A DNA stretch of 64,000 bases, taken from contig NZ_CP076134.1 of assembly GCF_018736085.1 (NCBI RefSeq), positions 1,870,501 through 1,934,500 on the forward strand, read 5' to 3'. Within the stretch, counting starts at the first letter, position 1. Each line of letters begins with the position of its first letter. The position numbers and the translations under genes are program-made. The stretch comes from Bradyrhizobium sediminis (GTDB lineage Bacteria > Pseudomonadota > Alphaproteobacteria > Rhizobiales > Xanthobacteraceae). Positions 1-64,000 of the stretch are shown here, piece by piece. The notes beneath the pieces are model-generated. The model searched no databases. It was not told the DNA's origin and saw only the letters and a program-made list of their open reading frames with translations.

Positions 1-183
1 AAGAAGAGGCTGATCGAAGCGACGAACGATGCCGTTGCCCGCGGCGCCTTCGGTTCGCCGACCTTCTTCGTCGGAAAGGAAATGTTCTTCGGCAAGGACC
101 AGCTTCGCGACGTCGAGGAATCGATTGTCGAGCAGACCAGCCGCAACGACGGCCCGACACCGTCGACGCAGACTGGAAAGTGA
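1..183 (+). CDS. 2-hydroxychromene-2-carboxylate isomerase / DsbA-family protein, C-terminal part
   Basis: Only the last 60 codons are inside the window; the frame is open from base 1 to TGA at 181-183. The visible part contains GSPTFFVG followed by FFGKDQL. This is the cis-proline region and C-terminal helix start typical of the glutathione-S-transferase-kappa / 2-hydroxychromene-2-carboxylate isomerase branch of the DsbA superfamily. Members isomerise a ring-opened naphthalene metabolite or act as glutathione-dependent thiol enzymes in the cytoplasm. The catalytic N-terminus lies outside the window, so the substrate cannot be judged. It sits directly upstream of an SDR gene, probably in one transcript. 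Confidence 0.7.
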   Translation, partial: KKRLIEATNDAVARGAFGSPTFFVGKEMFFGKDQLRDVEESIVEQTSRNDGPTPSTQTGK

Positions 184-212
184 CAGAATTATACCTGACC
201 GGGAGAATACCC

Positions 213-950
213 TTGCAGAAGAGAAACGCGACCGTGGCCGTGATCGGCGCCGGTGATTTCATCGGCAGCGAAATCGCCAGGAAGTTTGCCTCTGAGGGCT
301 TCACGGTATTCGCCGGACGCCGCAACGGCGCCAAGCTCGAACCGCTGGTGAAGGAGATCGAGGCGGCGGGCGGCGAGATCCACGCCCGGTCGCTCGATGC
401 GCGCAACGAAGAGGAAGTCGTCTCCTTCCTGGAGGATGCCGACAAGCACGCGCCGCTCGAGGTCTGCATCTTCAACGTCGGCGCCAACGTCAATTTCCGG
501 ATTCTCGATACGACCGAGCGCGTGTTCCGCAAGGTCTGGGAAATGGCCTGCTATTCCGGCTTTCTCGCGGGCCGCGAGGCAGCGCGCCTGATGTTGCCCC
601 GGGGTAAGGGCAATATCTTCTTCACCGGCGCGACCGCGAGCCTGCGCGGTGGATCGGGCTATGCCGCCTTCGCCAGCGCCAAGTTCGGCCTGCGCGCCGT
701 CGCTCAGTCGATGGCGCGCGAACTCGGACCAAAGAATATCCATGTCGCCCACCTCATCATCGATTCCGGCGTCGATACCGAATGGGTGCGCCAGCGGCGG
801 CTCGAGGCGCTGGGAACGGGTGCGCTCGATAACCCCGATCTACTGATGCCGCCATCGTCGGTCGCGGAATCCTATTGGCTGCTTTATCGGCAGCCGCGCA
901 GCGCCTGGACATTCGAGCTGGAAATACGCCCCTTCGGCGAGAAGTGGTGA
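213..950 (+). CDS. SDR-family oxidoreductase with atypical active site
   Basis: Cytoplasmic 245-residue short-chain dehydrogenase/reductase. The N-terminal Rossmann motif is IGAGDFIG (residues 11-18). A Phe (F153) stands where the catalytic Tyr of the Y-x3-K motif is expected, before K157, although a Tyr occurs three residues earlier. I chose TTG at 213 because GGGAGA lies seven bases upstream. A GTG at 180 overlapping the previous stop codon is the alternative (256 aa) but has no properly spaced ribosome site. It belongs with the upstream isomerase and the downstream nitronate monooxygenase in what looks like a catabolic transcript. The substrate is unknown. Confidence 0.8.
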   Translation: MQKRNATVAVIGAGDFIGSEIARKFASEGFTVFAGRRNGAKLEPLVKEIEAAGGEIHARSLDARNEEEVVSFLEDADKHAPLEVCIFNVGANVNFRILDTTERVFRKVWEMACYSGFLAGREAARLMLPRGKGNIFFTGATASLRGGSGYAAFASAKFGLRAVAQSMARELGPKNIHVAHLIIDSGVDTEWVRQRRLEALGTGALDNPDLLMPPSSVAESYWLLYRQPRSAWTFELEIRPFGEKW

Positions 951-1025
951 AGGAAGCGTCGTTTTCGGGCTTCGAAGCATGATATAGCCTTGCCAGGCTA
1001 CTGCCGTAAAGAACCGGAGGAATTC

Positions 1026-2033
1026 GTGAAGACAGCAATCACTGAAATGTTCGGCATCGAGCATCCCATCATTCAGGGCGGCATGCATTATGTCGGCTTT
1101 GCGGAGCTTGCATCCGCTGTCTCGAACGCCGGCGGCCTCGGCATCATCACCGGTCTGACGCAGCGGACGCCCGAATTGCTGGCCAAGGAGATTGCGCGCT
1201 GTCACGACATGACGGACAAGCCGTTCGGCGTAAACCTGACATTCCTGCCGGCATTCACCGCGCCGCCCTATCCGGAATACATCGCCGCCATCAGGGAAGG
1301 CGGCATCAAGGTTGTCGAAACCGCAGGACGCAGCCCGGAGCAATACATGCCGGCGCTCAAGGCGGCGGGCATCAAGGTCATCCACAAATGCACTTCGGTC
1401 CGCCATTCACTGAAAGCCGAGCAGATCGGCTGCGACGCGGTCAGCGTCGACGGCTTCGAATGCGGCGGGCATCCCGGCGAAGACGACATGCCGAACATGA
1501 TCCTGCTGCCGCGCGCCGCCGAGGAATTGAAGATTCCGTTCGTGGCGTCGGGAGGAATGGCGGATGCGCGCAGCCTGGTGGCGGCGCTGGCGATGGGCGC
1601 GGCCGGCATGAACATGGGCACGCGCTTCATTGCGACCAAGGAAGCGCCGGTGCATGACAACGTCAAGAAGGCACTGGTCGCCGCGTCCGAGCTCGACACC
1701 CGGCTTGTGATGCGCGCGCTCAGGAATACCGAGCGGGTGCTGAAGAACAAGGCCGTCGACCGCCTGATGGAAATCGAACGCGAGAAGGGCGCCGGCCTGA
1801 AGATCGCCGATATCCATGATCAGGTCGCCGGCGCCTATCCCAAGGTCATGATCGACGGCGATTTGGACGCGGGGGCCTGGAGCTGCGGGATGGTGGTCGG
1901 ATTGATCAAGGACGTGCCGACCGTGAAGGAACTGATCGACCGCATCATGGCGGACGCCGAGCGCATCATCCGCGAGCGTCTGATCGGATTCCTCGACGGC
2001 ACCGGTCCTGCACAGCCGGCGAAGGTCGCCTGA
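1026..2033 (+). CDS. Nitronate monooxygenase (2-nitropropane dioxygenase family)
   Basis: 335-residue TIM-barrel flavoprotein. Family members bind FMN and oxidise alkyl nitronates to carbonyl compounds and nitrite; related proteins are enoyl reductases. The N-terminus HPIIQGGMHYVG and the A-x-AVSNAGGLG block mark the family. Central segments around HKCTSV and DGFECGGHPGED (residues 118-145) and ASGGMADARS (about 177-186) match its flavin and phosphate-binding loops. GTG at 1026 is preceded by GGAGG at 1016-1020, which fits better than the longer in-frame TTG at 990. The gene follows the SDR after 75 bases. An IS1182-type element begins 50 bases after its stop codon. Confidence 0.88.
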   Translation: MKTAITEMFGIEHPIIQGGMHYVGFAELASAVSNAGGLGIITGLTQRTPELLAKEIARCHDMTDKPFGVNLTFLPAFTAPPYPEYIAAIREGGIKVVETAGRSPEQYMPALKAAGIKVIHKCTSVRHSLKAEQIGCDAVSVDGFECGGHPGEDDMPNMILLPRAAEELKIPFVASGGMADARSLVAALAMGAAGMNMGTRFIATKEAPVHDNVKKALVAASELDTRLVMRALRNTERVLKNKAVDRLMEIEREKGAGLKIADIHDQVAGAYPKVMIDGDLDAGAWSCGMVVGLIKDVPTVKELIDRIMADAERIIRERLIGFLDGTGPAQPAKVA

Positions 2034-2124
2034 AGGCAAACCCAGGTCCCTCTCGACCTCATGGTGCGGCTGCGACAAATCAACCCGACGAGGCTGGGCA
2101 AGAACTCGGCATTTTCGAGAGTTG

Positions 2125-2156
2125 ATGTACGATTCGTTTTATGACGAATCGTACAT
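2125..2156 (+). promoter_or_regulatory. Hairpin with the transposase start codon in its loop (copy 1)
   Basis: ATGTACGATTCGT at 2125-2137 pairs perfectly with ACGAATCGTACAT at 2144-2156. The six-base loop TTTATG contains the transposase start codon. No clear ribosome site precedes it. If formed in the mRNA, the stem would bury the initiation region and could limit translation. The same structure is present in copy 2. Confidence 0.6.
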
Positions 2157-3766
2157 TCAAGAGCGGCGAGAGCCGCGAGCAACCCAGTCTCCTTCCTCCC
2201 CGGATTGAGGACTATGTGGGGCCGGACAATCCGGTGCGGGCGATTGAGGGCTTTGTTTGCGCGCTCGATCTTGCAAAGCTCGGTTTCCGCCATGCGGATC
2301 GCGGCGTGGAGGTAGGGCAGCCGCCCTATGATCCGGCCGATCTTTTGAAGCTGTACCTGTACGGCTACATCAACCAGGTCAGGTCGTCGCGCCGGCTGGA
2401 GCGGGAAGCTGGCCGCAATCTGGAACTGATCTGGCTGTTGAAGAGCCTGCGACCGGGGTACCGGACGATCGCGAACTTTCGCAAGGAGAACTGGAAGGCC
2501 TTGAAGGCGGCGAACCGCAGTTTCGTGCTGCTGATTCGTGAGCTTGGCCTTGTCGGCGGAACCATTGTTGCGATCGACGGCTCGTTCTTCCACGGCGACG
2601 CCAGCAAGGCGAGCATCTTCACACGCAAGCGGCTCGCCGAGCAGATCGCCGGCCTGGATCGAGAGATCGAGGCTTACGGCAAGTCCCTTGAGGACAATGA
2701 TGCGGCGGAAGCCAAGGAGCCAAGGAAGGATCGAGCGGCCGGTGATGGCGGCGGAGGAGACAGCGGCGATATTGGCACGAAGGTCGCGACGCTGATGGCC
2801 AAGCGCTCACGCGCCCAGGCCGACCTTGCTCGGCTGGAAGAGAGCGGCGAGACGCAGCTATCCCTGACCGATCCGGACGCCCGGCTTCTGGTCAAGAACG
2901 GTCAGGGCGTCGCAGGCTACAATGTGCAGACCGCCGTCGACGACAAGCACAAGCTCATTATCGCAAGCGAGGTGGTGAACGACAGCAGCGATGTCGGTCA
3001 GCTCCACGCGATGGCAAGGACGGCAAAAGACGCCCTCGAAGCCGAGGCTCTGCAGGCGCTGGCCGATGAGGGCTATTACAGCAGTCTCGAACTGAAGGCG
3101 TGCGAAGATGACGGCATCGTCGCCTATGTGCCGGTGCCGGAGGGCAACGGGCAACTCGAGAAGAAGGGCCGCTTCAGCCTCAAGAACTTCCGCTATGACG
3201 CCACAGCCGATGCCTACACTTGTCCCGCCGGCGAACTGCTGCGTCCGATGGAAGGGCGCTGGAAGAACACCAGTGGCCGGACCGAGATCCGCTATGCGAG
3301 CAGCACGAAGACCTGCAGGACGTGCCTGTTAAGGGCACGTTGTCTGAGCCCGAAGGCATCTCGGCGGACCATCGGTCGCTGGGAGCACGAAGATGTTCTC
3401 GACCGTCATCGCGCGCGGATGCAAGGCGCAGGCGAGCTGATGCGCCGTCGTTCCGGGATTGTCGAGCATCCCTTCGGCACCATCAAATGCCGTGCGGGCT
3501 ATCGGCACTTTCTGGTCCGAGGCTTCAACAAGGTCCGCGGCGAATGGAGCCTGATGGCGCTCTGCTACAACTTCACCCGCGTGCTCAATATCCTCGGTTT
3601 CGAAGAATTTGTGGCTCAAATCGCAGCAAAGGTGCAGGCGCTCGCTGTTCTCGAATGCGCTCTCGAACCCCTCCTACGCTGCATTCAGCGCGTCATGGTG
3701 CCGTTCTGGACCCATATCACGCTACAATTCAAAATCCGCTGGCTCCTACCCACTCCAGCCGCCTGA
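2141..3766 (+). CDS. IS1182-family transposase, copy 1
   Basis: 541-residue DDE transposase of the IS1182 group. The N-terminal region, with PNNPVR-like GPDNPVRAIE and the DLLKLYLYGYINQVRSSRRLE segment, is the DUF772-type domain. The catalytic domain includes VAIDGSFFHGDASK, the TDPDARLL stretch and GIVEHPFGTIK. A low-complexity insert rich in Asp and Gly (residues about 187-210) separates them, and the later TCPAGELL...CRTCLLRARC pairs could bind a metal. The ATG lies in the loop of a 13-bp hairpin (2125-2156), so translation may be restrained. It differs from copy 2 at four residues, all in the first 170. It looks intact. Confidence 0.93.
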   Translation: MTNRTFKSGESREQPSLLPPRIEDYVGPDNPVRAIEGFVCALDLAKLGFRHADRGVEVGQPPYDPADLLKLYLYGYINQVRSSRRLEREAGRNLELIWLLKSLRPGYRTIANFRKENWKALKAANRSFVLLIRELGLVGGTIVAIDGSFFHGDASKASIFTRKRLAEQIAGLDREIEAYGKSLEDNDAAEAKEPRKDRAAGDGGGGDSGDIGTKVATLMAKRSRAQADLARLEESGETQLSLTDPDARLLVKNGQGVAGYNVQTAVDDKHKLIIASEVVNDSSDVGQLHAMARTAKDALEAEALQALADEGYYSSLELKACEDDGIVAYVPVPEGNGQLEKKGRFSLKNFRYDATADAYTCPAGELLRPMEGRWKNTSGRTEIRYASSTKTCRTCLLRARCLSPKASRRTIGRWEHEDVLDRHRARMQGAGELMRRRSGIVEHPFGTIKCRAGYRHFLVRGFNKVRGEWSLMALCYNFTRVLNILGFEEFVAQIAAKVQALAVLECALEPLLRCIQRVMVPFWTHITLQFKIRWLLPTPAA

Positions 3767-3850
3767 ACCATATTTCTTGCCCAGCCTCGACGGGCAAATT
3801 TCCGCTTAACCCGTCGAGGCTGGGCAAGAACTCGGCATTTTCGAGAGTTG

Positions 3851-3882
3851 ATGTACGATTCGTTTTATGACGAATCGTACAT
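3851..3882 (+). promoter_or_regulatory. Hairpin with the transposase start codon in its loop (copy 2)
   Basis: Same structure as in copy 1: arms 3851-3863 and 3870-3882, with the start codon at 3867-3869 in the six-base loop. Confidence 0.6.
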
Positions 3883-5492
3883 TCAAGAGCGGCGAGAGCC
3901 GCGAGCAACCCAGTCTCCTTCCTTCCCGGATTGAGGACTATGTGGGGCCGGACAATCCGGTGCGGGCGATTGAGAGCTTTGTTTGCGCGCTCGATCTTGC
4001 AAAGCTCGGTTTCCGCCATGCGGATCGCGGCGTGGAGGTAGGGCAGCCGCCCTATGATCCGGCCGATCTTTTGAAGCTGTACCTGTACGGCTACATCAAC
4101 CAGGTCAGGTCGTCGCGCCGGCTGGAGCGGGAAGCTGGCCGCAATCTGGAACTGATCTGGCTGTTGAAGAGCCTGCGACCGGGGTACCGGACGATCGCGA
4201 ACTTTCGCAAGGAGAACTGGAAGGCCTTGAAGGCGGCGAACCGCAGTTTCGTGCTGCTGGTTCGTGAGCTTGGCCTTGTCGGCGGAACCATTGTTGCGAT
4301 CGACGGCTCGTTCTTCCACGGCGACGCCAGCAAGGCGAGCATCTTCACACGCAAGCGGCTTGCCGAGCAGATCGTCGGCCTGGATCGAGAGATCGAGGCT
4401 TACGGCAAGTCCCTTGAGGACAATGATGCGGCGGAAGCCAAGGAGCCAAGGAAGGATCGAGCGGCCGGTGATGGCGGCGGAGGAGACAGCGGCGATATTG
4501 GCACGAAGGTCGCGACGCTGATGGCCAAGCGCTCACGCGCCCAGGCCGACCTTGCTCGGCTGGAAGAGAGCGGCGAGACGCAGCTATCCCTGACCGATCC
4601 GGACGCCCGGCTTCTGGTCAAGAACGGTCAGGGCGTCGCAGGCTACAATGTGCAGACCGCCGTCGACGACAAGCACAAGCTCATTATCGCAAGCGAGGTG
4701 GTGAACGACAGCAGCGATGTCGGTCAGCTCCACGCGATGGCAAGGACGGCAAAAGACGCCCTCGAAGCCGAGGCTCTGCAGGCGCTGGCCGATGAGGGCT
4801 ATTACAGCAGTCTCGAACTGAAGGCGTGCGAAGATGACGGCATCGTCGCCTATGTGCCGGTGCCGGAGGGCAACGGGCAACTCGAGAAGAAGGGCCGCTT
4901 CAGCCTCAAGAACTTCCGCTATGACGCCACAGCCGATGCCTACACTTGTCCCGCCGGCGAACTGCTGCGTCCGATGGAAGGGCGCTGGAAGAACACCAGT
5001 GGCCGGACCGAGATCCGCTATGCGAGCAGCACGAAGACCTGCAGGACGTGCCTGTTAAGGGCACGTTGTCTGAGCCCGAAGGCATCTCGGCGGACCATCG
5101 GTCGCTGGGAGCACGAAGATGTTCTCGACCGTCATCGCGCGCGGATGCAAGGCGCAGGCGAGCTGATGCGCCGTCGTTCCGGGATTGTCGAGCATCCCTT
5201 CGGCACCATCAAATGCCGTGCGGGCTATCGGCACTTTCTGGTCCGAGGCTTCAACAAGGTCCGCGGCGAATGGAGCCTGATGGCGCTCTGCTACAACTTC
5301 ACCCGCGTGCTCAATATCCTCGGTTTCGAAGAATTTGTGGCTCAAATCGCAGCAAAGGTGCAGGCGCTCGCTGTTCTCGAATGCGCTCTCGAACCCCTCC
5401 TACGCTGCATTCAGCGCGTCATGGTGCCGTTCTGGACCCATATCACGCTACAATTCAAAATCCGCTGGCTCCTACCCACTCCAGCCGCCTGA
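3867..5492 (+). CDS. IS1182-family transposase, copy 2
   Basis: 541-residue transposase, the twin of the copy starting at 2141. Differences seen: Pro to Ser near residue 20, Gly to Ser at about 37, Ile to Val at about 132 and Ala to Val at about 169. The catalytic landmarks are unchanged. The start codon again lies in the loop of the 13-bp hairpin (3851-3882). Two intact, nearly identical copies in direct orientation could recombine with each other and delete one unit. Confidence 0.93.
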   Translation: MTNRTFKSGESREQPSLLPSRIEDYVGPDNPVRAIESFVCALDLAKLGFRHADRGVEVGQPPYDPADLLKLYLYGYINQVRSSRRLEREAGRNLELIWLLKSLRPGYRTIANFRKENWKALKAANRSFVLLVRELGLVGGTIVAIDGSFFHGDASKASIFTRKRLAEQIVGLDREIEAYGKSLEDNDAAEAKEPRKDRAAGDGGGGDSGDIGTKVATLMAKRSRAQADLARLEESGETQLSLTDPDARLLVKNGQGVAGYNVQTAVDDKHKLIIASEVVNDSSDVGQLHAMARTAKDALEAEALQALADEGYYSSLELKACEDDGIVAYVPVPEGNGQLEKKGRFSLKNFRYDATADAYTCPAGELLRPMEGRWKNTSGRTEIRYASSTKTCRTCLLRARCLSPKASRRTIGRWEHEDVLDRHRARMQGAGELMRRRSGIVEHPFGTIKCRAGYRHFLVRGFNKVRGEWSLMALCYNFTRVLNILGFEEFVAQIAAKVQALAVLECALEPLLRCIQRVMVPFWTHITLQFKIRWLLPTPAA

Positions 5493-5539
5493 ACCATATT
5501 TCTTGCCCAGCCTCGACGGGCAAATCACAACTATAGCTC

Positions 5540-5910
5540 CGCGCGTCTCACCCGATGAGAGGGGCGGATCGCGATCGTCACGAACGTGCGGTGGGATGCG
5601 GTGGACGCGGGAGTTGCGACTGACGAGCGTGACTCAAGCGGACGGCGAAGCCGTGTGGTCCTGACGCCTCGAGGTTGGCGTTCAAGTTCGCGGGAAGCAA
5701 AACTTCCGCGGACGACGGTGACAAGCAAATCCTGATCGCCGGGGAGAGCTCGGAGTAAGCCGTAACCCACTGCGCAGGGAAGGCCGGATTGCCTCCGCTG
5801 AACCTGTATGCTCGTGTGCGTTTCTTGATGCACACCGTTGCACACGAGACCGCGGGTGCAGCGCGCACCCGGCTTTCCCTGCGCCCTTGTTCTTATCGAG
5901 GGTGACAATC
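5540..5910. repeat. Dispersed intergenic repeat of Bradyrhizobium type, about 370 bp
   Basis: Non-coding stretch downstream of the second IS copy. From memory, very similar sequences recur many times in Bradyrhizobium and Rhodopseudomonas genomes. Recognisable blocks are GTGCGGTGGGATGCGGTGG, GTGTGGTCCTGACGCC and the terminal CCGGCTTTCCCTGCGCCC. All reading frames in it are short and arginine-rich, so I call no gene. Its right part (5772-5884) folds into a three-stem structure listed separately. Exact ends cannot be set from one copy. Confidence 0.6.
5772..5884. ncRNA. Candidate structured RNA inside the repeat (three-stem junction)
   Basis: GCGCAGGGAAGGCCGG (5772-5787) pairs with CCGGCTTTCCCTGCGC (5869-5884) over 16 positions with one G-U. 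Inside lie CTCGTGTGC (5811-5819) with GCACACGAG (5840-5848), and CGGGTGC (5853-5859) with GCACCCG (5865-5871). The third stem shares three bases with the outer stem, so they compete at the junction. Whether it is transcribed, and from which strand, is not visible. Confidence 0.4.
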
Positions 5911-5991
5911 GACGCAAAGCTCGGGCGCCTCGCGCCGCGAGAATGCGGACGCATATCTGCTGTTTTGAAATTCGAAACAAATTCCCACATC

Positions 5992-6072
5992 GTCATTGCG
6001 AGGAGCGTAAGCGACGAAGCAATCCAGCTCGGTTTCAGCGAAGCTGGATTGCTTCGCTTCGCTCGCAATGAC
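5992..6072. repeat. 81-bp palindromic repeat element
   Basis: GTCATTGCGAG (5992-6002) pairs with CTCGCAATGAC (6062-6072), and GAAGCAATCCAGCT (6016-6029) pairs with AGCTGGATTGCTTC (6042-6055), making a long two-tier stem. Elements of this kind (CATTGCGAGGAGC...) are common dispersed extragenic palindromes in many bacteria. Half of a similar element lies at 47663-47693. Confidence 0.75.
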
Positions 6073-6131
6073 ATTGATAGGCCCGAAGTCCCGTAGCCCG
6101 GATGGAGCTCTTGCGAAATCCGGGGCCACAG

Positions 6132-7034
6132 TCATCGCTGCGGGCCCGCGCCGGCCTTGGGATCGGTGACGATGGTCTGTTTCAGCACCTCGAACACCGA
6201 CGCGGTGTCCTGATCGCCGAGGCCCATGGCCATCGCCTGCACATAGACCGGCTGCGTCAGCGTAAACAGCGGGGTCGCACAGCCGACGTCATCGGCGAAT
6301 CCGGCGATGATGGCCATGTCTTTTTGCCAGGTAGAGACCTTCATGGTCGCGGGTTCATAGACACCCTCGACCATCATCGGCGCGCGCATCTGGAACATTC
6401 GCGAGCCGCCGGCGCCGGGGCCGATCATGTCGACCACCTTCTTCGGATCGAGTCCGGCGCGCTGTGCCAGGACCATCGCCTCGGCGGCGGCGACATTGTG
6501 AATGGCGACCAGGTGATTGGCGATGAACTTCATTCGGCTGCCATTGCCGTAGGCGCCGAGATCGGCGCTTTGTTTGGCAAAATCGGCGAACAGATCGGAA
6601 CACTGGGCAATGGCAGCGCTGTCGCCGCTGGCGTAGACCACAAGGTCGCGATTTCTGGCTTGCGCGCCGGTTCCGCTCAGCGGGCAATCCAGTGCGATGT
6701 GGCCAGCATGGTTCAGGATGGCTTCGAAACGAAGCTTGTCGGTGATGCTGAGTGTGGAGAGCTCGACCACGATCCGCGGCGGCGCACCGGTATTGGCGAT
6801 GGTAGTTGCTACATCCTCGACCGCCTCGGGACTGGAAAGGCTGGTCATGATGATTGGGGCGTCGCGCGCGACCTGTCCGGCGTTATCGGCGATAATGATG
6901 TTGTCGCGCGCGAGTTCGGCGCATCGTGCGGCGTCGATGTCAAAGCCGACGACGCGCCACCCGCGCTCGACCAGATTGCGGGCGATCGCGCCTCCCATGA
7001 TACCAAGCCCAACGATCCCAACGGTCTTGTCCAT
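6132..7034 (-). CDS. NAD(P)-dependent oxidoreductase, 3-hydroxyisobutyrate dehydrogenase family
   Basis: 300-residue beta-hydroxyacid dehydrogenase. The N-terminus carries GLGIMGGAIARNL, the dinucleotide-binding glycine loop, and DCPLSGTGAQA matches the substrate-binding DAPVSGG-type motif. The segment NGSRMKFIANHLVAIHN holds the expected catalytic Lys followed by Asn. Such enzymes oxidise or reduce a short beta-hydroxy acid or semialdehyde in the cytoplasm. It is divergent from the flavin monooxygenase gene, with 209 bases between the starts, where the decamer CGATAAACAA lies. The length is normal and no defects are seen. The substrate is not predictable. Confidence 0.88.
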   Translation of the reverse strand: MDKTVGIVGLGIMGGAIARNLVERGWRVVGFDIDAARCAELARDNIIIADNAGQVARDAPIIMTSLSSPEAVEDVATTIANTGAPPRIVVELSTLSITDKLRFEAILNHAGHIALDCPLSGTGAQARNRDLVVYASGDSAAIAQCSDLFADFAKQSADLGAYGNGSRMKFIANHLVAIHNVAAAEAMVLAQRAGLDPKKVVDMIGPGAGGSRMFQMRAPMMVEGVYEPATMKVSTWQKDMAIIAGFADDVGCATPLFTLTQPVYVQAMAMGLGDQDTASVFEVLKQTIVTDPKAGAGPQR

Positions 7035-7103
7035 GCGAGTACGCTCCTTGCCAGCCGAATTTGCGAGCGGCGCCGGCCGCGCCTTGAATAATTAGTGATC
7101 AGG

Positions 7104-7113
7104 CGATAAACAA
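7104..7113 (+). promoter_or_regulatory. Shared decamer CGATAAACAA in a divergent promoter region (site 1)
   Basis: The exact decamer lies between the starts of the divergent genes at 7034 and 7244. It recurs at 11843-11852 between another divergent pair in the same catabolic block. A likely reader is the TetR-family regulator encoded at 9007-9708. This is inference. Confidence 0.4.
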
Positions 7114-7243
7114 TCATCGGATAGTTTCGACCGGTCAAGTACGGTTCGTAAGTGGCTTGCTGCATATCTCGACCGATCGTGTCCCAAGGCCGCAACGACC
7201 GGCGAGATTGCAGGGAAACGCTGAAATGGGAGGTGTTGGCGAC

Positions 7244-8446
7244 ATGCCAGATGCAAGTCCGCCCGCGGACGACCCCGCCTACGCCGCCATGATCGACCGC
7301 GCCAGAGCGCTCGTTCCGCGCTTGCGTGAACGCGCGTCCAGAACCGAAGAATTGCGGCGTTTGCCGCCGGAGACCGAGCGCGACCTGCATGATGCCGGCT
7401 TGTTCAGGATCATGCAGCCGAAGCGGGTAGGCGGTTCCGAGCTGGACTATGTCGCGCTGGTGGATTGCTCCGATGTGCTCGCGCAAGGCGATGCGTCGGT
7501 GGCCTGGAATTTCGCCAATCTCGCGAGCCACCACTGGATGCTGGGCATGTTCGATCGGCGCGCTCAGGACCTGATCTGGAGTAGCAACGCCGACACCCTG
7601 ATCGCATCTTCCTTCATTTTTCCCTCCGGCCGGGCCAGGAAAGTCGACGGCGGATATCTGCTGCAGGGGCACTGGCCGTTCTCGTCGGGAGTGGGGTCGA
7701 GCGAATGGAATATGCTCGGCGGCGTCGTTGCCTCGGACGATGAAGCCGATGGTATCGAATACCGGATATTCCTGCTTCATAAGAAAGACTACAAGGTCAC
7801 CGACACCTGGAATGCGAGCGGATTGAGGGGAACGGGATCGAACGATGTCGAGGTCGCCGAAATCTTCGTCGCGGAACCGATGACGGTTGCGGTGGGCGAT
7901 CTCGCAGGCGGTTCGACCCCTGGCAGCGCTGCCAATCCAAATCCACTCTATGCGCTTCCGGTCTTCTCGTTATTCCCCTATGTGCTTTCCGGCGCGGGCT
8001 TGGGTAACGCACAGGCCTGCCTGGACGACTATATCGACATCACCCGCCATCGCGCATCGACCTATAATCGCGCCAAGCTCGGTGACTTCCAGAGCACGCA
8101 GATCAAGATTGCCGAGGCGTCGGCGAAGATCGACGCTGCCCGCCTGATCATGCGCTCGCGATGCCTGGAGGCGATGGCCGATGCAAGGTCCGGCCATGTT
8201 CCGGATATGGCTGAAAAGACCAGATTGCGGCGTGACGGCGCCTATTCCGTCAATCTATGTACCGAAGCGGTCTCGCTGTTGTCCTCGGCAAGCGGTGCGC
8301 GCGGCTTGTTCACGACAGGCGCCTTGCAGCGGCAGTTCCGCGACGCCCACGCCATCAATTCGCACCTTGCGTTCAATTTCGACGCGGCCGGCACCAACTT
8401 CGGCCGCGTGGCCCTTGGCCTGCCGTCCGAAAACCTGACGCTCTGA
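7244..8446 (+). CDS. Flavin-dependent monooxygenase of the acyl-CoA dehydrogenase fold (HsaA/DszC-like)
   Basis: 400-residue protein of the acyl-CoA dehydrogenase superfamily, in the oxygenase branch that uses reduced flavin made by a partner reductase. Landmarks are the N-terminal helix PRLRERASRTEELRRLPPE, then DAGLFRIMQPKRVGGSELD, the central barrel with GHWPFSSG and NVEV-like SNDVEVAEIFV, and the C-terminal helices with FRDAHAINSHLAFNFD. These fit HsaA- and DszC-type enzymes that hydroxylate aromatic or heterocyclic rings. ATG at 7244 has GGGAGG at 7228-7233; ATG 7226 is an alternative. The flavin reductase follows nine bases after the stop. Confidence 0.85.
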   Translation: MPDASPPADDPAYAAMIDRARALVPRLRERASRTEELRRLPPETERDLHDAGLFRIMQPKRVGGSELDYVALVDCSDVLAQGDASVAWNFANLASHHWMLGMFDRRAQDLIWSSNADTLIASSFIFPSGRARKVDGGYLLQGHWPFSSGVGSSEWNMLGGVVASDDEADGIEYRIFLLHKKDYKVTDTWNASGLRGTGSNDVEVAEIFVAEPMTVAVGDLAGGSTPGSAANPNPLYALPVFSLFPYVLSGAGLGNAQACLDDYIDITRHRASTYNRAKLGDFQSTQIKIAEASAKIDAARLIMRSRCLEAMADARSGHVPDMAEKTRLRRDGAYSVNLCTEAVSLLSSASGARGLFTTGALQRQFRDAHAINSHLAFNFDAAGTNFGRVALGLPSENLTL

Positions 8447-8455
8447 GGCCAGCGC

Positions 8456-9010
8456 ATGACCGACGCGCCCAAGCACCCGATCAATCCGGACCCGGCCAAT
8501 GAGTTGGCCAGCGACAGTTCGTTGATCGACCCCCGGGACTTTCGCAACGCGCTGGGCACCTACGCCACCGGCGTCACCATCATCACGGCGGTCGCCGCCG
8601 ACGGAAAACCTTATGGGCTGACCTGCAATTCGTTCGCCTCGGTATCGCTGAACCCGCCGCTGGTGCTGTGGAGTCTGGGGATGTTTTCGCAGGGCCTGAG
8701 CATCTTCCAGAACGCCAGCCATTTCGCGGTCAATGTTCTCGGCGCATCGCAGCAGGCGCTTGCCAACAAATTCGCCAAGTCCTCGGAAGACAAGTTCGCC
8801 GGGGTCGAATGGACGCCGGGCCTCGGCAATGCGCCGATTCTCGCCGATAGTGTTGCGAATTTTCAATGCCGCGCAGCCAACCGATACTATGGCGGCGACC
8901 ACGTGATCTTCCTGGGCGCCGTCGAGGCTTATGCCTACAACCGGCAAGAGCCGCTGTTGTTCGCCCGCGGCAGCTATGGCCGGTTTCTCAAGCCCGACGC
9001 CCCGCCATGA
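8456..9010 (+). CDS. Flavin reductase, FMN-binding split-barrel family
   Basis: 184-residue protein of the FMN reductase (HpaC/RutF-like) family. FRNALGTYATGVTIITAV at about residues 24-41 and GLTCNSFASVSLNPPLVLW at about 54-72 are the flavin-binding signature. The C-terminus contains the usual GGDHVIFLGAVEAY followed by PLLFARGSYGRF. It supplies reduced flavin, using NAD(P)H, to a partner oxygenase, here very probably the product of 7244-8446. Its stop overlaps the ATG of the TetR gene, so the three are translationally coupled. Confidence 0.9.
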   Translation: MTDAPKHPINPDPANELASDSSLIDPRDFRNALGTYATGVTIITAVAADGKPYGLTCNSFASVSLNPPLVLWSLGMFSQGLSIFQNASHFAVNVLGASQQALANKFAKSSEDKFAGVEWTPGLGNAPILADSVANFQCRAANRYYGGDHVIFLGAVEAYAYNRQEPLLFARGSYGRFLKPDAPP

Positions 9011-9708
9011 GCACGAAAGCGTCACCCAAGCGTGCACGCGTCAAGCAGAAGCGGCTGTCGCCGGACGACCGCCGCCGGGAGTTCGTGGCCAAGGCCACCG
9101 AGTTCTTCTCGGAGGAGGGATTTGACGGCGGGACACGCGATCTGGCGCGGCGGCTCGGCGTGACGCAGCCACTGCTGTACCGCTACTTTCCAAGTAAAGA
9201 CGACCTGATCAAGGAAGTCTACCGCACCGTCTACCTCGAGCCGTTCGATCCCGGCTGGGAGAAGCTGCTGACCGATCGCTCCCGGCCGATCCGCGACCGG
9301 CTACAGGAATTCTACAACGCCTACACCGATGTAATCTTCACCCGCAAATGGCTTCGCATCTATTTCTACGCGGGCCTGAAGGGGCTCGACATCAACCGAT
9401 GGTACATCGGCGTGGTGGAGGACAAGATTCTGTCACGCATTGTCAATGAATGCCGTCATGAAGCGGGGCTTCCGGAGCAGAGTAAGCCGACCGCTTCCGA
9501 GCTGGAGATGGCGTGGGTGCTGCAAAGCGGAATCTTCTACTACGGGGTTCGCAAATACATCTTCGAGTCTCCGGTGCTGGAAGACAAGAGCCAGGTGATC
9601 AGCGGCGCGCTGGACGTTTTTCTGACCGGCTTTGCGCGGTTTTTTGCGTCAGCCGGTGGATCCATACGCGCAACGGAGAAGACGGTCGGAAGAGCTGCCT
9701 TGGCATGA
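9007..9708 (+). CDS. TetR/AcrR-family transcriptional regulator
   Basis: 233-residue regulator. After a basic N-terminal tail, residues about 20-66 form the TetR DNA-binding domain with FFSEEGFDGGTRDLARRLGV and then QPLLYRYFPSKDDL, the classical helix-turn-helix. The rest is a ligand-binding domain with no obvious motif; it is somewhat like TetR_C domains that bind CoA thioesters or aromatics. ATG at 9007 overlaps the preceding TGA. As the last gene of the monooxygenase operon it probably represses this transcript and perhaps the divergent LLM/molybdenum hydroxylase promoter, which carries the same decamer. Confidence 0.9.
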   Translation: MSTKASPKRARVKQKRLSPDDRRREFVAKATEFFSEEGFDGGTRDLARRLGVTQPLLYRYFPSKDDLIKEVYRTVYLEPFDPGWEKLLTDRSRPIRDRLQEFYNAYTDVIFTRKWLRIYFYAGLKGLDINRWYIGVVEDKILSRIVNECRHEAGLPEQSKPTASELEMAWVLQSGIFYYGVRKYIFESPVLEDKSQVISGALDVFLTGFARFFASAGGSIRATEKTVGRAALA

Positions 9709-9733
9709 CCTCTTCGACCCCGTCCGGTCCGGA

Positions 9734-10609
9734 TCAGGATTTCGACATTTCGGCCCGGTACCAGTCGCCGATCTCGCTTGCGGTCATCAGCGCGACGCCG
9801 TCATGGCCGATGACGTAATCGAGCAGCGCTTCGAGATATTTGATCCGATGCGGGACACCGGTGATGTAGGGGTGGATCGAGATCGCCATGACCCGCGCAT
9901 TGGTGGCGCCCTCGAGATACAACCGGTCGAACTGGTCGGTGCAGCGCTGCAGAAATTGCTCGGAAGACAGATGCTGCAGCGCGTGAATGACGATGTCGTT
10001 GGTTTCGACCGAATACGGAATGGTCGTGATGGTGCCATGAGACGTCGCGATATCCTGCGGAAGATCGTCGATCACCCAGTCCGCGACATATTCGATGCCG
10101 TTGAGGCGCAGCAGATCGAGGGTTTCGTCGGTCTCCGTCAGGCCCGGACTTTCCCACGATCGCGGCGGTTTGCCGGTGAATTTTGCGATGGTCTCGACCG
10201 CCCGTTTGATCGCATCGGCCTGGTTGTCCAGTTTGTGCATCGGACCCTGAACGAAGCCATGACCCATGAATTCAAAGCCAGCCTCGAGTGCCGCTGACGC
10301 GACGCGGGGGTACGCGCGACAGACGTTGGCGTTCAGCGCCAGCGTTACCGGAATGTGGCGGTCCGTCAGCGCCTTGAACTGGCGCCAGAAGCCGGCGCGC
10401 ATGCCGTATTCGTGCCAGGACCAGTTCGGCACATCCGGTAGCAATGGCTGTCCCATCGGCGGGCTCAGCACGGTTCGCGGCATCGCGTTCTCGATCCGCC
10501 ATTCCTCGACGTTGAGGATGACCCATACCGCGAGCTTCTTACCATCAGGCAGCCGGAGTTTCGGCCGGTCGACTTGCGCCTGATAGGGGATGCGATCGGT
10601 CAGAGCCAC
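9734..10609 (-). CDS. Polysaccharide-deacetylase-family hydrolase (PuuE allantoinase-like)
   Basis: 291-residue NodB-fold protein. GKKLAVWVILNVEEW near the N-terminus, GHGFVQGPMHKLDN (about residues 120-133) and SWESPGLTETDETLDLL resemble PuuE-type allantoinases and other C-N hydrolases of this fold more than true sugar deacetylases. The C-terminal SIHPYITGVPHRIKYLEALLDYV is also typical. Such enzymes hydrolyse cyclic amides or imides. It lies convergent to the TetR gene and 23 bases downstream of the LLM gene on the same strand, so it probably follows it in one transcript. Its place in a catabolic block suggests ring or amide hydrolysis. Confidence 0.82.
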   Translation of the reverse strand: MALTDRIPYQAQVDRPKLRLPDGKKLAVWVILNVEEWRIENAMPRTVLSPPMGQPLLPDVPNWSWHEYGMRAGFWRQFKALTDRHIPVTLALNANVCRAYPRVASAALEAGFEFMGHGFVQGPMHKLDNQADAIKRAVETIAKFTGKPPRSWESPGLTETDETLDLLRLNGIEYVADWVIDDLPQDIATSHGTITTIPYSVETNDIVIHALQHLSSEQFLQRCTDQFDRLYLEGATNARVMAISIHPYITGVPHRIKYLEALLDYVIGHDGVALMTASEIGDWYRAEMSKS

Positions 10610-10632
10610 GGCGCGCCCTCCTCAATTACGGA

Positions 10633-11739
10633 TTATTCCGCGGCCTTGGATCGGCTCGTAGTGCCGGCATTGATGCGCGGCATCACCTTCTCGGCCATCA
10701 GGATCATGGATCGGCGTCCAAGCTCGCGGTCCTTCCAGTCCTTGCCGGCATAGAGCAGCGTGCCGAATTGGCCGACTTCGTCCTGGAAGGCCAGCAGTTG
10801 ATCCGCGACGCTATCAGGCGTTCCGTAAATGATCAGCCTGTCGCAGATCGTCTCGAGCGTCACTTCATCGTCGGGCTGGTCGCGGCGCGTCTTGAACAGC
10901 TCGATGCGGCCGTTCTTCTTCAGTTTGGTGAACAGCGAACGGTAATAATAGACGTAGGGCCCATTCGGATCGGTCGCATAGGCCTTGGCGGTGGCGGCAT
11001 CCTCGGCGACAAAGACGCTCTTTGCGACGCGCCAGTTTGCCGGCTCGGCCGCGCGGCCACCGCGTTCGCAGCCCTCGGCGTATTTCGGCCAGTGGCTCTT
11101 CACCCAGGCCGGCATCAGGAAGTTGGCCGAGATCGGATCCCAGCCGCGGGCGGCGGCCTCGGTGACGCCCTTCGAGAACGGCGCAACGGCGGTCACGACG
11201 ATGGGCGGATGCGGCCGCTGCAGGGGGCGGGCGATGATTCCCTGGCCGATGTCCCTGATCAGGGTCTTTCGCGTCGTGATGTTCCAGTATCTTCCCTGAA
11301 GATCGTATGGCGCTTCGCCGGCCCAGATCTCCAGCACCTGATTGATCGATTCAAGAAACATCGCGTTGCGATCGGCGTCCAGATTGCCGAATAACTCCGC
11401 ATCCGACAGCAGGCCGCCGGGGCTGATTCCGAAGATCAGCCGGCCGTCGAGCATGTGGTCGAGCATCGCCATGGTGGCGGCGACGGTGCCGGGATGGGTG
11501 TTCGGCATGTTGATCGTGCCGGTGCCGAGCCTGATCTTTTTGGTCGCGGCTGCGATCCAGGCAATGAACGCGATGCAGGAAGTGATGTTCTCGGCCCGAT
11601 CGGTGACGTGTTCGCCGACATAGGCTTCGGTAAACCCCAGTTCGTCGGCGAGCAAAAAGGCCTCGCGGTCTTCCTGCAGGGACAGCCGCCAGTCCTTGTC
11701 GAGAGGATGAATCGGCATTGTGAAGAATCCCAGATTCAC
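10633..11739 (-). CDS. LLM-class flavin-dependent oxidoreductase (luciferase-like monooxygenase)
   Basis: 368-residue bacterial-luciferase-family protein. LGFFTMPIHP at the N-terminus, GFTEAYVGEHVTDRAEN, the KIRLGTGTINMPNTHPGTVAATMAMLD region (about residues 75-101) and GRLIFGISPGGLLSDAE define the flavin-binding barrel. Family members oxidise small organic molecules with FMNH2 and oxygen. I use GTG at 11739, with AGGAGAGG just upstream; a longer in-frame extension to 11901 has no ribosome site. It is divergent from the molybdenum hydroxylase operon across a 187-base gap that carries the decamer at 11843. Confidence 0.88.
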   Translation of the reverse strand: MNLGFFTMPIHPLDKDWRLSLQEDREAFLLADELGFTEAYVGEHVTDRAENITSCIAFIAWIAAATKKIRLGTGTINMPNTHPGTVAATMAMLDHMLDGRLIFGISPGGLLSDAELFGNLDADRNAMFLESINQVLEIWAGEAPYDLQGRYWNITTRKTLIRDIGQGIIARPLQRPHPPIVVTAVAPFSKGVTEAAARGWDPISANFLMPAWVKSHWPKYAEGCERGGRAAEPANWRVAKSVFVAEDAATAKAYATDPNGPYVYYYRSLFTKLKKNGRIELFKTRRDQPDDEVTLETICDRLIIYGTPDSVADQLLAFQDEVGQFGTLLYAGKDWKDRELGRRSMILMAEKVMPRINAGTTSRSKAAE

Positions 11740-11842
11740 TGCCTCTCCTTCCTGGCTTCCCCGGGTTCGACGCGAACCGGGGCGATTTGTCGTTGCTACC
11801 ATTATGACAAGTCCGAAAGTCGAGTCATCAGAAATAATCGCT

Positions 11843-11852
11843 CGATAAACAA
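11843..11852 (+). promoter_or_regulatory. Shared decamer CGATAAACAA in a divergent promoter region (site 2)
   Basis: Identical to the decamer at 7104-7113, and again placed between two divergent genes (starts at 11739 and 11927). AATAAT occurs 5' of both sites. It is a candidate operator for the local TetR regulator. Confidence 0.4.
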
Positions 11853-11926
11853 ACTTGACCTTTAGAGGTCGCCGCCGTCTAATCCAAAGAAAATCCGCCA
11901 AACGGCCCCGGGGGAGGTCACGCCAG

Positions 11927-12808
11927 ATGAAAGCTGCGGCTTTCGCTTACGCACGCGCAACCAGCGTCGTGAACGCGCTGGATTTGCTTGAAGCGCATGG
12001 GGGCAGGGCAAAGGTGCTGTCGGGCGGCCAGAGCCTGATGCCCGCGATGAATCTGCGACTGATCTCGCCCGAATTTGTCGTCGATATCGGCGAGATTGCT
12101 GAACTGCGCGGTATTGCCGTGACCGGAGATAGTGTCAGGATAGGCGCGCTGACCCGCCATGTCGAACTTCAGAGTTCGCCGGTAATTGCCGCGCACACGC
12201 CGCTGTTGACTGAAGCGATCGCGCATGTTGCGCATCCCGCAATCCGCAACCGCGGCACCATCGGCGGCAGCCTCGCCCATGCCGATCCCGCATCGGAACT
12301 GCCGGCCTGCATGGTAGCGTTGAATGCGACGATTATCATCCGCGGCAAGGCGGGCGAGCGGCGCGTGGAGGCGAAGGATTTCTTCACGGGCATTTATGAG
12401 ACGGTTCTATCTCCGCAGGAATTATTGGTCGCCGTTGAACTGCCGACTGGGCGAAGAAAATCGGCGCATTTCTTCCACGAATTCGCCCGGCGGCATGGCG
12501 ACTACGCCATCGCCGGCCTTGCGGCGCAGGCGGTCGTGGAAGGCGATCTCTTCGCCGATCTCCGGCTTGCCTTCTTCGCCGTCGGCGATCGGCCTGTACT
12601 GGCCAAGGTCGCGACCAAGCTGACCAACATGGCTATCACGCCCGCGGATTTGTCGGCGGCTCTGTCGGTCCTCAGCCAGGAGCTCGACCCCCAGTCTGAC
12701 CAGCAGGCATCCGCCTCCATGCGGCGGCATCTCGCAAGGGTGTTGCTGGCACGATGCGTCGGCACGCTGCTTGGCCGTCCCGATCTTGGCGCCGGGGGAT
12801 CTGCGTGA
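11927..12808 (+). CDS. Molybdenum hydroxylase, FAD-binding (medium) subunit
   Basis: 293-residue CoxM/xanthine-dehydrogenase-type FAD subunit. The two flavin motifs are visible: LSGGQSLMPAMNLRL at about residues 30-44 and RNRGTIGGSLAHADP at about 106-120. A CO dehydrogenase flavoprotein C-terminal domain follows. It passes electrons from the Fe-S subunit to FAD and on to an acceptor. ATG at 11927 has GGGGGAGG ten bases upstream. The gene overlaps the Fe-S subunit start by four bases (GTGA). The order medium-small-large is usual for this family. Confidence 0.92.
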   Translation: MKAAAFAYARATSVVNALDLLEAHGGRAKVLSGGQSLMPAMNLRLISPEFVVDIGEIAELRGIAVTGDSVRIGALTRHVELQSSPVIAAHTPLLTEAIAHVAHPAIRNRGTIGGSLAHADPASELPACMVALNATIIIRGKAGERRVEAKDFFTGIYETVLSPQELLVAVELPTGRRKSAHFFHEFARRHGDYAIAGLAAQAVVEGDLFADLRLAFFAVGDRPVLAKVATKLTNMAITPADLSAALSVLSQELDPQSDQQASASMRRHLARVLLARCVGTLLGRPDLGAGGSA

Positions 12809-13290
12809 CCGCTCCCGTATCGATCTCGCTCGATGTCAACGGCGAGCGCGTCGATGCGCTGGTTCTGCCGCGCCTCAATCTGGCGGATTTTCTGCGAGAA
12901 CAGCTGCAATTGACGGGGACCCATGTAGGCTGCGAACATGGAGTCTGCGGCGCCTGCACCGTGCGGGTAAACGGCGAGATCGTTCGTTCCTGCCTGATGT
13001 TGGCGGTGCAAGCGCACGGCACAGCGGTCGAGACCATCGAAGGGTTGTCCGACAGCGGCGAAGTCGCCGACCTGCAGGCCGCCTTTCGCGATCGCAACGC
13101 CCTACAGTGCGGATTTTGCACCCCGGGCATGCTGATGGCGGCGCAGGATCTGCTGAAGCAGGAGGCTAGGCCGGACCGCGATCGGATCCGTGAGCATCTT
13201 TCCGGTAATTACTGCCGCTGTACCGGCTACCAGGCCATTATCGATGCGGTCGAGACCACGGCGCGGGTGCGTGGAGGACGCAGGGTATGA
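12805..13290 (+). CDS. Molybdenum hydroxylase, 2Fe-2S (small) subunit
   Basis: 161-residue two-cluster ferredoxin-like subunit. The N-terminal plant-type cluster is CEHGVCGACTVRVNGEIVRSC (C-x4-C-x2-C-xn-C). The C-terminal cluster uses QCGFCTPGM and NYCRCTGY. GTG at 12805 overlaps the upstream stop codon, and GGGGGA precedes it. The protein carries electrons from the molybdenum site to FAD. The next gene starts with ATGA over its stop, so the three subunits are translationally coupled and likely made in equal amounts. Confidence 0.95.
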   Translation: MTAPVSISLDVNGERVDALVLPRLNLADFLREQLQLTGTHVGCEHGVCGACTVRVNGEIVRSCLMLAVQAHGTAVETIEGLSDSGEVADLQAAFRDRNALQCGFCTPGMLMAAQDLLKQEARPDRDRIREHLSGNYCRCTGYQAIIDAVETTARVRGGRRV

Positions 13291-15680
13291 CGATCGCCTC
13301 GGCTAATCCCGAAATCCTCTCCGAGCTCGACCGGCCGAATTCCTATATCGGCAAGACAATGCCGCGGCCGAATCTCGAGCGGCTGATGCAGGGGCGTGGG
13401 CTCTATGTGAGCGACATGGAGGCGCCGCGCATGGGGCAGGTGGTGTTCCTGCGTTCGCCCCATGCCCATGCGAAGATCATCGGTATTGATGCCGCCGCAG
13501 CCAGGCGCGTGCCCGGCGTCATCGCCGTGGTGACGGGTAAGGAGCTTGCTGAAGTCATCACGCCGTGGGTAGGCGTGCTCTCGCATCTGAAGGGTCTCAA
13601 GTCCGCTCCGCAGCACGCCATCGCCATCGATCGCGTCTGCTGGCAGGGCGAAGCCGTCGCCGCCATCGTGGCGACCAGCCGCGCCGTGGCTGAAGACGCC
13701 GCGGAGGTCGTCAGGGTTGAATACGAGGAACTGGAGGCGGTGACGGACATGCGCACCGCGCTCGATCCGGCAACCCCGGTGATTCATCCCGCGTTGGGCG
13801 ACAACCTCGCCTTCGAGCGCAACCATGATGCGGGCGAGGTCGATGCGGCGTTCGCCGGCTCCGACGAGGTGATGGAAGCCGATTTCATCTTTGGACGGCA
13901 CACCGGCGTGACGCTGGAGCCGCGTTCGGTCGTGGCCGACTGGAACGCCGCTGAGGAGCGGCTGACGATCTACCAGGGCACGCAGGCGCCGCACATGGTG
14001 CAGAATATTGCGGCGCTGCACCTTGGACTACAGGAGCAGCAGGTCCGCGTGGTCTGCAAGGACGTCGGCGGTTCCTTCGGCATCAAGGTCCACATCTACG
14101 CCGACGAAATGGCCACCTATGCGCTGTCGAAGCTGTTGCGCCGTCCGGTCAAGTTCGTGGCCGACCGGGTCGAAAGCTTCAACACCGATATTCACGCCCG
14201 CGACCATCGTTGCAAGGGACGGATCGGCGTCAAACGCGACGGGACCATCACGGCATTCGAGATCGACGATCTCACCGGCATCGGGCCCTATTCGATGTAT
14301 CCGCGCACCAGCGCCATTGAGGCCAATCAGGTCGTCAATCTCGTCGGCGGCCCCTATGTGACGAAGAATTATCGCGCCCGCGCCCGCGTCGTGTTCCAGA
14401 ACAAGAATGTCATGTGCCAGTATCGCGCGGTCGGTCATCCGATCGCCTGCTCGGTGACGGAAGGCCTGGTCGATCTCGCGGCGGCGAAGATCGGGATGGA
14501 TCCGGTCGAGATCCGCCGCCGCAATCTCATTGCCGATGACGGTTATCCCTGCGCTTCGCCGTCGGGCCTGCGGTTTGAGCTACTGTCACATCACGCCGCC
14601 ATGAACAAGCTGATGGCGATGATGGATTATGATGCGCTACGCGCCGAGCAGGCGGCGTTGCGGGCCAAGAAGGTCCATCGCGGCATCGGCATCGCCAGTT
14701 TCATCGAAGTCACCAATCCCAGCGCGGCGTTCTACGGTGTCGGCGGCGCTCGCATCTCGTCGCAGGACGGCGTAGCGGTGCGGCTGGACGCCCAGGGGTC
14801 GGTGATCTGCCAGACCAGCATCACCGAACAGGGGCAGGGCTCGGAATCCCTCACCGCCCAAATCGTCGGCAGCGTGCTCGGCGTCTCGATGGAGCGGGTA
14901 CGGGTCATATCAGGCGATACCGACAACACGCCCTATGGCGGCGGCACCTGGGCATCGCGCGGCGCCGGCATCGGCGGCGAGGCCGCGCTGCAGGCGGCGA
15001 AGATCTTGCGCAGGAACATCCTGAATGTTGCAGCTGCCGTCCTGCAATCCTCGCCGGCCGAACTCGACATCGCCGGCAATGCGATCGTGAACGCCAGCGA
15101 CGGTGCGCCGCGCATGGAGCTGCGCGAGCTCGCACGGATCATCTATTTTCGTCCCGATACGCTGCCACCGGGCATTCGGCCCGAACTGATGGCGACGCGC
15201 CACTTCGTGCCGCGCGAATATCCGTTTGCCTTCACCAATGGGGTTCAGGCCTCCTGGCTGGAAGTCGACACCGACACCGGTTTCGTCAAGCTGCTCCGGC
15301 ATTGGGTGGTCGAGGATTGCGGCACCCTCATCAATCCGCAGCTGGTCGACGAACAGATTCGGGGTGGCGTGGTGCAAGGCCTCGGTGCTGCACTGTTCGA
15401 GAAGTGCATCTACGATGAACGCGGCCAGCTGACCAACGCGAACATGGCCGATTACCTGGTTCCGATGTCCGGCGAGATGCCCGACATCGATGTCGGCCAC
15501 GTGGTGTCGCCGACCTCGGAGACGGAGTTGGGTGCAAAGGGCGCGGGGGAGGCCGGTACGGCGGGAGCTGCCGCGGCGGTGGCGAATGCAGTGAACGACG
15601 CGCTCAGGCCGTTCGGCGCCGTTATCACCGAGATTCCCTTGACGCCGCAGGTGATCCTGACCGCGCTGGGACGAATTTGA
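13287..15680 (+). CDS. Molybdenum hydroxylase, molybdopterin-binding (large) subunit
   Basis: 797-residue catalytic subunit of the xanthine-dehydrogenase/aldehyde-oxidase family. It has the aldehyde oxidase a/b hammerhead at about residues 20-130, then molybdopterin contacts including GGSFGIK (about 264-270), GQGSESL and GTWASRGAGIGGEAA (about 552-566). The catalytic Glu is in GAKGAGEAG near residue 755. The CoxL form-I AYxCSFR loop is absent; the equivalent position reads CQYRAVGHP, so CO oxidation is unlikely. The probable reaction is hydroxylation of an aromatic, N-heterocyclic or aldehyde carbon with water as oxygen donor. No XdhC-type maturation gene is next to it. Confidence 0.9.
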   Translation: MTIASANPEILSELDRPNSYIGKTMPRPNLERLMQGRGLYVSDMEAPRMGQVVFLRSPHAHAKIIGIDAAAARRVPGVIAVVTGKELAEVITPWVGVLSHLKGLKSAPQHAIAIDRVCWQGEAVAAIVATSRAVAEDAAEVVRVEYEELEAVTDMRTALDPATPVIHPALGDNLAFERNHDAGEVDAAFAGSDEVMEADFIFGRHTGVTLEPRSVVADWNAAEERLTIYQGTQAPHMVQNIAALHLGLQEQQVRVVCKDVGGSFGIKVHIYADEMATYALSKLLRRPVKFVADRVESFNTDIHARDHRCKGRIGVKRDGTITAFEIDDLTGIGPYSMYPRTSAIEANQVVNLVGGPYVTKNYRARARVVFQNKNVMCQYRAVGHPIACSVTEGLVDLAAAKIGMDPVEIRRRNLIADDGYPCASPSGLRFELLSHHAAMNKLMAMMDYDALRAEQAALRAKKVHRGIGIASFIEVTNPSAAFYGVGGARISSQDGVAVRLDAQGSVICQTSITEQGQGSESLTAQIVGSVLGVSMERVRVISGDTDNTPYGGGTWASRGAGIGGEAALQAAKILRRNILNVAAAVLQSSPAELDIAGNAIVNASDGAPRMELRELARIIYFRPDTLPPGIRPELMATRHFVPREYPFAFTNGVQASWLEVDTDTGFVKLLRHWVVEDCGTLINPQLVDEQIRGGVVQGLGAALFEKCIYDERGQLTNANMADYLVPMSGEMPDIDVGHVVSPTSETELGAKGAGEAGTAGAAAAVANAVNDALRPFGAVITEIPLTPQVILTALGRI

Positions 15681-15789
15681 ACGAGGACGAGCCGGGAAAA
15701 CCGCATATGGTGCAGCCAACAATATGAAACGCAGAGGAGGAAGCGCGCGGGCCAGCTCGCGGTCGCCCAATATTCAACGATCCGGCGGG

Positions 15790-15846
15790 TGCTTGTCCGC
15801 TTCGGGTCAAAAGCGGACATGATCCTTTTTCATTGTGATGTCCGCT
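15790..15846. repeat. Repeated inverted octamers AAGCGGAC/GTCCGCTT upstream of the ABC operon
   Basis: TGTCCGCTT and AAGCGGACAT (around 15795-15820) form one hairpin with a loop CGGGTCA. AGCGGACAT (15812-15820) can instead pair with ATGTCCGCT (15838-15846). The shared middle arm makes two mutually exclusive stems about 50 bases before the start of the substrate-binding protein gene. The same motif is, from memory, a common small repeat in Bradyrhizobium, so it may not be a specific regulator site. Confidence 0.5.
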
Positions 15847-15895
15847 GTGTTCATCCAATATACCACCAAAACAAGAGACATATGGGGAGGATCAA

Positions 15896-17140
15896 ATGAA
15901 ACGCAGGACACTTCTCGGCGGAACGATCGCGGTCGTCATGCTTGGGCTGACCTCGGGCGCAGTCGCACAGCAGCCGCCGATCAAGATCGGCATGAGCATG
16001 CCGCAAACCGGCGGTCTCGCCGGCGGCGGCAAGGCTTCGTTGCTCGGCATCGAGATCTGGCGGGACGACGTCAACGCCAAGGGAGGCCTGCTCGGCCGCA
16101 AGGTCGAACTTGTGGTCTATGACGACAAGTCGAGCGCTTCGGAGACCCCGGCAATCTATTCGAAGCTGATCGATGTCGATAAGGTCGATCTCCTGTTTGC
16201 GCCCTATGCGACCGTGCCGACGGCACCGATCATGCCGATGGTCAAGCAGCGCGGTCTCCTGCTGATCGGCAACTTCTCTTTCCAGGTGAACAGCAAGGTC
16301 GGCCACGACATGTGGTTCAACAATGCGCCGTGGGGACCGCCAGATAGCTGGGCGGCTTCGTTCCTCGATCTCGGCCAGAAGGCCGGCGGCAAGACCATTG
16401 CGCTGCTCGCGGCGGACCAGGAATTCGCCCAGAATCTGGCAAAGACCGCAAGGGAGGTCGCGACCAAGCGCAACATGCAGGTCGTGTTCGACCAGGCCTA
16501 TCCGCCCAACACGGTGGAATTCTCCAGCATCATCCGTGCGCTCAAGGCCGCCAAACCGGACATCGTCTATGTCGCGTCCTATCCGCCGGACTCGGCCGGG
16601 ATCTTGCGCGCCGTGAACGAGATCGGGATTGGCGACAACGTCAAGATTTTCGGCGGCGGCATGGTCGGCCTGCAATTCGGCGCCGTCATGGAAAATCTGG
16701 GCTCGTTGCTCAATGGCGTCGTCAACTACAACTCATGGCTCCCGGAAAAGAGCATGTATTTCGACGGGACCAAGACGTTCTTCGAGACTTATGCGAAGCG
16801 CGCCGTGGCAGCCAAGGTCGATCCGCTCGGCTACTATCTTGCGCCGTTCGGCTATGCCAGCGGTCAACTGGTCGAGCAGGCCATCAAGGCGGTGGGGTCA
16901 CTCGACCAGAAGGCCATCGCAAAATATCTGCGCGAGAACGAGCACAAGACCATCGTCGGCCCGATCGCATTTTCGGCGGACGGCGAGCGCAAGGAAACCG
17001 CGGTGCTGCAGGCCCAGTTCCGCGGCGTCGTGGACAAGAACATCGAGCAGTTCCGCACTTCGGGCAAGCAGGTGATCCTGTTCCCGGAGAAACTGAAATC
17101 GGGCGATCTCATCAGTCCCTTTGAGGCTGCCCGGAAGTAA
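15896..17140 (+). CDS. Branched-chain amino-acid-type ABC transporter substrate-binding protein
   Basis: 414-residue periplasmic binding protein (Peripla_BP_6/LivJ fold). A signal peptide is evident: MKRR followed by a hydrophobic stretch ending in GAVAQQ, cut near residue 25. KIGMSMPQTGGLAGGGKASLLG starts the mature domain, and the LIDVDKVDLLFAPYAT segment is typical of the family. It begins the operon with two permeases and two ATPases. Members in aromatic-degrading bacteria often bind aromatic acids or amides rather than Leu/Ile/Val. Its place after the molybdenum hydroxylase suggests it imports that pathway's substrate. Confidence 0.92.
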   Translation: MKRRTLLGGTIAVVMLGLTSGAVAQQPPIKIGMSMPQTGGLAGGGKASLLGIEIWRDDVNAKGGLLGRKVELVVYDDKSSASETPAIYSKLIDVDKVDLLFAPYATVPTAPIMPMVKQRGLLLIGNFSFQVNSKVGHDMWFNNAPWGPPDSWAASFLDLGQKAGGKTIALLAADQEFAQNLAKTAREVATKRNMQVVFDQAYPPNTVEFSSIIRALKAAKPDIVYVASYPPDSAGILRAVNEIGIGDNVKIFGGGMVGLQFGAVMENLGSLLNGVVNYNSWLPEKSMYFDGTKTFFETYAKRAVAAKVDPLGYYLAPFGYASGQLVEQAIKAVGSLDQKAIAKYLRENEHKTIVGPIAFSADGERKETAVLQAQFRGVVDKNIEQFRTSGKQVILFPEKLKSGDLISPFEAARK

Positions 17141-17169
17141 ACCTCGCGGCGTTTTTTCCGAACCATGGT

Positions 17170-17189
17170 GCGCTGCCAGGGGGCAGCGC
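17170..17189 (+). promoter_or_regulatory. Intercistronic hairpin between binding-protein and permease genes
   Basis: GCGCTGCC (17170-17177) pairs perfectly with GGCAGCGC (17182-17189) around an AGGG loop, 30 bases after the binding-protein stop. No T-run follows. Such hairpins commonly protect upstream mRNA, letting a binding protein be made in excess over its membrane subunits. Confidence 0.6.
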
Positions 17190-17277
17190 GCCTGCGTCTT
17201 CGACAACTGGGATGGGATAAACGGCGTGCGCGAACCGGGGCAGCGGCGGCTCAAGAGCGGGCCAAGGGGGACGTTAC

Positions 17278-18159
17278 GTGTTTTCATTTGAACTGCTGCT
17301 CGATGCGGTGGTGATCGGGGTGCTGCTCGGCTGCTTCTATGCGGCGGTCAGTCTTGGATTATCCGTCTCGTTCGGCCTGCTCGACGTTCCCCACGTCGCG
17401 CATCCGGCCTTCCTGGTGCTGGCGTCCTACGCGGTATTCTTCCTCAACGAGCATTACGGAGTCGATCCGCTGCTGGCAGGGCTGATGATCACGCCGTTTT
17501 TCTTCCTGTTCGGTCTCGCCGCCTACCGCCTGTACTACGAAACATTTGAAAAGCGCGGCAGCGACGCCGGCGTGCGCGGCATCGCGTTTTTCTTCGGCAT
17601 CGCCTTCATCATCGAAGTACTGATCATCCTGCAATTCGGTGTGGACCAGCGCTCGGTCACCGCGACTTATGTCGGCAAGGCCTGGCGGATAGGCGATATG
17701 CGGATTCCGTTCCGGCTGGTAGTCGCGTTCGGGGTCGCCGCAGCGCTGACGATCCTGCTGACGCTGTACCTGTCGCGAACGTACATGGGACGCGCGATCC
17801 GCGCGGTCGCGCAGGACCAGGAGGCGCTACGGCTGATGGGCGCCAACCCGATCCGGATCAAGCAATGGGCGTTCGGCATCGCAACGGCCGTGCTCGGAAT
17901 CGCCGGCGCCTTGCTCATTATCGTCGCGCCCGTCGAGCCGACGCTCGACCGCACTTATATCGGGCGGACATTCTGCGTCGTGGTCATGGCCGGGCTCGGC
18001 AGCATGAGCGGCACGCTGGTCGCCGCCATCATCCTCGGCGTCGCCGAAACGATCGTCCTGACCCTGTTCGGCGCCTCCTGGGCGCCGGCTATTTCCTTCG
18101 CGATGCTGCTCGGCGTTCTTGCCGTCCGGCCGCAGGGCCTGTTCGGCAGGCTGTCATGA
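17278..18159 (+). CDS. livH: Branched-chain amino-acid-type ABC transporter permease LivH
   Basis: 293-residue integral inner-membrane protein with about eight hydrophobic segments. The N-terminus LLLDAVVIGVLLGCFYAAVSLGLSVSFGLL is the classical LivH start. AIRAVAQDQEALRLMGANP (about residues 178-196) is the cytoplasmic EAA-like loop that contacts the ATPase, and AGLGSMSGTLVAAIILGVAE is the usual C-terminal motif. GTG at 17278 is used with GGGGGA upstream. The stop codon overlaps the ATG of the next permease gene. Confidence 0.92.
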   Translation: MFSFELLLDAVVIGVLLGCFYAAVSLGLSVSFGLLDVPHVAHPAFLVLASYAVFFLNEHYGVDPLLAGLMITPFFFLFGLAAYRLYYETFEKRGSDAGVRGIAFFFGIAFIIEVLIILQFGVDQRSVTATYVGKAWRIGDMRIPFRLVVAFGVAAALTILLTLYLSRTYMGRAIRAVAQDQEALRLMGANPIRIKQWAFGIATAVLGIAGALLIIVAPVEPTLDRTYIGRTFCVVVMAGLGSMSGTLVAAIILGVAETIVLTLFGASWAPAISFAMLLGVLAVRPQGLFGRLS

Positions 18160-19115
18160 AGCGAAACGGCATCTTTTTCTGGGTCGGAGCGGCCCTGTTT
18201 CTCGGCGGCGCGCTGCTGATGACTCAGGTCATCGGTAATCAATATCCCTTCTTTGCCGGCTACGTGATCCTGCAGTTCATCGTCCTCGCCGTCGCATGGA
18301 GCATCCTCGGCGGCTATGCCGGTTACGTGAATTTCGGCACCAGTGCGTTTTTCGGCATGGGCGTCTACACCGCCGTATTCCTGGTCAAGTCGGTTGGCGC
18401 GCCGCTTGCCGTGCAGATCGCGGCCGCAGCCGTCGTCGGTGCCCTGATGGGCTTCGCCCTGGGCCTCCTGACCTTGCGCATGAAGGGCATCTTCTTCTCG
18501 ATCGCGACCATTGCGCTGACGATCGTCATCGAGACCTCGATAACGAACTGGCGATATGTCGGCGGCGCGGCCGGCATCCAGATGCAGCGGCCGGCGGTGA
18601 TGGCGCCGTTCGAAAATTATGTGCAGATGCTGTTTTTCGTTCAGGCGCTCCTTGTGGTGCTGGCGGTTGCGATCTCGCGCTACATTCAAAAATCATGGAT
18701 GGGCCACGGCCTGCAGGCGCTCAAGGACGACGAGCTCGCTGCGGAATGCACGGGGGTGCCGACCCTGCGGCTAAAGCTGCTGGCTTGCGTCATCTCCGGG
18801 GCGCTGATGTGCGCGGCCGGCGCCCCCGCCGCGATGTACCTGCAATACGCGGACCCCACGTCCGCGTTCAATCTCAACTACTCCGTCTCGGTGCTTGCGA
18901 TGTCGCTGATCGGCGGCACCGCGCATTGGGCGGGCCCGGTCGTCGGCGCGATCCTGCTGGGCACGACGCAACAATTGCTGACCGTCACCATCTCGTCGGA
19001 AGTGAACGTGCTGGTGCTCGGCGTGATGCTGGTGCTGTTCGTAGTGGCCGCGCCAGAGGGCATCATTGGCCTGATCCGAAAGGTTCGCCGCAATCGCAAC
19101 GAGGGCGAAGGATGA
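18156..19115 (+). CDS. livM: Branched-chain amino-acid-type ABC transporter permease LivM
   Basis: 319-residue partner permease with roughly nine hydrophobic stretches. YAGYVNFGTSAFFGMGVYTAV (about 49-69) is the hallmark N-terminal motif, ALKDDELAAECTGV (about 187-200) the ATPase-contact loop, and MSLIGGTAHWAGPVVGAILL the C-terminal signature. Start ATG 18156 overlaps the livH stop (ATGA), and its own stop overlaps the ATPase start, showing tight coupling. Confidence 0.92.
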   Translation: MKRNGIFFWVGAALFLGGALLMTQVIGNQYPFFAGYVILQFIVLAVAWSILGGYAGYVNFGTSAFFGMGVYTAVFLVKSVGAPLAVQIAAAAVVGALMGFALGLLTLRMKGIFFSIATIALTIVIETSITNWRYVGGAAGIQMQRPAVMAPFENYVQMLFFVQALLVVLAVAISRYIQKSWMGHGLQALKDDELAAECTGVPTLRLKLLACVISGALMCAAGAPAAMYLQYADPTSAFNLNYSVSVLAMSLIGGTAHWAGPVVGAILLGTTQQLLTVTISSEVNVLVLGVMLVLFVVAAPEGIIGLIRKVRRNRNEGEG

Positions 19116-19858
19116 TGCCCCCCGAAACCCAGGCACCCCTGCTGCGGATATCAGCGCTTACCAGACGTTTCGGCGGTTTCACCGCGCTCGACAATGTCAG
19201 TGTCGACATTCGTCCGGGAGAGCGCTTCGGCCTTATCGGCCCGAACGGCTCGGGGAAGACGACGCTGATCAACTGTATTTCCGGCGCGTTCCGTACCGAG
19301 GCCGGCACAGTGGTGTTCCGTGACGAGGACATTACGCGGTTGCAGCCGCATATGCGCACACGCCGCGGCATTGCGCGCAGCTTCCAGATCCCGCGTCCGT
19401 TCAAGAGCATGACGGTTGCCGAAAACCTCATGGTCGCGCTCGACTTCGCGGCGGTCACCGGCGAGATCGTCTCGGCTGCGCAACGGCGCGACACCATGAT
19501 GTCGATCCTGACGCGGATGGGTCTCGCGTCGAAGGCGAACGTGTCGGCAACGAAGCTGAGCCAGGTGGAATTGCGCAAGATGGAGCTCGCCCGGGCGATG
19601 GCGACGCACCCCAAACTCCTGATTTCCGACGAGGCCATGGCCGGCCTTTCCAGCTCGGAAGTCGATGAGGTGCTTGATCTGCTCATGAGCCTTGCGGGGC
19701 AGGACATCACCATCATCATGATTGAGCACATCATGCAGGCGGTGATGCGTTTTTCGGACCGCGTGATGTGTCTCGACGCCGGCAGGATCATCGCGATCGG
19801 CACGCCGAACGAAGTCATGGCCAACCAGCGCGTGCAGGAGGCCTACCTTGGCACTTAG
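19112..19858 (+). CDS. livG: Branched-chain amino-acid-type ABC transporter ATPase LivG
   Basis: 248-residue nucleotide-binding subunit. Walker A is GPNGSGKTT (about residues 41-49). TRRGIARSFQIPRPFKSMTVAENLMVA is the LivG-type Q-loop region, and the H-loop is IEHIMQAVM. The ABC signature is unusual: LSQVELRKMELARAMA instead of LSYGQQRRLEIARALA. Walker B reads LLISDEAMAGLS, with Ala replacing the Pro after DE. These changes lie in the ATP sandwich, so this subunit may be catalytically weaker, with LivF supplying the normal sites. Expression is coupled to livM and livF by overlaps. Confidence 0.9.
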   Translation: MMPPETQAPLLRISALTRRFGGFTALDNVSVDIRPGERFGLIGPNGSGKTTLINCISGAFRTEAGTVVFRDEDITRLQPHMRTRRGIARSFQIPRPFKSMTVAENLMVALDFAAVTGEIVSAAQRRDTMMSILTRMGLASKANVSATKLSQVELRKMELARAMATHPKLLISDEAMAGLSSSEVDEVLDLLMSLAGQDITIIMIEHIMQAVMRFSDRVMCLDAGRIIAIGTPNEVMANQRVQEAYLGT

Positions 19859-20585
19859 CCTTGCCATCAAGGACCTCGATGCGGGGTACGGCGCCGTGAA
19901 GGCGCTGCGCGGCGTCAGTCTCCGTGTCGAGGCCGGCGAGACCGTCGCCTTGCTCGGCACCAACGGCAACGGCAAGAGCACGCTGATGAAGTGCGTCGCA
20001 GGCCTGGTTCGGCCGGAGCGCGGAAGCGTGTTGCTGACGATCGACGGAACGACGCACGATCTGGCCAGGCTGTCGACCGAGGCCATTGTCGATCTCGGCG
20101 TCGCGCTGGTTCCCGAGGGACGGCGGCTGTTTCCCAAGCTGACCGTGCTGGAAAATCTGATGCTCGGCGCCTTCCGCAAGGCCGCCCGGCAAAACATCGA
20201 CCGCAACCTTGCGCTCGCCTTCGAGACATTTCCGGCGCTCAAGGGGCTGCAGGGCCAGCTCGCCGGCACCATGTCAGGCGGGCAGCAGCAGATGCTGGCC
20301 ATCGCGCGCGCGCTAATGTCGTCGCCGCGCCTGTTGTTGATCGATGAGCCTTCGGTAGGCCTGTCACCGCTCCTGGTCTCGCAGACCATCGCCAAGATCG
20401 GCGAGCTCAATCAGCATCTCGGCCTGACGGTGCTCATGGCGGAGCAAAACTTCAACCAAGCGATCCGGATCGCCGATCGCGGTTATATCATTGTCCATGG
20501 CGAGATCGTCGTCGCGGCCGATTCGGTGGACGAATTGAGAGGCAACGACATCGTCAAGCGGCTCTATCTAGGCGGCGTCGCATGA
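19848..20585 (+). CDS. livF: Branched-chain amino-acid-type ABC transporter ATPase LivF
   Basis: 245-residue second ATPase. Walker A is GTNGNGKST, the signature is MSGGQQQMLAIARALM, Walker B is LLLIDEPSVGLSP and the switch region is MAEQNFNQAI, all canonical. The start is TTG at 19848, inside the end of livG (11-base overlap), with AGGAGG at 19836-19841. It completes the importer: binding protein, LivH, LivM, LivG, LivF. Confidence 0.92.
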   Translation: MALSLAIKDLDAGYGAVKALRGVSLRVEAGETVALLGTNGNGKSTLMKCVAGLVRPERGSVLLTIDGTTHDLARLSTEAIVDLGVALVPEGRRLFPKLTVLENLMLGAFRKAARQNIDRNLALAFETFPALKGLQGQLAGTMSGGQQQMLAIARALMSSPRLLLIDEPSVGLSPLLVSQTIAKIGELNQHLGLTVLMAEQNFNQAIRIADRGYIIVHGEIVVAADSVDELRGNDIVKRLYLGGVA

Positions 20586-20838
20586 TTGCCCGCTAGGAGC
20601 CGCGGCGGAAAGACGGCCGACGACGAAGCGACGAGTTCCAGTCCGTCCCGGCTTCGCGGGGATTGAGCTCATCGTTGCGCACGACCAGTTCCATCTTCGT
20701 CGCATTGCAACGCGTCGGACAGAACGACGGGCGCTGGAGCCGGAATGCACCCTTCCGGTCTTGATTTTTATGAACGCTTCCTGCTTCAATTGGGTAGATG
20801 CTACAATTACTAAATTAAGCGGCCCTTGGGGGAATATG

Positions 20839-22488
20839 ATGAGTGTGCCAGTCCGAGCGAAGCGCAGTTCAGCGCCTTCCGATTCGCCGCACGGCTTGGC
20901 GCTGTTGCGCGATCCGCTGCTCAACAAGGGCACGGCCTTCACGGAAGCGGAGCGCGATGCGCTGGGATTGCGCGGTTTCCTGCCCGCCCACGTGCTCTCG
21001 ATGAAAGATCAGGTCGAGCGTGTGCTGACCAATCTGCGCAGCCTGCCCACCGATCTGGAAAAGTACATCGCACTCAACTCGCTGCACGACCGCAACGAGG
21101 CGTTGTTCTTCCGCGTCGTGTGCGACAACATCGATGAAATCCAGCCGCTGATCTATACCCCGACAGTGGGGCTGGCCTGCCAGCGGTTCGGTCTCATCTT
21201 CCAGCGGCCGCGCGGCATGTTTATTAGCGCCAACGACCGCGGGCGTATCGCGGAACTGCTGGCCAACTGGCCTTATCCCGCGAAGCTTATCGTCGTCACG
21301 GACGGAGAGCGTATCCTCGGCCTCGGCGATCTCGGCGCCCATGGCATGGGCATTCCAGTCGGCAAGCTCTCGCTTTATTCAGCCTGCGCCGGCATCCGTC
21401 CGGAATACTGCCTGCCGGTCATGCTGGACGTCGGCACCAACAACGAAGAGTTCCTGAACGATCCCTATTATATCGGCCTGCGCCAGAAGCGCCTGAGCGG
21501 CGCGGCGTACGACGAACTGGTTGACGAGTTCATCACCGCCGCCCGCGAGACCTTCCCCGGCGTGCTGATCCAGTTCGAGGATTTCGCCAATCACTCGGCG
21601 TTCCGGCTGCTGCACAAATATCGTGATAAGATAAATGTTTTTAACGACGACATCCAGGGAACGGCCGCGGTGGCGCTTGCTGGCCTGTTCTCCGCGTTGC
21701 GTGTGAACGGTGGAAAACTTGCCGACCAGAAGGTGCTTTTCCTCGGTGCTGGCGAGGCTGCGACCGGCATCGCCGACCTCGTGGTCTCGGCCATGATGGC
21801 GGAGGGCGTATCGGAAGTCGAGGCGCTCAGGCGCACATGGCTCGTGGACTCGCGTGGCCTTGTTGTGAAGAACAGGGCCGGCGTCACCGACCACAAACTT
21901 CGCTACGCGCACGATCATGCGCCAATCGGCGACTTTCTGACCGCAATCGAAACGCTCAAGCCCACAGCTATCATCGGCGTTGCGGCGGTCGGCGGCGCCT
22001 TCACGCCCGAGGTGCTGCAGGCAATGGCGCGGATCAACGATCGGCCGATCGTGTTTGCGCTCTCCAATCCGACCTCGAAAGCGGAATGCTCCGCCGAGGA
22101 AGCTTATCGCCATACCGGCGGCCGCGCGCTGTTCGCGTGCGGCAGTCCCTACGATCCGGTGAAGCTCGACGGCAAGACGTTCGTACCGCGCCAGGGCAAC
22201 AATTCCTACATCTTCCCCGGCGTCGGTCTTGGCGCGATCGCGAGCGGATCAAGACTGGTGACCGACGAGATGTTCATGGCCGCCGCGCACACGCTGGCGT
22301 ATCTCGTCAACGACGCCGACATCCGGCAGGGCAGTCTCTACCCGGCGCTGCCGCGGATCCGGGAAGTCTCGGCACATATTGCTGTGGCGGTTGCCGAGGT
22401 CGCTTACCGGCGCGGTCTTGCCACTACGCCGGTGCCGAACGATCTGATGGCGTTCGTTCAGTCGCAAATGTACGACCCCCACTATTGA
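20839..22488 (+). CDS. NAD(P)-dependent malic enzyme (oxaloacetate-decarboxylating type)
   Basis: 549-residue malic enzyme of the MaeA/eukaryote-like class, converting malate to pyruvate and CO2. Motifs in order: TPTVGLACQRF (about residues 102-112), GDLGAHGMGIPVGKLSLY (about 161-178), EDFANHSAFRLLHKYR, FNDDIQGTAAVALAGL (metal site), LGAGEAATGIADL (dinucleotide loop), and FALSNPTSKAECSAEEAY. It lacks the phosphotransacetylase-like tail of MaeB enzymes. ATG 20839 is preferred over the adjacent ATG 20836 for spacing from GGGGGA. It may feed pyruvate and reducing power from the TCA products of the upstream catabolic genes. Confidence 0.93.
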   Translation: MSVPVRAKRSSAPSDSPHGLALLRDPLLNKGTAFTEAERDALGLRGFLPAHVLSMKDQVERVLTNLRSLPTDLEKYIALNSLHDRNEALFFRVVCDNIDEIQPLIYTPTVGLACQRFGLIFQRPRGMFISANDRGRIAELLANWPYPAKLIVVTDGERILGLGDLGAHGMGIPVGKLSLYSACAGIRPEYCLPVMLDVGTNNEEFLNDPYYIGLRQKRLSGAAYDELVDEFITAARETFPGVLIQFEDFANHSAFRLLHKYRDKINVFNDDIQGTAAVALAGLFSALRVNGGKLADQKVLFLGAGEAATGIADLVVSAMMAEGVSEVEALRRTWLVDSRGLVVKNRAGVTDHKLRYAHDHAPIGDFLTAIETLKPTAIIGVAAVGGAFTPEVLQAMARINDRPIVFALSNPTSKAECSAEEAYRHTGGRALFACGSPYDPVKLDGKTFVPRQGNNSYIFPGVGLGAIASGSRLVTDEMFMAAAHTLAYLVNDADIRQGSLYPALPRIREVSAHIAVAVAEVAYRRGLATTPVPNDLMAFVQSQMYDPHY

Positions 22489-22552
22489 AGTGAGCTGATC
22501 CGGTATTCTCAGGACCACGGGCGAAGCTGCAGCTTCGCGCTTGGCAGTTGCC

Positions 22553-23707
22553 TCACTCTGCCGCCACGCCCTTCAGCATGCTCTCTGCCCGCGTTGTGAC
22601 CACGACCTTGATGGCGTCCTCGACCCGATCGCGCGCGTATCGGAGCGCGGTAGGGAGATCGGCGAGCGCAAATGTATGGGTATGAATTTTCGTCGCGTCG
22701 AAGCGTTTCTCCGCCATCAGGGCCATCGCCCGGCGCGTGGCGCTACGGCCCTCGCCGCGAATGCCGTAGACGTAGATATTATTCTTCACCAGATGCGGCA
22801 GGTCGGTCGTCACCGGATGGTGCGGAAATGCCGCCAGGCAGATCTTTCCGCCGCGGTTGGCCATGTGGATGGCTTGGTTGACCGTGGCCTCGGTGCCGGC
22901 GCATTCGATCACATAGTCCGCGCCGATGCCGCCGGTGAGCTGCCTGACGACATCGACGGCATTCTCATCGGAGATGTTGACGACGCGATCCGCTCCCAAT
23001 TCCCTGCCAATCTCCAGGCGCTTGTTGCGGGTTCTCGTCAGGATGACCGGGCTTGCCCCCAGCGCCTTTGCGACGGCCACAGCGAGCAACCCGATGGGGC
23101 CGGGGCCGATCACCACGACGCTTTCACCGGCGACCAGCCCGCCAAGTTCGGTGAGACCGTACATCGAAGTGCCGGCGGTGACGACGAGCGTGGCTTCGGC
23201 GTCGCTCATGGTGTCGGGCACCCGCGCCAGCGTATTGATGTGATTGACCGCGTATTCGGCAAAACCGCCATCGGTCGTGAAGCCGTTGGCGCGTTGACCC
23301 TTGTCGGGCTTTCCATAGTTGAGGCACGAAGTGTACATGCCTTGGCGGCAGCGCTTGCATTGGCCGCAGCCGGCATGGATTTCCACGCTAACTCGTTCGC
23401 CGATGGCGAACTCGTCAACATCAGGCCCGAGGGCGGCGACCGTGCCCATATATTCATGGCCGGGGGTGAAGTTCTTGTTGAAGGGCAGGCCGCCCAGAAT
23501 GCTCGCGGGCGACCCGCCATGGATGATTTCAAGGTCGGTTGCGCAGATCGCGACGGCGTCGATCCGGACCAGAACCTCCGCGCGTCCAGGGACCGGCGTG
23601 GGCTTGTCGCGCAGGAAAAGCTCGTCCGGGTCGCCCAGAACCCAGGCTTTCATCTGAGCAGGGATGGAGAATTCGGGCGACATCGTAACGCCGGCAGGGT
23701 CGTACAT
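22553..23707 (-). CDS. Zinc-dependent alcohol dehydrogenase (MDR family)
   Basis: 384-residue medium-chain dehydrogenase. ICATDLEIIHGG carries the catalytic-zinc Cys, and PGHEYMGTV carries the zinc His-Glu. CGQCKRCRQGMYTSC (about residues 116-130) supplies the four structural-zinc Cys. VVVIGPGPIGLLAVAVAKALG is the cofactor Rossmann loop, with TRTRNKR suggesting NADP preference is possible. The start ATG 23707 follows GAGGA at eight bases. It stands alone, convergent to the malic enzyme gene with 64 bases between. Confidence 0.9.
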   Translation of the reverse strand: MYDPAGVTMSPEFSIPAQMKAWVLGDPDELFLRDKPTPVPGRAEVLVRIDAVAICATDLEIIHGGSPASILGGLPFNKNFTPGHEYMGTVAALGPDVDEFAIGERVSVEIHAGCGQCKRCRQGMYTSCLNYGKPDKGQRANGFTTDGGFAEYAVNHINTLARVPDTMSDAEATLVVTAGTSMYGLTELGGLVAGESVVVIGPGPIGLLAVAVAKALGASPVILTRTRNKRLEIGRELGADRVVNISDENAVDVVRQLTGGIGADYVIECAGTEATVNQAIHMANRGGKICLAAFPHHPVTTDLPHLVKNNIYVYGIRGEGRSATRRAMALMAEKRFDATKIHTHTFALADLPTALRYARDRVEDAIKVVVTTRAESMLKGVAAE

Positions 23708-23844
23708 TGGAGCAGTCCTCATTCTTGCCGAAACCCTACGGGAAAGGGGCGGAGAAGATTAGACGACAAACCTGTCTCATTTGCAGGAAAACGTAAGGCG
23801 GGAAAACGGAAAGACTATCGATCCCGGCTCTGCTAGCATTATAG

Positions 23845-24035
23845 AAGGGATCGGCTCTCATCGAAATTCGCAACCAGGAATTTCTGTGTCGGGAGCGCGC
23901 GTTACTGGATTCCGAGCGCAAGATCTTCTGGCTGGCGAGGCGGAAGAATGGGAACGGTGCGCGCTTGATGAAATTGCGTTCCATTTCCGGGAATGCGACC
24001 TCGATGTCGCCCATTCACAGCCGGTTGCCCATTAG
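23845..24035 (+). pseudogene. Frameshifted small conserved protein
   Basis: One frame reads EIRNQEFLCRERALLDSERKIFWLA and then loses sense. Shifting one base near 23937 continues as EAEEWERCALDEIAFHFREC and ends at TAG 24033-24035. From memory, an uninterrupted small Bradyrhizobium protein has this combined sequence. A single missing G in CTGGCGAGGCGG would explain the break. No start codon exists between the in-frame TAG at 23842 and the conserved part, so the 5' end also seems lost. A sequencing error is possible for the shift but not for the missing start. Confidence 0.5.
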
Positions 24036-24182
24036 CGCGCGGACGCTGCTGGAGCTGAGCCCGGTGGCGGCGTGAAGCGTCGGCTGTCTTGTGCGCAACG
24101 GGCACGGCTCGCCAACGAATTTTTATGCGGGGCGCGCCCTTCGAGGCGCGCCGAGCTGTCCTATGGGGGCGACGTCGATCCC

Positions 24183-24377
24183 TTAGTGTCGCCGTTCCGG
24201 CTTCGTCACGGTCTGCCTGACTTCGGCGCCGCAGTCGGAGCACTCATAGATGAAGTCGATCCTTGCCATGCTCCAGTGGGGCTCAACGTCTCTGACGTAC
24301 ATCGGCAGTTGTCCAACACAGCCGGGGCAGATGATTGGCGCGATCTCACCTTCGTGATGCTGGATGTAGGCTGGCAT
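24183..24377 (-). CDS. Small zinc-ribbon-like protein
   Basis: 64-residue protein with CPGC at residues 18-21 and CSDC at about 46-49, a two-knuckle arrangement that could hold one zinc ion. The remainder (PMYVRDVEPHW) has no recognised motif. A good ribosome site (GGAGAG) precedes the ATG. The function is unknown; the Cys spacing suggests a fold like short zinc ribbons. The 24036-24182 and 24378-24582 flanks show no genes. Confidence 0.65.
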   Translation of the reverse strand: MPAYIQHHEGEIAPIICPGCVGQLPMYVRDVEPHWSMARIDFIYECSDCGAEVRQTVTKPERRH

Positions 24378-24582
24378 GTCGGCTCTCCTTCACAGCGGAA
24401 GCACGGTAATTTCAACCCCGAGCTAACTTACCGCGAAGGCCGGATGCTCATCATCAACTCTTGCGAACGTACAAGGAACGGCAGCACAATCCTGGCGCGT
24501 GTGGCTTTGTGGTAACATCCCAGAGCCCGCAACGGATATCCTGCGGATTAGTCTCTGCGATCCCGAATCGGGCCCTGTGTGA

Positions 24583-24858
24583 TCACACCGGCTCGTGCTT
24601 CCTCAGATCGCGGGCGTGATCGAGGCGGCTTGTCTGCAGATCGGTTTCAGCCGCCGGGATTTCGGGAACGGCTGCCTCGGCCAGAATTTCCGCCGTGATG
24701 TCGTCGACCGACGAATCGGCGATTTCGTGAATGAAGCTGATGTTCTTGTATTCGCCCGACGCCACCCGCGAGATGACTTCGCGCCGCGTAATCTCGGGGT
24801 CGACGATGGCCTCGCGCCCGCGCCGCCCATAGTCGATCATCACGACGAAATACTGCAT
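24583..24858 (-). CDS. Conserved small protein under repressor-type operators
   Basis: 91-residue acidic protein starting MQYFVVMIDYGRRGREAIVDPEI, with TRREVISRVASGEYKNISFIHEI in the middle. I recall similar short proteins in Bradyrhizobium next to S24 repressors, but no function is known. It lies downstream of the repressor gene on the same strand. Three palindromes (24902-24956) lie 44-98 bases before its start codon, so it is probably repressed by that protein. Confidence 0.65.
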   Translation of the reverse strand: MQYFVVMIDYGRRGREAIVDPEITRREVISRVASGEYKNISFIHEIADSSVDDITAEILAEAAVPEIPAAETDLQTSRLDHARDLRKHEPV

Positions 24859-24901
24859 GGCCCTCTCATGGGGCGCCCGTCGGAATGTCCACGGGCGAGA
24901 T

Positions 24902-24956
24902 TTCAGTATTTCTGAAAATCAGAAACTAGTCAAGTTGATAATTCTGAAAAACAGAA
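24902..24956. promoter_or_regulatory. Operator cluster 2: three TTCNGA-N3-TCNGAA palindromes
   Basis: Sites: TTCAGT-ATT-TCTGAA (24902-24916, one deviation), TTCTGA-AAA-TCAGAA (24910-24924, perfect and overlapping the first) and TTCTGA-AAA-ACAGAA (24942-24956, one deviation). They precede the small gene at 24858 and share their consensus with three sites upstream of the repressor gene. Confidence 0.7.
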
Positions 24957-25036
24957 GAGCGAGCCCTTAGCCCCAATATGACTCCGCCGCGGGCGAGAAT
25001 CGTACGGCGCCGTCTTCGGGTTTTGGAGAGTCCCTC

Positions 25037-25675
25037 CTATCTCTCGTGCGCGCGCCCGGCATGGGATTTTGCCGCCTTGCGCGCCCGGGCGGCGGCCTTG
25101 GCCCGCAGGCGCTCGATCTGGCCCCTCGGCAGGGTGACGCAGATTTCCCCAATCCATTCCAGCTTCACCCCCCTGATCGGCTTGGCGTTGAAGCTGGTGA
25201 GGTTGACCATGGCGCCGGATTTTCCCCGCTCGATGGTCTTGAGGTAGCGCTCCCCGGTCTTCAGGCGGACCGCGGCCTCTTCGCCATAGAAGCTCTCCAG
25301 CGGGTGACGTTGTTCCTTGTAGACTACGATAATGTCGCCATTCTCGTACTTCGGCAGCATGGAATCGCCAGCCACCTCGAAGGCGATGGTCTCCTCCGAT
25401 ATCGGGAAGGGCAATTCGACCTCGCCGAGGCCTTCCGGCGGCACCTGCTCGTATTCCGGCTCGATCGTAGCGCCTGCGCCGACGCGACCCATGATGGGCA
25501 CCGAATTCAGCTCGAGATAATCGATGATATCGGCAATCTCCGACGCCTTGATCAGGCGCAGACCGGACAGGATTTCCGAGACGGCCCCAGGGCGAACGCC
25601 CATCGCCGTCGCCAGACCTCCCTTGGTCTTGCCCGGTTTCTCCAGTCCCCGCTCGATCAGCTTGATATCCAGCAT
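25037..25675 (-). CDS. S24-family (CI/LexA-like) transcriptional repressor
   Basis: 212-residue two-domain repressor. Residues 1-50 form a helix-turn-helix: KTKGGLATAMGVRPGAVSEILSG. Residues about 85-190 are an S24 peptidase domain with the nucleophile in GDSMLPKYENGD and the general-base Lys in RYLKTIERG. The Ala-Gly pair in GRVGAGATIEP is the expected self-cleavage site, so the repressor may be inactivated by RecA during DNA damage. The C-terminus is an Arg/Ala-rich tail. ATG 25675 is chosen; an extension to 25711 lacks a ribosome site. It is divergent from a GcrA-like gene across three operators. Confidence 0.9.
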   Translation of the reverse strand: MLDIKLIERGLEKPGKTKGGLATAMGVRPGAVSEILSGLRLIKASEIADIIDYLELNSVPIMGRVGAGATIEPEYEQVPPEGLGEVELPFPISEETIAFEVAGDSMLPKYENGDIIVVYKEQRHPLESFYGEEAAVRLKTGERYLKTIERGKSGAMVNLTSFNAKPIRGVKLEWIGEICVTLPRGQIERLRAKAAARARKAAKSHAGRAHER

Positions 25676-25686
25676 GGCGGTATCTC

Positions 25687-25759
25687 TTCCGAATTTCAGA
25701 AATAATAGCAATTCCGATTATCGGAAATCAAGCTTGACTTCTAATTCGGAATATCCGAA
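25687..25759. promoter_or_regulatory. Operator cluster 1: three TTCNGA-N3-TCNGAA palindromes
   Basis: Sites: TTCCGA-ATT-TCAGAA (25687-25701), TTCCGA-TTA-TCGGAA (25712-25726, perfect) and TTCGGA-ATA-TCCGAA (25745-25759, perfect). They fill the gap between the repressor start (25675) and the divergent GcrA-like gene (25839), the arrangement expected for autoregulation and control of the divergent operon. Confidence 0.75.
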
Positions 25760-25838
25760 ACTGATGATCGGTTGTCCGTGGCGACGGTTCGTCCGGGGTG
25801 GCCCTCATCATGACTGGAAGCGCAGGGGAGAATAGCTA

Positions 25839-26366
25839 TTGCAGACAGACTGGGCACCCGCGCATTCCGATGCGCTACGCGAATATCTTGCGAAGGGCAT
25901 GTCCTTTGCCGAAATCGCTCATGCGATCAATGCGAAGTTCGACACCGCCTATTCCCGCAATGCCACGATCGGCCGCGCCAAACGAATGGGGCTCGCTGGT
26001 TCTGACCGGCGTGCCGAGCCGAACGGTTGGCCGCAGCAGCTCAGCGCGCCGCGGCTTTGTAAACTTCGTGAGCGCCAGGCCGCCGAATCGAAACGGCTCC
26101 TGCCGGTTTCCGAGCGCGCGGAAAGGATCAATCTCCGCTGCGTCCAGATCCTGCCACGGCATTTGTCGCTGATAGACCTTGAAGCCGGCGACTGCCGGTA
26201 TCCTTATGGCGGCGACGACGAGGGCGAACCCATCACCTTCTGCGGCCATCCGCAGCGCGAGGGATCGAGCTATTGTGCCGGACATTTTCACCTGACCCAC
26301 GGCCCCGGCACGGCCTCGGAGCGAGCCGCCGTCCCGGTCTCCCTGCGGCTCGTGGAGGCAGCATGA
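25839..26366 (+). CDS. GcrA-like cell-cycle regulator (phage-associated paralogue)
   Basis: 175-residue protein. The N-terminus LREYLAKGMSFAEIAHAIN followed by SRNATIGRAKRMGL matches the GcrA DNA-binding region (x-EGLSASQIA-x-LG...RNAVIGKVHRLGL). The C-terminus CRYPYGGDDEGEPITFCG and YCAGHFHL matches the GcrA sigma-70-contact domain with its Cys/His pattern. GcrA works with CcrM-type adenine methylation in alphaproteobacteria. The middle is divergent, so this is not the housekeeping copy. The start is TTG at 25839 with GGGGAG eight bases upstream. It overlaps the next small gene (ATGA). Confidence 0.8.
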   Translation: MQTDWAPAHSDALREYLAKGMSFAEIAHAINAKFDTAYSRNATIGRAKRMGLAGSDRRAEPNGWPQQLSAPRLCKLRERQAAESKRLLPVSERAERINLRCVQILPRHLSLIDLEAGDCRYPYGGDDEGEPITFCGHPQREGSSYCAGHFHLTHGPGTASERAAVPVSLRLVEAA

Positions 26367-26542
26367 AAGGCGGACCGGCCATGGTCATGAGGATGACGCG
26401 GCTGCCGCGTCGCCATCGCATCGCGCATCTTCGCGCACTGATCCGGCAGCAACCGGTGCGCTCGATCCGGCGCAGGGAGTTGGTGACGTTGTTGCGCGCT
26501 GAAGTAACAGCGCAGCTCTGCATAGCGGTTCGGGCAGAGTGA
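26363..26542 (+). CDS. Small basic protein in the GcrA-like operon
   Basis: 59 residues, strongly basic: RLPRRHRIAHLRALIRQQPV and then RSIRRRELVTLLRAEVTAQL. Predicted as two amphipathic helices, it could bind nucleic acid. ATG 26363 overlaps the preceding TGA and has GGAGG upstream, so it is coupled to the GcrA-like gene. No family recognised. Confidence 0.6.
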   Translation: MKGGPAMVMRMTRLPRRHRIAHLRALIRQQPVRSIRRRELVTLLRAEVTAQLCIAVRAE

Positions 26543-26706
26543 ACCGACCCCTACGGGGGAACACGGCTGACGGGATCTTGCTGCGCTTTGGCCGGAAGTG
26601 ACTGCGGAAGACCCTCTGTCACCGTGAACCGAAACTCCTGGCGTTGCCGGCCAGGCGATTGACGCGCCGGCGAGTCGGATTTCATCATCTTACGGAGAAG
26701 CAAGAA

Positions 26707-27258
26707 GTGGCACGAGCAAGACGCAAGAAACCGCATAATCCGGCAAAGGCGCATGACCGTCGATCCCGCGACTTGCCGCGCAATGCGGAAGTGGCGGCGA
26801 TTGAAGTGGACGATCCCCTTGGCCTGGAGCCGGGGGATAAGATTGTCACCCTGCGTTCGATCCGCAACGATCCCTTGGGGCGGTTGCACTCGCACCGCCA
26901 CATTGATGAAGCGCAGTACCAGGGTGGGCGCGCTTTTCAGGCGGATTGGGAAAAAGCCGAACGCGGACCGCGGGCCGTCGACCCGCGCAGGGAATATGTC
27001 GATGGCGGCGAGATGCGGGAGCCGATTACCGAAGGCCAGCGCAAGGCCGCGCTGCGGCTGAACCGCGCCGAGCGCGAACTCGGCGCCGACGGCTCGGCAC
27101 TGGTGCATGATGTCCTCGTTCAGGGAATGACCATGGAGCAGATCGGACAGCGGCGAGGCTTGCGCGGCCAGCGCTGGATCGACTATTTCGCGCGCAGGTT
27201 CAAGGAATGTCTCGATCGGCTGGCGTTGATGTACGGATTCTCGACGGAGAAACGATAG
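26707..27258 (+). CDS. Conserved protein of the phage-type operon (DUF6456-like, uncertain)
   Basis: 183-residue soluble protein. The N-terminal 30 residues are basic. The core EPGDKIVTLRSIRNDPLGRLHSHRHID, then GGRAFQADWEKAERGPRAVDP, is distinctive. The C-terminus, HDVLVQGMTMEQIGQRRGL followed by YFARRFKECLDRLALMYGF, resembles the recruitment-type helix-turn-helix of DUF6456 proteins. GTG 26707 with GGAGAAG upstream is preferred over the GTG/TTG starts further upstream. Likely a DNA-binding accessory of the same module as the repressor and GcrA-like protein. Confidence 0.7.
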   Translation: MARARRKKPHNPAKAHDRRSRDLPRNAEVAAIEVDDPLGLEPGDKIVTLRSIRNDPLGRLHSHRHIDEAQYQGGRAFQADWEKAERGPRAVDPRREYVDGGEMREPITEGQRKAALRLNRAERELGADGSALVHDVLVQGMTMEQIGQRRGLRGQRWIDYFARRFKECLDRLALMYGFSTEKR

Positions 27259-27428
27259 CGGGGCATCCATGCGTCAGCGTTGATTGCGCATCCATGCGCG
27301 CTCGGGCATATTTTGGGCGTCGGAATGCGCGGTATCTATCATCGTTCGCATTTGCGAGAAACGGTCTCACACGCCGGCGCAAGGTTCTCATGCGCCGGCC
27401 TGCCAAGAATCATCAGGACAGTCCGATC

Positions 27429-28694
27429 ATGACCACCAGACCGCAATTGCCGGAGCGCGTGCCACGAGCAGAGGGCGAACCGACCGCTCTCGATGGTCTG
27501 CTGGTCGTCGATTTCACCCGTGTCGTCGCCGGTCCCGCCTGCACGCAGACGCTTGCCGATTTCGGCGCCGAGGTCATCAAGATCGAGAACCCTGATGGCG
27601 GCGACGATACGCGGAGCTATGAACACGCCGATCTCGCCGGCGAAAGCGCCGCCTATGTCAGCTTGAATCGCAACAAGCGCGGCATCGTTCTGGATTTCAC
27701 CAATCCGGCGGCTTGCGACGTCGCTCGCGAATTGATCGCGCGGGCCGATGTGGTGGTGGAAAACTTCTCCGCCGGCGTGATGAGGAAGTATGGCCTCGAC
27801 TACCCGTCGGTCGCGCCATCCAATCCCCGGCTGGTCTATTGCTCGATCTCGGCTTACGGCCGCCAAGGGCCGTTTGCATCGCGTCCTGGCTTCGATCCGA
27901 TCACGCAGGCCGAAAGCGGATTCATGTCGCTCAACGGTTTTCCGGACGGGCCGCCGGTGCGGACCGGGCCGCCTGCGATCGACATGGTGACGGGCATGTC
28001 GGCCTGCAACGCCATCTTGCTGGCGTTGTTCGCCCGCGACCGGCTCGGCCGCGGCCAGCATGTCGAGGTGGCGCTGTTCGATGTGGCGTTGGGGATGACG
28101 GGATTTTACGGCATGGCCCATTTGATGACCGGTGAGAATTTCAGCCGCCAGGGCAACTCGCCAAATGGCTCTCCATCGGTCGGCCTCTACGAAGCCGCCG
28201 ACGCGCCGTTTTATATTGCCTGCGCCAATGACCGGCTGTACCGGCGCCTCGTCATCGAGGTGCTCGGCCGGCCCGATCTCGCCAGCGGAGAATTCGCCGA
28301 CCGGCGTTTACGAACCGCCAACAAGGACAGACTGCGCGCGATCCTTACCGGTATTTTTGTGCAAGACCTTCGCGAAAACTGGGTGACGAGGATGAAGGCG
28401 GCCAACATTCCGGTCGGCTATCTTCGTACCGTCGAGGAAGCCTTCAACTCGCCGGAAGTGCGCGAGCGCCATCGCGTCAGCCAGATCCCGCACCCGACCG
28501 CCGGCACGGTCCCCAATGTCGAGCAGCCGATCCGTCTCAGTCTGACGCCGGTCGCCGACCCCCTAGCCGCGCCCTTGCTCGGCGAGCACACAATGGAAGT
28601 CCTGCGCAAGACGCTCGGTTACGACGATGCGCGGATCGCGGCACTTGCCGAGGCGGGAGCTTTCGGGATGGTGGCAACGGTCGAGGTCAGCTGA
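27429..28694 (+). CDS. CaiB/BaiF-family (class III) CoA transferase
   Basis: 421-residue CoA transferase. VVDFTRVVAGPACTQTLADFGAEVIKIE (about residues 28-55) is the family N-terminus, SLNRNKRGIVLDF follows, and the catalytic Asp is in the usual place in NPDGGDDTRSYEHADLAGES or soon after. FDPITQAESGFMSLNGFPDGPPVRTG is another conserved block. The enzyme moves CoA between organic acids. ATG 27429 with AGGA upstream is chosen; ATG 27390 is an alternative. It stands alone after the phage-type module. Confidence 0.9.
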   Translation: MTTRPQLPERVPRAEGEPTALDGLLVVDFTRVVAGPACTQTLADFGAEVIKIENPDGGDDTRSYEHADLAGESAAYVSLNRNKRGIVLDFTNPAACDVARELIARADVVVENFSAGVMRKYGLDYPSVAPSNPRLVYCSISAYGRQGPFASRPGFDPITQAESGFMSLNGFPDGPPVRTGPPAIDMVTGMSACNAILLALFARDRLGRGQHVEVALFDVALGMTGFYGMAHLMTGENFSRQGNSPNGSPSVGLYEAADAPFYIACANDRLYRRLVIEVLGRPDLASGEFADRRLRTANKDRLRAILTGIFVQDLRENWVTRMKAANIPVGYLRTVEEAFNSPEVRERHRVSQIPHPTAGTVPNVEQPIRLSLTPVADPLAAPLLGEHTMEVLRKTLGYDDARIAALAEAGAFGMVATVEVS

Positions 28695-28929
28695 CGTCGC
28701 GCCGGACCGGATGTGAGGCATCGGATATTGGACCGAGGCATTGAGAATGCCGATGCCAGACGGAGCATGAGGCCGGACGCAAGGTCATCAACGTCATGCC
28801 TCGACTCGCGCCGGAAAGCAGCTTTCAGGACCTGCGGGGATGGCAGGAAAACCTTGAGCTGCATCAAGCATTGCGCGAGAGAAGATACTTATTCTGCCCT
28901 TTCAACTCATTCACGATGAGGAGTTTGAG

Positions 28930-29328
28930 ATGTCGAAGCGAAAAGCGTCAACTTCCTGGATTGGCCGCGGCGCCGTCGCGGGGACAATCGCCGCGCTGGC
29001 ATTCACGATGGCAGAGCCGCCGCCGGCTGCCGCCGGCTCGGTAGAGGCCGCATCAACCGGCGTTGCGTCGACCGCGCCGTCCAGCGATGCCACGGACTTC
29101 AGCGCCCGCCGTCGCCGCTACTACCGCAGCGGCAACGCCGCCGGACTCGCTATGATGGGCATGATGATTGGAACCATTGGCGCGATTGCCGCGCAACAAC
29201 GGCGCGATGACTACTATTATTATGGACCCGGCTATTACGGCTACGGACCCGGTTATTACGGGCCCCGCTATTACGGCTATGGACCGTATTATTACGGCCC
29301 TCGTTACTATCGCTATTACCCGTACTAG
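28930..29328 (+). CDS. Secreted Tyr/Gly-rich protein
   Basis: 132 residues. The N-terminus has a signal-like hydrophobic stretch (GAVAGTIAALAFTMAEPP) ending near AAAG. A second hydrophobic, Met/Gly-rich segment (GLAMMGMMIGTIGAIAA) follows. The last 45 residues are repeats of GPGYYGYGPGYYGPRYYG type, nearly all Tyr, Gly, Pro and Arg. GAGGAG precedes the ATG. Such tails occur in small exported rhizobial proteins of unknown role. The 235-base region upstream (28695-28929) shows no other gene. Confidence 0.75.
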   Translation: MSKRKASTSWIGRGAVAGTIAALAFTMAEPPPAAAGSVEAASTGVASTAPSSDATDFSARRRRYYRSGNAAGLAMMGMMIGTIGAIAAQQRRDDYYYYGPGYYGYGPGYYGPRYYGYGPYYYGPRYYRYYPY

Positions 29329-29518
29329 CCTGCGGGTCAGGCGGGGGACACGGGCGAATACGTTGCCGTGACCTGCGCCGCACGCCAGAAGCGAAGCGGA
29401 AAGAGGTCGCCACCAAGGCGGCCTTCTGGTGTGCGATCTTGGATATTGCCAAGCCGCCAATGTGTCGCGCCGGACTCGAATCTGGCACGGTTTGACGGTT
29501 GGTGGCGGTTTTCGGCTC

Positions 29519-29704
29519 TCAGTTTGGCTTGCCGCGCGGGTTGTTCCTTGGCATACTTTCAACTTCGTCGGGTCCCGCCCGGTCAATTTCGAGGCGCGCC
29601 ATCCGAAGTATCAATGTAGCTGTCGTCAGGCCGAGGCGCTCGGCCTCCTGCGCTGCTGTATCGACCTTTCGGGCCAAGCCTTCGCGTTTATCTGGATATG
29701 TCAT
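29519..29704 (-). CDS. Small hypothetical protein
   Basis: 61 residues, mostly helical and charged (REGLARKVDTAAQEAERLGLT). GAGGAAC precedes the ATG, and the coding composition is reasonable. No family recognised. It is divergent from the 61-codon gene starting at 29730; both starts lie within 25 bases. Confidence 0.5.
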   Translation of the reverse strand: MTYPDKREGLARKVDTAAQEAERLGLTTATLILRMARLEIDRAGPDEVESMPRNNPRGKPN

Positions 29705-29729
29705 TCCTGTTCCTCATCTAAGGTGCGAG

Positions 29730-29915
29730 ATGAAAGATCCCACATTTGTTGCAGAGCTGCAGAAGAGGCTCGGAGCTCCATCGAGCGAAACCGTCGAAAG
29801 CCTGCGGCTATTGAAGGCCTTCCTCAAACTTGCGCCCGGCCAGCGTTTTGAAATCATCGAGCTGGTCGAACGCTTGGCGGCCGACCCAGCCGACAGCGAT
29901 CCCACATTGTCCTGA
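29730..29915 (+). CDS. Small hypothetical protein
   Basis: 61 residues with two predicted helices: FVAELQKRLGAPSSETVESLRLLKAF and FEIIELVERLAADP. AAGGTGCGAG precedes the ATG. No family recognised; the composition is normal for the genome. It shares a short promoter region with the divergent small gene. Confidence 0.55.
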   Translation: MKDPTFVAELQKRLGAPSSETVESLRLLKAFLKLAPGQRFEIIELVERLAADPADSDPTLS

Positions 29916-29941
29916 TTAGTCTCGTTTTCCCGATAGCCGCC

Positions 29942-30262
29942 TCAGCCGCCGGTCGGATTGACGGCGGGTGGGCGCGTTGCGATCGCGTAGATCGCCTCAT
30001 CCAGCGCTTCGGATTGGTGCAGCGTGCCGGCGGGCAGCAGGATGGTGTCGCCAGGACGGCAGATGCGCTCGCCGCCCTCCCACTCAAATTTCAGCGCGCC
30101 TTTGATGATGACGAGGATCTCATCCACAGGGTGGGTGTGGAAATGATGCACCTTGCCCGCGGCATCGCGCTGCAATTCGACGCAGCCCTGCGCCGGAAGC
30201 AACGCCAGGATGGCGGGGTCGATCGAGAATTCCGTCTTCGTGCCAGCGATGATCCGGGTCAT
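29942..30262 (-). CDS. Cupin-domain protein
   Basis: 106-residue single cupin. The metal ligands are readable: HHFHTHPVDE (residues 39-48) and LPAGTLHQ with His82. GGGAGC precedes the ATG. Last gene of the operon; its start overlaps the stop of the YqcI/YcgG-family gene (ATGA). Small cupins often finish or rearrange oxidised nitrogen intermediates or act as isomerases. A role on the product of the N-hydroxylase is a reasonable guess, not shown. Confidence 0.82.
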   Translation of the reverse strand: MTRIIAGTKTEFSIDPAILALLPAQGCVELQRDAAGKVHHFHTHPVDEILVIIKGALKFEWEGGERICRPGDTILLPAGTLHQSEALDEAIYAIATRPPAVNPTGG

Positions 30263-31014
30263 GCTGCTTGCTCCCTGTCTTTGGCTGGAGAGGTCTTGTT
30301 CTGCGCGAGTTTGGCAAACGGACATCCCACCTCGGTTTGATTGTCGTCTGCCAGGAAGTATTGCTTGTATTCGCGTCCGTTGGCGTCGCCGTAGCGTCCA
30401 AGCAGCGGCGAGGGGCTGGTGCTGTCGTAGGGGATGAGCCGCTTGCGTACTTCGGCGAATGCGGCGGCGGCGGCCTTCTCCGTTCCGAGGATCTTTTCAA
30501 ACACCCAGCGCGGTTGGAACGTCATCATGAACGCGCTGGAGCGGCGGCTTTGCCGCATCACATGCGCAGGCGTGCTGCAGACCACGAAGATCGGCTCACC
30601 CGCGAACGAGAACTCCCACATCGGATGATCGATCTGTTCGGGGATCATGTCCGGCCACGGACTCTTGTCCTGCTGCGCCAGCTGATCGAGCGTGTGCCAC
30701 ATCTTCCGGTAATAGGCCTCTAGCGTCTGCACCGGGCGCGGCCGGGTGAATACGATCAGCGACGTGTTCGGCCCGTGCGAACGGGATTCGGCGACGAACC
30801 GCGCGAGCTGCGCCCCGAGGACCTCGACGTCGAACGGATCGAGGAACAGGTAGCGCAACTGGTCCTGCCGGTGGCCGGCGACTCCGAACACACAGGGGAA
30901 GGGTCTCGCCTCACTGCTCATCTGCGCTTCGAATTCGGAGAACATCACGCTTTGCCATGTGCTCACCGCGTAGCTCGAGGCGACTTCGCCCTTTCTCAAA
31001 TACAATCGCGACAT
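30259..31014 (-). CDS. YqcI/YcgG-family protein, GntA-like heme N-hydroxylase candidate
   Basis: 251-residue protein. RPFPCVFG (about residues 37-44), LRYLFLDPFD, FTRPRPVQTLEAYYRKMWHTL and the C-terminal EVGCPF are the conserved blocks of the YqcI/YcgG family. GntA of guanitoxin biosynthesis, a heme enzyme that N-hydroxylates a guanidine-containing amino acid, belongs to it. The protein has no signal peptide. It is encoded between an MFS exporter and a cupin, with tight coupling to the cupin. The arrangement hints at making and exporting a small N-oxidised metabolite, or detoxifying one. Confidence 0.85.
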   Translation of the reverse strand: MSRLYLRKGEVASSYAVSTWQSVMFSEFEAQMSSEARPFPCVFGVAGHRQDQLRYLFLDPFDVEVLGAQLARFVAESRSHGPNTSLIVFTRPRPVQTLEAYYRKMWHTLDQLAQQDKSPWPDMIPEQIDHPMWEFSFAGEPIFVVCSTPAHVMRQSRRSSAFMMTFQPRWVFEKILGTEKAAAAAFAEVRKRLIPYDSTSPSPLLGRYGDANGREYKQYFLADDNQTEVGCPFAKLAQNKTSPAKDREQAA

Positions 31015-31037
31015 TCCGTCCCCTCCCGTTTATGCGG

Positions 31038-32330
31038 CTAACGAACTATCAATTTGCTCCTCATCAGCAGCGGGCCGGCAATGCCCGGCAGCGACATGAG
31101 CAGCAGAATTCCAATGAGCGCGCCGTAGCCGGCATCGCCGACCGAGCCCGTGCCGTGCCCGAGGTCGGTCCCGGCAAGCTGGCTAACGCCAACCATGGCG
31201 AACCCGATAACGGGCTGCGAAGCGCCTGCGAAAATTCCCGCAGCCGTGGTGTTGACCGATGCGCCGACACCGATCAGCTCGGCCGTGTAGAGTTTCTTCG
31301 TGCATTTCAGCACCAGCGGCACGGTCCCGCCGGCCACCAGTCCGAGGGCTGAGAAAACGACGGTGACATAGAGAAAGCCCAGCGCATGGGCGACCGGGGG
31401 CAGCAGCATCGCGATCAGGGCCATCCGTAGCAGGCATATGCGGACCAGGGCCATGTCAAGCGCTGCCGCCGCTCGGTCCGCCATGTGGCCAAGAAAGATC
31501 GAACCGATCGCGTTGCCGATCATGAAGGCTAGCAGGGGCGTGCTCGCGGCGGACGGTGAGATATTGAAGAAATGCGCCACCATCGGAATTCCCCAGACGC
31601 CCGATAGCGTCGTCACCACGGCAAAGTGGGACGCAAAGGTCATGGCGCATCCCCAGTTCGCCAATTGCGAAAGGGACTGCCGGCTGGCGGCGAGAACGCT
31701 CTTCAAGGTCTTGGTGCTGTGCGACGCCGGATCCGGCTTGAGCGCCACGGAGGCAAAAGCGAGGTTCGCCACGCCGACGCAGGCGATAAAAACAAAGCAC
31801 GCTCGCCAGCCAAAGCCGGTCACTGCAGCGGCGAGCGGTGTGGTCGCCAATACACCGCCGACATAGCCTGACACCTGCGAGATGCCCGACATCACGCCGA
31901 ACCGTTCGTCCTTGAAACTGAGCGCGACTAGCTTCAACAGTGCGGTGAAGACCAGCGCATCGCCGCAGGCAATGACCAGTCTTGCCAGGAAGACGTCGAG
32001 CAGGTTTGGCGCCAACGCAAACGCCGCGCTGCCGAGTGAAGACGCCGTCATGCTGAACAGCACCACGCGCTTGACGCCGAAGCGGTCGACCAGAACCCCC
32101 GCCGGAATCTGCATCAGGGTGTAGCCCCAGAAGTAACTCGAGGCGAGCATCGCAACACCGGCGGCATCGGTGCTGAAATCGGCCATGAAATTCAAACTGA
32201 TCGATTGCGGCGACACCCGCTGCAGGAAGGCGATCGCGTAGGCGGTGGCCACCGCTGCCCAGGCCAGATAGGTGCGATCCGTCGGGCGGACGGCGGGGCT
32301 AAACGCGGTGTGTTGTTCAGTGAGCGCCAT
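31038..32330 (-). CDS. MFS transporter
   Basis: 430-residue inner-membrane protein with about 12 hydrophobic segments. The segment GVLVDRFGVKRVV between TM2 and TM3 is MFS motif A. The N-terminus MALTEQHTAFSPAVRPTDR is cytoplasmic and TYLAWAAVATAYAIAFLQRV is TM1. Its ATG at 32330 shares a base with the stop of the GNAT gene (TGATG), and GAGGGGC precedes it. A likely exporter of the operon's product. Confidence 0.9.
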   Translation of the reverse strand: MALTEQHTAFSPAVRPTDRTYLAWAAVATAYAIAFLQRVSPQSISLNFMADFSTDAAGVAMLASSYFWGYTLMQIPAGVLVDRFGVKRVVLFSMTASSLGSAAFALAPNLLDVFLARLVIACGDALVFTALLKLVALSFKDERFGVMSGISQVSGYVGGVLATTPLAAAVTGFGWRACFVFIACVGVANLAFASVALKPDPASHSTKTLKSVLAASRQSLSQLANWGCAMTFASHFAVVTTLSGVWGIPMVAHFFNISPSAASTPLLAFMIGNAIGSIFLGHMADRAAAALDMALVRICLLRMALIAMLLPPVAHALGFLYVTVVFSALGLVAGGTVPLVLKCTKKLYTAELIGVGASVNTTAAGIFAGASQPVIGFAMVGVSQLAGTDLGHGTGSVGDAGYGALIGILLLMSLPGIAGPLLMRSKLIVR

Positions 32331-33043
32331 CAGCCCCTCACGAGACCGACCGAGAAAAGTGCGTCTGCCGAGTCCGGGATGGTGCGCTGCATCGCAGCGT
32401 CGACCAGCGACGCCGCGCCGCGATAGACCTGCCGGTGATGCCTGATATGGCCGTAGGCGCCGCGCATGATCATGCCGGGTACTTCGAGGCGCTTGCCGGG
32501 ATAGAGCAATTCGCACATTTCGACGCAGGCCGCCTGGAGTACTGCGTCCTGGGTGTCAGCGAGCAGCGAGGGCGTAACCTTCTCGCAGATCTTGGCATTT
32601 GCGGCCCACACGATGGGATTGCGGGTGCGCCATCCATAGAGGATGCCGGCATCGCCGCTGTCGGCGGCGCCCGATGACTTCAGGACCTCCGTCGTGAAAA
32701 ATCCGTAGAGGCCGCGGCCTTGATGGGCCGGAAGTACCTCGGTGCCACTGCGGTAGATAGCCAGCCGGCCCGCGATCCGCAGCTTGCGGTAGACCGAAAA
32801 GGCTATCAGTCCGGTAGCGTCATAGACCAGGACGAGGCTGAATTTCCTGTCGAACGGGGAGGATTCTGCCGTCCAATGCGGCTCCGTCGCTTGCCAGTTG
32901 ACGGCGATGATATTGTTCATCGCATCCATCAGTGCCCGCTGTTCGTTCGGGCTGACCCGCGAGGCATCAGGAAAACTATAGACCGCGTAATCGGGCCAGG
33001 GCGATTTGATCGTTCCGTATTGGCGGCGCAGCTCTCGTGACAT
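32330..33043 (-). CDS. GNAT-like N-acetyltransferase
   Basis: 237-residue protein. The acetyl-CoA pyrophosphate loop PAHQGRGLYGFF (about residues 106-117) preceded by a long beta strand (RKFSLVLVYDATGLIAFSVYRKL) marks the GNAT fold. It is first in an operon with an MFS transporter, a GntA-like hydroxylase and a cupin. GNATs next to exporters often protect or mature a reactive amine. ATG 33043 chosen; GTG 33052 is nearly as good. Divergent from a GlxA-type regulator with 62 bases between. Confidence 0.72.
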   Translation of the reverse strand: MSRELRRQYGTIKSPWPDYAVYSFPDASRVSPNEQRALMDAMNNIIAVNWQATEPHWTAESSPFDRKFSLVLVYDATGLIAFSVYRKLRIAGRLAIYRSGTEVLPAHQGRGLYGFFTTEVLKSSGAADSGDAGILYGWRTRNPIVWAANAKICEKVTPSLLADTQDAVLQAACVEMCELLYPGKRLEVPGMIMRGAYGHIRHHRQVYRGAASLVDAAMQRTIPDSADALFSVGLVRG

Positions 33044-33105
33044 GTCCGGCACCCCGCTATCCTAGCGAGCTATACAGGCGAGCCCTGAATGGCTTAAAGG
33101 ACAAT

Positions 33106-34122
33106 ATGCCCTCGAAATCTGCCAAATTCCGGCGGCCGGAGCCGCGCGAAAAGGCCCCGGCAAGGCGCGTGGCGATCGTCGCCTTTCCCGGCGTGACCCT
33201 GCTCGACATCTCGGGTCCGGCGCAGGTATTCGCGGAATTGCAGGCGATCGACCTGCCCGGCGCGGGCTACTCGCTGTCGTACCTCTCGACCTCGGGCGGA
33301 TTGGTGCCGACCGACGTCGGGATGATGGTCGACACCGCCCCGCTCGCCAGCATTCGACCGAACCAGGTCGATACCCTCGTGATCCCCGGCGGCCCGGGCA
33401 TCTGGGCGCTGCGGCAGGACGCGGTTCTGATGAAGTGGATTATGGAGGTGCTGCCCAAAGCCCGGCGGGTGGCATCCGTTTGTCTCGGAGCGTTCGTGCT
33501 GGCCTGGATCGGCGCGCTGGATGGCAAGCGCGCCGCGACGCATTGGCGCTACTGTCCGAGGCTGGCGGACGGTTTTCCAAAAATCCGCGTCGAGCCGAAT
33601 GCGATCTTCGTCAAGGACGGGCGGGTCTGGACATCGGCCGGCGTCAGCGCCGGCATCGACCTTGCGCTCGCCATGATCGAGGAGGATTTCGGCCATACCA
33701 CCGCGCTCGACGTCGCGCGCAGGCTGGTGGTGTTTCTCAAGCGCCCTGGCGGCCAAAGCCAGTTTTCGACGGTGCTCGCGGCCCAGGCCTCCGACGTCGA
33801 GGGGCGGTTCAGCGCACTGCACGCATGGATCATTGAAAATATTGCCGGCGACCTCAAGGTGGAAACGCTCGCCAAGAAGGCTGGCATGACCCCCCGAACC
33901 TTCGCGCGCGCCTATGTCAGCAGGACCGGAATGACGCCGGCAAGCGGCGTCGAGGCGCTGCGCGTGGAGACCGCGCGGCTGTTGCTGGAGAGCAGCGAAA
34001 TCCGCGGCGTGATCGAGGTGGCGCGGCGGGCCGGGTTCGGCGACGACGAACGAATGCGGCGGGCATTCATTCGGCACCTCGGCATATCGCCCTCGGAGTA
34101 CCGAAGCCGCTTTTCGGGATGA
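33106..34122 (+). CDS. GlxA-family regulator (DJ-1/PfpI domain plus AraC HTH)
   Basis: 338-residue regulator. Residues about 21-200 form a class-I glutamine-amidotransferase-like domain: VAIVAFPGVTLLDISGPAQVF at the start and the nucleophile elbow SVCLGAFVLA with Cys126. Residues about 240-335 form the AraC helix-turn-helix: ENIAGDLKVETLAKKAGMTPRTFARAY and EVARRAGFGDDERMRRAF. The divergent operon (GNAT, MFS, GntA-like, cupin) starts 62 bases away, so this is its likely activator. AAAGGA precedes ATG 33106. Confidence 0.92.
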   Translation: MPSKSAKFRRPEPREKAPARRVAIVAFPGVTLLDISGPAQVFAELQAIDLPGAGYSLSYLSTSGGLVPTDVGMMVDTAPLASIRPNQVDTLVIPGGPGIWALRQDAVLMKWIMEVLPKARRVASVCLGAFVLAWIGALDGKRAATHWRYCPRLADGFPKIRVEPNAIFVKDGRVWTSAGVSAGIDLALAMIEEDFGHTTALDVARRLVVFLKRPGGQSQFSTVLAAQASDVEGRFSALHAWIIENIAGDLKVETLAKKAGMTPRTFARAYVSRTGMTPASGVEALRVETARLLLESSEIRGVIEVARRAGFGDDERMRRAFIRHLGISPSEYRSRFSG

Positions 34123-34167
34123 GCGGCACCCATGCGGGCACGGGCGAACAGCCGCGCCGGGGCATGG

Positions 34168-34848
34168 CTAGCCGACAGCCTTGTTGCAGGGCAGGCCTGA
34201 AACGGCTGTACCCGGCAGTGTCCGAAACTCTCTGACGCCGGAGTGATCGAGCGCCAGAATTGGCAGATAATTGTGCCGGGCGGTGCTCTCGACCAATGTC
34301 ATCGATCTGTTGTCAAGGAGGACCCATTGTGCCGAAATGCGCACCGCCACGACCAGATGGGCGCCCTGTTGGGGCGATTTGGGGTGGACGATGATCAGTC
34401 GACGGTCATTGGCAGGAATGCCCGCATCCCCCAGTGCTGCGTATTTGGTGACCGCATAGTTCTTGCAATCCCCTGATGATGCCAGCGCGTCGAGAGGCGA
34501 TCTCCAAACTCCATCCCTGGTTGGGTGGATCGCAAGATTGACGGCGCGATTGATGTGACCGACCCGCGCGCGTCCCTCGTATTGCCGTGCTTCGTCGACG
34601 ATTTCGATGAACCGGAGGGCGGCAGGCGAGCCACATCCATCGGGTTGAGCGCGGCACCGGGCGACCGTCCGCTCGTCAGCCTCGATGTCCAGTTGCAGTT
34701 GCCGCCAAATCGCCGACAAGGAACTTGACGGCGCCTCGACGGTGGGAAGCCCAAACGGCTCGTCAGAATCGGCGCGCGCGGCGCCCCCCGACAGGAGAAC
34801 CCCGAGCACGGCCGCGCGAAACAAGCGTGCGAAAGGAGCTGCCTTCAT
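34168..34848 (-). CDS. Transglutaminase-like cysteine peptidase (BTLCP family)
   Basis: 226-residue exported protein. A signal peptide ends near ARAD (residue 27). The catalytic triad is visible: Cys128 in SGDCKNYA, His164 in GAHLVV and Asp179 in VLLDNR. The family (PF06035) includes LapG, which cuts surface adhesins, but no lapD-like gene is in the window. The protein is probably periplasmic. A FixK-like box lies 33 bases upstream of its start. Confidence 0.88.
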   Translation of the reverse strand: MKAAPFARLFRAAVLGVLLSGGAARADSDEPFGLPTVEAPSSSLSAIWRQLQLDIEADERTVARCRAQPDGCGSPAALRFIEIVDEARQYEGRARVGHINRAVNLAIHPTRDGVWRSPLDALASSGDCKNYAVTKYAALGDAGIPANDRRLIIVHPKSPQQGAHLVVAVRISAQWVLLDNRSMTLVESTARHNYLPILALDHSGVREFRTLPGTAVSGLPCNKAVG

Positions 34849-34881
34849 AACTAATCATAGCCGTCTGTGGGCTACGTCGGT

Positions 34882-34895
34882 TTGACAAGGGTCAA
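34882..34895. promoter_or_regulatory. FixK/FNR-like box TTGACAAGGGTCAA
   Basis: Matches TTGA-N6-TCAA, the half-site pattern of FixK2/FNR boxes. It lies between the divergent transglutaminase-like gene (start 34848) and the short peptide gene at 34985. Confidence 0.4.
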
Positions 34896-34984
34896 GGATC
34901 GCCGCCACGATGTTTCTCCGGTTGGTCCCGAAAATGCGCCAAGCTCTGACATTTTCGGCCACAATCGAAAATGACGATGGTGCC

Positions 34985-35095
34985 ATGAAAACGCTGGCCG
35001 TCATTTCGATTCTGGCGCTGCTCACGGTCTCGGGGGCGGCCTATACGGATCAGCTTCTGACCGGCGATCAACAGATGACGCAAGGCGCGAACTGA
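34985..35095 (+). CDS. 36-residue secreted peptide
   Basis: MKTLAVISILALLTVSGAAY is a clear export signal, followed by 16 mostly polar residues. The stop codon is immediately followed by a Rho-independent terminator (35096-35120), which supports a real, monocistronic transcript. A FixK-like box lies 90 bases upstream. The ribosome site is weak (GATGGTGCC). No family known. Confidence 0.5.
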   Translation: MKTLAVISILALLTVSGAAYTDQLLTGDQQMTQGAN

Positions 35096-35120
35096 AGCCG
35101 GCTGTGGGGGCCGGCTTTTT
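35096..35120 (+). terminator. Rho-independent terminator after the small peptide gene
   Basis: AGCCGGC (35096-35102) pairs with GCCGGCT (35110-35116), seven-base loop, then a run of T to 35120. It begins right after the TGA at 35093-35095. Confidence 0.8.
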
Positions 35121-35149
35121 CTATTTGGCTACTTTGGGGGACGACAACG

Positions 35150-35278
35150 ATGCTTTCTATGGATCAATTCTTGAGATTCATCAGCGTGCCGGCGGTCATG
35201 GCCGCATTCCTGATCGCATCGCAGGTCTCCGGGGCGGGAATTTTCCATTCTACGCCGGTGCAAATCGCCAGCCAGTGA
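35150..35278 (+). CDS. 42-residue hydrophobic peptide
   Basis: Short frame MLSMDQFLRF followed by VPAVMAAFLIASQVSGAGIF, one membrane-spanning segment, ending at TGA 35276-35278. GGGGGA at 35136-35141 is well spaced from ATG 35150. It may be a small membrane protein. Short enough to be chance. Confidence 0.4.
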   Translation: MLSMDQFLRFISVPAVMAAFLIASQVSGAGIFHSTPVQIASQ

Positions 35279-35286
35279 CAGAGCGC

Positions 35287-35475
35287 TTATCGCGCCGCCT
35301 TCGAAAAGACCAGCGACTGATCCTCGAAGTCCTCGATCGGGAGCTTACTGACGTCGCTCGAGACTTGGAAACCCTGCAACGACATCATGCCTGCGGATCC
35401 GGCGGGACGTTCCGCCGAAGGCGTTGCAGCGAGCATGACGACCGCCGCAAAGGCAGAAATCATCAGGCGCTTCAT
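35287..35475 (-). CDS. 62-residue secreted protein
   Basis: MKRLMISAFAAVVMLAATPS is a signal peptide with probable cleavage near SAE. The mature part contains GMMSLQGFQVSSDVSKLPIEDFEDQSL. GGAGG is ideally spaced before the ATG. I recall near-identical small proteins in Bradyrhizobium. Function unknown. Convergent to the 42-codon frame just before it. Confidence 0.7.
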   Translation of the reverse strand: MKRLMISAFAAVVMLAATPSAERPAGSAGMMSLQGFQVSSDVSKLPIEDFEDQSLVFSKAAR

Positions 35476-35712
35476 GGGAAACCTCCGTTCGGCTCTCCCC
35501 CAAAAGCCTGCGCCTTTTGACTAGCGCGGGCTGCAACGCAGCCATGTGAGTGGCTTCACCCCTCACCTTTATGTGTCCTTATCCGGCGCGGGCTGCTTAA
35601 TGAGCGGCGGGGCAGGGCTCGCAATTCGGGCCCCAAAACGCGCGTCAGGCGGTAGCTTTCCCCGTCTGTTCGCAGCGGCTATTGTCTTTAAAAAGACGGG
35701 GGGAGAAACACC

Positions 35713-36843
35713 ATGAACGACGGTACGCCCATTCGACCGATGGACGTGGAACTTGGCGCGAGCGGCGAAGAGTTCCAGAACCTTCACGAATTCGTACGCA
35801 AGGCGCGCACGAACCTCAATCAGAACGCCTGGGACTATATTGTCGGCGCGGCCGAGACCGAGACCACCATGCGCCGCAACCGCATGGCGCTCGACGAGAT
35901 TGCGTTCCGGCCGCGCGTGCTGCGTAACGTCGCCAAAGTCGACCCGTCCGTCGAGGTGTTCGGCCGTAAATTGCGATTGCCTGTCATGCTGGCGCCGGTC
36001 GGCGCGCTGGAGATGTTCGATCCCGACGCAGGCGCGGCCGTGGCGCGCGGGGCTGGCACGTTCGGCACCGCCCACATGCTGAGTTCGGTGACCGAACCGG
36101 GGCTAGAGAAGACCGCCGAGGCCGCGCCCGACACCTTGCGCATATTTCAGCTCTACGTTCGCGGCGGCGATGCCTTCGTCGAGGATTGCGTCGGCCGCGC
36201 CATCGCCAATGGCTACACCGCGTTCTGCCTGACCGTGGATACCGCGCATTACAGCCGGCGCGAGCGCGATATCGCCAAGCGCTATGTCCGCGCCAGCCGC
36301 GTCCGCGCCACCGGGGGCGACTTCCAGAAGGGGCTGGAGTGGCGCACCGTGAAGCTGATCAAGGACAAGTTCAAGATCCCGCTTGTCATCAAGGGGATCG
36401 CCACCGCGGAGGACACGGCGATTGCGCTGGATCACGGGGTTGACTGGATCTATGTGTCAAATCACGGCGGCCGTCAGCTCGACCATGGCCGTGGCGCCAT
36501 GCAGGTGTTGCCCGAAATCGTCGCCGCCGTCGCCGGCCGTGCCAGGATCATGGTCGACGGTTCGTTCTGCCGCGGTACCGACATCGTCAAGGCGATCGCA
36601 ATGGGAGCCGATCTCGTCGGCGTCGGCCGCCTGCAATGCTGGGCGCTGGCGGCTGCGGGCGAGGCCGGCGTCGTGCGGATGCTGGAATTGCTGGAGGACG
36701 AGGTGATGCGGTGCCTGGGACTGCTCGGTGTGACGAGTTTCTCCGAACTCGATAAGTCCTATCTGCACCCGGCGACGCCGACCAATCTGCCCCATGTGTT
36801 CAGCGCATTCCCGCTGCTGGACATTGAGCCCTACCGCTATTGA
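35713..36843 (+). CDS. FMN-dependent alpha-hydroxy-acid oxidase/dehydrogenase
   Basis: 376-residue TIM-barrel flavoprotein of the lactate oxidase/glycolate oxidase/mandelate dehydrogenase family. FHEFVRKAR-like N-terminus, WDYIVGAAETE, LPVMLAPVGALEMFDPD, LVIKGI (Lys227, flavin N1) and the catalytic His251 in SNHGGRQLD are all in place. The C-terminal GVGRLQCWALAAAGEAGV and LGVTSFSELD are typical. It oxidises a 2-hydroxy acid to the 2-oxo acid. GGGGGAG precedes the ATG. It appears monocistronic and converges on the chemoreceptor gene. Confidence 0.92.
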   Translation: MNDGTPIRPMDVELGASGEEFQNLHEFVRKARTNLNQNAWDYIVGAAETETTMRRNRMALDEIAFRPRVLRNVAKVDPSVEVFGRKLRLPVMLAPVGALEMFDPDAGAAVARGAGTFGTAHMLSSVTEPGLEKTAEAAPDTLRIFQLYVRGGDAFVEDCVGRAIANGYTAFCLTVDTAHYSRRERDIAKRYVRASRVRATGGDFQKGLEWRTVKLIKDKFKIPLVIKGIATAEDTAIALDHGVDWIYVSNHGGRQLDHGRGAMQVLPEIVAAVAGRARIMVDGSFCRGTDIVKAIAMGADLVGVGRLQCWALAAAGEAGVVRMLELLEDEVMRCLGLLGVTSFSELDKSYLHPATPTNLPHVFSAFPLLDIEPYRY

Positions 36844-36851
36844 CGGCCGGC

Positions 36852-36877
36852 CCTCTCCGCGCCCGGGCGCGGAGAGG
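36852..36877. terminator. Bidirectional hairpin between convergent genes
   Basis: CCTCTCCGCGCCC is followed directly by its exact complement GGGCGCGGAGAGG. It lies between the oxidase stop (36843) and the convergent chemoreceptor stop (36893). Neither strand has a strong T-run, so termination may be partial or Rho-assisted. Confidence 0.6.
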
Positions 36878-36892
36878 CTTGTCTGATTGCGA

Positions 36893-38995
36893 TCAAGCGG
36901 CCTTGATGTTGCTGAGGAAGGCTTCGACGTGGGCCCGCATCGTCTCGGACTGCCTCGACAACTCGTTGGACGCCTGCAGCACCTGATGCGCCGCGGCACC
37001 GGTATCGCCGGCGGCTTGCTGAACACCGGCCACGTTAGATGAGATTTCACCGGTGCCGAGCGCCGCCTGCTGCACGTTGCGTGCGATTTCCTGCGTGGCC
37101 GAGCCCTGTTCTTCCACCGCGCTGGCAATCGCCGAGGCAATCTCGTTCATATCGTTGATCGTAGTGGTGATCCCCTTGATGGCGCCGACGGCCTCGCTGG
37201 ATGAGGTCTGGATCGACGAAATCTGGGCACTGATCTGGTCCGTCGCCTTTGCGGTTTGCTCGGCGAGACTCTTGACCTCGGCGGCCACCACGGCGAATCC
37301 CCGGCCGGCCTCGCCGGCGCGTGCCGCTTCGATCGTGGCATTGAGCGCGAGGAGGTTGGTCTGGCCGGCGATATCGCTGATCAGCTTGACGACGTCGCCA
37401 ATGCTGGCGGCGTCATTGAACAGTCCCTGCACCGTCGTATTGGTGCGATCGGCCTCTGCCACGGCCTTCTGGGCGATCGCGGCCGATTGGGCTACCTGAC
37501 GGCTGATCTCAGTGACGGAACTGGCCAATTCTTCTGACGCCGCCGCGACCGTTTGCACGTTCGTGGATGCTTCTTCAGTCGCGGCCGCCACCGCGGTCGC
37601 CTGATTGCTGGTCTCTTCAGCCGTTGCCGTCATCGACGATGCGGTCGCCTGTAGCTCGGTCGAGGCCGATGCCACCGACCTCAGCACCGTCGAGATATCC
37701 GCATCGAACGTTTCGGTCAGGCTGTTCACCCGCGCCGCACGCGCAACACGCGCACTGATGGCTTCGGCTTCCTTGGCGGCAAGCTCCTTGGCCTTGATCA
37801 TGTTCTCCTTGAAGATCAGGACTGCTCTCGCCATCAGGCCGATTTCGTCCTTCTTGTCGGTCGCGGGAATTTCGACGGAGTGATCGCCGCCGGCAAGCCG
37901 CCCCATCGCGGCCACCATCTTGAGAATGGGTGGCACGATAGACCGGTTGGTCAGGTAGACCACGGTCGCGGCGACGCCGATGCCGACGCCCATCAGCACC
38001 CAAAGCAGCGTCGTGAGGAAACTGGTTTCAGCGAGAACCGCTGCGCCGTCAGCCTTGAGGCTGTTTTGTTGCCGTGAGACCATTCCGCCCGAACGCGAGC
38101 CCGCGGTATCTTTCGCTCCCACGAAGATGTCGAGCAGCTTGTTGGCGCGGGGGGCGGCTTCGTTGGTCAGGAACCATTGCGCCATGTTCCAGCGGTCCGA
38201 GGCCCGGATATCGAACATCTTCTGCGGCAAAGGCGCGAACTTGGCGCGCGCTGCAACGAGTTCGTCGAAGGCCTTCTGCTGGTCGCCGGTCATTTCTGAC
38301 CGCCGCTGCGACAGCGCATCGAATTTCTTCTGATTGAGCGCCCAGAGTTCCTCGAACTCCGTTTTGAATGTCTTGTCGGCCGTGAGCAGATAGGCGCGGA
38401 TTGCGCCGATCGCCATTGCCATGCTGCCACGCATATCGGCAAAGGCAATCAACAGGCTCTTGCGCTGATCGGTCGAGGCAATATTGCCCTCCTCATCGAT
38501 GATGGAGGTAGCCTTCTGCAGCATGAGTCTGGCGAGAGGGGCGGCTTCGGTGGCAAGCATCTTGGCCGCGGGCTGCTCGTCGATGGTGTGAGCGATCGCC
38601 TCGGCCTTGTCTTGCGCGCTACGCAATTCGTCAAGCAGCGGCTTGGCTTGCTTCCAGTCCTGCTTGTTCTGCTCCACGGTCCAGTTGCCGGAAAGGCGAT
38701 CCATCTCGGAGCCGCGGGTCTGGATCTCCTTCCAGAGCCCGGCGCGTTCGGTCTTGAAGGCTTCGTTGCCGGTGACGAGCCAGCCGCGCAGCGAAGCGAG
38801 TGACGCGTAAATTCCGGCCACCAGGTCGCTGGCGGTCATGGCGGTCGGAACCCGAAGGTTGACGGTGCGGTCGGTGGATTCGCTGACCGAGCGAACCTTG
38901 AGGATGGTCGTGCCGACCACGCCGGCCAGGAGAATGCAAAGGACGCTGAAACCAAGAATCAATCTTCCTCGGATATTCAATTGCATGAAAGCCAT
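36893..38995 (-). CDS. Methyl-accepting chemotaxis protein
   Basis: 700-residue receptor. TM1 at about residues 9-31 ([21 protein letters not shown]), a helical periplasmic domain of about 300 residues resembling HBM-type sensor bundles, TM2 at about 335-355, then HAMP ([26 protein letters not shown]). The cytoplasmic signalling domain has a hairpin tip with the segment [19 protein letters not shown]. The C-terminus lacks a CheR-docking pentapeptide (ends NIKAA). The ligand is unknown. No che genes are nearby. The gene is transcribed alone. Confidence 0.93.
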
Positions 38996-39371
38996 ACCGA
39001 ATCCCCCCTAATGAATCGCATCTCGAATGAGGCTCTCCATTAACTCTAAAGATTGAAACAACGTTTGGTCCGTAATAATACGCATTGTCGGCAAGGTTGC
39101 GGGATTTGCACTCGCGCAGGAATGGGCGGCTAGGCGCGCCTCAAGGCGGTGTTTCTGAGAGGCGGCTTCGAGGGCTTCAGCCGCGCCGCCGAAATGCCCT
39201 TCAACATGGTGTTGGAGGCCAGTCCGTAACACCCGCTCGTTCGGGTTTGGTGCTGGTCGAGTTGGGCGATGTCCACTATTGCCATGGATCAGTGCACAAC
39301 AGCAATTTGCGGCGTCTAAGGCCGATGTCAGGCTGGGCGATTGCGTATCGCACTATGGAAGGGGATCAACG
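38996..39371. other. Intergenic region without a supported gene
   Basis: Between the divergent chemoreceptor and the secreted protein gene. All frames are short and arginine-rich, without ribosome sites. Probably holds both promoters; AT-rich patches lie at 39040-39090. Confidence 0.5.
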
Positions 39372-40022
39372 ATGGGCGCCGCTATCAAGATTGGCAGCAT
39401 GTTGCGGGAATGGGGGCGTTCGTGCCTTGTGGCACCCCTCGTATTCGGGGCCCTCGTCACGGCAGGCTCGGCTCAGTCGCAGGGGAGTGGCGATACGATT
39501 GGCGACTTGGTCAGAACATCGACCTTCAGCAGCGCCGATCATGTCAATGTCGGGAAGTCGAATGTGGTCAAGCAGGCGTGTTTCTTCCGCGAGCAGGGAA
39601 GCAGCCATATGCTCGATATCGGCGTGAGCGCCGACGGCGCCTTCATCCGTCTCGCCTATGGCGACGGCCCGTTACCGGCCGATTCGATTCCAAAGCCGAC
39701 GCTGCAGGTGTTTGCCGGCAAACAATTGACGAAGCTGGTCGACGGCGACATGAAGGTGACGGGTGAATACGAGCCGATCCAGGTTTATGACGGCGCGGCG
39801 AATTACACGCCGAATATCGCAACCAGATACGGTAGTGGATTCATCGTTGTGACAAGCGGCGACACCAGATCATTTTTGGGGATCGTGGCTCGTGCCCGCG
39901 GCGAATTCATCGTTGTGAGGTCTGCCTCCGATCCCCGGAAGGTCGATGTCGTAGCAATCTATGATTTCAAGGAAAGCACGATGTCGGCGCTGCTATCCTG
40001 CGCGAAGAAGCTGTTCCGCTAG
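39372..40022 (+). CDS. Secreted hypothetical protein
   Basis: 216 residues. The N-terminus GRSCLVAPLVFGALVTAGSAQSQ is an export signal, cut near residue 34. The mature part is rich in beta-type stretches (LDIGVSADGAFIRLAYGDG, SGFIVVTSGDTRSFLGIVARARGEFIVV) and has two Cys, one near the start (QACFF) and one at the C-terminus (LSCAKK), which could form a disulfide. AAGGGGA precedes ATG 39372. No family recognised. Confidence 0.7.
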   Translation: MGAAIKIGSMLREWGRSCLVAPLVFGALVTAGSAQSQGSGDTIGDLVRTSTFSSADHVNVGKSNVVKQACFFREQGSSHMLDIGVSADGAFIRLAYGDGPLPADSIPKPTLQVFAGKQLTKLVDGDMKVTGEYEPIQVYDGAANYTPNIATRYGSGFIVVTSGDTRSFLGIVARARGEFIVVRSASDPRKVDVVAIYDFKESTMSALLSCAKKLFR

Positions 40023-40073
40023 CTAACGCCACCGACGAGGCAAGTTAAGGTCCGTTTCTTGCGCTGGTTACAG

Positions 40074-40390
40074 CTATTGCGGCAAGCATGGCGGCGAAGA
40101 AGGCATGCCAAGGTCGGAGCCGCGCCCCCACGTGACTGGCGTCAGGTCTTCGTAAGGGAGATACCGGGCTTTGCCTCGCCCGGGGTAAACCGGCTCGCGA
40201 TGAACCTCGGCGCCGGACTCGTCGACGACGATGATCGAAAGGCTGCGATCCTTGAGCCGGGGTCATGCCTGAGCAACCGCGCGAGCTCCTTGCTATGCTC
40301 AATCGCACCCACAGCGTTAGGAAATTTCAGTCCCTTTCGGTCTCTGGTTGGAACGCCGTCCTTCACGTCGAAATAATAGATTCGCGACAC
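40074..40390 (-). pseudogene. Frameshifted DUF6894-like small protein
   Basis: The start reads MSRIYYFDVKDGVPTRDRKG followed by FPNAVGAIEHSKELARLLRHDP, typical of short DUF6894-type proteins. Translation then goes off into Ser/Arg-rich sequence and stops at 40142. A one-base shift near 40258 restores LKDRSLSIIVVDESGAEVHR and then EPVYPGRG, ending at a TAG at 40074-40076. The two halves together match the family, so a single-base indel has broken the gene or there is a sequencing error. Confidence 0.6.
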
Positions 40391-40824
40391 GATCCTTGCA
40401 GCGGCCGCTATTGTTGAAGAGGACGGACGCCCCCGGCAGCGAGCTCAGGGGCATCCGTGAACCAGCGTACAAGGAAGCTTGCTCCGAATTCGATCGACCG
40501 CGATCTTCCTTTACATTGACAAATGAGCACTAATCGGCGGCGGCAGTCTTGACCTTGATCAAGGTGACTGTTTCGGCAGAAGGCCGGCCGACGCTTGCTG
40601 CCTGCGGCAGCTGTGGATCCCGCAGCCGCGGCAAGTGCCGGGAAATTCCAGCGCCGGCAGGGCCATTTGCGATGTCGGCTCCCCGGGGGCGAGGGAACAA
40701 GATCCGAGGCGTGATCGAGAGCCGTGTCGTTCCGGTAAGCTGACCCGCGCCGGGACCAGGCAAACTCTCCAAAGACGCCGCTGCCGAAATGTGGTACCTT
40801 GAGTTTAAACGGGAGGATGGTGGA
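40391..40824. other. Intergenic region with a FixK-like box
   Basis: No gene with a ribosome site and plausible composition is seen. The notable element is the FNR/FixK-type palindrome at 40549. The rest is GC-rich with several small inverted repeats, for example GCTGCCTGCGGCAGC at about 40596-40610. Confidence 0.5.
40549..40562. promoter_or_regulatory. FixK/FNR-like box TTGACCTTGATCAA
   Basis: Fits TTGA-N6-TCAA and is nested with the perfect palindrome CCTTGATCAAGG. The nearest downstream gene is the phasin at 40825, about 260 bases away. Confidence 0.4.
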
Positions 40825-41178
40825 ATGATCGAACCAAAATTGGAAGTCCCGGCCGAATTGCGCGAGTTGGCCGAAAAGACGATCGACCAGGCGGAAAAGG
40901 CCTTCGGGATGTTCTTTGATGCCGCGGGCAAATCGATGGAGTCGATTCCGAATCCGGGAACGGAGATGTCGAAGCAGGCGCTATCCTTCACCGAACAGAA
41001 CATGAAGGCTGCGTTCGATCATGCGCGCAGGCTGGTTCATGCGACCGATCTCCAGGAGGCGATGCGAATTCAGTCGGAATTCCTGAAGAGCCAGTTTACC
41101 AATGCCGGAGAGCATATGAGACAGATCACCGGCGGCGTGATGTCGGCGGCCAAGGATGCGTCGAAGGGTAAATTCTGA
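40825..41178 (+). CDS. Phasin-family protein
   Basis: 117-residue helical protein. The phasin_2 region is visible from AFGMFFDAAGKSMESIP to AFDHARRLVHATDLQEAMRIQSEFLKSQFTNAGEHMRQI, which resembles the granule-surface phasins that coat polyhydroxybutyrate. GGGAGG precedes ATG 40825. It is alone in its transcript. A FixK-like box upstream would fit polymer storage under low oxygen. Confidence 0.88.
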   Translation: MIEPKLEVPAELRELAEKTIDQAEKAFGMFFDAAGKSMESIPNPGTEMSKQALSFTEQNMKAAFDHARRLVHATDLQEAMRIQSEFLKSQFTNAGEHMRQITGGVMSAAKDASKGKF

Positions 41179-41191
41179 TAGCCGCAGCGTC

Positions 41192-42016
41192 TCAGACAAA
41201 GCGGAGACGGATTTCGTCAAGTGCTATTCCCGTTGGCACTGCGGTCCATGTCTCGCCGGCAGCGACGGGCATGGCCTTTGTCAGCGTGCCGGTGCTGACA
41301 ATCTCACCGGCCGCGAGCGGCGGGTTGAAGGGATCGTTCGCCAGCAATCCGACGAGATGGCGTAGTGCCGAGAGCGGGCCGCCCAGCACGTTTTCGGCAT
41401 GGCCTCGGTCGATCGGTCGCCCGCCGCAACTGAGGTCGATCCGGAATGCCGGCAGCGTTCGTTGCCATTCCGCCGACTGCGGCGCAAACGGATGACGCGG
41501 TCCAATTAGCAGTGCACCGTGTACGCCGTTGGCGGCAACCGTATCGGCTGCGGAAAATTTCCACCCCGGAAAGATCGACTGCACGATCTCGAAGCCGAGT
41601 GCAACCCAATCGATGCAAGATGACAAGGCCGTCTCGTCCATCTGCGCCGACGGCGCTGCCGAAAGGCCGAACACGATTTCCGGCTCGATGCGTGGCTCGG
41701 AAAACGGCGCCAATGACAGCGTATCGACGGCGGCAAGATCGTGCAAGCTGCGATCGAACACATAGCCCCAGATCGGGGCATAGACGCCGTATTGTGTCCA
41801 GATCGTGCGATTGGTGAAGCCGATTTTGCGTCCGGCTGGTTTGGCGCCGCTGGCTTCGTACATCTGCCGGACCAGCGGAGTCAGGCGGTAAGCGTCATCG
41901 ACGCTGAGGCCACCGGGCCTCGAGGAGAAGGGCGAAATTTGCCGGCCGCCGACCAGCGCGGCGAATGCTTCGGTCGCCATGGATTCTTGAGGCCTGGTGC
42001 TTTCGCCTTGGTCCAT
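41192..42016 (-). CDS. 2-keto-4-pentenoate hydratase / fumarylacetoacetate hydrolase family
   Basis: 274-residue protein of the MhpD-type hydratase family, which adds water to 2-hydroxydienoates after aromatic meta-cleavage. GRKIGFTNRTIW (about residues 65-76), EPRIEPEIVFGL with metal-binding Glu pairs, and GFEIVQSIFPGWKFSAADTVAANGVHGALLIG are conserved. ATG 42016 is chosen; TTG 42034 and ATG 41980 are alternatives, none with a strong ribosome site. No other meta-cleavage genes are adjacent. Confidence 0.85.
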   Translation of the reverse strand: MDQGESTRPQESMATEAFAALVGGRQISPFSSRPGGLSVDDAYRLTPLVRQMYEASGAKPAGRKIGFTNRTIWTQYGVYAPIWGYVFDRSLHDLAAVDTLSLAPFSEPRIEPEIVFGLSAAPSAQMDETALSSCIDWVALGFEIVQSIFPGWKFSAADTVAANGVHGALLIGPRHPFAPQSAEWQRTLPAFRIDLSCGGRPIDRGHAENVLGGPLSALRHLVGLLANDPFNPPLAAGEIVSTGTLTKAMPVAAGETWTAVPTGIALDEIRLRFV

Positions 42017-42228
42017 TCGAGAAGGCTCACTCAAAGCAGGTTACTGAGTATCGAGCCAAGCCTATCCAGTCAGGGTGCGGCCGTACAGCCGGTAGGACCC
42101 TCGCGACACTTGGCGGCGGCAGCCGCAGGTGGCGAGAAAACCGCTGACCTTGGGGTGGTTGCGCGGGGGCGCGGGCTGTTGTGCGCTGCGAGGAGCGGAC
42201 CCGCCGCCGGAAATTTACCCTGCGCGTC

Positions 42229-42549
42229 CTATTTGCGAAGCGAGCCGATATAGGCGGCAATATCGGCCGCCTCGCTCCGGCTCAAGGGGAAGTTCGGCAT
42301 CTTCGGGTGCGGTTCGATCAGGAAGGCAGCGACCTTTTCCGGGGTAAAATCGGGCTTCTTGGCGATCACCGCAAACGGCGGAACGTCGGCGCTGGCCTGC
42401 TTCTGATCGCCGTCAACCACGTGGCAAGTGGCGCACCAGCGCTTGGCGAGCGTGGCCCCCTGATCGGCATCGGCGGCCATTGCCAGTGATCCGCTCAGTC
42501 CGGCTGTGGCGACAACCAATGCCCGAATTCCCTTGAAAACCGCTCGCAT
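42229..42549 (-). CDS. c-type cytochrome, class I
   Basis: 106 residues. The signal peptide ends near AMAAD (residue 26). One heme site: CATCH at residues 39-43, with the axial Met84 in HPKMPNF. Periplasmic electron carrier. It stands alone. The partner oxidoreductase is unknown. Confidence 0.9.
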   Translation of the reverse strand: MRAVFKGIRALVVATAGLSGSLAMAADADQGATLAKRWCATCHVVDGDQKQASADVPPFAVIAKKPDFTPEKVAAFLIEPHPKMPNFPLSRSEAADIAAYIGSLRK

Positions 42550-42664
42550 CCGATGCTCTCCTTCGACGTCAGTGGCCTACGCTATTGGCCAGCACCAATG
42601 CAATGGGCCCGGCAATCAGCTACACAAATTGGCAGGCAGGGCAAAGGCTACAAAGCGGGCATTA

Positions 42665-42919
42665 ATGGCCGAAATCATCCATTTCGTGGCACTGGCTTTC
42701 GATCTCGTCGATGGCGCCCTCGTTCCCGGGGAAGGCGTGGACTGCGAGAACCCGGGGCTCGCCATCCAGACGGCGCAGGGGCAGTGGAAGCTGTTCGGTC
42801 ACGCCGGTGCCGTTGCGTTCAGCCGGACCAGCGATTTCGAACAGGGCAAATTCAACCGCCGGCATGTGCTACGCTGGTTTGGCCAGGTGCCGGACGAATA
42901 TCTGAACGACGAGGGGTGA
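42665..42919 (+). CDS. Conserved small hypothetical protein
   Basis: 84 residues: MAEIIHFVALAFDLVDG, then HAGAVAFSRTSDFEQGKF and a C-terminal WFGQVPDEYL. I recall many close relatives in Bradyrhizobium, usually as single genes near membrane or storage genes. No known fold or function. No strong ribosome site before the ATG. Confidence 0.65.
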   Translation: MAEIIHFVALAFDLVDGALVPGEGVDCENPGLAIQTAQGQWKLFGHAGAVAFSRTSDFEQGKFNRRHVLRWFGQVPDEYLNDEG

Positions 42920-42963
42920 TCTCCGCATCGCCGCGACCAGACTTGCGGGATCGCTCAATACCT

Positions 42964-43140
42964 TCACTTATCCTTGTCGCCCAGCGTCTTGCCGGTGGTT
43001 TTGTTGACCAGATGCACCCGGGCGCAAGCCGGGCAAGTCACCGCCTCATAACTATCCGCTCGCTCGGCCGGCGCCTCGTCGGGCAACCAAACCTGAACGT
43101 TCATGGCAGTCTGTGGGCACCGAAAGATGAGATTGGCCAT
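42964..43140 (-). CDS. Small Cys-containing hypothetical protein
   Basis: 58 residues: MANLIFRCPQTAMNVQVWLP, a CPAC knuckle near residue 36, and a Lys-rich tail (GKTLGDKDK). RCP near the N-terminus plus CPAC could form a partial zinc site. Conserved short proteins like this are familiar from the genus; no function known. Confidence 0.55.
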   Translation of the reverse strand: MANLIFRCPQTAMNVQVWLPDEAPAERADSYEAVTCPACARVHLVNKTTGKTLGDKDK

Positions 43141-43198
43141 CAATACAAAATGGCCGGGCCGACGTGTAGCGCATTGACCTGCCTCAAAGCCGTTTGAT

Positions 43199-43693
43199 CT
43201 ACAGGCGCGGTCTTCCTGATGCGGTCCTTGGGGTGGCGCTTGGCCTTTGGCTGCCCCAAGCTCCGCGCGTCCAGTGCGAAAGCGCAAGTTGTGGCTCGTT
43301 GGTAACGATCGCTCCGATCATTGTTGATTCGGACTGTCGATGCGCGCGCGGCGGGTGGCCGGACGATTGACGAGGTGCTTCGGAGGGGGCGGTGATCGCA
43401 GCGCGGATTCCTGTCAGCACGGAGGTGAAATGCTCATCGCGTTCGCGGTCGAAACGCTGTTGATGGGCGCGGAAAGCCGCCACCCGCCCTGCAATTTCTT
43501 CGCGAATCTCGCTACGGGTGACGGTCGACGTGCGCGGCGTCTCCGCGGTTGCAACGGGTGGTTCGATCGGTTCAAATTCATCGACTGGTGCGGATTCAAT
43601 TCGCGCTTCAGCCTCCGGTTTCTTTCCGGTGACAGACTGCACGAACGCCATTGTCTGCGCGATTAAGAGATCGCGCTCTTTTGCCCACTTCAT
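43199..43693 (-). CDS. Hypothetical protein
   Basis: 164 residues. The N-terminus KWAKERDLLIAQTMAFVQSVTG is amphipathic. The middle is Pro/Ala/Glu-rich, then SEIREEIAGRVAAFRAHQQRFDRERDEHF forms a long charged helix. The C-terminal 50 residues look less coding-like. ATG 43693 with GAGGTGGG upstream is preferred over ATG 43738. No family recognised. Confidence 0.5.
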   Translation of the reverse strand: MKWAKERDLLIAQTMAFVQSVTGKKPEAEARIESAPVDEFEPIEPPVATAETPRTSTVTRSEIREEIAGRVAAFRAHQQRFDRERDEHFTSVLTGIRAAITAPSEAPRQSSGHPPRAHRQSESTMIGAIVTNEPQLALSHWTRGAWGSQRPSATPRTASGRPRL

Positions 43694-43895
43694 CACCCAC
43701 CTCAGCCAAGGTAGCTTCAGCAAAAAGCCGGTGATCATTCAAGCGAGTTTTTTGTGCGGCGCCTATGCGTGACGGTTCGGTCAAGACGGCAGGGGGCTTT
43801 ACCGCGGCGCGATCGCTGTTGTCTTGCTCAGCCATCAACCGTGGCCCGACGCGCGGCGGAGATTTCCATGATCCCGCATGATGCGTCGGTTGCCG

Positions 43896-44081
43896 TCAGC
43901 GGACGCTGACGAATGCGCCCCATAATGCCGCGAGGATGGCGCCGGCCAAGACATAGCTCGGGCTGTTGCAGAACGTGCTGCCATATCGGCACATTTCCAC
44001 ACCGAGAGTGCCGATTTCATGATGGCTGGCGGCATAGAACAGGCCCGACAAAATCGCCAGTGCGGCAGCTACGAAATACAT
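43896..44081 (-). CDS. Small two-helix membrane protein
   Basis: 61 residues, two hydrophobic segments: MYFVAAALAILSGLFYAASH and SPSYVLAGAILAALWGAFVSV, joined by a loop with two Cys (EMCRYGSTFCNS). AGGGA precedes ATG 44081. Such small proteins are usual in rhizobial genomes; role unknown. Confidence 0.65.
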   Translation of the reverse strand: MYFVAAALAILSGLFYAASHHEIGTLGVEMCRYGSTFCNSPSYVLAGAILAALWGAFVSVR

Positions 44082-44257
44082 CGGGTATCCCTGGAGCAGC
44101 GTTTTCGGTGGCAGAGTCTGCGGGATTGTTCCCGCACAGAGCGCCAGCATATTGGAGGCTATGGATTAAATCGCGTTGACGTTGAAGCGTGGAATTTTCA
44201 CCAAAAATTGCTTCAACCAAGCCGCAAATTGTTCCGAAACCGGCGTCCCGGTCCGAC

Positions 44258-45060
44258 CTAATGACAGCGCGCCTGGGCTCTTTGCGGACAAAGTCTCAAA
44301 GAGTTGGACAGCGAAAACGGCACGCGCGCACTGCGGGTCGTGTTGTCGGAGGCGCGGTAACTCAAGGGGGCGGCCACCGCGATGTCGGCCCGCAGATCGT
44401 CGCCCAGGGAGAACCGCACGCCGGCGCCGACGGAGGTGAGCGCCAGGCCGTCATTGTAGCTGTATCCGGCGTTCCAGGCCGTGCCGGCGTCGACGAAGTT
44501 GTAGAGTTGAAAACCCGTCAGGTAGCCAAGATTCAGCTTCTGATCGAAGCGCAATTCGAGCGATCCGGCCATGCCGTTGTCGCCGCTGATTTCTGCGCTG
44601 CCATAGCCTCGTCCGAAGGCCGCGCCGCCCAAGTAGAATTGCTGCGAGAGAAACAACGGGCCCGACGCGATCTGGCCGGCTGCCGACAGTTTGACCGACC
44701 ATGCGTCGGGCAGCGTCTGATAGCGCGTGAACCAGAGACCCAGCACCGAGAACGTGCTGGAAGCGCCGTAACGTGACGAAAAAACATCATCCTGCTGCGA
44801 GGCGCCGAAGATATCGAGACCTTGCCGCCCCATCACCGTCAGGTAGTTGTTGCCGCCGAAATTGTCCTGCAGTCGATAATCTGAAGTCAGGCTCACGGTG
44901 CGGATGTAGTCCCTGTAGATCGGACCAATGACGTCGCTCTCGGAGACGTTGCCGAAGCCCGCTGCCGCCGTGATCGTCAGCGTCGATTTCTGCGATTGCA
45001 ACGGAACGACACTGCCGTGGGTCTCGAAGGATTCGGTTTTGGTGACGTCGTTGAAGAGGC
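44258..45060 (-). pseudogene. Truncated ShlB/FhaC-type two-partner secretion transporter
   Basis: The minus-strand frame encodes the C-terminal beta-barrel of a hemolysin-activation/secretion protein: VMGRQGLDIFGASQQDD, LGLWFTRYQTLPDAWSV, FYLGGAAFGRGYGSAEISGDNGMAGSLELRF (the conserved FRGY-like strand) and LYNFVDAGTAWN. The POTRA domains and signal peptide that should precede it are missing. The open frame continues past 45060 only because it runs antisense to an EAL fragment. The gene has been cut by a rearrangement. Confidence 0.75.
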
Positions 45061-45637
45061 GGCGGAGGCGCGGACCTGGGAGCAGGCCGGACACAATATT
45101 CGCATCGGCGTCAATCTTTCGCCTTCGCAGCTTCAGTCGGGCGATCTCGCAACCTCGGTTGTGGAGGCGCTCGACATCACCGGCCTGACGCCTGCACTGC
45201 TCGAACTCGAGGTGACTGAGGATATCCTGCTGCTGGACGAGCAGCGGGTGCTCGACACAGTCTTGAGAATCCAGGAACTCGGCGTGCGTGTCGTGTTCGA
45301 CGACTTCGGCACCGGCTATGCCAGCCTGAGCTATCTGAAGAAATTCCCGCTCGACGGGCTCAAGATCGACCGTTCGTTCGTGCTCGAGCTGCTTGCTGAT
45401 TCCGACGATGCGGCGATTGTCGGCTCGACTATCGGCCTGAGCAAGCAACTGGGCCTGTCGGTGATCGCAGAAGGCATCGAAAACCGCGCCATCGCCGATC
45501 TGCTCGCCAGCATGGGATGCGAAGAGGGGCAGGGCTATTTCTTCGGTCGGCCGATGCCGGCCCAGGCGTTCGAGGAGCAGTTCTTCACGGTGCGCGAGTC
45601 CACGGCCCGTGTGCTCGCAGGCGGCGAGGCGGCCTGA
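45045..45637 (+). pseudogene. Truncated EAL-domain (cyclic-di-GMP phosphodiesterase) gene
   Basis: Only the C-terminal three-quarters of an EAL domain is present: IRIGVNLSPSQLQSGDL, LELEVTEDIL, DDFGTGYASLSYLKKFPLDGLKIDRSFV, SVIAEGIE and CEEGQGYFFGRPMPA. The EAL signature and any N-terminal GGDEF or sensor region are absent. There is no start codon with a ribosome site. It joins head-on to the truncated secretion transporter around 45045-45060. A translated product is unlikely. Confidence 0.75.
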
Positions 45638-45726
45638 ACAACTTCGCAAGAGCCGTCTTGGGCGATTGAGTCTCTTGAACGTGAGCCACCCTGCAGTATA
45701 ACTTTTGAGCTGTTGGAGGGCGTTCT

Positions 45727-46650
45727 ATGGCAAGGGCCATGCTTCGGCCGGCCCGTCGCGTGGCGTTCGCCGGGGTGGTGTTGATTTATTCGTCCTGCCT
45801 GGCCTTGGGCAAGGACGCGGATGAAAAGACCGCTTCAGCGCCCAACATCTATCTCGACCTCAGGACGAATTACGCCACTTTCCCTGCCGGCTCGCTCTCG
45901 GTCGGCTTCGGCAGCTTCGGGTTGTTTGCCGGACATCCGGCGCTTTCGAGGCTCGCGAGCCTCTCGAATCTTTCGAACATCGCGACACTTCCGGCGCTCC
46001 CGGCCGTGTCGCCGTCTTCCAGCCGGACCGTCGGGCTCGACGTTCCGCTCACGATAGATTTGAACGACCAGGTCTCGGTGTATGGCGGCTTCAGCGCCAG
46101 CGCATCGCGAAGCGATGGGTCCGACTGGTCCGCGTTTACGATCAACAGCTGGAACGTCGGGTTCCAGGACGATGTTTATCAGCAGAACGGCGGTTCGATC
46201 CCGACAATCACGCTGCAGTCGACCGTCACGCGGTCGGCACCGGGAGTCTCGCTTCCCACGACGTCGCTCAACACCATTCTCGAGTTCGATTACGCCCTGA
46301 ACGCGGATGAAACTCGGGGGCTGCTCGCGGGCGGTCAATACACCGCGGTTGCCGTGGAATCCCCGCGCGTGACGATCAATCCAAATTTCGTCGGCTATGT
46401 CGGCGGCTACTATCAGTGGGATAACAACTGGAAATTCACCGGCCGGGTCGGAGTCCAATCATTCGGCGGCGGGCAGCTTCTCAACCGAACGGTGTTCGAA
46501 CCTTTCACCCAGCCGCTCGTAAGGCTCGACCTCGACCGAATGGATGACGACGACAACCGCTTGTTCGGCGTGACGGCGCTGATCTCGTGGGTGCCGAAGC
46601 CGTCCTACCAGTTGACGGTGAGGACGCCGCTCTATCTGGTGAAGAACTAG
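45727..46650 (+). CDS. Putative outer-membrane beta-barrel protein
   Basis: 307 residues. A signal peptide ends near ALGKD. The mature part alternates hydrophobic and polar residues in strand-like runs (GLDVPLTIDLNDQVSVYGGFSASASRS, NFVGYVGGYYQWDNNWKFTGRVGVQSFGGGQL) and ends YQLTVRTPLYLVKN, a barrel-like C-terminus. TTGGAGGGCG precedes the ATG. No named family recognised. It lies directly after the EAL fragment. Confidence 0.65.
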   Translation: MARAMLRPARRVAFAGVVLIYSSCLALGKDADEKTASAPNIYLDLRTNYATFPAGSLSVGFGSFGLFAGHPALSRLASLSNLSNIATLPALPAVSPSSSRTVGLDVPLTIDLNDQVSVYGGFSASASRSDGSDWSAFTINSWNVGFQDDVYQQNGGSIPTITLQSTVTRSAPGVSLPTTSLNTILEFDYALNADETRGLLAGGQYTAVAVESPRVTINPNFVGYVGGYYQWDNNWKFTGRVGVQSFGGGQLLNRTVFEPFTQPLVRLDLDRMDDDDNRLFGVTALISWVPKPSYQLTVRTPLYLVKN

Positions 46651-46672
46651 CGCGGTCGCCCGCGCCGGAAAA

Positions 46673-46755
46673 TTTGACACGTCGGGCAAATCACCGGCAT
46701 ATCTTCATCATCGCAAGACTATCAAAGCCCGCACCGGGGAACCGGCCGCAGGCTT
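46673..46755. repeat. Island repeat, copy 1 (TTTGACAC... with terminal hairpin)
   Basis: Begins TTTGACACGTCGGGC; the first 41 bases are identical in all four copies. The right half is a hairpin AGCCCGCACCGG / CCGGCCGCAGGCT. This copy lacks the T-run. Confidence 0.8.
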
Positions 46756-46853
46756 GTTGGCTCCTGAATTGGACGTTGGGTTGCCACCACATTTCCCTTG
46801 TGCCGCCGCATTTCCGCGATCCTGTGTGTCGCGCTGGGCCAAGGGAAATTACG

Positions 46854-47207
46854 ATGAATAAACCGCTCGTTGCCGCACTGATCGCAGCATCCCTCATATC
46901 GTTCGAGGCGCGAGCCCAGGAGCGGGCCGGAAGTGCCGCTCTCGGCGCGGTGTCGGGGGCCGTCGTCCTTGGGCCGGTCGGCGCGGTGGCAGGTGCATTC
47001 ATCGGATATACCGCAGGACCGGCGATCGCGCGTTCCTGGGGAGTGGGGCGCTCCGGATCGCGATCACGGGCGCGACATGCCGCGCAATCCACTCCGGGAA
47101 CGCAGCAACAGGCGGTCGCCCAGGCGAGTTTGCAGCCGCCGCCAGCCAGGACGGCGGGCCCGCGTCCGGCAAGGAACGCCGCGCCGCCGGTTCAGGGATT
47201 TGAATAG
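46854..47207 (+). CDS. Secreted glycine-zipper protein
   Basis: 117 residues. The signal peptide ends at EARAQ. Then GSAALGAVSGAVVLGPVGAVAGAFIGYTAGPAIA is a glycine-zipper segment, as found in proteins that pack in or perturb membranes. The C-terminal half is Arg/Ala/Gln/Pro-rich and probably disordered. AAGGGAA precedes the ATG. It is flanked on both sides by copies of the island repeat. Confidence 0.75.
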   Translation: MNKPLVAALIAASLISFEARAQERAGSAALGAVSGAVVLGPVGAVAGAFIGYTAGPAIARSWGVGRSGSRSRARHAAQSTPGTQQQAVAQASLQPPPARTAGPRPARNAAPPVQGFE

Positions 47208-47242
47208 CAGCGTCGGCGGCACGGCGCCGTCCGCTTTCAGGA

Positions 47243-47328
47243 TTTGACACGTCGGGCAAATCACCGGCATATCTTCATCATCGCGAGACTATCGAAGCCC
47301 GCGCCGGGAAACCGGCCGCGGGCTTTTT
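47243..47328. repeat. Island repeat, copy 2
   Basis: Same 41-base head. The hairpin GCCCGCGCCGG / CCGGCCGCGGGC is followed by TTTTT, a strong terminator shape. It sits 35 bases after the glycine-zipper gene. Confidence 0.85.
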
Positions 47329-47688
47329 CAATCTGATTTTTTCAAACGGCCGGCGGTCGTACTCCACCGGCATGAGCCGTCTGCACAAAATCTCCTGAGA
47401 TTATCGGCGATAGGTAATGAGGAGACACCCAAAAATTCCCGCCGGAAAGGCCATTAAAACGGAGCTGGCGCGTATTGCAGAGAATGTCGTAGCCAGGAGG
47501 GTTTGAACGCGCGCCCTTGGTCGGCGGCCTTAATAGACGGGGATGGAAATGCCATACGCTTGCGCGACGCAAGATCCACCGCAGCGTCAACGCAATCCCA
47601 AGCGATACACTGGCAGCTTCGGCTGTTCGACTTTACGCACCGGAAGACTTGCATCTCCATCCGGGAATTGCTTCGCAGCGTGCTCGCA
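47329..47688. other. Gap before the membrane-protein gene
   Basis: No supported gene. It includes AT-rich patches around 47400-47460 and ends with half of a palindromic repeat (47663-47693) that overlaps the next start codon. Frames here are open but their composition is not protein-like. Confidence 0.4.
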
Positions 47689-47693
47689 ATGAC
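47663..47693. repeat. Half copy of the palindromic repeat over a start codon
   Basis: ATTGCTTCGC... and GCTCGCAATGAC match the right half of the element at 5992-6072. The ATG of GCAATGACG is the likely start of the membrane-protein gene at 47689. Confidence 0.5.
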
Positions 47694-48189
47694 GCGCTTG
47701 AAGGAGTTTCTTGTGCTGGGCGTGCTCGCGAGTTGGTTTGTTGCTGCGGTTTCCTTCGTCAACGGCTCAGTTTTTAGGTACGCGGTCTTGTTCGTGGTCA
47801 CGGCATACGCGCTAGCGATGCTTTTGATGGCGCTGTCGGCGCTAGTCCGGAGCGGGTGGAATAAGGAGTTAACACTCGGCCTTGAGAGGTGGTTCTTGCT
47901 GTGGGGGCCACCTGGGTTAGCGGCTGCATTTTCCGTTGCTCTCGTTGTTGATCTGATGAAATGCCAAAACCTTTGTAGTGCGTTTGATGATTGTCTATCG
48001 CTCGAGGCTTTCAAGTACCACGTTGCAATTTTCTTAATGGGCTTGATCAGGATCACGTTGCAGGTCTACGCAATCATAGGGCTTGCAGCTCTTTTCATCA
48101 GGTCGATCCAGATGGTTGAGAAATTCCGTAGGAGATGTCAGTGCCCACATACTTGCGAAGAGCATAAGATCGGAAAGATTCGATCCTAA
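47689..48189 (+). CDS. Four-helix membrane protein next to the effector candidate
   Basis: 166 residues with hydrophobic segments at about 7-24, 30-53, 70-92 and 109-138, and a basic, Cys-rich cytoplasmic tail (RRRCQCPHTCEEH). The base composition is more AT-rich than the neighbours, suggesting transfer. The start is uncertain: ATG 47689 lies inside a repeat remnant, and GTG 47680 is an alternative. It precedes a lysozyme-like protein by 100 bases, a position often taken by immunity or export partners, but nothing proves that role. Confidence 0.55.
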   Translation: MTRLKEFLVLGVLASWFVAAVSFVNGSVFRYAVLFVVTAYALAMLLMALSALVRSGWNKELTLGLERWFLLWGPPGLAAAFSVALVVDLMKCQNLCSAFDDCLSLEAFKYHVAIFLMGLIRITLQVYAIIGLAALFIRSIQMVEKFRRRCQCPHTCEEHKIGKIRS

Positions 48190-48290
48190 AGGATACGCCA
48201 GACACAAAATTTTACTTTGAGAGCCAGAGGTTCTCCGACATTCCAAATTATCGAAGCCGCTACGTTCAAAACTATACCCAACTAAATAGT

Positions 48291-49619
48291 GTGGGCGCGC
48301 AAGAAGTAAGGAAATACCGTGCCCTAATCGATGCTGCGGCTGCGCGTTACTCGATCGACCCTGATATTGTGAAAGCCACTATTTACACCGAAGTATCTAG
48401 AGGCGTGATCTATGGGAAGCCTGCCGAGTGGCTGGGGAGGGCGCGCACATGGTATCCGGGAAATATCGATACAAGCTGGCAAGAATTGATCCCAGGATCG
48501 AACGTGCGTGATCCGAAAGACAATATTGAACTCACTGCAAAGCTCATCTCGCGGATTGCCAACCGGCTCGATGACCCCAGCATTGAGAATATCTATTCTC
48601 TGTACAACAGCCTGTCGCATGATCGAACGTACGTGAACAAGGAAACCAAGACGACGCCCTATTTTGCCAAGATGGCGTTGGAAGCGAAGGCGTGGGAGAA
48701 AGACAACTGGTCTTCTCCGGAATTCCCAAGCGCCAAAGATGCGCAGCGCGAGGTTCTTCCTTCTGAACGTCACGTCTTCGACAATCGTTTCGGATGGTGG
48801 GGCTCCTCTCCGGCAGGCGCCGCCATAACGCCTGCTCCCGACGGTTCGGATGCATTCGGCAACCGTTTCGGAAATTGGGGCACTGCCCCGGCGGGCGGTT
48901 TGGGCGATGCCCGTTCTCCGGTCTTGCGTGAACTGGAGAAGTACCGGAAATCTTCGGCTCCCGACGGTTCAGCACCGACTGCGGTACACGGCGCGCCTAC
49001 GCCGGCGTTCCAACCGGATGCGGTATATTCGCCTGCTGGCGATTTCTTCGGAAATTTTCCGCGGGTTTCTGCTGGTACGACACCGGCACCCATCGCCTTC
49101 AACGTGCCAGGGCCGGCCGTTGGTACAGGCGCCGCCGACAATTTTGGTGCCGCCGGGAGGAGGCCCGTAGGTGTCCTCGGTAGTTTCATCGGAGATAGTC
49201 CCATCGTCGCTGCGGAGGTGAGGCCGCAGTTGCACGGCGTGAGCGCACCGGGTCTTTCGAACGAGGAAACCGCCTATGGCGATCAATCGGGAAATCTGCC
49301 TAGCGGGCCGCGGCCTGTGGGTTATCCGCGGCTACGGAGCCGCGTCGTCAGCCCTGCTTTCCCGGCCATCATGCCTCCCGATGCTGTTCCGCCGGATCCG
49401 CCAGAACCTGCGCCGCTGCTGGGGATCTTCAGCGGCAAGCCGATGGTGCCGCTTCCACATGAGTTCTGGGGCTTGCCGAAAAAATCCGGTGCGTCTTCCA
49501 ACGACGCCTTGTTCGATCTTCTGGCTGGCCTCGCCTTGCGGAATCCAGCGTCGATTCCGCCGGACGACGATCCTCGCAGATTCGATCGCGACGACCAGAT
49601 GCAGCCCTGGTTCCTCTAG
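48291..49619 (+). CDS. Lysozyme-like protein with long linker, effector candidate
   Basis: 442 residues from GTG 48291. Residues about 8-135 resemble a lytic-transglycosylase fold: YSIDPDIVKATIYTEVSRG with the probable catalytic Glu, AKLISRIANRLDDPSIENIYSLYNS, TTPYFAKMALEA. A Pro/Ala/Gly linker carries repeats of FDNRFGWWG / FGNRFGNWG type. The C-terminus (LLGIFSGKPMVPLP, FWGLPKKSG) is a second conserved block. No signal peptide or ribosome site is seen. The frame stays protein-like upstream to 48168 (RFSDIPNYRSRYVQNY) without ATG, GTG or TTG. An IS element is inserted at its stop codon. Confidence 0.65.
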   Translation: MGAQEVRKYRALIDAAAARYSIDPDIVKATIYTEVSRGVIYGKPAEWLGRARTWYPGNIDTSWQELIPGSNVRDPKDNIELTAKLISRIANRLDDPSIENIYSLYNSLSHDRTYVNKETKTTPYFAKMALEAKAWEKDNWSSPEFPSAKDAQREVLPSERHVFDNRFGWWGSSPAGAAITPAPDGSDAFGNRFGNWGTAPAGGLGDARSPVLRELEKYRKSSAPDGSAPTAVHGAPTPAFQPDAVYSPAGDFFGNFPRVSAGTTPAPIAFNVPGPAVGTGAADNFGAAGRRPVGVLGSFIGDSPIVAAEVRPQLHGVSAPGLSNEETAYGDQSGNLPSGPRPVGYPRLRSRVVSPAFPAIMPPDAVPPDPPEPAPLLGIFSGKPMVPLPHEFWGLPKKSGASSNDALFDLLAGLALRNPASIPPDDDPRRFDRDDQMQPWFL

Positions 49620-50929
49620 CAGTCTGCTGAAAAACCCTGAGATGGAGAGTATTCTTGTTCTGGCCGGTCGTTGTTGGGGCGGCGCGGTGGAGTTGGATGT
49701 AATTTTCTAGTCTGGTGTTGGGTGTACCCTGACGCCGGGTGGCTAAGCGGCAAGCAGTTTGGGAATGCGGATCAGGTTATAGGCGATCAGATTGAGCAGG
49801 AAGTCGGCGGCGACGCGGCCGATGCCACGATGTTTGGTCTTGCGCATGGTGCCATGCTGCTTGCCCCATCCGAAAATGCACTCGACCATCGCCCGGCGCG
49901 ATTGCGACATGCCGTACCCCGGATGCCGCGTGGTTCGTTCGTCGATGGCGCTGTTGCGGTTCTTGCCGGTTTTGGTGACGGCCTGGTTCTGTGTCACATG
50001 CGGCGTCACGCCGATGGCGCGAAGATTGGCGACGTGATCGGCCGTATCGTACGCCTTGTCCTCACCGACCGTGATGCGGCGGCCTGCGGCTTTGCGTCTC
50101 GCCTTCAGCATGGTCTCCGAAGCCCGGCGTTCGGCGGTGCCATTGGCATGCGTGACCCTGCCGGCCACCGCCAGCCCATGCCGGTTCTCCATGGTGGCGT
50201 GGCCCATATAGCAAAGCTTGGCCTCCCGGCCGGCCGCCTTGCGATAAAGCCTGCTGTCCGGGTCGCTGGTGCTCGCATGGGTGTCGTTCTTGCGCTTCTG
50301 GCCGTGGAAGTTGGCGCCATCATCATCGTCGCCGCTGCCGTCCTTGGGGCGAAAACTCTTCTGCGACGCCCAGGCTTCGATCAGCGTTCCGTCCACCGAA
50401 AAATGCTCATCCGACAATAGCGATTTGACCTGAGAATGGTTCAGAGATTTGACCTGAGAATGGTTCAGAAGCCTGGTCATGAACTTCGTGAACACATCCC
50501 CGTTCTGCAGCCGCTCCCGGTTCTTGGTGAAGGTGGTCGGGTCCCAGACCGGATCGTCCGGCGACAGCCCCACGAACCAGCGATACAAAAGATTGTAGTC
50601 CAGTTGCTCCATCAACTGGCGTTCCGAGCGGATGCCGTAGAACACCTGCAGCAGCAAGGCGCTCAGCAATTGCTCTGGAGGGATCGAAGGACGTCCCTCG
50701 CTGGCGTACAACCTCCCAAGGCTGCGGTTCAAATCACTCAAAACATCCCGGACAAGTTCCCGGACCTTCCGCAGCGGGTGGTTCGCTGGCACACGCCTGT
50801 CCGGCGCAATGTACGAAAACAGGCCGCCCTGATCCGTAAACCTGCCGCGCATGATCGCCTCCGCCGATTCGAGATGACAAAGTGAATCATCAAGCCCCCT
50901 CCGTGGCGAGGGGGTTCTTCAGCAGACTG
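49620..50929 (-). mobile_element. IS5-family insertion sequence
   Basis: 1310-bp element with 18-bp terminal repeats (CAGTCTGCTGAA at both ends, one mismatch) and a 4-bp target duplication CTAG at 49616-49619 and 50930-50933, typical of the IS5 family. The left CTAG holds the TAG stop of the upstream gene, which therefore survives the insertion. Confidence 0.93.
49743..50852 (-). CDS. IS5-family transposase
   Basis: 369-residue DDE transposase. The N-terminal DUF772 region (PLRKVRELVRDVLSDL, QLLSALLLQVFYGIRSERQLMEQL) is followed by the catalytic domain with FSVDGTLIEAWAS, the Asp-containing GEDKAYDTADHVANLR and VECIFGWGKQH (Glu). A 24-bp tandem duplication (50422-50469) adds a second NHSQVKSL in frame just before the first catalytic strand. 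The frame is intact, but the insert may affect activity. Confidence 0.92.
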   Translation of the reverse strand: MRGRFTDQGGLFSYIAPDRRVPANHPLRKVRELVRDVLSDLNRSLGRLYASEGRPSIPPEQLLSALLLQVFYGIRSERQLMEQLDYNLLYRWFVGLSPDDPVWDPTTFTKNRERLQNGDVFTKFMTRLLNHSQVKSLNHSQVKSLLSDEHFSVDGTLIEAWASQKSFRPKDGSGDDDDGANFHGQKRKNDTHASTSDPDSRLYRKAAGREAKLCYMGHATMENRHGLAVAGRVTHANGTAERRASETMLKARRKAAGRRITVGEDKAYDTADHVANLRAIGVTPHVTQNQAVTKTGKNRNSAIDERTTRHPGYGMSQSRRAMVECIFGWGKQHGTMRKTKHRGIGRVAADFLLNLIAYNLIRIPKLLAA

Positions 50930-51010
50930 CTAGAGGCGGAGCTAGCTGCGGATCGGCCGCCGCCTCTCGATCGGCGCCGCCGGAACTCCGCTTCATCGGT
51001 GTCCAAAAAA

Positions 51011-51095
51011 TTTGACACGTCGGGCAAATCACCGGCATATCTTCATCATCGCAAAGACCAACAAAGCCCGCGCCGGGAAACCGGCCGCGGGCTTT
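51011..51095. repeat. Island repeat, copy 3
   Basis: Same 41-base head and hairpin (GCCCGCGCCGG / CCGGCCGCGGGC) ending CTTTCT. It begins 78 bases after the IS5 target site, in what was the 3' flank of the lysozyme-like gene before the insertion. Confidence 0.85.
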
Positions 51096-51385
51096 CTTAT
51101 CTTGAAGCGGGCTCTCTGATCTTGAATCCAAAGGTGGCCGTCCCGTATGAGTGGTGGCCAGTTTCTCCTGCACAGAATCTCCTGGGATTATCGGCGACAG
51201 CTGAGGAGGAGATGTGCGAAGATTCTTCACGAAGCAGGAAAGTTTGACGTCGTTCTGAAGTCATACCTGTTCTCCGGGATTGCCGCCGCCCCATGATATC
51301 CGCGACCTTGGATGGTAGTGGGGTTTGGCAGCGGGGAATTGAGATGTCGCGCTGGGTGCCAGGAGTTGGGCTGGGGAATACGGAA

Positions 51386-51781
51386 ATGTCCGATCGCATC
51401 TTCTACGTTGCTGGGCGGGCGGCGCTTGGCGCGCTGTTTCTGTGCGTGGCGCCAGTGACGAGCGCACGCGGTGACTTCGGTTCATGTATTGCGAATGCTT
51501 CTGCGTATGTGGTTGAGCTGGATGATCTTCTTTTAAGAGAGGAGAACCGGCTTGCGCCGTATGACGATCTCAACGAGCGATCGTTTCCGCTGCACGATTG
51601 TGAGACGGATGCCTTGTTGGAAGTAGTCAAGCGATCGCGCTTCATTCGGTTGGTAGACTACCACCCGCCCACCAAAGAATACTTCATATATTTCTCAAAC
51701 GACTACATGCGGGCCAGTTTCACGTATCTGGTTCCCGAGAAAAGATCGACTTTCAAGACCGCCTCACGGGTCCACAAGTAG
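51386..51781 (+). CDS. Secreted hypothetical protein of the accessory island
   Basis: 131 residues. The N-terminus IFYVAGRAALGALFLCVAPVTSARG is a signal peptide. The mature part has two Cys (GSCIAN, HDCETD) likely to pair, then LLEVVKRSRFIRLVDYHPPTKEYFIYFSNDYMR, a compact alpha-beta region. I recall similar proteins beside effector-like genes in Bradyrhizobium; a periplasmic immunity role is possible but unproven. ATG 51386 gives the best signal peptide; 51344 is an alternative. Confidence 0.6.
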   Translation: MSDRIFYVAGRAALGALFLCVAPVTSARGDFGSCIANASAYVVELDDLLLREENRLAPYDDLNERSFPLHDCETDALLEVVKRSRFIRLVDYHPPTKEYFIYFSNDYMRASFTYLVPEKRSTFKTASRVHK

Positions 51782-51793
51782 CGAATCCCAGCA

Positions 51794-51919
51794 ATGTCCG
51801 AAAAAATCTTCCTCACTTACACCAATGCCTCGGCGGTGCCTTATCAGGGCTCGGTGCTTGGCCATCATATTGTGCTGAACCACATCACCGTCAGCGTTGC
51901 AAGGCGGGATTTGATCTAG
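51794..51919 (+). pseudogene. Fragment of a larger protein (N-terminal 41 codons)
   Basis: The frame begins MSEKIFLTYTNASAVPYQGS and VLGHHIVLNHI, then stops at TAG 51917-51919 after unrelated residues. From memory, longer Bradyrhizobium proteins start this way and continue for well over 100 residues. This looks like a 3'-deleted remnant. Confidence 0.45.
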
Positions 51920-51961
51920 TCCGGATCAGCAGCCGCCGTCGTCCCGGCAGGAGGCAGCAGA

Positions 51962-52462
51962 ATGTTTTCCCGAGAAATGGCAATTCGGATGTTGCTCATT
52001 GGCGCCCTTCTAGTAATAGCGAGGCTGGCGGTCGACCTCACCGCGGCTGCGGCTTATGTTTTTCCGGAATTCGACGTCGGGCAGAAAGATATCGCATTTG
52101 TCATCTTCATTCTCGCCGTACCGTGTGTCCTGATACTGGCTTTAGTTCGTCTCTTCCAGAAGCGGCTTGTCGAGGCCGGCGGCCTCTTGATCATCTGTTG
52201 TCTTCCATTCTCATTTGACGAAACCCTCAACCGGCAATTCTGGAAATTCCGAATCCACAAATCAGATTACCAGTCGATCATGCAGTCAGATCCTGGGCCG
52301 CCACCTAAATATCGAGTCTTCAATTGGGGCAATCGAAATACTCGATTAATGGGCGGCGGCGTCCTTTTCGAGGCCGTCGTGTACGACGAGTTTGACAACA
52401 TTGCATGGTGGTCGCCAGAATGGGGCGGACTCAGGTCAAGTCCATCGCCCGAAGATCGGTAG
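51962..52462 (+). CDS. Membrane protein with C-terminal soluble domain
   Basis: 166 residues. Two or three hydrophobic segments (MLLIGALLVIARLAVDLTAAAAYVF, IAFVIFILAVPCVLILALVRLF and VEAGGLLIICCLPFSF), then a soluble tail with RVFNWGNRNTRLMGGGVLFEAVVYDEFDNIAWWSPEW. AGGAGG is well placed before the ATG. Its composition is lower in GC than the neighbouring chromosome. Small proteins of this layout sit next to effector fragments here, so an immunity role is worth testing. Confidence 0.65.
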   Translation: MFSREMAIRMLLIGALLVIARLAVDLTAAAAYVFPEFDVGQKDIAFVIFILAVPCVLILALVRLFQKRLVEAGGLLIICCLPFSFDETLNRQFWKFRIHKSDYQSIMQSDPGPPPKYRVFNWGNRNTRLMGGGVLFEAVVYDEFDNIAWWSPEWGGLRSSPSPEDR

Positions 52463-52661
52463 ATCACCATGCCTTCCGCTTATCCGTCGTGCAAACGGCG
52501 TACTGAGCCTTTTGGCGATCACTTCTATTACGTTTCCGAGGAATGTTGACCGCCACGGAATGGTAGGATCGACGCCTTCAGCGCGTGGTCGCAAGATCTG
52601 TCGAGCGAAGCCAGGATGAGAGCAAATATGCAAAGTCATTTTTCAGCTTTGGGTCCAGTTC

Positions 52662-53008
52662 ATGCCGCGCATTGATGGCCTCACATCTCGTCAGCAATGG
52701 ATGCTCTATCCGGTTTATGCTGCGGCTGTGTTATCTTGCCTGGGGACGGTGCTCTTTTTCATAAGCCTGAATGATACCCGCAATTTCATTGGTGAAAAGG
52801 GCGTGGAGTACTGCTGGATGTACGGAAGCTTTGAGCGGTATCTATTCATCAATCTGGCGTCAATCGGTGAAGCATAGGAGAGTTGCTGGGTCTGCATTGG
52901 CTCGCGCAACGAAACTACTTGTTCATCTATCTAATCCTCTGGGCAGCCTGGCTGCCTGGCTGCTTGGCGAACCATTGCTGTCGTTATTGTATTGTTAGTT
53001 TGGCGTGA
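52662..53008 (+). pseudogene. Frameshifted small membrane protein
   Basis: The first frame gives MPRIDGLTSRQQWML, a hydrophobic stretch (VYAAAVLSCLGTVLFFISL) and ends at TAG 52875-52877 after NLASIGEA. A shifted frame from about 52877 continues as GELLGLHWLAQRNYLFIYLI and LWAAWLPGCLA to a TGA at about 53008. The second hydrophobic helix falls in the shifted part, so the gene has probably been broken by a small indel. The 71-codon product could still be made. Confidence 0.45.
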
Positions 53009-53019
53009 AGGAGTGAGCG

Positions 53020-53241
53020 ATGGCGGATCGAAGCGTTTTTGACGGCTACTCCCTGACGCTTTATCGTTCTGATGGCTCGGTTGTGGGGTCGTGGCCGGCC
53101 ATTTCGGGCAGAAACGGAAATCAAAGGCCAAGCGATCAGAATCTGCCATTCAAGGGGCCGCTTACCGAAGGAACATATTCTTTCTCGACCGTGGTTCGTT
53201 CAGCGGCAGCGATAGGCGAAGATCTGCCTTCAGCCGTTTGA
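53020..53241 (+). pseudogene. Truncated Tlde1-like (DUF2778) domain protein
   Basis: 73 codons: FDGYSLTLYRSDGSVVGSWP, AISGRNGNQRPSDQN and then KGPLTEGTYSFST. This is the N-terminal part of the Tlde1/DUF2778 domain, an L,D-transpeptidase-like peptidoglycan effector fold of interbacterial toxins. The catalytic HGG...GCI region that should follow is missing; the reading frame stops at 53239-53241. It is a remnant of an effector gene. GGAGTGAGCG precedes the ATG. Confidence 0.6.
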
Positions 53242-53373
53242 CGTCGGTGTCATCGAAGCCCGGAAGATTCCGTGGAGCCCGTTCGGTGATGGGCCTCGCG
53301 AATTTCCGAGGTTGTCGTCAGGTACCTTCCTCGATATCGCCCGGCTCACCTGCACTGCGGCTCGCAAAGAGAG

Positions 53374-53460
53374 TTTGACACGTCGGGCAAATCACCGGCA
53401 TATCTTCATCATCGCAAAGACTAACAGAGCCCGCGCCGGGAAACCGGCCGCGGGCTTTTT
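53374..53460. repeat. Island repeat, copy 4
   Basis: Same 41-base head, a short variable middle and the GCCCGCGCCGG / CCGGCCGCGGGC hairpin followed by TTTTT. It marks the right edge of the effector-like island. Confidence 0.85.
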
Positions 53461-53795
53461 CATTCTCTGACTTCCCGAATCGGACGGCGGCCGCACGTCA
53501 TGGCGCCACATCCTCCCATGCACCGCTGCCAGAAGCGTCGCAAGCGGGCCGCCGTCCGAGCCTTGGTGATCTTTGGATGATCCGTTCGGACATGCATCTT
53601 TCGTTTCGGATCATGTTCATTTTTTGCCGGCACGCGCGAACGCGCCGGCACGCGGCGTGGCAAGAGCCCACGCTCGCACGCGGTCCCGCCGCGACGATCC
53701 ACTATGCGGATCGCGTCTGGGATACGGTTCGCGCCGGAAATGATTGCATCAGCGATCATGCCGCACATTTCATTCATACCGAGGCAGGAGGCTGC
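53461..53795. other. Gap with a 12-bp inverted repeat
   Basis: No supported gene. CGGACGGCGGCC (53481-53492) and GGCCGCCGTCCG (53547-53558) are perfect inverted repeats 54 bases apart and could form a long-looped stem. Frames in this stretch are arginine-rich. Confidence 0.4.
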
Positions 53796-53867
53796 ATGAC
53801 CGCATATCTGATAGCGCTCGCACTGGCGGGTCTCGTCACCATCGCGGTGTGGGAGGGATTCCAGTGA
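53796..53867 (+). CDS. 23-residue membrane peptide of the prophage remnant
   Basis: MTAYLIALALAGLVTIAVWE and three more residues, essentially one membrane helix. CAGGAGG precedes ATG 53796. Its stop overlaps the next start (GTGA), so it looks like part of the phage operon. Very short; could be a leader. Confidence 0.4.
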   Translation: MTAYLIALALAGLVTIAVWEGFQ

Positions 53868-54190
53868 GTGCCGAGATTATCCAGTTCATGCCGCGACCTA
53901 AACACAACCGCGCGCCGGTCGGCTTTCCCAAGCCGGTCCTTCACTCAACCGCAAGGCCCGAAGATCGCGCCGAGGATCATGCCGACACGTCGCCTTGCGA
54001 AGATGTCGGGACAAATCCCGAAGAAATCCGGTTTGAAGATGGCCAAAGCACTCACCGAAATCCGCTCGCTGGCGCGAAGCCACACCCGAACCGCGCTCAA
54101 CGTGCTGGTCGGCGTCATGCGCAGCAAGGATGCCACAGCAGCGGCGCGCGTCTCCGCGGCCAACGCCGTTCTGGATCGCGGCTGGGGTAA
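53864..54190 (+). CDS. Phage-associated small hypothetical protein
   Basis: 108 residues from GTG 53864, preceded by GGAGGG. The first 50 (SAEIIQFMPRPKHNRAPVGF...DHADTSPCEDV) resemble short proteins that, from memory, precede the terminase genes in Bradyrhizobium prophage remnants. The second half runs out of frame over the terminase small subunit and looks less protein-like, so the original stop may have been lost. Confidence 0.5.
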   Translation: MSAEIIQFMPRPKHNRAPVGFPKPVLHSTARPEDRAEDHADTSPCEDVGTNPEEIRFEDGQSTHRNPLAGAKPHPNRAQRAGRRHAQQGCHSSGARLRGQRRSGSRLG

Positions 54191-54287
54191 GGCGCCTCAG
54201 GCGCATCAGAACGGCAACGACGGCGCGTTTGAACTGATCCACAGAATCGAGCGTATCATTGTCCATCCTGAAAATCCCGACAGCTAA
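54003..54287 (+). CDS. Terminase small-subunit-like protein
   Basis: 94 residues: KALTEIRSLARSHTRTALNVL, then DATAAARVSAANAVLDRGWGKAPQ, and a C-terminal FELIHRIERIIVH. The helix with AxAAxxLLDRGxGK is common in small terminase and related phage proteins, where the N-terminal part binds packaging-site DNA. It overlaps both the preceding gene and the terminase large subunit (29 bases), as in compact phage operons. Confidence 0.65.
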   Translation: MSGQIPKKSGLKMAKALTEIRSLARSHTRTALNVLVGVMRSKDATAAARVSAANAVLDRGWGKAPQAHQNGNDGAFELIHRIERIIVHPENPDS

Positions 54288-55221
54288 GGTCTTCGAGCCG
54301 CTGCTTGCGCCCGCCCGTTACAAAGGGGCATACGGCGGACGAGGCTCGGGAAAATCGCATTTCTTCGGTGAATTGCTGGTCGAGACCTGCCAGGCCGAGC
54401 GCGGCACGCTGGCGGTGTGTATTCGCGAAGCGCAAAGGACGCTGGCGCAATCTTCCAAGCGGCTGATCGAAAGCAAGATTGCTCGCCTGGGCCTCGGTCA
54501 CCAATTCCGGGTATTCAGCGACAGGATCGAGACGCCCGGCGACGGCGTTATCATCTTCAGGGGCATGCAGGATCACACCGCCGAGTCGATCAAGTCGTTG
54601 GAAGGTTTTGGCATCGCCTGGATCGACGAGGCACAGAATTTGAGCGCGCGGAGCCTTTCCCTGCTGCGGCCGACGATCCGCGCCGAAGGCTCCGAGCTGT
54701 GGGCGAGCTGGAATCCGCGGCGAAAATCGGACGCGATCGACGATTTCTTCCGGGCGAGGGAGCCTGCGGGCGGAATCCTCGTCAACGCCAACTGGCGCGA
54801 CAACCCCTGGTTTCCTTCCGTGCTGGAAGACGAACGCAAACTGGACCTGTCGCGCTATCCCGACCGTTACGATCATATCTGGGAGGGCGATTATGTGAGG
54901 GCATTCGAGGGCGCCTATTTCGCGCAGATGCTGTCGGAGGCGAGGGCGCAGGGCCGGATCGGAAAGGTCTCCGCCGATCCGCTGCTGCCGCTGCGCGCTT
55001 TCATCGACATCGGCGGCTCCGGCGCCACCGCGGATGCCTTCACGATCTGGATCGTGCAGTGGATCGGCGCAGAATTGCGGGCCGACTTTCAGCATCTGCG
55101 GCGGTGGCGAAAAAGCGTGGAGCAGGCGCAGAGTTATACATTCAAGGCCATGATCACGGTGATCGTCACCGGCTTTGTCGGAGCGGTGTGGCTGGGGATC
55201 AAAGCCATGCTCGGTAAGTGA
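54259..55221 (+). CDS. terL: Terminase large-subunit fragment fused to a membrane-protein tail
   Basis: 320 residues from TTG 54259. The N-terminal packaging ATPase is clear: Walker A GGRGSGKS (residues 26-33), GIAWIDEAQNL (Walker B) and SWNPRRKSDAIDD. The nuclease domain begins with FIDIGGSGATADAF but stops after WIVQWIG. The next 50 residues (AELRADFQHLRRWRKSVEQ, FKAMITVIVTGFVGAVWLGIKA) are a charged helix plus one membrane helix, like small holin-region proteins. A deletion has joined two phage genes in frame. Not a working terminase. Confidence 0.75.
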   Translation: MSILKIPTAKVFEPLLAPARYKGAYGGRGSGKSHFFGELLVETCQAERGTLAVCIREAQRTLAQSSKRLIESKIARLGLGHQFRVFSDRIETPGDGVIIFRGMQDHTAESIKSLEGFGIAWIDEAQNLSARSLSLLRPTIRAEGSELWASWNPRRKSDAIDDFFRAREPAGGILVNANWRDNPWFPSVLEDERKLDLSRYPDRYDHIWEGDYVRAFEGAYFAQMLSEARAQGRIGKVSADPLLPLRAFIDIGGSGATADAFTIWIVQWIGAELRADFQHLRRWRKSVEQAQSYTFKAMITVIVTGFVGAVWLGIKAMLGK

Positions 55222-55281
55222 CCTCGACGTTCGTCCGGAAAATCAGCCGGTGTTGCTCCGTCTCCAAACTCCGGGATCACG

Positions 55282-55629
55282 CTATTTCTGTGTCGCAAGA
55301 GCGTAGAGGTAGGCGAGGATCGCATCGACGTCCTCGTCGGAAAAATCGATCTGCGGCATCGCCCTGTGTCTGGAAACCATGCCCTCCTTCAGTTCGGCCT
55401 GCAGTTCTCGCGGCGCAAACCGGGCATAGATATCGCGCATCGGCGGGGCCTGCTTGAGCGGGCTCTCGCCAGCGGCTTCGATGGCATGGCAGCGACCGCA
55501 ATTTTGCTGAAGGATGGCCTTACCTCTATTCCTCAGCCCGCTGGAATCGGCGGCTTCCGAGCTGGCGGACAAGCCCAAAAGGAATCCAACGGCCAGAATC
55601 CTGGCCTGATTGGCGAGACACGGTGTCAT
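55282..55629 (-). CDS. c-type cytochrome
   Basis: 115 residues. A signal peptide (ILAVGFLLGLSASSEA) is cut near residue 27. Heme motif CGRCH at residues 44-48 and axial Met91 in RAMPQIDFSDEDVDAIL. Periplasmic single-heme protein. GGGAGG lies eight bases before ATG 55629; longer in-frame starts lack a ribosome site. It sits between prophage genes, on the opposite strand. Confidence 0.88.
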   Translation of the reverse strand: MTPCLANQARILAVGFLLGLSASSEAADSSGLRNRGKAILQQNCGRCHAIEAAGESPLKQAPPMRDIYARFAPRELQAELKEGMVSRHRAMPQIDFSDEDVDAILAYLYALATQK

Positions 55630-55883
55630 GTGTGGAGCCTCCCTCGTCCGCATTGTCGTCATAATAGCGAAACCGGGCAAGAAGACTATATTTTGAGGCC
55701 CCCTGTCGAATCTTTCGGAGATGGGGAAGCCGCACCTTATCCTCCATCAGGGTGCTCGCACTTTCGACATCATCAACAACCTGTCCTCCGGGCGTCTCGG
55801 GCTTTGATGCAAGCGCGACGCCGGATTCGACGCGGGTTGGAGCAAAGTTACTTCAGAGGCCGAGGTTTGTGGAGGACTGGCCA

Positions 55884-56312
55884 ATGTACAGGATACGTGA
55901 GGTCGACGGGCACGACGATGAAGTCGCGGATACGCTAACTGACCTGCACCGCCTAACGTTCTTTGATGGCGCTTCGATGCCGGAATTCGATCTCGGGCAT
56001 TGGTGGCTCGGCTTTCACGAGGCGATCCCGATCGCGTTTGCCGGCATGGTTCCATCGACGCGCGCTCACAATTCAGGATATTTCTGCCGGATCGGTGTCT
56101 TGAAGAAGCACCGTGGCAACGCGCTTCAGTTGCGGCTGACGCGTGCATTGGAGTCACGCGCTCGTCGCAATGGATGGAGTTTTGTGGTCTCGGATACCAC
56201 TGACAATCCTGCCTCTGCCAACAACCTCATCCGTGCCGGCTATCGGCTGTATCAGCCATCATATCCATGGGGTTATCCGAACACGCTGTATTGGCGCAAA
56301 TCTATCAGATAG
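55884..56312 (+). CDS. GNAT-family N-acetyltransferase
   Basis: 142 residues. The fold is recognisable from FAGMVPSTRAHNSGYFCRIGVLKKHRGNALQLRLTRALESRARRNGW, where KKHRGNALQ is the acetyl-CoA loop, and from DTTDNPASANNLIRAGYRLY. GGAGGAC precedes the ATG. From memory, near relatives lie beside the terminase genes in Bradyrhizobium prophage remnants, so it is probably cargo. The substrate is unknown. Confidence 0.85.
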   Translation: MYRIREVDGHDDEVADTLTDLHRLTFFDGASMPEFDLGHWWLGFHEAIPIAFAGMVPSTRAHNSGYFCRIGVLKKHRGNALQLRLTRALESRARRNGWSFVVSDTTDNPASANNLIRAGYRLYQPSYPWGYPNTLYWRKSIR

Positions 56313-56349
56313 GGACGCGGACGGTGCGCGTCTTCCGCAACTGCACGTT

Positions 56350-56384
56350 CCGCCCGGTGGCCTGACGGCCATCGGGCGGTTTTT
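56350..56384 (+). terminator. Rho-independent terminator after the GNAT gene
   Basis: CCGCCCGGTGGCC (56350-56362) pairs with GGCCATCGGGCGG (56367-56379) around TGAC with one G-U pair, followed by TTTTT. Confidence 0.9.
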
Positions 56385-56545
56385 GCTTTGGCTCACAGCC
56401 ACGAGGGCTGGCCGGGTGCGTCCACTCCCTGACTTTGCTGCACGGCAAAAATGCGGCCGTCGCAAAAAGTTCATACGCGACCTATACTTGGTGACTTCGT
56501 GAGTACTGTTGAAAAAATGCCTCTTTGGAAATCGGAGCCATCCGC

Positions 56546-57553
56546 ATGAAGACCGCCCGTTTTGTCCTGACATTGCTCGTGCTGTCGCTGGTGGCGCCGC
56601 TGCAATCTGCCAAGGCGGCTGACGTCATCTGCTACAATTGCCCGCCGGAATGGGCGGATTGGGCCTCGATGCTGAAGGCGATCAAGGCCGATCTCAGCTA
56701 CGATATTCCCCACGACAACAAGAACTCCGGTCAGGCGCTTGCGCAAATTCTGGCCGAGAAGAGCAATCCAGTCGGCGATATCGGCTATTTCGGCGTCACC
56801 TTCGGCATGAAAGCAAAGGCCCAGGATGCGCTGGAGCCCTACAAGCCCGCCAAATGGGACCAGGTTGCTGCCGGATTGAAGGATGCGGACGGTTACTGGA
56901 CCACCATTCATTCCGGCACGCTCGGCCTGTTCGTCAACAAGGACGCGCTGGGCGGCAAGCCGGCGCCGGCCTGCTGGAAGGATCTGCTGAAGCCGGACTA
57001 CAAGGGAATGGTGGGCTATCTCGATCCATCGTCGGCTGCCGTCGGATATGTCGGTGCCGTCGCGATCAACATGGCGCTCGGCGGCTCCGCGGCCAATTTC
57101 GATCCCGCCATCACCTTCTTCAAGGAGCTCCGAAAGAACGATCCGATCGTGCCCAAGCAGACCTCCTACGCCCGTGTCGTTTCCGGCGAGATGCCGATCC
57201 TGCTGGACTATGATTTCAATGCCTATCGCGCGAAATATTCGGAGAAGGGGAGTTTCGAGTTCGTGATTCCGTGCGAGGGATCGGTGACATATCCCTATGT
57301 CGTCGGCCTCGTGAAGAACGCGCCAGACAAGGACAAGGCCAAGAAGGTGCTGGACTATCTCTTGTCCGACAAGGGACAGGCGATCTGGACCAATGCTTAT
57401 CTTCGTCCGGCGCGGCCGATCGAATTGCCGGAGGCGGTCAAGAAGAAATTCCTGCCGGACAGCGACTATGCCCGAGCGAAGAATGTCGACTGGGGCCAGA
57501 TGGAAACGATGCAAAAAGGCTTCGTCGACCGCTATCTCGCCGAGGTCCGCTGA
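56546..57553 (+). CDS. ABC transporter substrate-binding protein (type 1 solute-binding family)
   Basis: 335 residues. The signal peptide ends at AKAAD (residue 25). The mature protein has the cluster-D binding-protein pattern: GDIGYFGVTFGMKAKAQ, TTIHSGTLGLFVNKDALGG, CWKDLLKPDYKGMVGYLDPSS and a C-terminal hinge. Two Cys (ICYNCPPEW) near the start may pair. Relatives bind iron, putrescine, thiamine or phosphonate-type ligands. Together with two permeases, an ATPase and a phosphodiesterase gene it suggests uptake of a phosphodiester. Confidence 0.88.
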   Translation: MKTARFVLTLLVLSLVAPLQSAKAADVICYNCPPEWADWASMLKAIKADLSYDIPHDNKNSGQALAQILAEKSNPVGDIGYFGVTFGMKAKAQDALEPYKPAKWDQVAAGLKDADGYWTTIHSGTLGLFVNKDALGGKPAPACWKDLLKPDYKGMVGYLDPSSAAVGYVGAVAINMALGGSAANFDPAITFFKELRKNDPIVPKQTSYARVVSGEMPILLDYDFNAYRAKYSEKGSFEFVIPCEGSVTYPYVVGLVKNAPDKDKAKKVLDYLLSDKGQAIWTNAYLRPARPIELPEAVKKKFLPDSDYARAKNVDWGQMETMQKGFVDRYLAEVR

Positions 57554-57591
57554 TGCAGTATGGTGCCCCGTCTTAGGGGTTCCATTGGTTC

Positions 57592-58407
57592 ATGCCGAAT
57601 AGGTTCTTCGTCTGGCTGTGTTTGCTGCCGCTTGCCGTGCTGACGGCGGCGTTCTTTCTGCTGCCGATGGCAAGGCTGGTGGTGACGGGCGCCGAAGGAC
57701 CGCAAGGAATGGCCGGATACCTGGCCATCCTGGCCGAGCCGCGCTACCGGGCCACACTGATCAACACCGTTCTGCTGGCGGCTGCGACCACGATCGTGAC
57801 GCTCGTCATCGCGACCATTGCGGGCATGTTTCTGCAACGCCATCGCTTTCCCGGCCGGGCTGTGCTGATTGCGATGCTGACCTTTCCGCTGGCGTTTCCC
57901 GGTGTGGTCGTCGGTTTCCTGATAATTCTGCTCGCCGGACGACAGGGCCTGATCGGCGATTTCTCAAACCGCATGTTCGGCGATAAACTGGTCTTCGCCT
58001 ATTCGATCTACGGGCTTTTTCTCGGCTATCTCTATTTCTCGATCCCGCGCGTCATCCTCACCATCATGGCGGCAGTCCAGAAACTCGACGTCGGCCTCGA
58101 GGAGGCCGCGCGCTCGCTTGGCGCGAGCCCCTGGGCCGTGCAGCGTGATGTGGTGTTGCCGGCACTTGGGCCGGCTTTCCTTGCCTCCGGCGCGATTGCC
58201 TTTGCGACCGCGATGGGCGCATTCGGGACGGCGTTCACTCTGGCCACCAATATCGATGTGCTGCCGATGCTGATCTACACCGAGTTCACGCTTGCCGCGA
58301 ATTTCGCGACATCGGCTGCCTTGTCGGTCGGGTTGGGGATCATCGCCTGGGCGATCCTAGCGCTTGCCCGTTCTTTCAGCGGCAGCGCGGTCGCGGCGGC
58401 TGGATGA
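57592..58407 (+). CDS. ABC transporter permease
   Basis: 271-residue inner-membrane permease, about six helices. The binding-protein-dependent loop EEAARSLGASPWAVQRDVVLPALGPAFLASG (about residues 165-195) is the EAA motif that contacts the ATPase. A strong start cannot be proven: ATG 57592 is 38 bases after the previous stop with only a distant AGGGG. Confidence 0.9.
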   Translation: MPNRFFVWLCLLPLAVLTAAFFLLPMARLVVTGAEGPQGMAGYLAILAEPRYRATLINTVLLAAATTIVTLVIATIAGMFLQRHRFPGRAVLIAMLTFPLAFPGVVVGFLIILLAGRQGLIGDFSNRMFGDKLVFAYSIYGLFLGYLYFSIPRVILTIMAAVQKLDVGLEEAARSLGASPWAVQRDVVLPALGPAFLASGAIAFATAMGAFGTAFTLATNIDVLPMLIYTEFTLAANFATSAALSVGLGIIAWAILALARSFSGSAVAAAG

Positions 58408-58411
58408 CACC

Positions 58412-59197
58412 ATGCGTGATTGCCTGATATTTGTCGGCCAGCTCCTGTTCACACTGCTCGTCGCCGCATTCCTGGTAGTGCCCGCGATTCTGTCGATTTC
58501 CGCCGGAGTCACGGTGAATTATTTTCGCGGCATCCAGTCGGGGGTAACGCTGCAATGGGTATTTCAGGTCTGGGATTTGTATGCCGGCACCATTCTGCTG
58601 TCGTTCCTGATCGCATTCGCAACCCTTGCCGTCACGCTGATTGCAGGAGTACCGGCAGCCTATGCATTGCACGTGCGGGGAGGGCGCCTCTCGCGCATCG
58701 TCGAGGAAATCATCACGCTGCCGCTGGCGATTCCCGGGCTCGCGATCGCGCTGGCGCTGCTGTTCACCTATCAGGGCTTCAGCGATTTTCGCCGCTCGTG
58801 GCTGTTTATCCTCACCGGACATGTCATCTTCACGATGCCCTTCATGGTGCGGTCCGTGATGGCGGTATTTGCAACCGTCGACATCAAGACGCTCGACGAA
58901 GGCGCGGCATCGCTGGGCGCGTCGCCCTGGCGGCGCTTTTACGACGTCATCGTCCCCAACGCCGTGCCCGGCATTCTGGCAGGCAGCTTGATGGTGGTGA
59001 CGCTCTCGCTCGGTGAATTCAATCTGACCTGGATGCTGCACACGCCTTTGACAAAGACGTTGCCGATCGGCCTTGCCGACAGCTATGCGTCGATGCGCCT
59101 GGAAGTGGCGTCGGCCTATACACTGATTTTCTTCGTCATGATCATTCCGCTGCTTGTCGCGATGCAGATGTTTGCCGATAAGGAGCAGCAAAGATGA
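58412..59197 (+). CDS. ABC transporter permease
   Basis: 261 residues, six hydrophobic segments, second permease of the pair. EEIITLPLAIPGLAIALALL and the EAA loop DEGAASLGASPWRRFYDVIVPNAVPGILAG are diagnostic. It begins four bases after the first permease's stop and ends overlapping the ATPase start (ATGA). Confidence 0.9.
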   Translation: MRDCLIFVGQLLFTLLVAAFLVVPAILSISAGVTVNYFRGIQSGVTLQWVFQVWDLYAGTILLSFLIAFATLAVTLIAGVPAAYALHVRGGRLSRIVEEIITLPLAIPGLAIALALLFTYQGFSDFRRSWLFILTGHVIFTMPFMVRSVMAVFATVDIKTLDEGAASLGASPWRRFYDVIVPNAVPGILAGSLMVVTLSLGEFNLTWMLHTPLTKTLPIGLADSYASMRLEVASAYTLIFFVMIIPLLVAMQMFADKEQQR

Positions 59198-60255
59198 GTT
59201 CAACTGCCGGGCATGGCGCGTCGGTGCGCATCGAAGCCTGCGGCAAGACGTTTGCCGATGGCACGCGTGCGCTCGAGCCTGCGACCCTCGACATCGCCCG
59301 CGGCGAAACGCTGGTACTTCTCGGCCCCTCCGGCTGCGGCAAGACCACTATGCTGCGCATCATCGCCGGGCTTGAATTACCGGATGCAGGCGGCCGGGTC
59401 CTGTTTGACGGTAATAACATGACGTCGGTGCCGATCGAGCGGCGGAACGTCGGCATGGTGTTCCAGTCCTACGCGCTATTTCCCAATATGAGCGTCGCCG
59501 ACAATATCGGCTATGGCTTGAAAATCCGGGGCATGGCGAAGGAGGAGCGCGCATCGCGCGTCGCTGAACTGGTGGCGCTGACCAACATCTCCGGATTGGA
59601 GAACCGCCGCGTCGACCAGCTTTCCGGCGGTCAACGCCAGCGCGTCGCGCTGGCGCGCGCGGTCGCGATCCGGCCGGGCATCCTGCTGCTCGACGAGCCG
59701 CTTACCGCGCTTGACGCCGCATTGCGTGACCGTCTGCGCGGCGAACTCAACCGGCTGCTGCGTGCGCTCGGCATCACCACGATCTATGTCACTCACGATC
59801 AGTCCGAAGCCATGGAGCTCGGCGACCGAATTGTCGTCATGCAGAAGGGGGCGATTGCCCAGATCGGCTCGCCGCGCGAGATCTATTTCAGGCCAAGGAA
59901 TCGCTTCGTGGCTGAGTTCATCGGCGCTGCAAACATCATCGAGGCCCCGGTCGAGGACGGCCGTCTCATGCTGCCGGGTGGACGACAACCGATCGGCGGT
60001 GACGCAAGGCATGCGGCCGCGGTCGCCATGATCCGCCCTGAGACGATCCGGGTCGTCGAGGAGGGAGCGGCGCCACTCTCGGGGACCATCGACAGCGTCA
60101 GCTTCATTGGCGATCGGCAACGCATGGTGATCCGCGGGGCATCTGATAAACTTCTCACCGTCGATGCGCCGAATACCATCGGGGCCCAGGCTGGCGAACG
60201 GATTGGACTTTTGATCGCGCCAGAGGCCGTCCGCCTGTTGCCGCCTGAAGATTGA
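59194..60255 (+). CDS. ABC transporter ATP-binding protein (PotA/UgpC type)
   Basis: 353 residues. Walker A GPSGCGKTT, Q-loop MVFQSYALFPNMSV, signature LSGGQRQRVALARAV, Walker B LLLDEPLTALD and H-loop THDQSEAMEL are all canonical. The C-terminal 110 residues are a TOBE-type regulatory domain (AVAMIRPETIRVVEEG, VDAPN). It energises the two permeases encoded upstream. Confidence 0.93.
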   Translation: MSSTAGHGASVRIEACGKTFADGTRALEPATLDIARGETLVLLGPSGCGKTTMLRIIAGLELPDAGGRVLFDGNNMTSVPIERRNVGMVFQSYALFPNMSVADNIGYGLKIRGMAKEERASRVAELVALTNISGLENRRVDQLSGGQRQRVALARAVAIRPGILLLDEPLTALDAALRDRLRGELNRLLRALGITTIYVTHDQSEAMELGDRIVVMQKGAIAQIGSPREIYFRPRNRFVAEFIGAANIIEAPVEDGRLMLPGGRQPIGGDARHAAAVAMIRPETIRVVEEGAAPLSGTIDSVSFIGDRQRMVIRGASDKLLTVDAPNTIGAQAGERIGLLIAPEAVRLLPPED

Positions 60256-60257
60256 AA

Positions 60258-61103
60258 ATGACGTCGATGACCCCAAGCCCTGTTCGCATCGCGCAGATTT
60301 CCGATCTGCATATCAAGCCACCGGGCCGGCTGGCTTACGGCCGCGTCGATACGGCAGTGGCGCTGGAGCGCTGCGTGGTTGCCTTGAATGAATTCAGGCC
60401 GAGGCCAGACCTCGTGGTGATTTCAGGCGATCTTGCCGATACGCCGACGGTTGAGGAGTATGATTATCTCAAGCACCTGCTGGCACCGCTCGAACTGCCT
60501 TTTGTCAGCATTCCCGGCAATCACGACTTGCGCGAGATGATGCGCGCTACGCTTCCGCAAGGCTACGCCTTTTCGACGGGAGCGCTCAATCAGCGGGTCG
60601 AAGTCGGCGGGCTCGATCTCGTGCTGCTGGATTCCAGCGTGCACGGCAAGCCGCATGGCGAGCTCGATGGGCCGACCTTGCAATGGCTTGAGGCAACCTT
60701 GGCATCCTCGGGCAACCGACCCGCGTTGCTGTTTCTGCACCATCCGCCGTTCAAGGCCGGAATCTGGCACATGGACCGGCAGAACCTCGCCAATGCCGGA
60801 GAACTCGCGCCTGTCATCAGACGCCATCCACGTGTGCTGCTGATCGCCACGGGGCACATTCATCGGGCGACCCTGACGATGTTTGCCGGGGTTCCGGCCA
60901 CGATCTGTCCTGCGCCCAATCACGCGGTGGATCTCGATCTGGCGCAGTTGCGGGAGCCGTCGTTCAAGGTCGAGCCGCCAGCCTTTCATCTCCACAGCTG
61001 GTTTCCGGGCGAGGGCTTTGGCAGCGTAGTCACCCATCAGGTCCAGATCGGTATATTCGACGGGCCGCATCCGTTTTTTGGACTCGACGGCAAGCTGCTC
61101 TAA
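60258..61103 (+). CDS. Metallophosphoesterase (GpdQ/CpdA-like phosphodiesterase)
   Basis: 281 residues. Metal-binding motifs in order: ISDLHI (Asp16, His18), VISGDLADT, SIPGNHDLRE, LHHPPFK and ATGHIHRA. These define the GpdQ/CpdA family of class III phosphodiesterases. Linked to an ABC importer with two bases between genes, it probably hydrolyses the imported organophosphate diester in the cytoplasm. No signal peptide. Confidence 0.9.
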   Translation: MTSMTPSPVRIAQISDLHIKPPGRLAYGRVDTAVALERCVVALNEFRPRPDLVVISGDLADTPTVEEYDYLKHLLAPLELPFVSIPGNHDLREMMRATLPQGYAFSTGALNQRVEVGGLDLVLLDSSVHGKPHGELDGPTLQWLEATLASSGNRPALLFLHHPPFKAGIWHMDRQNLANAGELAPVIRRHPRVLLIATGHIHRATLTMFAGVPATICPAPNHAVDLDLAQLREPSFKVEPPAFHLHSWFPGEGFGSVVTHQVQIGIFDGPHPFFGLDGKLL

Positions 61104-61307
61104 GCGGGTGACCGGAAAAGCCCTCCAAGGCGGGAAGATCCGTGCTATAGTTAAATTGGTCATTGTTTTAGTTCTGGGATCTGCCGCAATCTCCCCCGCG
61201 CATGGATATGGGTCTGGTCGAAGATGGAAGGCGGTCGGCCCTCGGGCCAATCTGCCAGCGGGAAGATCCATACGATGATCCTGTTCGGGCCAATCAACAG
61301 GCCGCGC

Positions 61308-61883
61308 TCAGGCACCGGCAGGACGCTTGGCTGAAAATTGCGGAAACATCTCGGCGACAATGGGTCCATCGGTTCGCCAGGAATGGCAGCCGCCGATGAA
61401 GAACGGCCGCTCGGTCGAACTGCGCTGATTGTCAAGCGAACCGCCGCCCTCCGGCGTCTTGCCGTAAGACATCGTCTGAAACAGCGCCGTCACAGCCGGG
61501 CCAAGCAGTTCCGACAAATGAGTGCAGGTTTCCAGCGGGCCGATCTTCTGCCGGACCAACGCGCGCCATCCCTTGCCGATGCGTTCGCCCACCAAGCGCT
61601 GCAGGATCGGTTCGACCTCGATGCAGGTGGGGAACGGCGTCGAACGCATGATCGTCTCGGCTTCGACAATGGTCATGCCATCATCGACCGCGAGGCGCAG
61701 GGCGATGTCGTGAACGGGTTCACCTGGCTTTAACTCGCCGCGGTAACGGTCTTGCTGGGCAAAGGGTTTTGTGTCGATCAGCCGCGCTTCGACTTCCCAG
61801 AGCCCGTCGTCGCGCAAATAGCCGTCGCATTCGACCGTGCGCTTGTGCATGCGGCGGCGGCGTTCACTACTTTCTTCGTTCAT
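61308..61883 (-). CDS. DUF2889-domain protein
   Basis: 191 residues. The DUF2889 pattern is visible: RRRRMHKRTVECDGYLRDDGLWEVEARLIDTKPF, then PGEPVHDIALRLAVDDGMTIVEAE and CTHLSELLGPAVTALFQTMSYG. Function unknown; relatives occur near aromatic or steroid catabolic genes. ATG 61883 is chosen. TTG 61892 has AGGAG too close. Confidence 0.82.
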   Translation of the reverse strand: MNEESSERRRRMHKRTVECDGYLRDDGLWEVEARLIDTKPFAQQDRYRGELKPGEPVHDIALRLAVDDGMTIVEAETIMRSTPFPTCIEVEPILQRLVGERIGKGWRALVRQKIGPLETCTHLSELLGPAVTALFQTMSYGKTPEGGGSLDNQRSSTERPFFIGGCHSWRTDGPIVAEMFPQFSAKRPAGA

Positions 61884-61930
61884 TTGCGGCAACTGCTCCT
61901 GTCTCTATCTGCGAACTTCGCAAGTGCTCG

Positions 61931-62908
61931 CTAGCTGATCCTGACGACCATCTTCCCAAGCGCCGAACGGCTCTGCATGGTCCTGAATGCATCTCGGAAA
62001 TCCTCGAACGCAAATATCTTGCCGACGACGGGTGCGAGTTTCCTCTCCGTGAGCCAGGTGAACAGCTGGGACATCACGCGCTTCTGCGCCTCCGGCTCAC
62101 GCCGGGGAATTTGTGCCAGATCGACGCCCAACAGCGCGCCGCCCTTCAGGAGCGGCAAGTTGAATGGCAATGCCGGAATACTGCCGGCGGCAAAGCCGAT
62201 AACGAGATGACGCCCGTTCCATGCGATCGAGCGGAATGCCTGCAGGGAGACCTCGCCGCCAACCGGATCGAAGTTCACATCCGCGCCGTGGCCATCGGTC
62301 AGAACCTTCGGGGTGTCGCGCCAATCCGCCCGCGTATAATCCACGGTCGCCTCAGCGCCGTAGCGGCTCGCAAATTCTCGCTTTTCCTCGGTAGAGGCCG
62401 CGGCAATGACGCGGGCGCCCAACAGTTTGCCGATCTGAACCGCCGCAATCCCGACGCCGCCGGCCGCCCCCAATACCAGCAGATACTCGCCCGCACGCAG
62501 TGCGCCGCGCTCGCTCAGCGCATAGAGTGATGTCAGATAGTTTGCTCGGAACGAGGCCGCGACCTCCGGTGCGATCCCTTCCGGCATGACTTCGAGTGCG
62601 GCAGCCGGCACGGATATGTATTCCGCCAGCCCGCCCGACCGCGCGATGCCCATGACCGGCACGCCCCGCGCAAATCCCTGAGCGTCCGCAGCCACCACGT
62701 CCACGACGCCGGCGAACTCCGTTCCAGGCGTGAAGGGGAGAGCATCCTTGGTCTGATACAATCCCTGCACTTTCAGGCCGTCGACGAAGCCGACGCTCGC
62801 AGCCTGAATTCTGACGCGCACCTGGCCGGCCGGCACCTCGGGTAGCGGAACTTCCTTCAAGGGGATGTTGTCGATGAGATCGTACTTCTCGACCACGACG
62901 GCTTTCAT
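61931..62908 (-). CDS. Quinone oxidoreductase family protein (NADPH-dependent MDR)
   Basis: 325 residues. VEKYDLIDNIPLKEVPLPEVPAGQVRVRIQAASVGFVDGLKVQGLYQ is the start of zeta-crystallin-like MDR enzymes. GAAGGVGIAAVQIGKLLGARVIAAAST is the NADPH Rossmann loop. No zinc ligands are visible. GAGGAAG precedes the ATG. It is divergent from the thiolase gene. Confidence 0.9.
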   Translation of the reverse strand: MKAVVVEKYDLIDNIPLKEVPLPEVPAGQVRVRIQAASVGFVDGLKVQGLYQTKDALPFTPGTEFAGVVDVVAADAQGFARGVPVMGIARSGGLAEYISVPAAALEVMPEGIAPEVAASFRANYLTSLYALSERGALRAGEYLLVLGAAGGVGIAAVQIGKLLGARVIAAASTEEKREFASRYGAEATVDYTRADWRDTPKVLTDGHGADVNFDPVGGEVSLQAFRSIAWNGRHLVIGFAAGSIPALPFNLPLLKGGALLGVDLAQIPRREPEAQKRVMSQLFTWLTERKLAPVVGKIFAFEDFRDAFRTMQSRSALGKMVVRIS

Positions 62909-62984
62909 TTCTTCCTCTTGATCGGTGTGCTGAGGCAATAGCGCGCCGTTTACCGCCTATTGCCAGCTCCGTCACCCGCCGCCT

Positions 62985-63016
62985 CGTTAATAATTTGACC
63001 GGTTATCCGGATTATT
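62985..63016. promoter_or_regulatory. Palindrome TTAATAAT...ATTATTAA upstream of the thiolase gene
   Basis: TTAATAAT (62985-62992) and ATTATTAA (63009-63016) flank the core CCGG-TTAT-CCGG (62997-63008). This 32-bp site lies in the 307-base gap between the divergent quinone oxidoreductase and thiolase genes, and suits a dimeric regulator. The rest of the gap shows no gene. Confidence 0.5.
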
Positions 63017-63215
63017 AAATCATGCCGTTCTGCCAATTCGCAAGCGGTAGTCGGGCTTGCTGCACGGGATGTCGCCGCGGCTGAGGAATATTCGCGATCA
63101 CGACGATCTCGATACCAGCCATGTCGACGGCGCCGACGTTGCATGGGCCGTACGAATTGACTTTGAAACCTGCCCCGCGGCAAATGCCGGCAACGATTTC
63201 ACGGAAGGAAACATC

Positions 63216-64000
63216 ATGGTTGAGGCGCTGATCATCGACGCATGCAGAACGCCGCGGGGCATCGGCAAAGCCGGCAAGGGGGCGCTGGCAGGCATTCATC
63301 CGCAGCGGCTCGGCGCGACGGTGTTGCGGGCGCTCGCCGACCGCACCGGGATCGATACCGCCGATGTCGAAGACATCGTCTGGGGCTGCAGTTCCCAACG
63401 CGGCCCGCAGAGCGGCGATCTTGGCCGGATGTCGGCGCTCGACGCCGGCTACGATGTGCGCACCAGCGGCGTCACGCTCGATCGCTTCTGCGGCTCCGGC
63501 ATCACCAGTGTCAACATGGCGGCCGCCTCGATCATGTCGGGCTCCGAGGATCTCGTAATCGCCGGCGGTACCGAGATGATGTCGATGGAAGGCCGCCGCG
63601 GCGAAGGCCCGCTGATGATGGATGCCGGCAATCTGCACCTGCGCGCAATTCATCCGCAATCCCATCAAGGCGTCTGCGCCGACGCTGTCGCGACGCTTGA
63701 AGGCATTACGCGACAGGACATCGACCGGCTCGGCTTCGAGAGCCAGCAGAGGGCCGCCGCTGCCATCAAGGCCGGCCATTTCAGCAAGAGCCTGATTCCC
63801 GTCTACCATGAGGACGGCAGCCTCGCGCTCGACCGCGAGGAATATCCGAGGCCACAGACCACGCTCGAAGGGCTGGCCGGTCTGAAGCCGGCCTTTCCGG
63901 CGATCGCGGACTACCCGCTCGACGACAAGGGCACGACCTATCGCAAGCTGATCCTGCAGAAATATCCCGACCTGGAGATCGATTTCATGCATCACGCCGG
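63216..64000 (+). CDS. Acetyl-CoA acetyltransferase (thiolase), 5' part
   Basis: The frame is open from ATG 63216 to the end of the window (261 codons). IDACRTPRGIGKAGKGALAGIHPQRL, LDRFCGSGITSVNMAAA with the nucleophile Cys92, and the loop IAGGTEMMSM are thiolase signatures. The C-terminal GXG and Cys-Gly motifs lie beyond the window. GGAAGGA precedes the ATG. It cleaves 3-ketoacyl-CoA or joins acyl-CoA; likely part of a beta-oxidation-type operon. Confidence 0.92.
   Translation, partial: MVEALIIDACRTPRGIGKAGKGALAGIHPQRLGATVLRALADRTGIDTADVEDIVWGCSSQRGPQSGDLGRMSALDAGYDVRTSGVTLDRFCGSGITSVNMAAASIMSGSEDLVIAGGTEMMSMEGRRGEGPLMMDAGNLHLRAIHPQSHQGVCADAVATLEGITRQDIDRLGFESQQRAAAAIKAGHFSKSLIPVYHEDGSLALDREEYPRPQTTLEGLAGLKPAFPAIADYPLDDKGTTYRKLILQKYPDLEIDFMHHA

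Follow-up and report, generated by a model that had tools for sequence, protein, structure and literature searches.

A phage-type repressor–operator switch, probably domesticated and still operating, in the core genome of Bradyrhizobium

Gene organization of the module

The window, that is, the whole 64-kb stretch of DNA analysed, contains a compact module laid out in the order p91, pL–OL, S24 repressor, OR–pR, GcrA-like gene, small ORF and DUF6456 gene. Its features are as follows.

24583–24858, minus strand: p91, a 91-aa protein, placed as the first leftward (pL) gene
24902–24916, no strand: palindrome-like match, not counted as an operator; includes the pL −10 and is private to the source genome
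24905–24933, minus strand: pL promoter, TTGACT-17-AATACT, from a consensus scan; OL2 fills the spacer
24910–24924, no strand: operator OL2, exact palindrome
24942–24956, no strand: operator OL1, one mismatch
25037–25675, minus strand: XRE + Peptidase_S24 repressor, 212 aa, ATG at 25675 (PF00717, 48.7 bits)
25687–25701, no strand: operator OR3, exact palindrome, between the likely pRM −10 and the repressor start
25702–25731, minus strand: likely pRM, the repressor promoter, TTGATT-18-TATTAT, from a consensus scan
25712–25726, no strand: operator OR2, exact palindrome
25734–25762, plus strand: pR promoter, TTGACT-17-GAAACT, read by eye; OR1 fills the spacer
25745–25759, no strand: operator OR1, exact palindrome
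25839–26366, plus strand: GcrA-like protein, first gene of the rightward operon (PF07750, 113 bits, over the curated cut-off)
26363–26542, plus strand: small ORF (tail of 'p89'), whose ATG overlaps the GcrA-like stop (ATGA)
26707–27258, plus strand: DUF6456 protein (GafZ/GafA C-terminal family; PF20057, 27.8 bits)

A preliminary description of this DNA had placed operator clusters around an S24 repressor gene, a GcrA-like gene and the gene of a 91-residue protein, and this arrangement was borne out, with the gene identities supported by Pfam and by phage homologues. p91 matched no Pfam family, and its homologues were found in the phages ppBeUSDA76-2 (62% over 53 aa) and ppBjS10J-1 (49% over 53 aa), where they stand upstream of ERF/YqaJ/NinB recombination genes. 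Fourteen IMG/VR loci, including L097, which may come from a chromosome, have homologues as well, and a relative with 92% identity is annotated as B. sediminis. Many p91 relatives, including those at L112, L116, L117, L118 and L120 and the p91 of the window, close with the conserved motif DHARDLRKHE. A 64-aa zinc-ribbon-like ORF (window 24183–24377, minus strand), with Pfam matches below the cut-off only, adjoins the module, and in several relatives such an ORF with 60–92% identity lies within 5 kb of it.

On the rightward side, the GcrA-like protein is accompanied elsewhere in the source genome by a second, stronger GcrA match (200 bits), which is probably the cell-cycle GcrA. The small ORF resembles a 61-aa ORF of ppBeUSDA76-2 (48% over 54 aa). 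The DUF6456 protein, whose score is only just above the PF20057 cut-off of 26.3 bits, is the single match over this cut-off in the source genome, and it shows 49% identity to a gene shortly upstream of the terminase in ppBeUSDA76-2. Its reading frame is open from 26644, with GTG at 26707 as the likely start.

The repressor carries a LexA/CI-type Ala-Gly cleavage site and a Ser/Lys dyad. The residues A67-G68, S105 and K146 line up with the LexA of the source genome and are unchanged in 60 of 60 repressors; this invariance and alignment would support a predicted damage inducibility, and we lean towards a switch that would be released by repressor cleavage. A search by sequence for relatives with solved structures returned none at E ≤ 0.01. 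In genome G320, the repressor at L125 combines an N-terminal part like that of a ppBeUSDA76-2 protein with an S24 domain 54% identical to that of the window, which reads as a putative swap of immunity specificity.

Operators and promoters

At up to one mismatch, the palindrome TTCNGA-N3-TCNGAA occurs six times in the 64-kb window, four times exactly (starting at 24910, 25687, 25712 and 25745) and twice with one deviating base (24902 and 24942), rather than as the three perfect and two deviating sites given in the preliminary description. All six matches fall in 24902–24956 and 25687–25759, and none was found in the window outside these intervals at this threshold. At up to two mismatches, the window contained 23 palindromes, which is not above shuffled sequence (mean 28). 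The match at 24902–24916 was not counted as an operator because it shares 7 bp with OL2 and because, among 60 loci, a third OL site was present only in the window's own. The conserved operator architecture, as predicted from these alignments, is therefore three OR and two OL sites, five in all. The earlier figure of six operators stands as a count of palindromes at up to one mismatch, of which five are conserved and the sixth is overlapping and private, and the proposed three-plus-three arrangement gives way to three plus two.

The operator footprint was determined over 60 of 61 loci, including that of the window; L095, with its repressor at a contig end, was left out. The 61 loci represent 59 distinct repressor sequences; two pairs of loci each come from one genome taken twice. 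At up to one mismatch, three OR sites were present in 40 loci, two in 19 and one in a single locus, and three OL sites were present in one locus, two in 40, one in 18 and none in one. The resulting means of 2.65 OR and 1.68 OL sites per locus compare with 0.0125 and 0.0108, respectively, in dinucleotide shuffles. OL is thus kept less well than OR, with one or no site in 19 of the 60 loci. Measured from the repressor start, the OR sites fall at about −77, −44 and −19, or some 20–27 bp further away in some lineages, and neighbouring sites are spaced by 33 (50 times) and by 25 or 24 bp (40 times). The OL pair is mostly spaced by 31 or 32 bp (36 times; 32 in the window).

In pR and pL alike, one operator occupies the spacer and another lies immediately before the −35, on its upstream side. 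Across the 60 loci, both −35 boxes rank among the best-conserved stretches of the locus, that of pR being at least 95% conserved; pR was not among the four sites of the promoter consensus scan. In the likely pRM, OR2 lies within the spacer and OR3 past the −10; conservation of this promoter falls short of that of pR and pL, which makes its position less certain. Since OR2 falls inside the likely pRM spacer, autorepression is predicted rather than lambda-style activation, and the placement of this operator argues that the repressor probably does not activate its own promoter in the way that lambda repressor does.

Conservation of the module across the genus

A search at E ≤ 1e-40 recovered the repressor from 145 of 147 genomes of the apparent genus Bradyrhizobium, with one match per genome except in G320, where another, partial relative is also present. 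Among the 145 matches, those in G316 and G317 are partial, and both genomes without a match are drafts, one in about 1000 contigs and the other in about 310. In a sample of the family, the repressor was matched in 22 of 248 genomes; 17 of these belong to Bradyrhizobium, and the remaining five matches, with 37–54% identity, come from four other genera. The 44 loci taken from the genome collection comprise 39 from Bradyrhizobium and five from MAGs (labelled Alphaproteobacteria, Bradyrhizobiaceae, Reyranella, Proteobacteria and bacterium).

p91 was present at 61 of 61 loci, and the GcrA-like and DUF6456 genes were each present at 60, the sole locus without either being L095, at a contig end. DUF6456 is apparently frameshifted in L032/L063 (one genome taken twice) and p91 in L069 and L096; in addition, L044 gave a short p91 match. 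Median dN/dS was 0.12 for the repressor, 0.136 for p91, 0.168 for DUF6456 and 0.33 for the GcrA-like gene, values obtained at high dS and biased towards intact genes, as sequences with internal stops or under 80% of the length were left out (60, 59, 49 and 60 sequences kept, respectively, of 61 possible, window included). All four genes of the module are under purifying selection. Moreover, groups of loci share flanking genes, with one upstream gene in 22 and one downstream gene in 19, and the CoA-transferase neighbour of the window was found at 10 loci. The pairwise distances of the four genes correlate with one another (Pearson 0.60–0.78, 46 sequences). These common flanks and correlated distances fit vertical inheritance as one unit.

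Phage relatives of the module

Temperate phages have homologues of the module genes in the same order. The p91 homologue of ppBeUSDA76-2 is directed towards ERF/YqaJ/NinB; in the right arm, a DnaA-domain-IV protein and the small-ORF homologue precede the DUF6456 homologue, which lies two small genes ahead of the terminase. The IMG/VR phage contig L107 has the order GcrA-like, DUF6456 and terminase, the last just over its cut-off. A DUF1376 homologue stands between the small ORF and DUF6456 in five of the 44 loci (L058, L059, L071, L072 and L076), and across these and L097 it is found before DUF6456 or replacing it. L097 is a 4.5-kb 'viral' IMG/VR contig that matches the chromosomal module (repressor 88%) and also carries the DUF1376 gene; it may be a piece of chromosome that was classed as viral.

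Two fixed-gap scans of IMG/VR for operator pairs returned 20 stretches on 18 contigs, with a repressor-like match at the cluster on 12 contigs and none on the other six. Among the 12 are the perhaps chromosomal L097, L188 (31% to the repressor of the window) and four contigs of one phage, which are 99.98–100% identical over their overlap with a 49-kb contig. The 49-kb phage encodes an integrase, a terminase, a major head protein and an endolysin, and its repressor is 79% identical to that of the window; its OR spacing of 33/25 and OL spacing of 32 follow the same pattern of three OR and two OL sites. A narrower earlier operator pattern had found only L097 in IMG/VR, and a looser operator–promoter pattern, which first revealed L156, L171, L188 and L202, gave at least 120 stretches, most of them chance-like. 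No exact operator copy was found in ppBeUSDA76-2 or ppBjS10J-1, phages from sequenced Bradyrhizobium hosts. The closest sequence relatives found are the IMG/VR phage IMGVR_UViG_3300045931_000114 and the Bradyrhizobium phage ppBeUSDA76-2.

In the neighbourhood of the chromosomal module, no structural genes of phages were found. Only the p91, DUF6456, DUF1376 and small-ORF homologues among 24 ppBeUSDA76-2 proteins matched the 44 flanked loci or window 19001–33000, and the integrase, terminase and ERF of this phage matched neither. Eight of ten flanking ORFs scanned in the window match host families, which include transporters, malic enzyme, alcohol dehydrogenase, CoA-transferase, cupin and YqcI/YcgG, and two match nothing. 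Across the 44 loci, lineages differ in how much of the early region remains. The phage-like gene order, the host neighbours, the lack of integrase, terminase and ERF matches and the presence of the repressor in 145 of 147 genomes all agree with the proposal of a lambda-type switch that has outlived its prophage. Furthermore, its genus-wide retention without neighbouring virus genes suggests that the bacterium now uses it.

Operator copies elsewhere in the genome

In the 5.55-Mb source genome, the palindrome has 12 exact copies, four of them at the module, compared with two copies of the reversed pattern. With an A/T core and up to one mismatch, 24 copies were counted genome-wide versus none for the reversed pattern. 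The eight exact copies away from the locus lie inside ORFs (L005, L006, L009, L010 and L011) or in a dispersed repeat (L007, L008 and L012), and a wider direct regulon was rejected, none of them being in a clear promoter. The notion of a motif confined to this locus thus holds for four of the 12 copies and fails for eight, some of them in the repeat. The switch can be called self-contained only in part, given these eight copies and outputs that would act in trans.

A TTGAC-N3-9-operator pattern was matched in 27 of 41 genus genomes, and its reversed control in none of the 41. Besides the module promoters, this pattern catches many dispersed copies in some strains, with 31 matches in G266, 22 in G282 and 21 in G283, among which one, two and two, respectively, are module promoters. 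The dispersed matches that were examined sit at the edge of a repeat of roughly 430–530 bp, to which the source-genome sites L007, L008 and L012 also belong. Rfam gave no match for six repeat or site loci. Copies of the repeat were seen at window 5533–5887 (minus strand) and at L007, L008, L012, L027–L029, L276, L277, L282, L287–L289, L293, L296 and L298. In many copies the edge reads TTGAC-N5-TTCNGAAAATCAGAA, and the window copy lacks that edge. Two copies found independently of the motif (in the window and L028) do not contain it.

Relation to gene transfer agents

Caulobacter RogA is described as a 213-aa S24 repressor of gafYZ that reportedly lacks key cleavage residues, GafY as a DnaA-IV-like protein that contacts RpoD, and GafZ as behaving like an antiterminator (PMC9632790, PMC11150451). 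Split GafA genes have been reported, as has the annotation of GafA relatives as DUF6456 (PMC9638019). GTA_TIM, the only GTA-specific marker searched, was absent from the source genome and matched in the Caulobacter control; it was found weakly in four of 98 genus genomes, three over the cut-off and at most with 31.3 bits. Control of an RcGTA by the module was rejected, as the source genome has no GTA_TIM and its only HK97 capsid has no visible link to the module. At 3.021–3.032 Mb of the source genome (L133 and L134), a small element with an HK97 capsid match also has integrase-, primase-, terminase- and portal-like ORFs, named by eye and not by family search, resembling a capsid-encoding phage satellite. 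In another genus of the family, a 54% identical S24 repressor (L124) faces DnaA-domain-IV and DUF6456 genes, and none of the other tested ppBeUSDA76-2 proteins match around it; this arrangement at L124 is a chromosomal GafY/GafZ-like module.

Proposed mechanism and alternative explanations

We consider it very probable that the module is a phage-derived, functional OL/OR switch. It probably descends from the region for immunity and early control in an ancient temperate phage, retained as a working switch after the loss of the structural genes; the region would have been acquired before the genus diversified and the structural genes lost later. Such a domesticated switch is probably still operating as part of the genus core and, judging from the repressor residues, probably SOS-releasable. 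Repressor dimers on OR1/OR2 and OL1/OL2 would shut off pR and pL, since each of these promoters has its spacer filled by an operator, and occupancy of OR3/OR2 would limit the synthesis of the repressor itself. DNA damage, through RecA-stimulated cleavage at A67-G68, or an antirepressor would then free both operons. GcrA binds sigma-70, and the GcrA-like protein may act in trans as a sigma-70 partner that replaces GafY, with the DUF6456 protein as a GafZ/Q-like antiterminator, likewise in trans. Their targets would be host or incoming-phage promoters, while p91 is made. The chances of such a GafYZ-like output in trans are about even. The repressor probably also confers immunity to phages that carry these operators. 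A joint reading, to which we give rather little credence, is that on damage the GcrA-like/DUF6456 pair, as a GafYZ variant, would turn on late promoters, whether these belong to phages (resident or incoming) or to a host particle not yet recognised, and that the repressor would hold down the dispersed TTGAC-N5-operator repeats in repeat-rich strains. Such a hold, if true, would help explain why hardly any species dropped the module.

The repressor could instead be kept only for superinfection immunity, occupying the OL and OR of related infecting phages, with the downstream genes as passengers. Temperate phages in IMG/VR do share the operator geometry, one of them with the 79% identical repressor, and a few loci pair a damaged output gene with an intact repressor. 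However, passengers should decay generally, which disfavours this reading, as the constraint on p91 (0.136) and DUF6456 (0.168) comes close to that on the repressor (0.12) when damaged copies are left out; OL is also kept before p91 in most loci, and ppBeUSDA76-2 and ppBjS10J-1 have no exact operator copy. We therefore regard an immunity-only role as unlikely. A decaying prophage relic without present function would account for the absence of structural genes beside the module, the differing extent of the early region among lineages and the few frameshifted copies, but it is highly improbable in view of the repressor matches in 145 of 147 genomes, dN/dS values that stay far below 1 for each of the four genes, catalytic residues intact in 60 of 60 repressors and operators at fixed spacing.

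The module may also be viewed as the Bradyrhizobium form of the Caulobacter RogA–gafYZ circuit, controlling an RcGTA-like gene transfer agent. The S24/LexA-like repressor of 212 aa is close in length to RogA (213 aa; PMC9632790), the partner is a DUF6456 protein, and at L124 a GafY/GafZ pair (DnaA-domain-IV and DUF6456) lies by a 54% identical repressor in another genus. Against this, GTA_TIM is absent from the source genome and present in only four of 98 genus genomes (three over the cut-off), the first gene encodes GcrA and not DnaA-IV, and the cleavage residues reportedly missing in RogA are invariant in the module. Moreover, another S24 protein of the source genome (217 aa at 779742) could be the RogA counterpart. 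These differences make control of a gene transfer agent a distinctly remote prospect compared with a domesticated phage switch.

To our knowledge, most domesticated phage regulators have been described from remnants at the level of a strain or species. The present module is an entire immunity region, with its operators and outputs, that occurs almost throughout a genus ranking among the commonest of soil bacteria and symbionts, and each of its genes is under constraint. GcrA and DnaA-IV proteins occupy the same place beside a DUF6456 partner, and this exchange links a family of cell-cycle regulators with gene transfer agents and with the control of late genes in phages. In addition, phages with matching operators make genus-wide homoimmunity directly testable. 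No published work on the locus was found among the top matches in the open-licence literature.

Comparison with known systems

Repressor switches of cryptic prophages are known from E. coli K-12, where DicA belongs to Qin and RacR to Rac. Like the module, these consist of a phage repressor and its targets kept by the host; as generally described, they sit in larger prophage remnants, whereas the module is isolated and near-universal in its genus.

With the RogA–GafYZ system of Caulobacter (PMC9632790, PMC11150451), the module shares a LexA-like repressor over a two-gene activator/antiterminator operon and the DUF6456 family. The activator there is the DnaA-IV protein GafY and in the module a GcrA-like protein, although relatives of the module have DnaA-IV. 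Unlike the Caulobacter operon, that of the module is divergently linked to its repressor, whose cleavage residues are intact, whereas RogA is reported to lack key ones. RogA–GafYZ controls a gene transfer agent, and the marker for such agents was not found in the genome of the module.

In layout, the module corresponds to the lambda immunity region. Like lambda, it has a repressor of the S24 type between two predicted operator clusters with divergent leftward and rightward early promoters, and in the phage relatives DUF6456 lies upstream of the terminase, like lambda Q. The operators number three plus three in lambda, whereas the module has three OR and two OL sites. The lambda region is part of a temperate phage, as are the regions of the module's phage relatives, whereas the chromosomal module stands without a phage. 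A GcrA-like protein opens the rightward operon of the module, unlike that of lambda, and whereas lambda repressor activates its own promoter, the geometry of the likely pRM predicts autorepression in the module.
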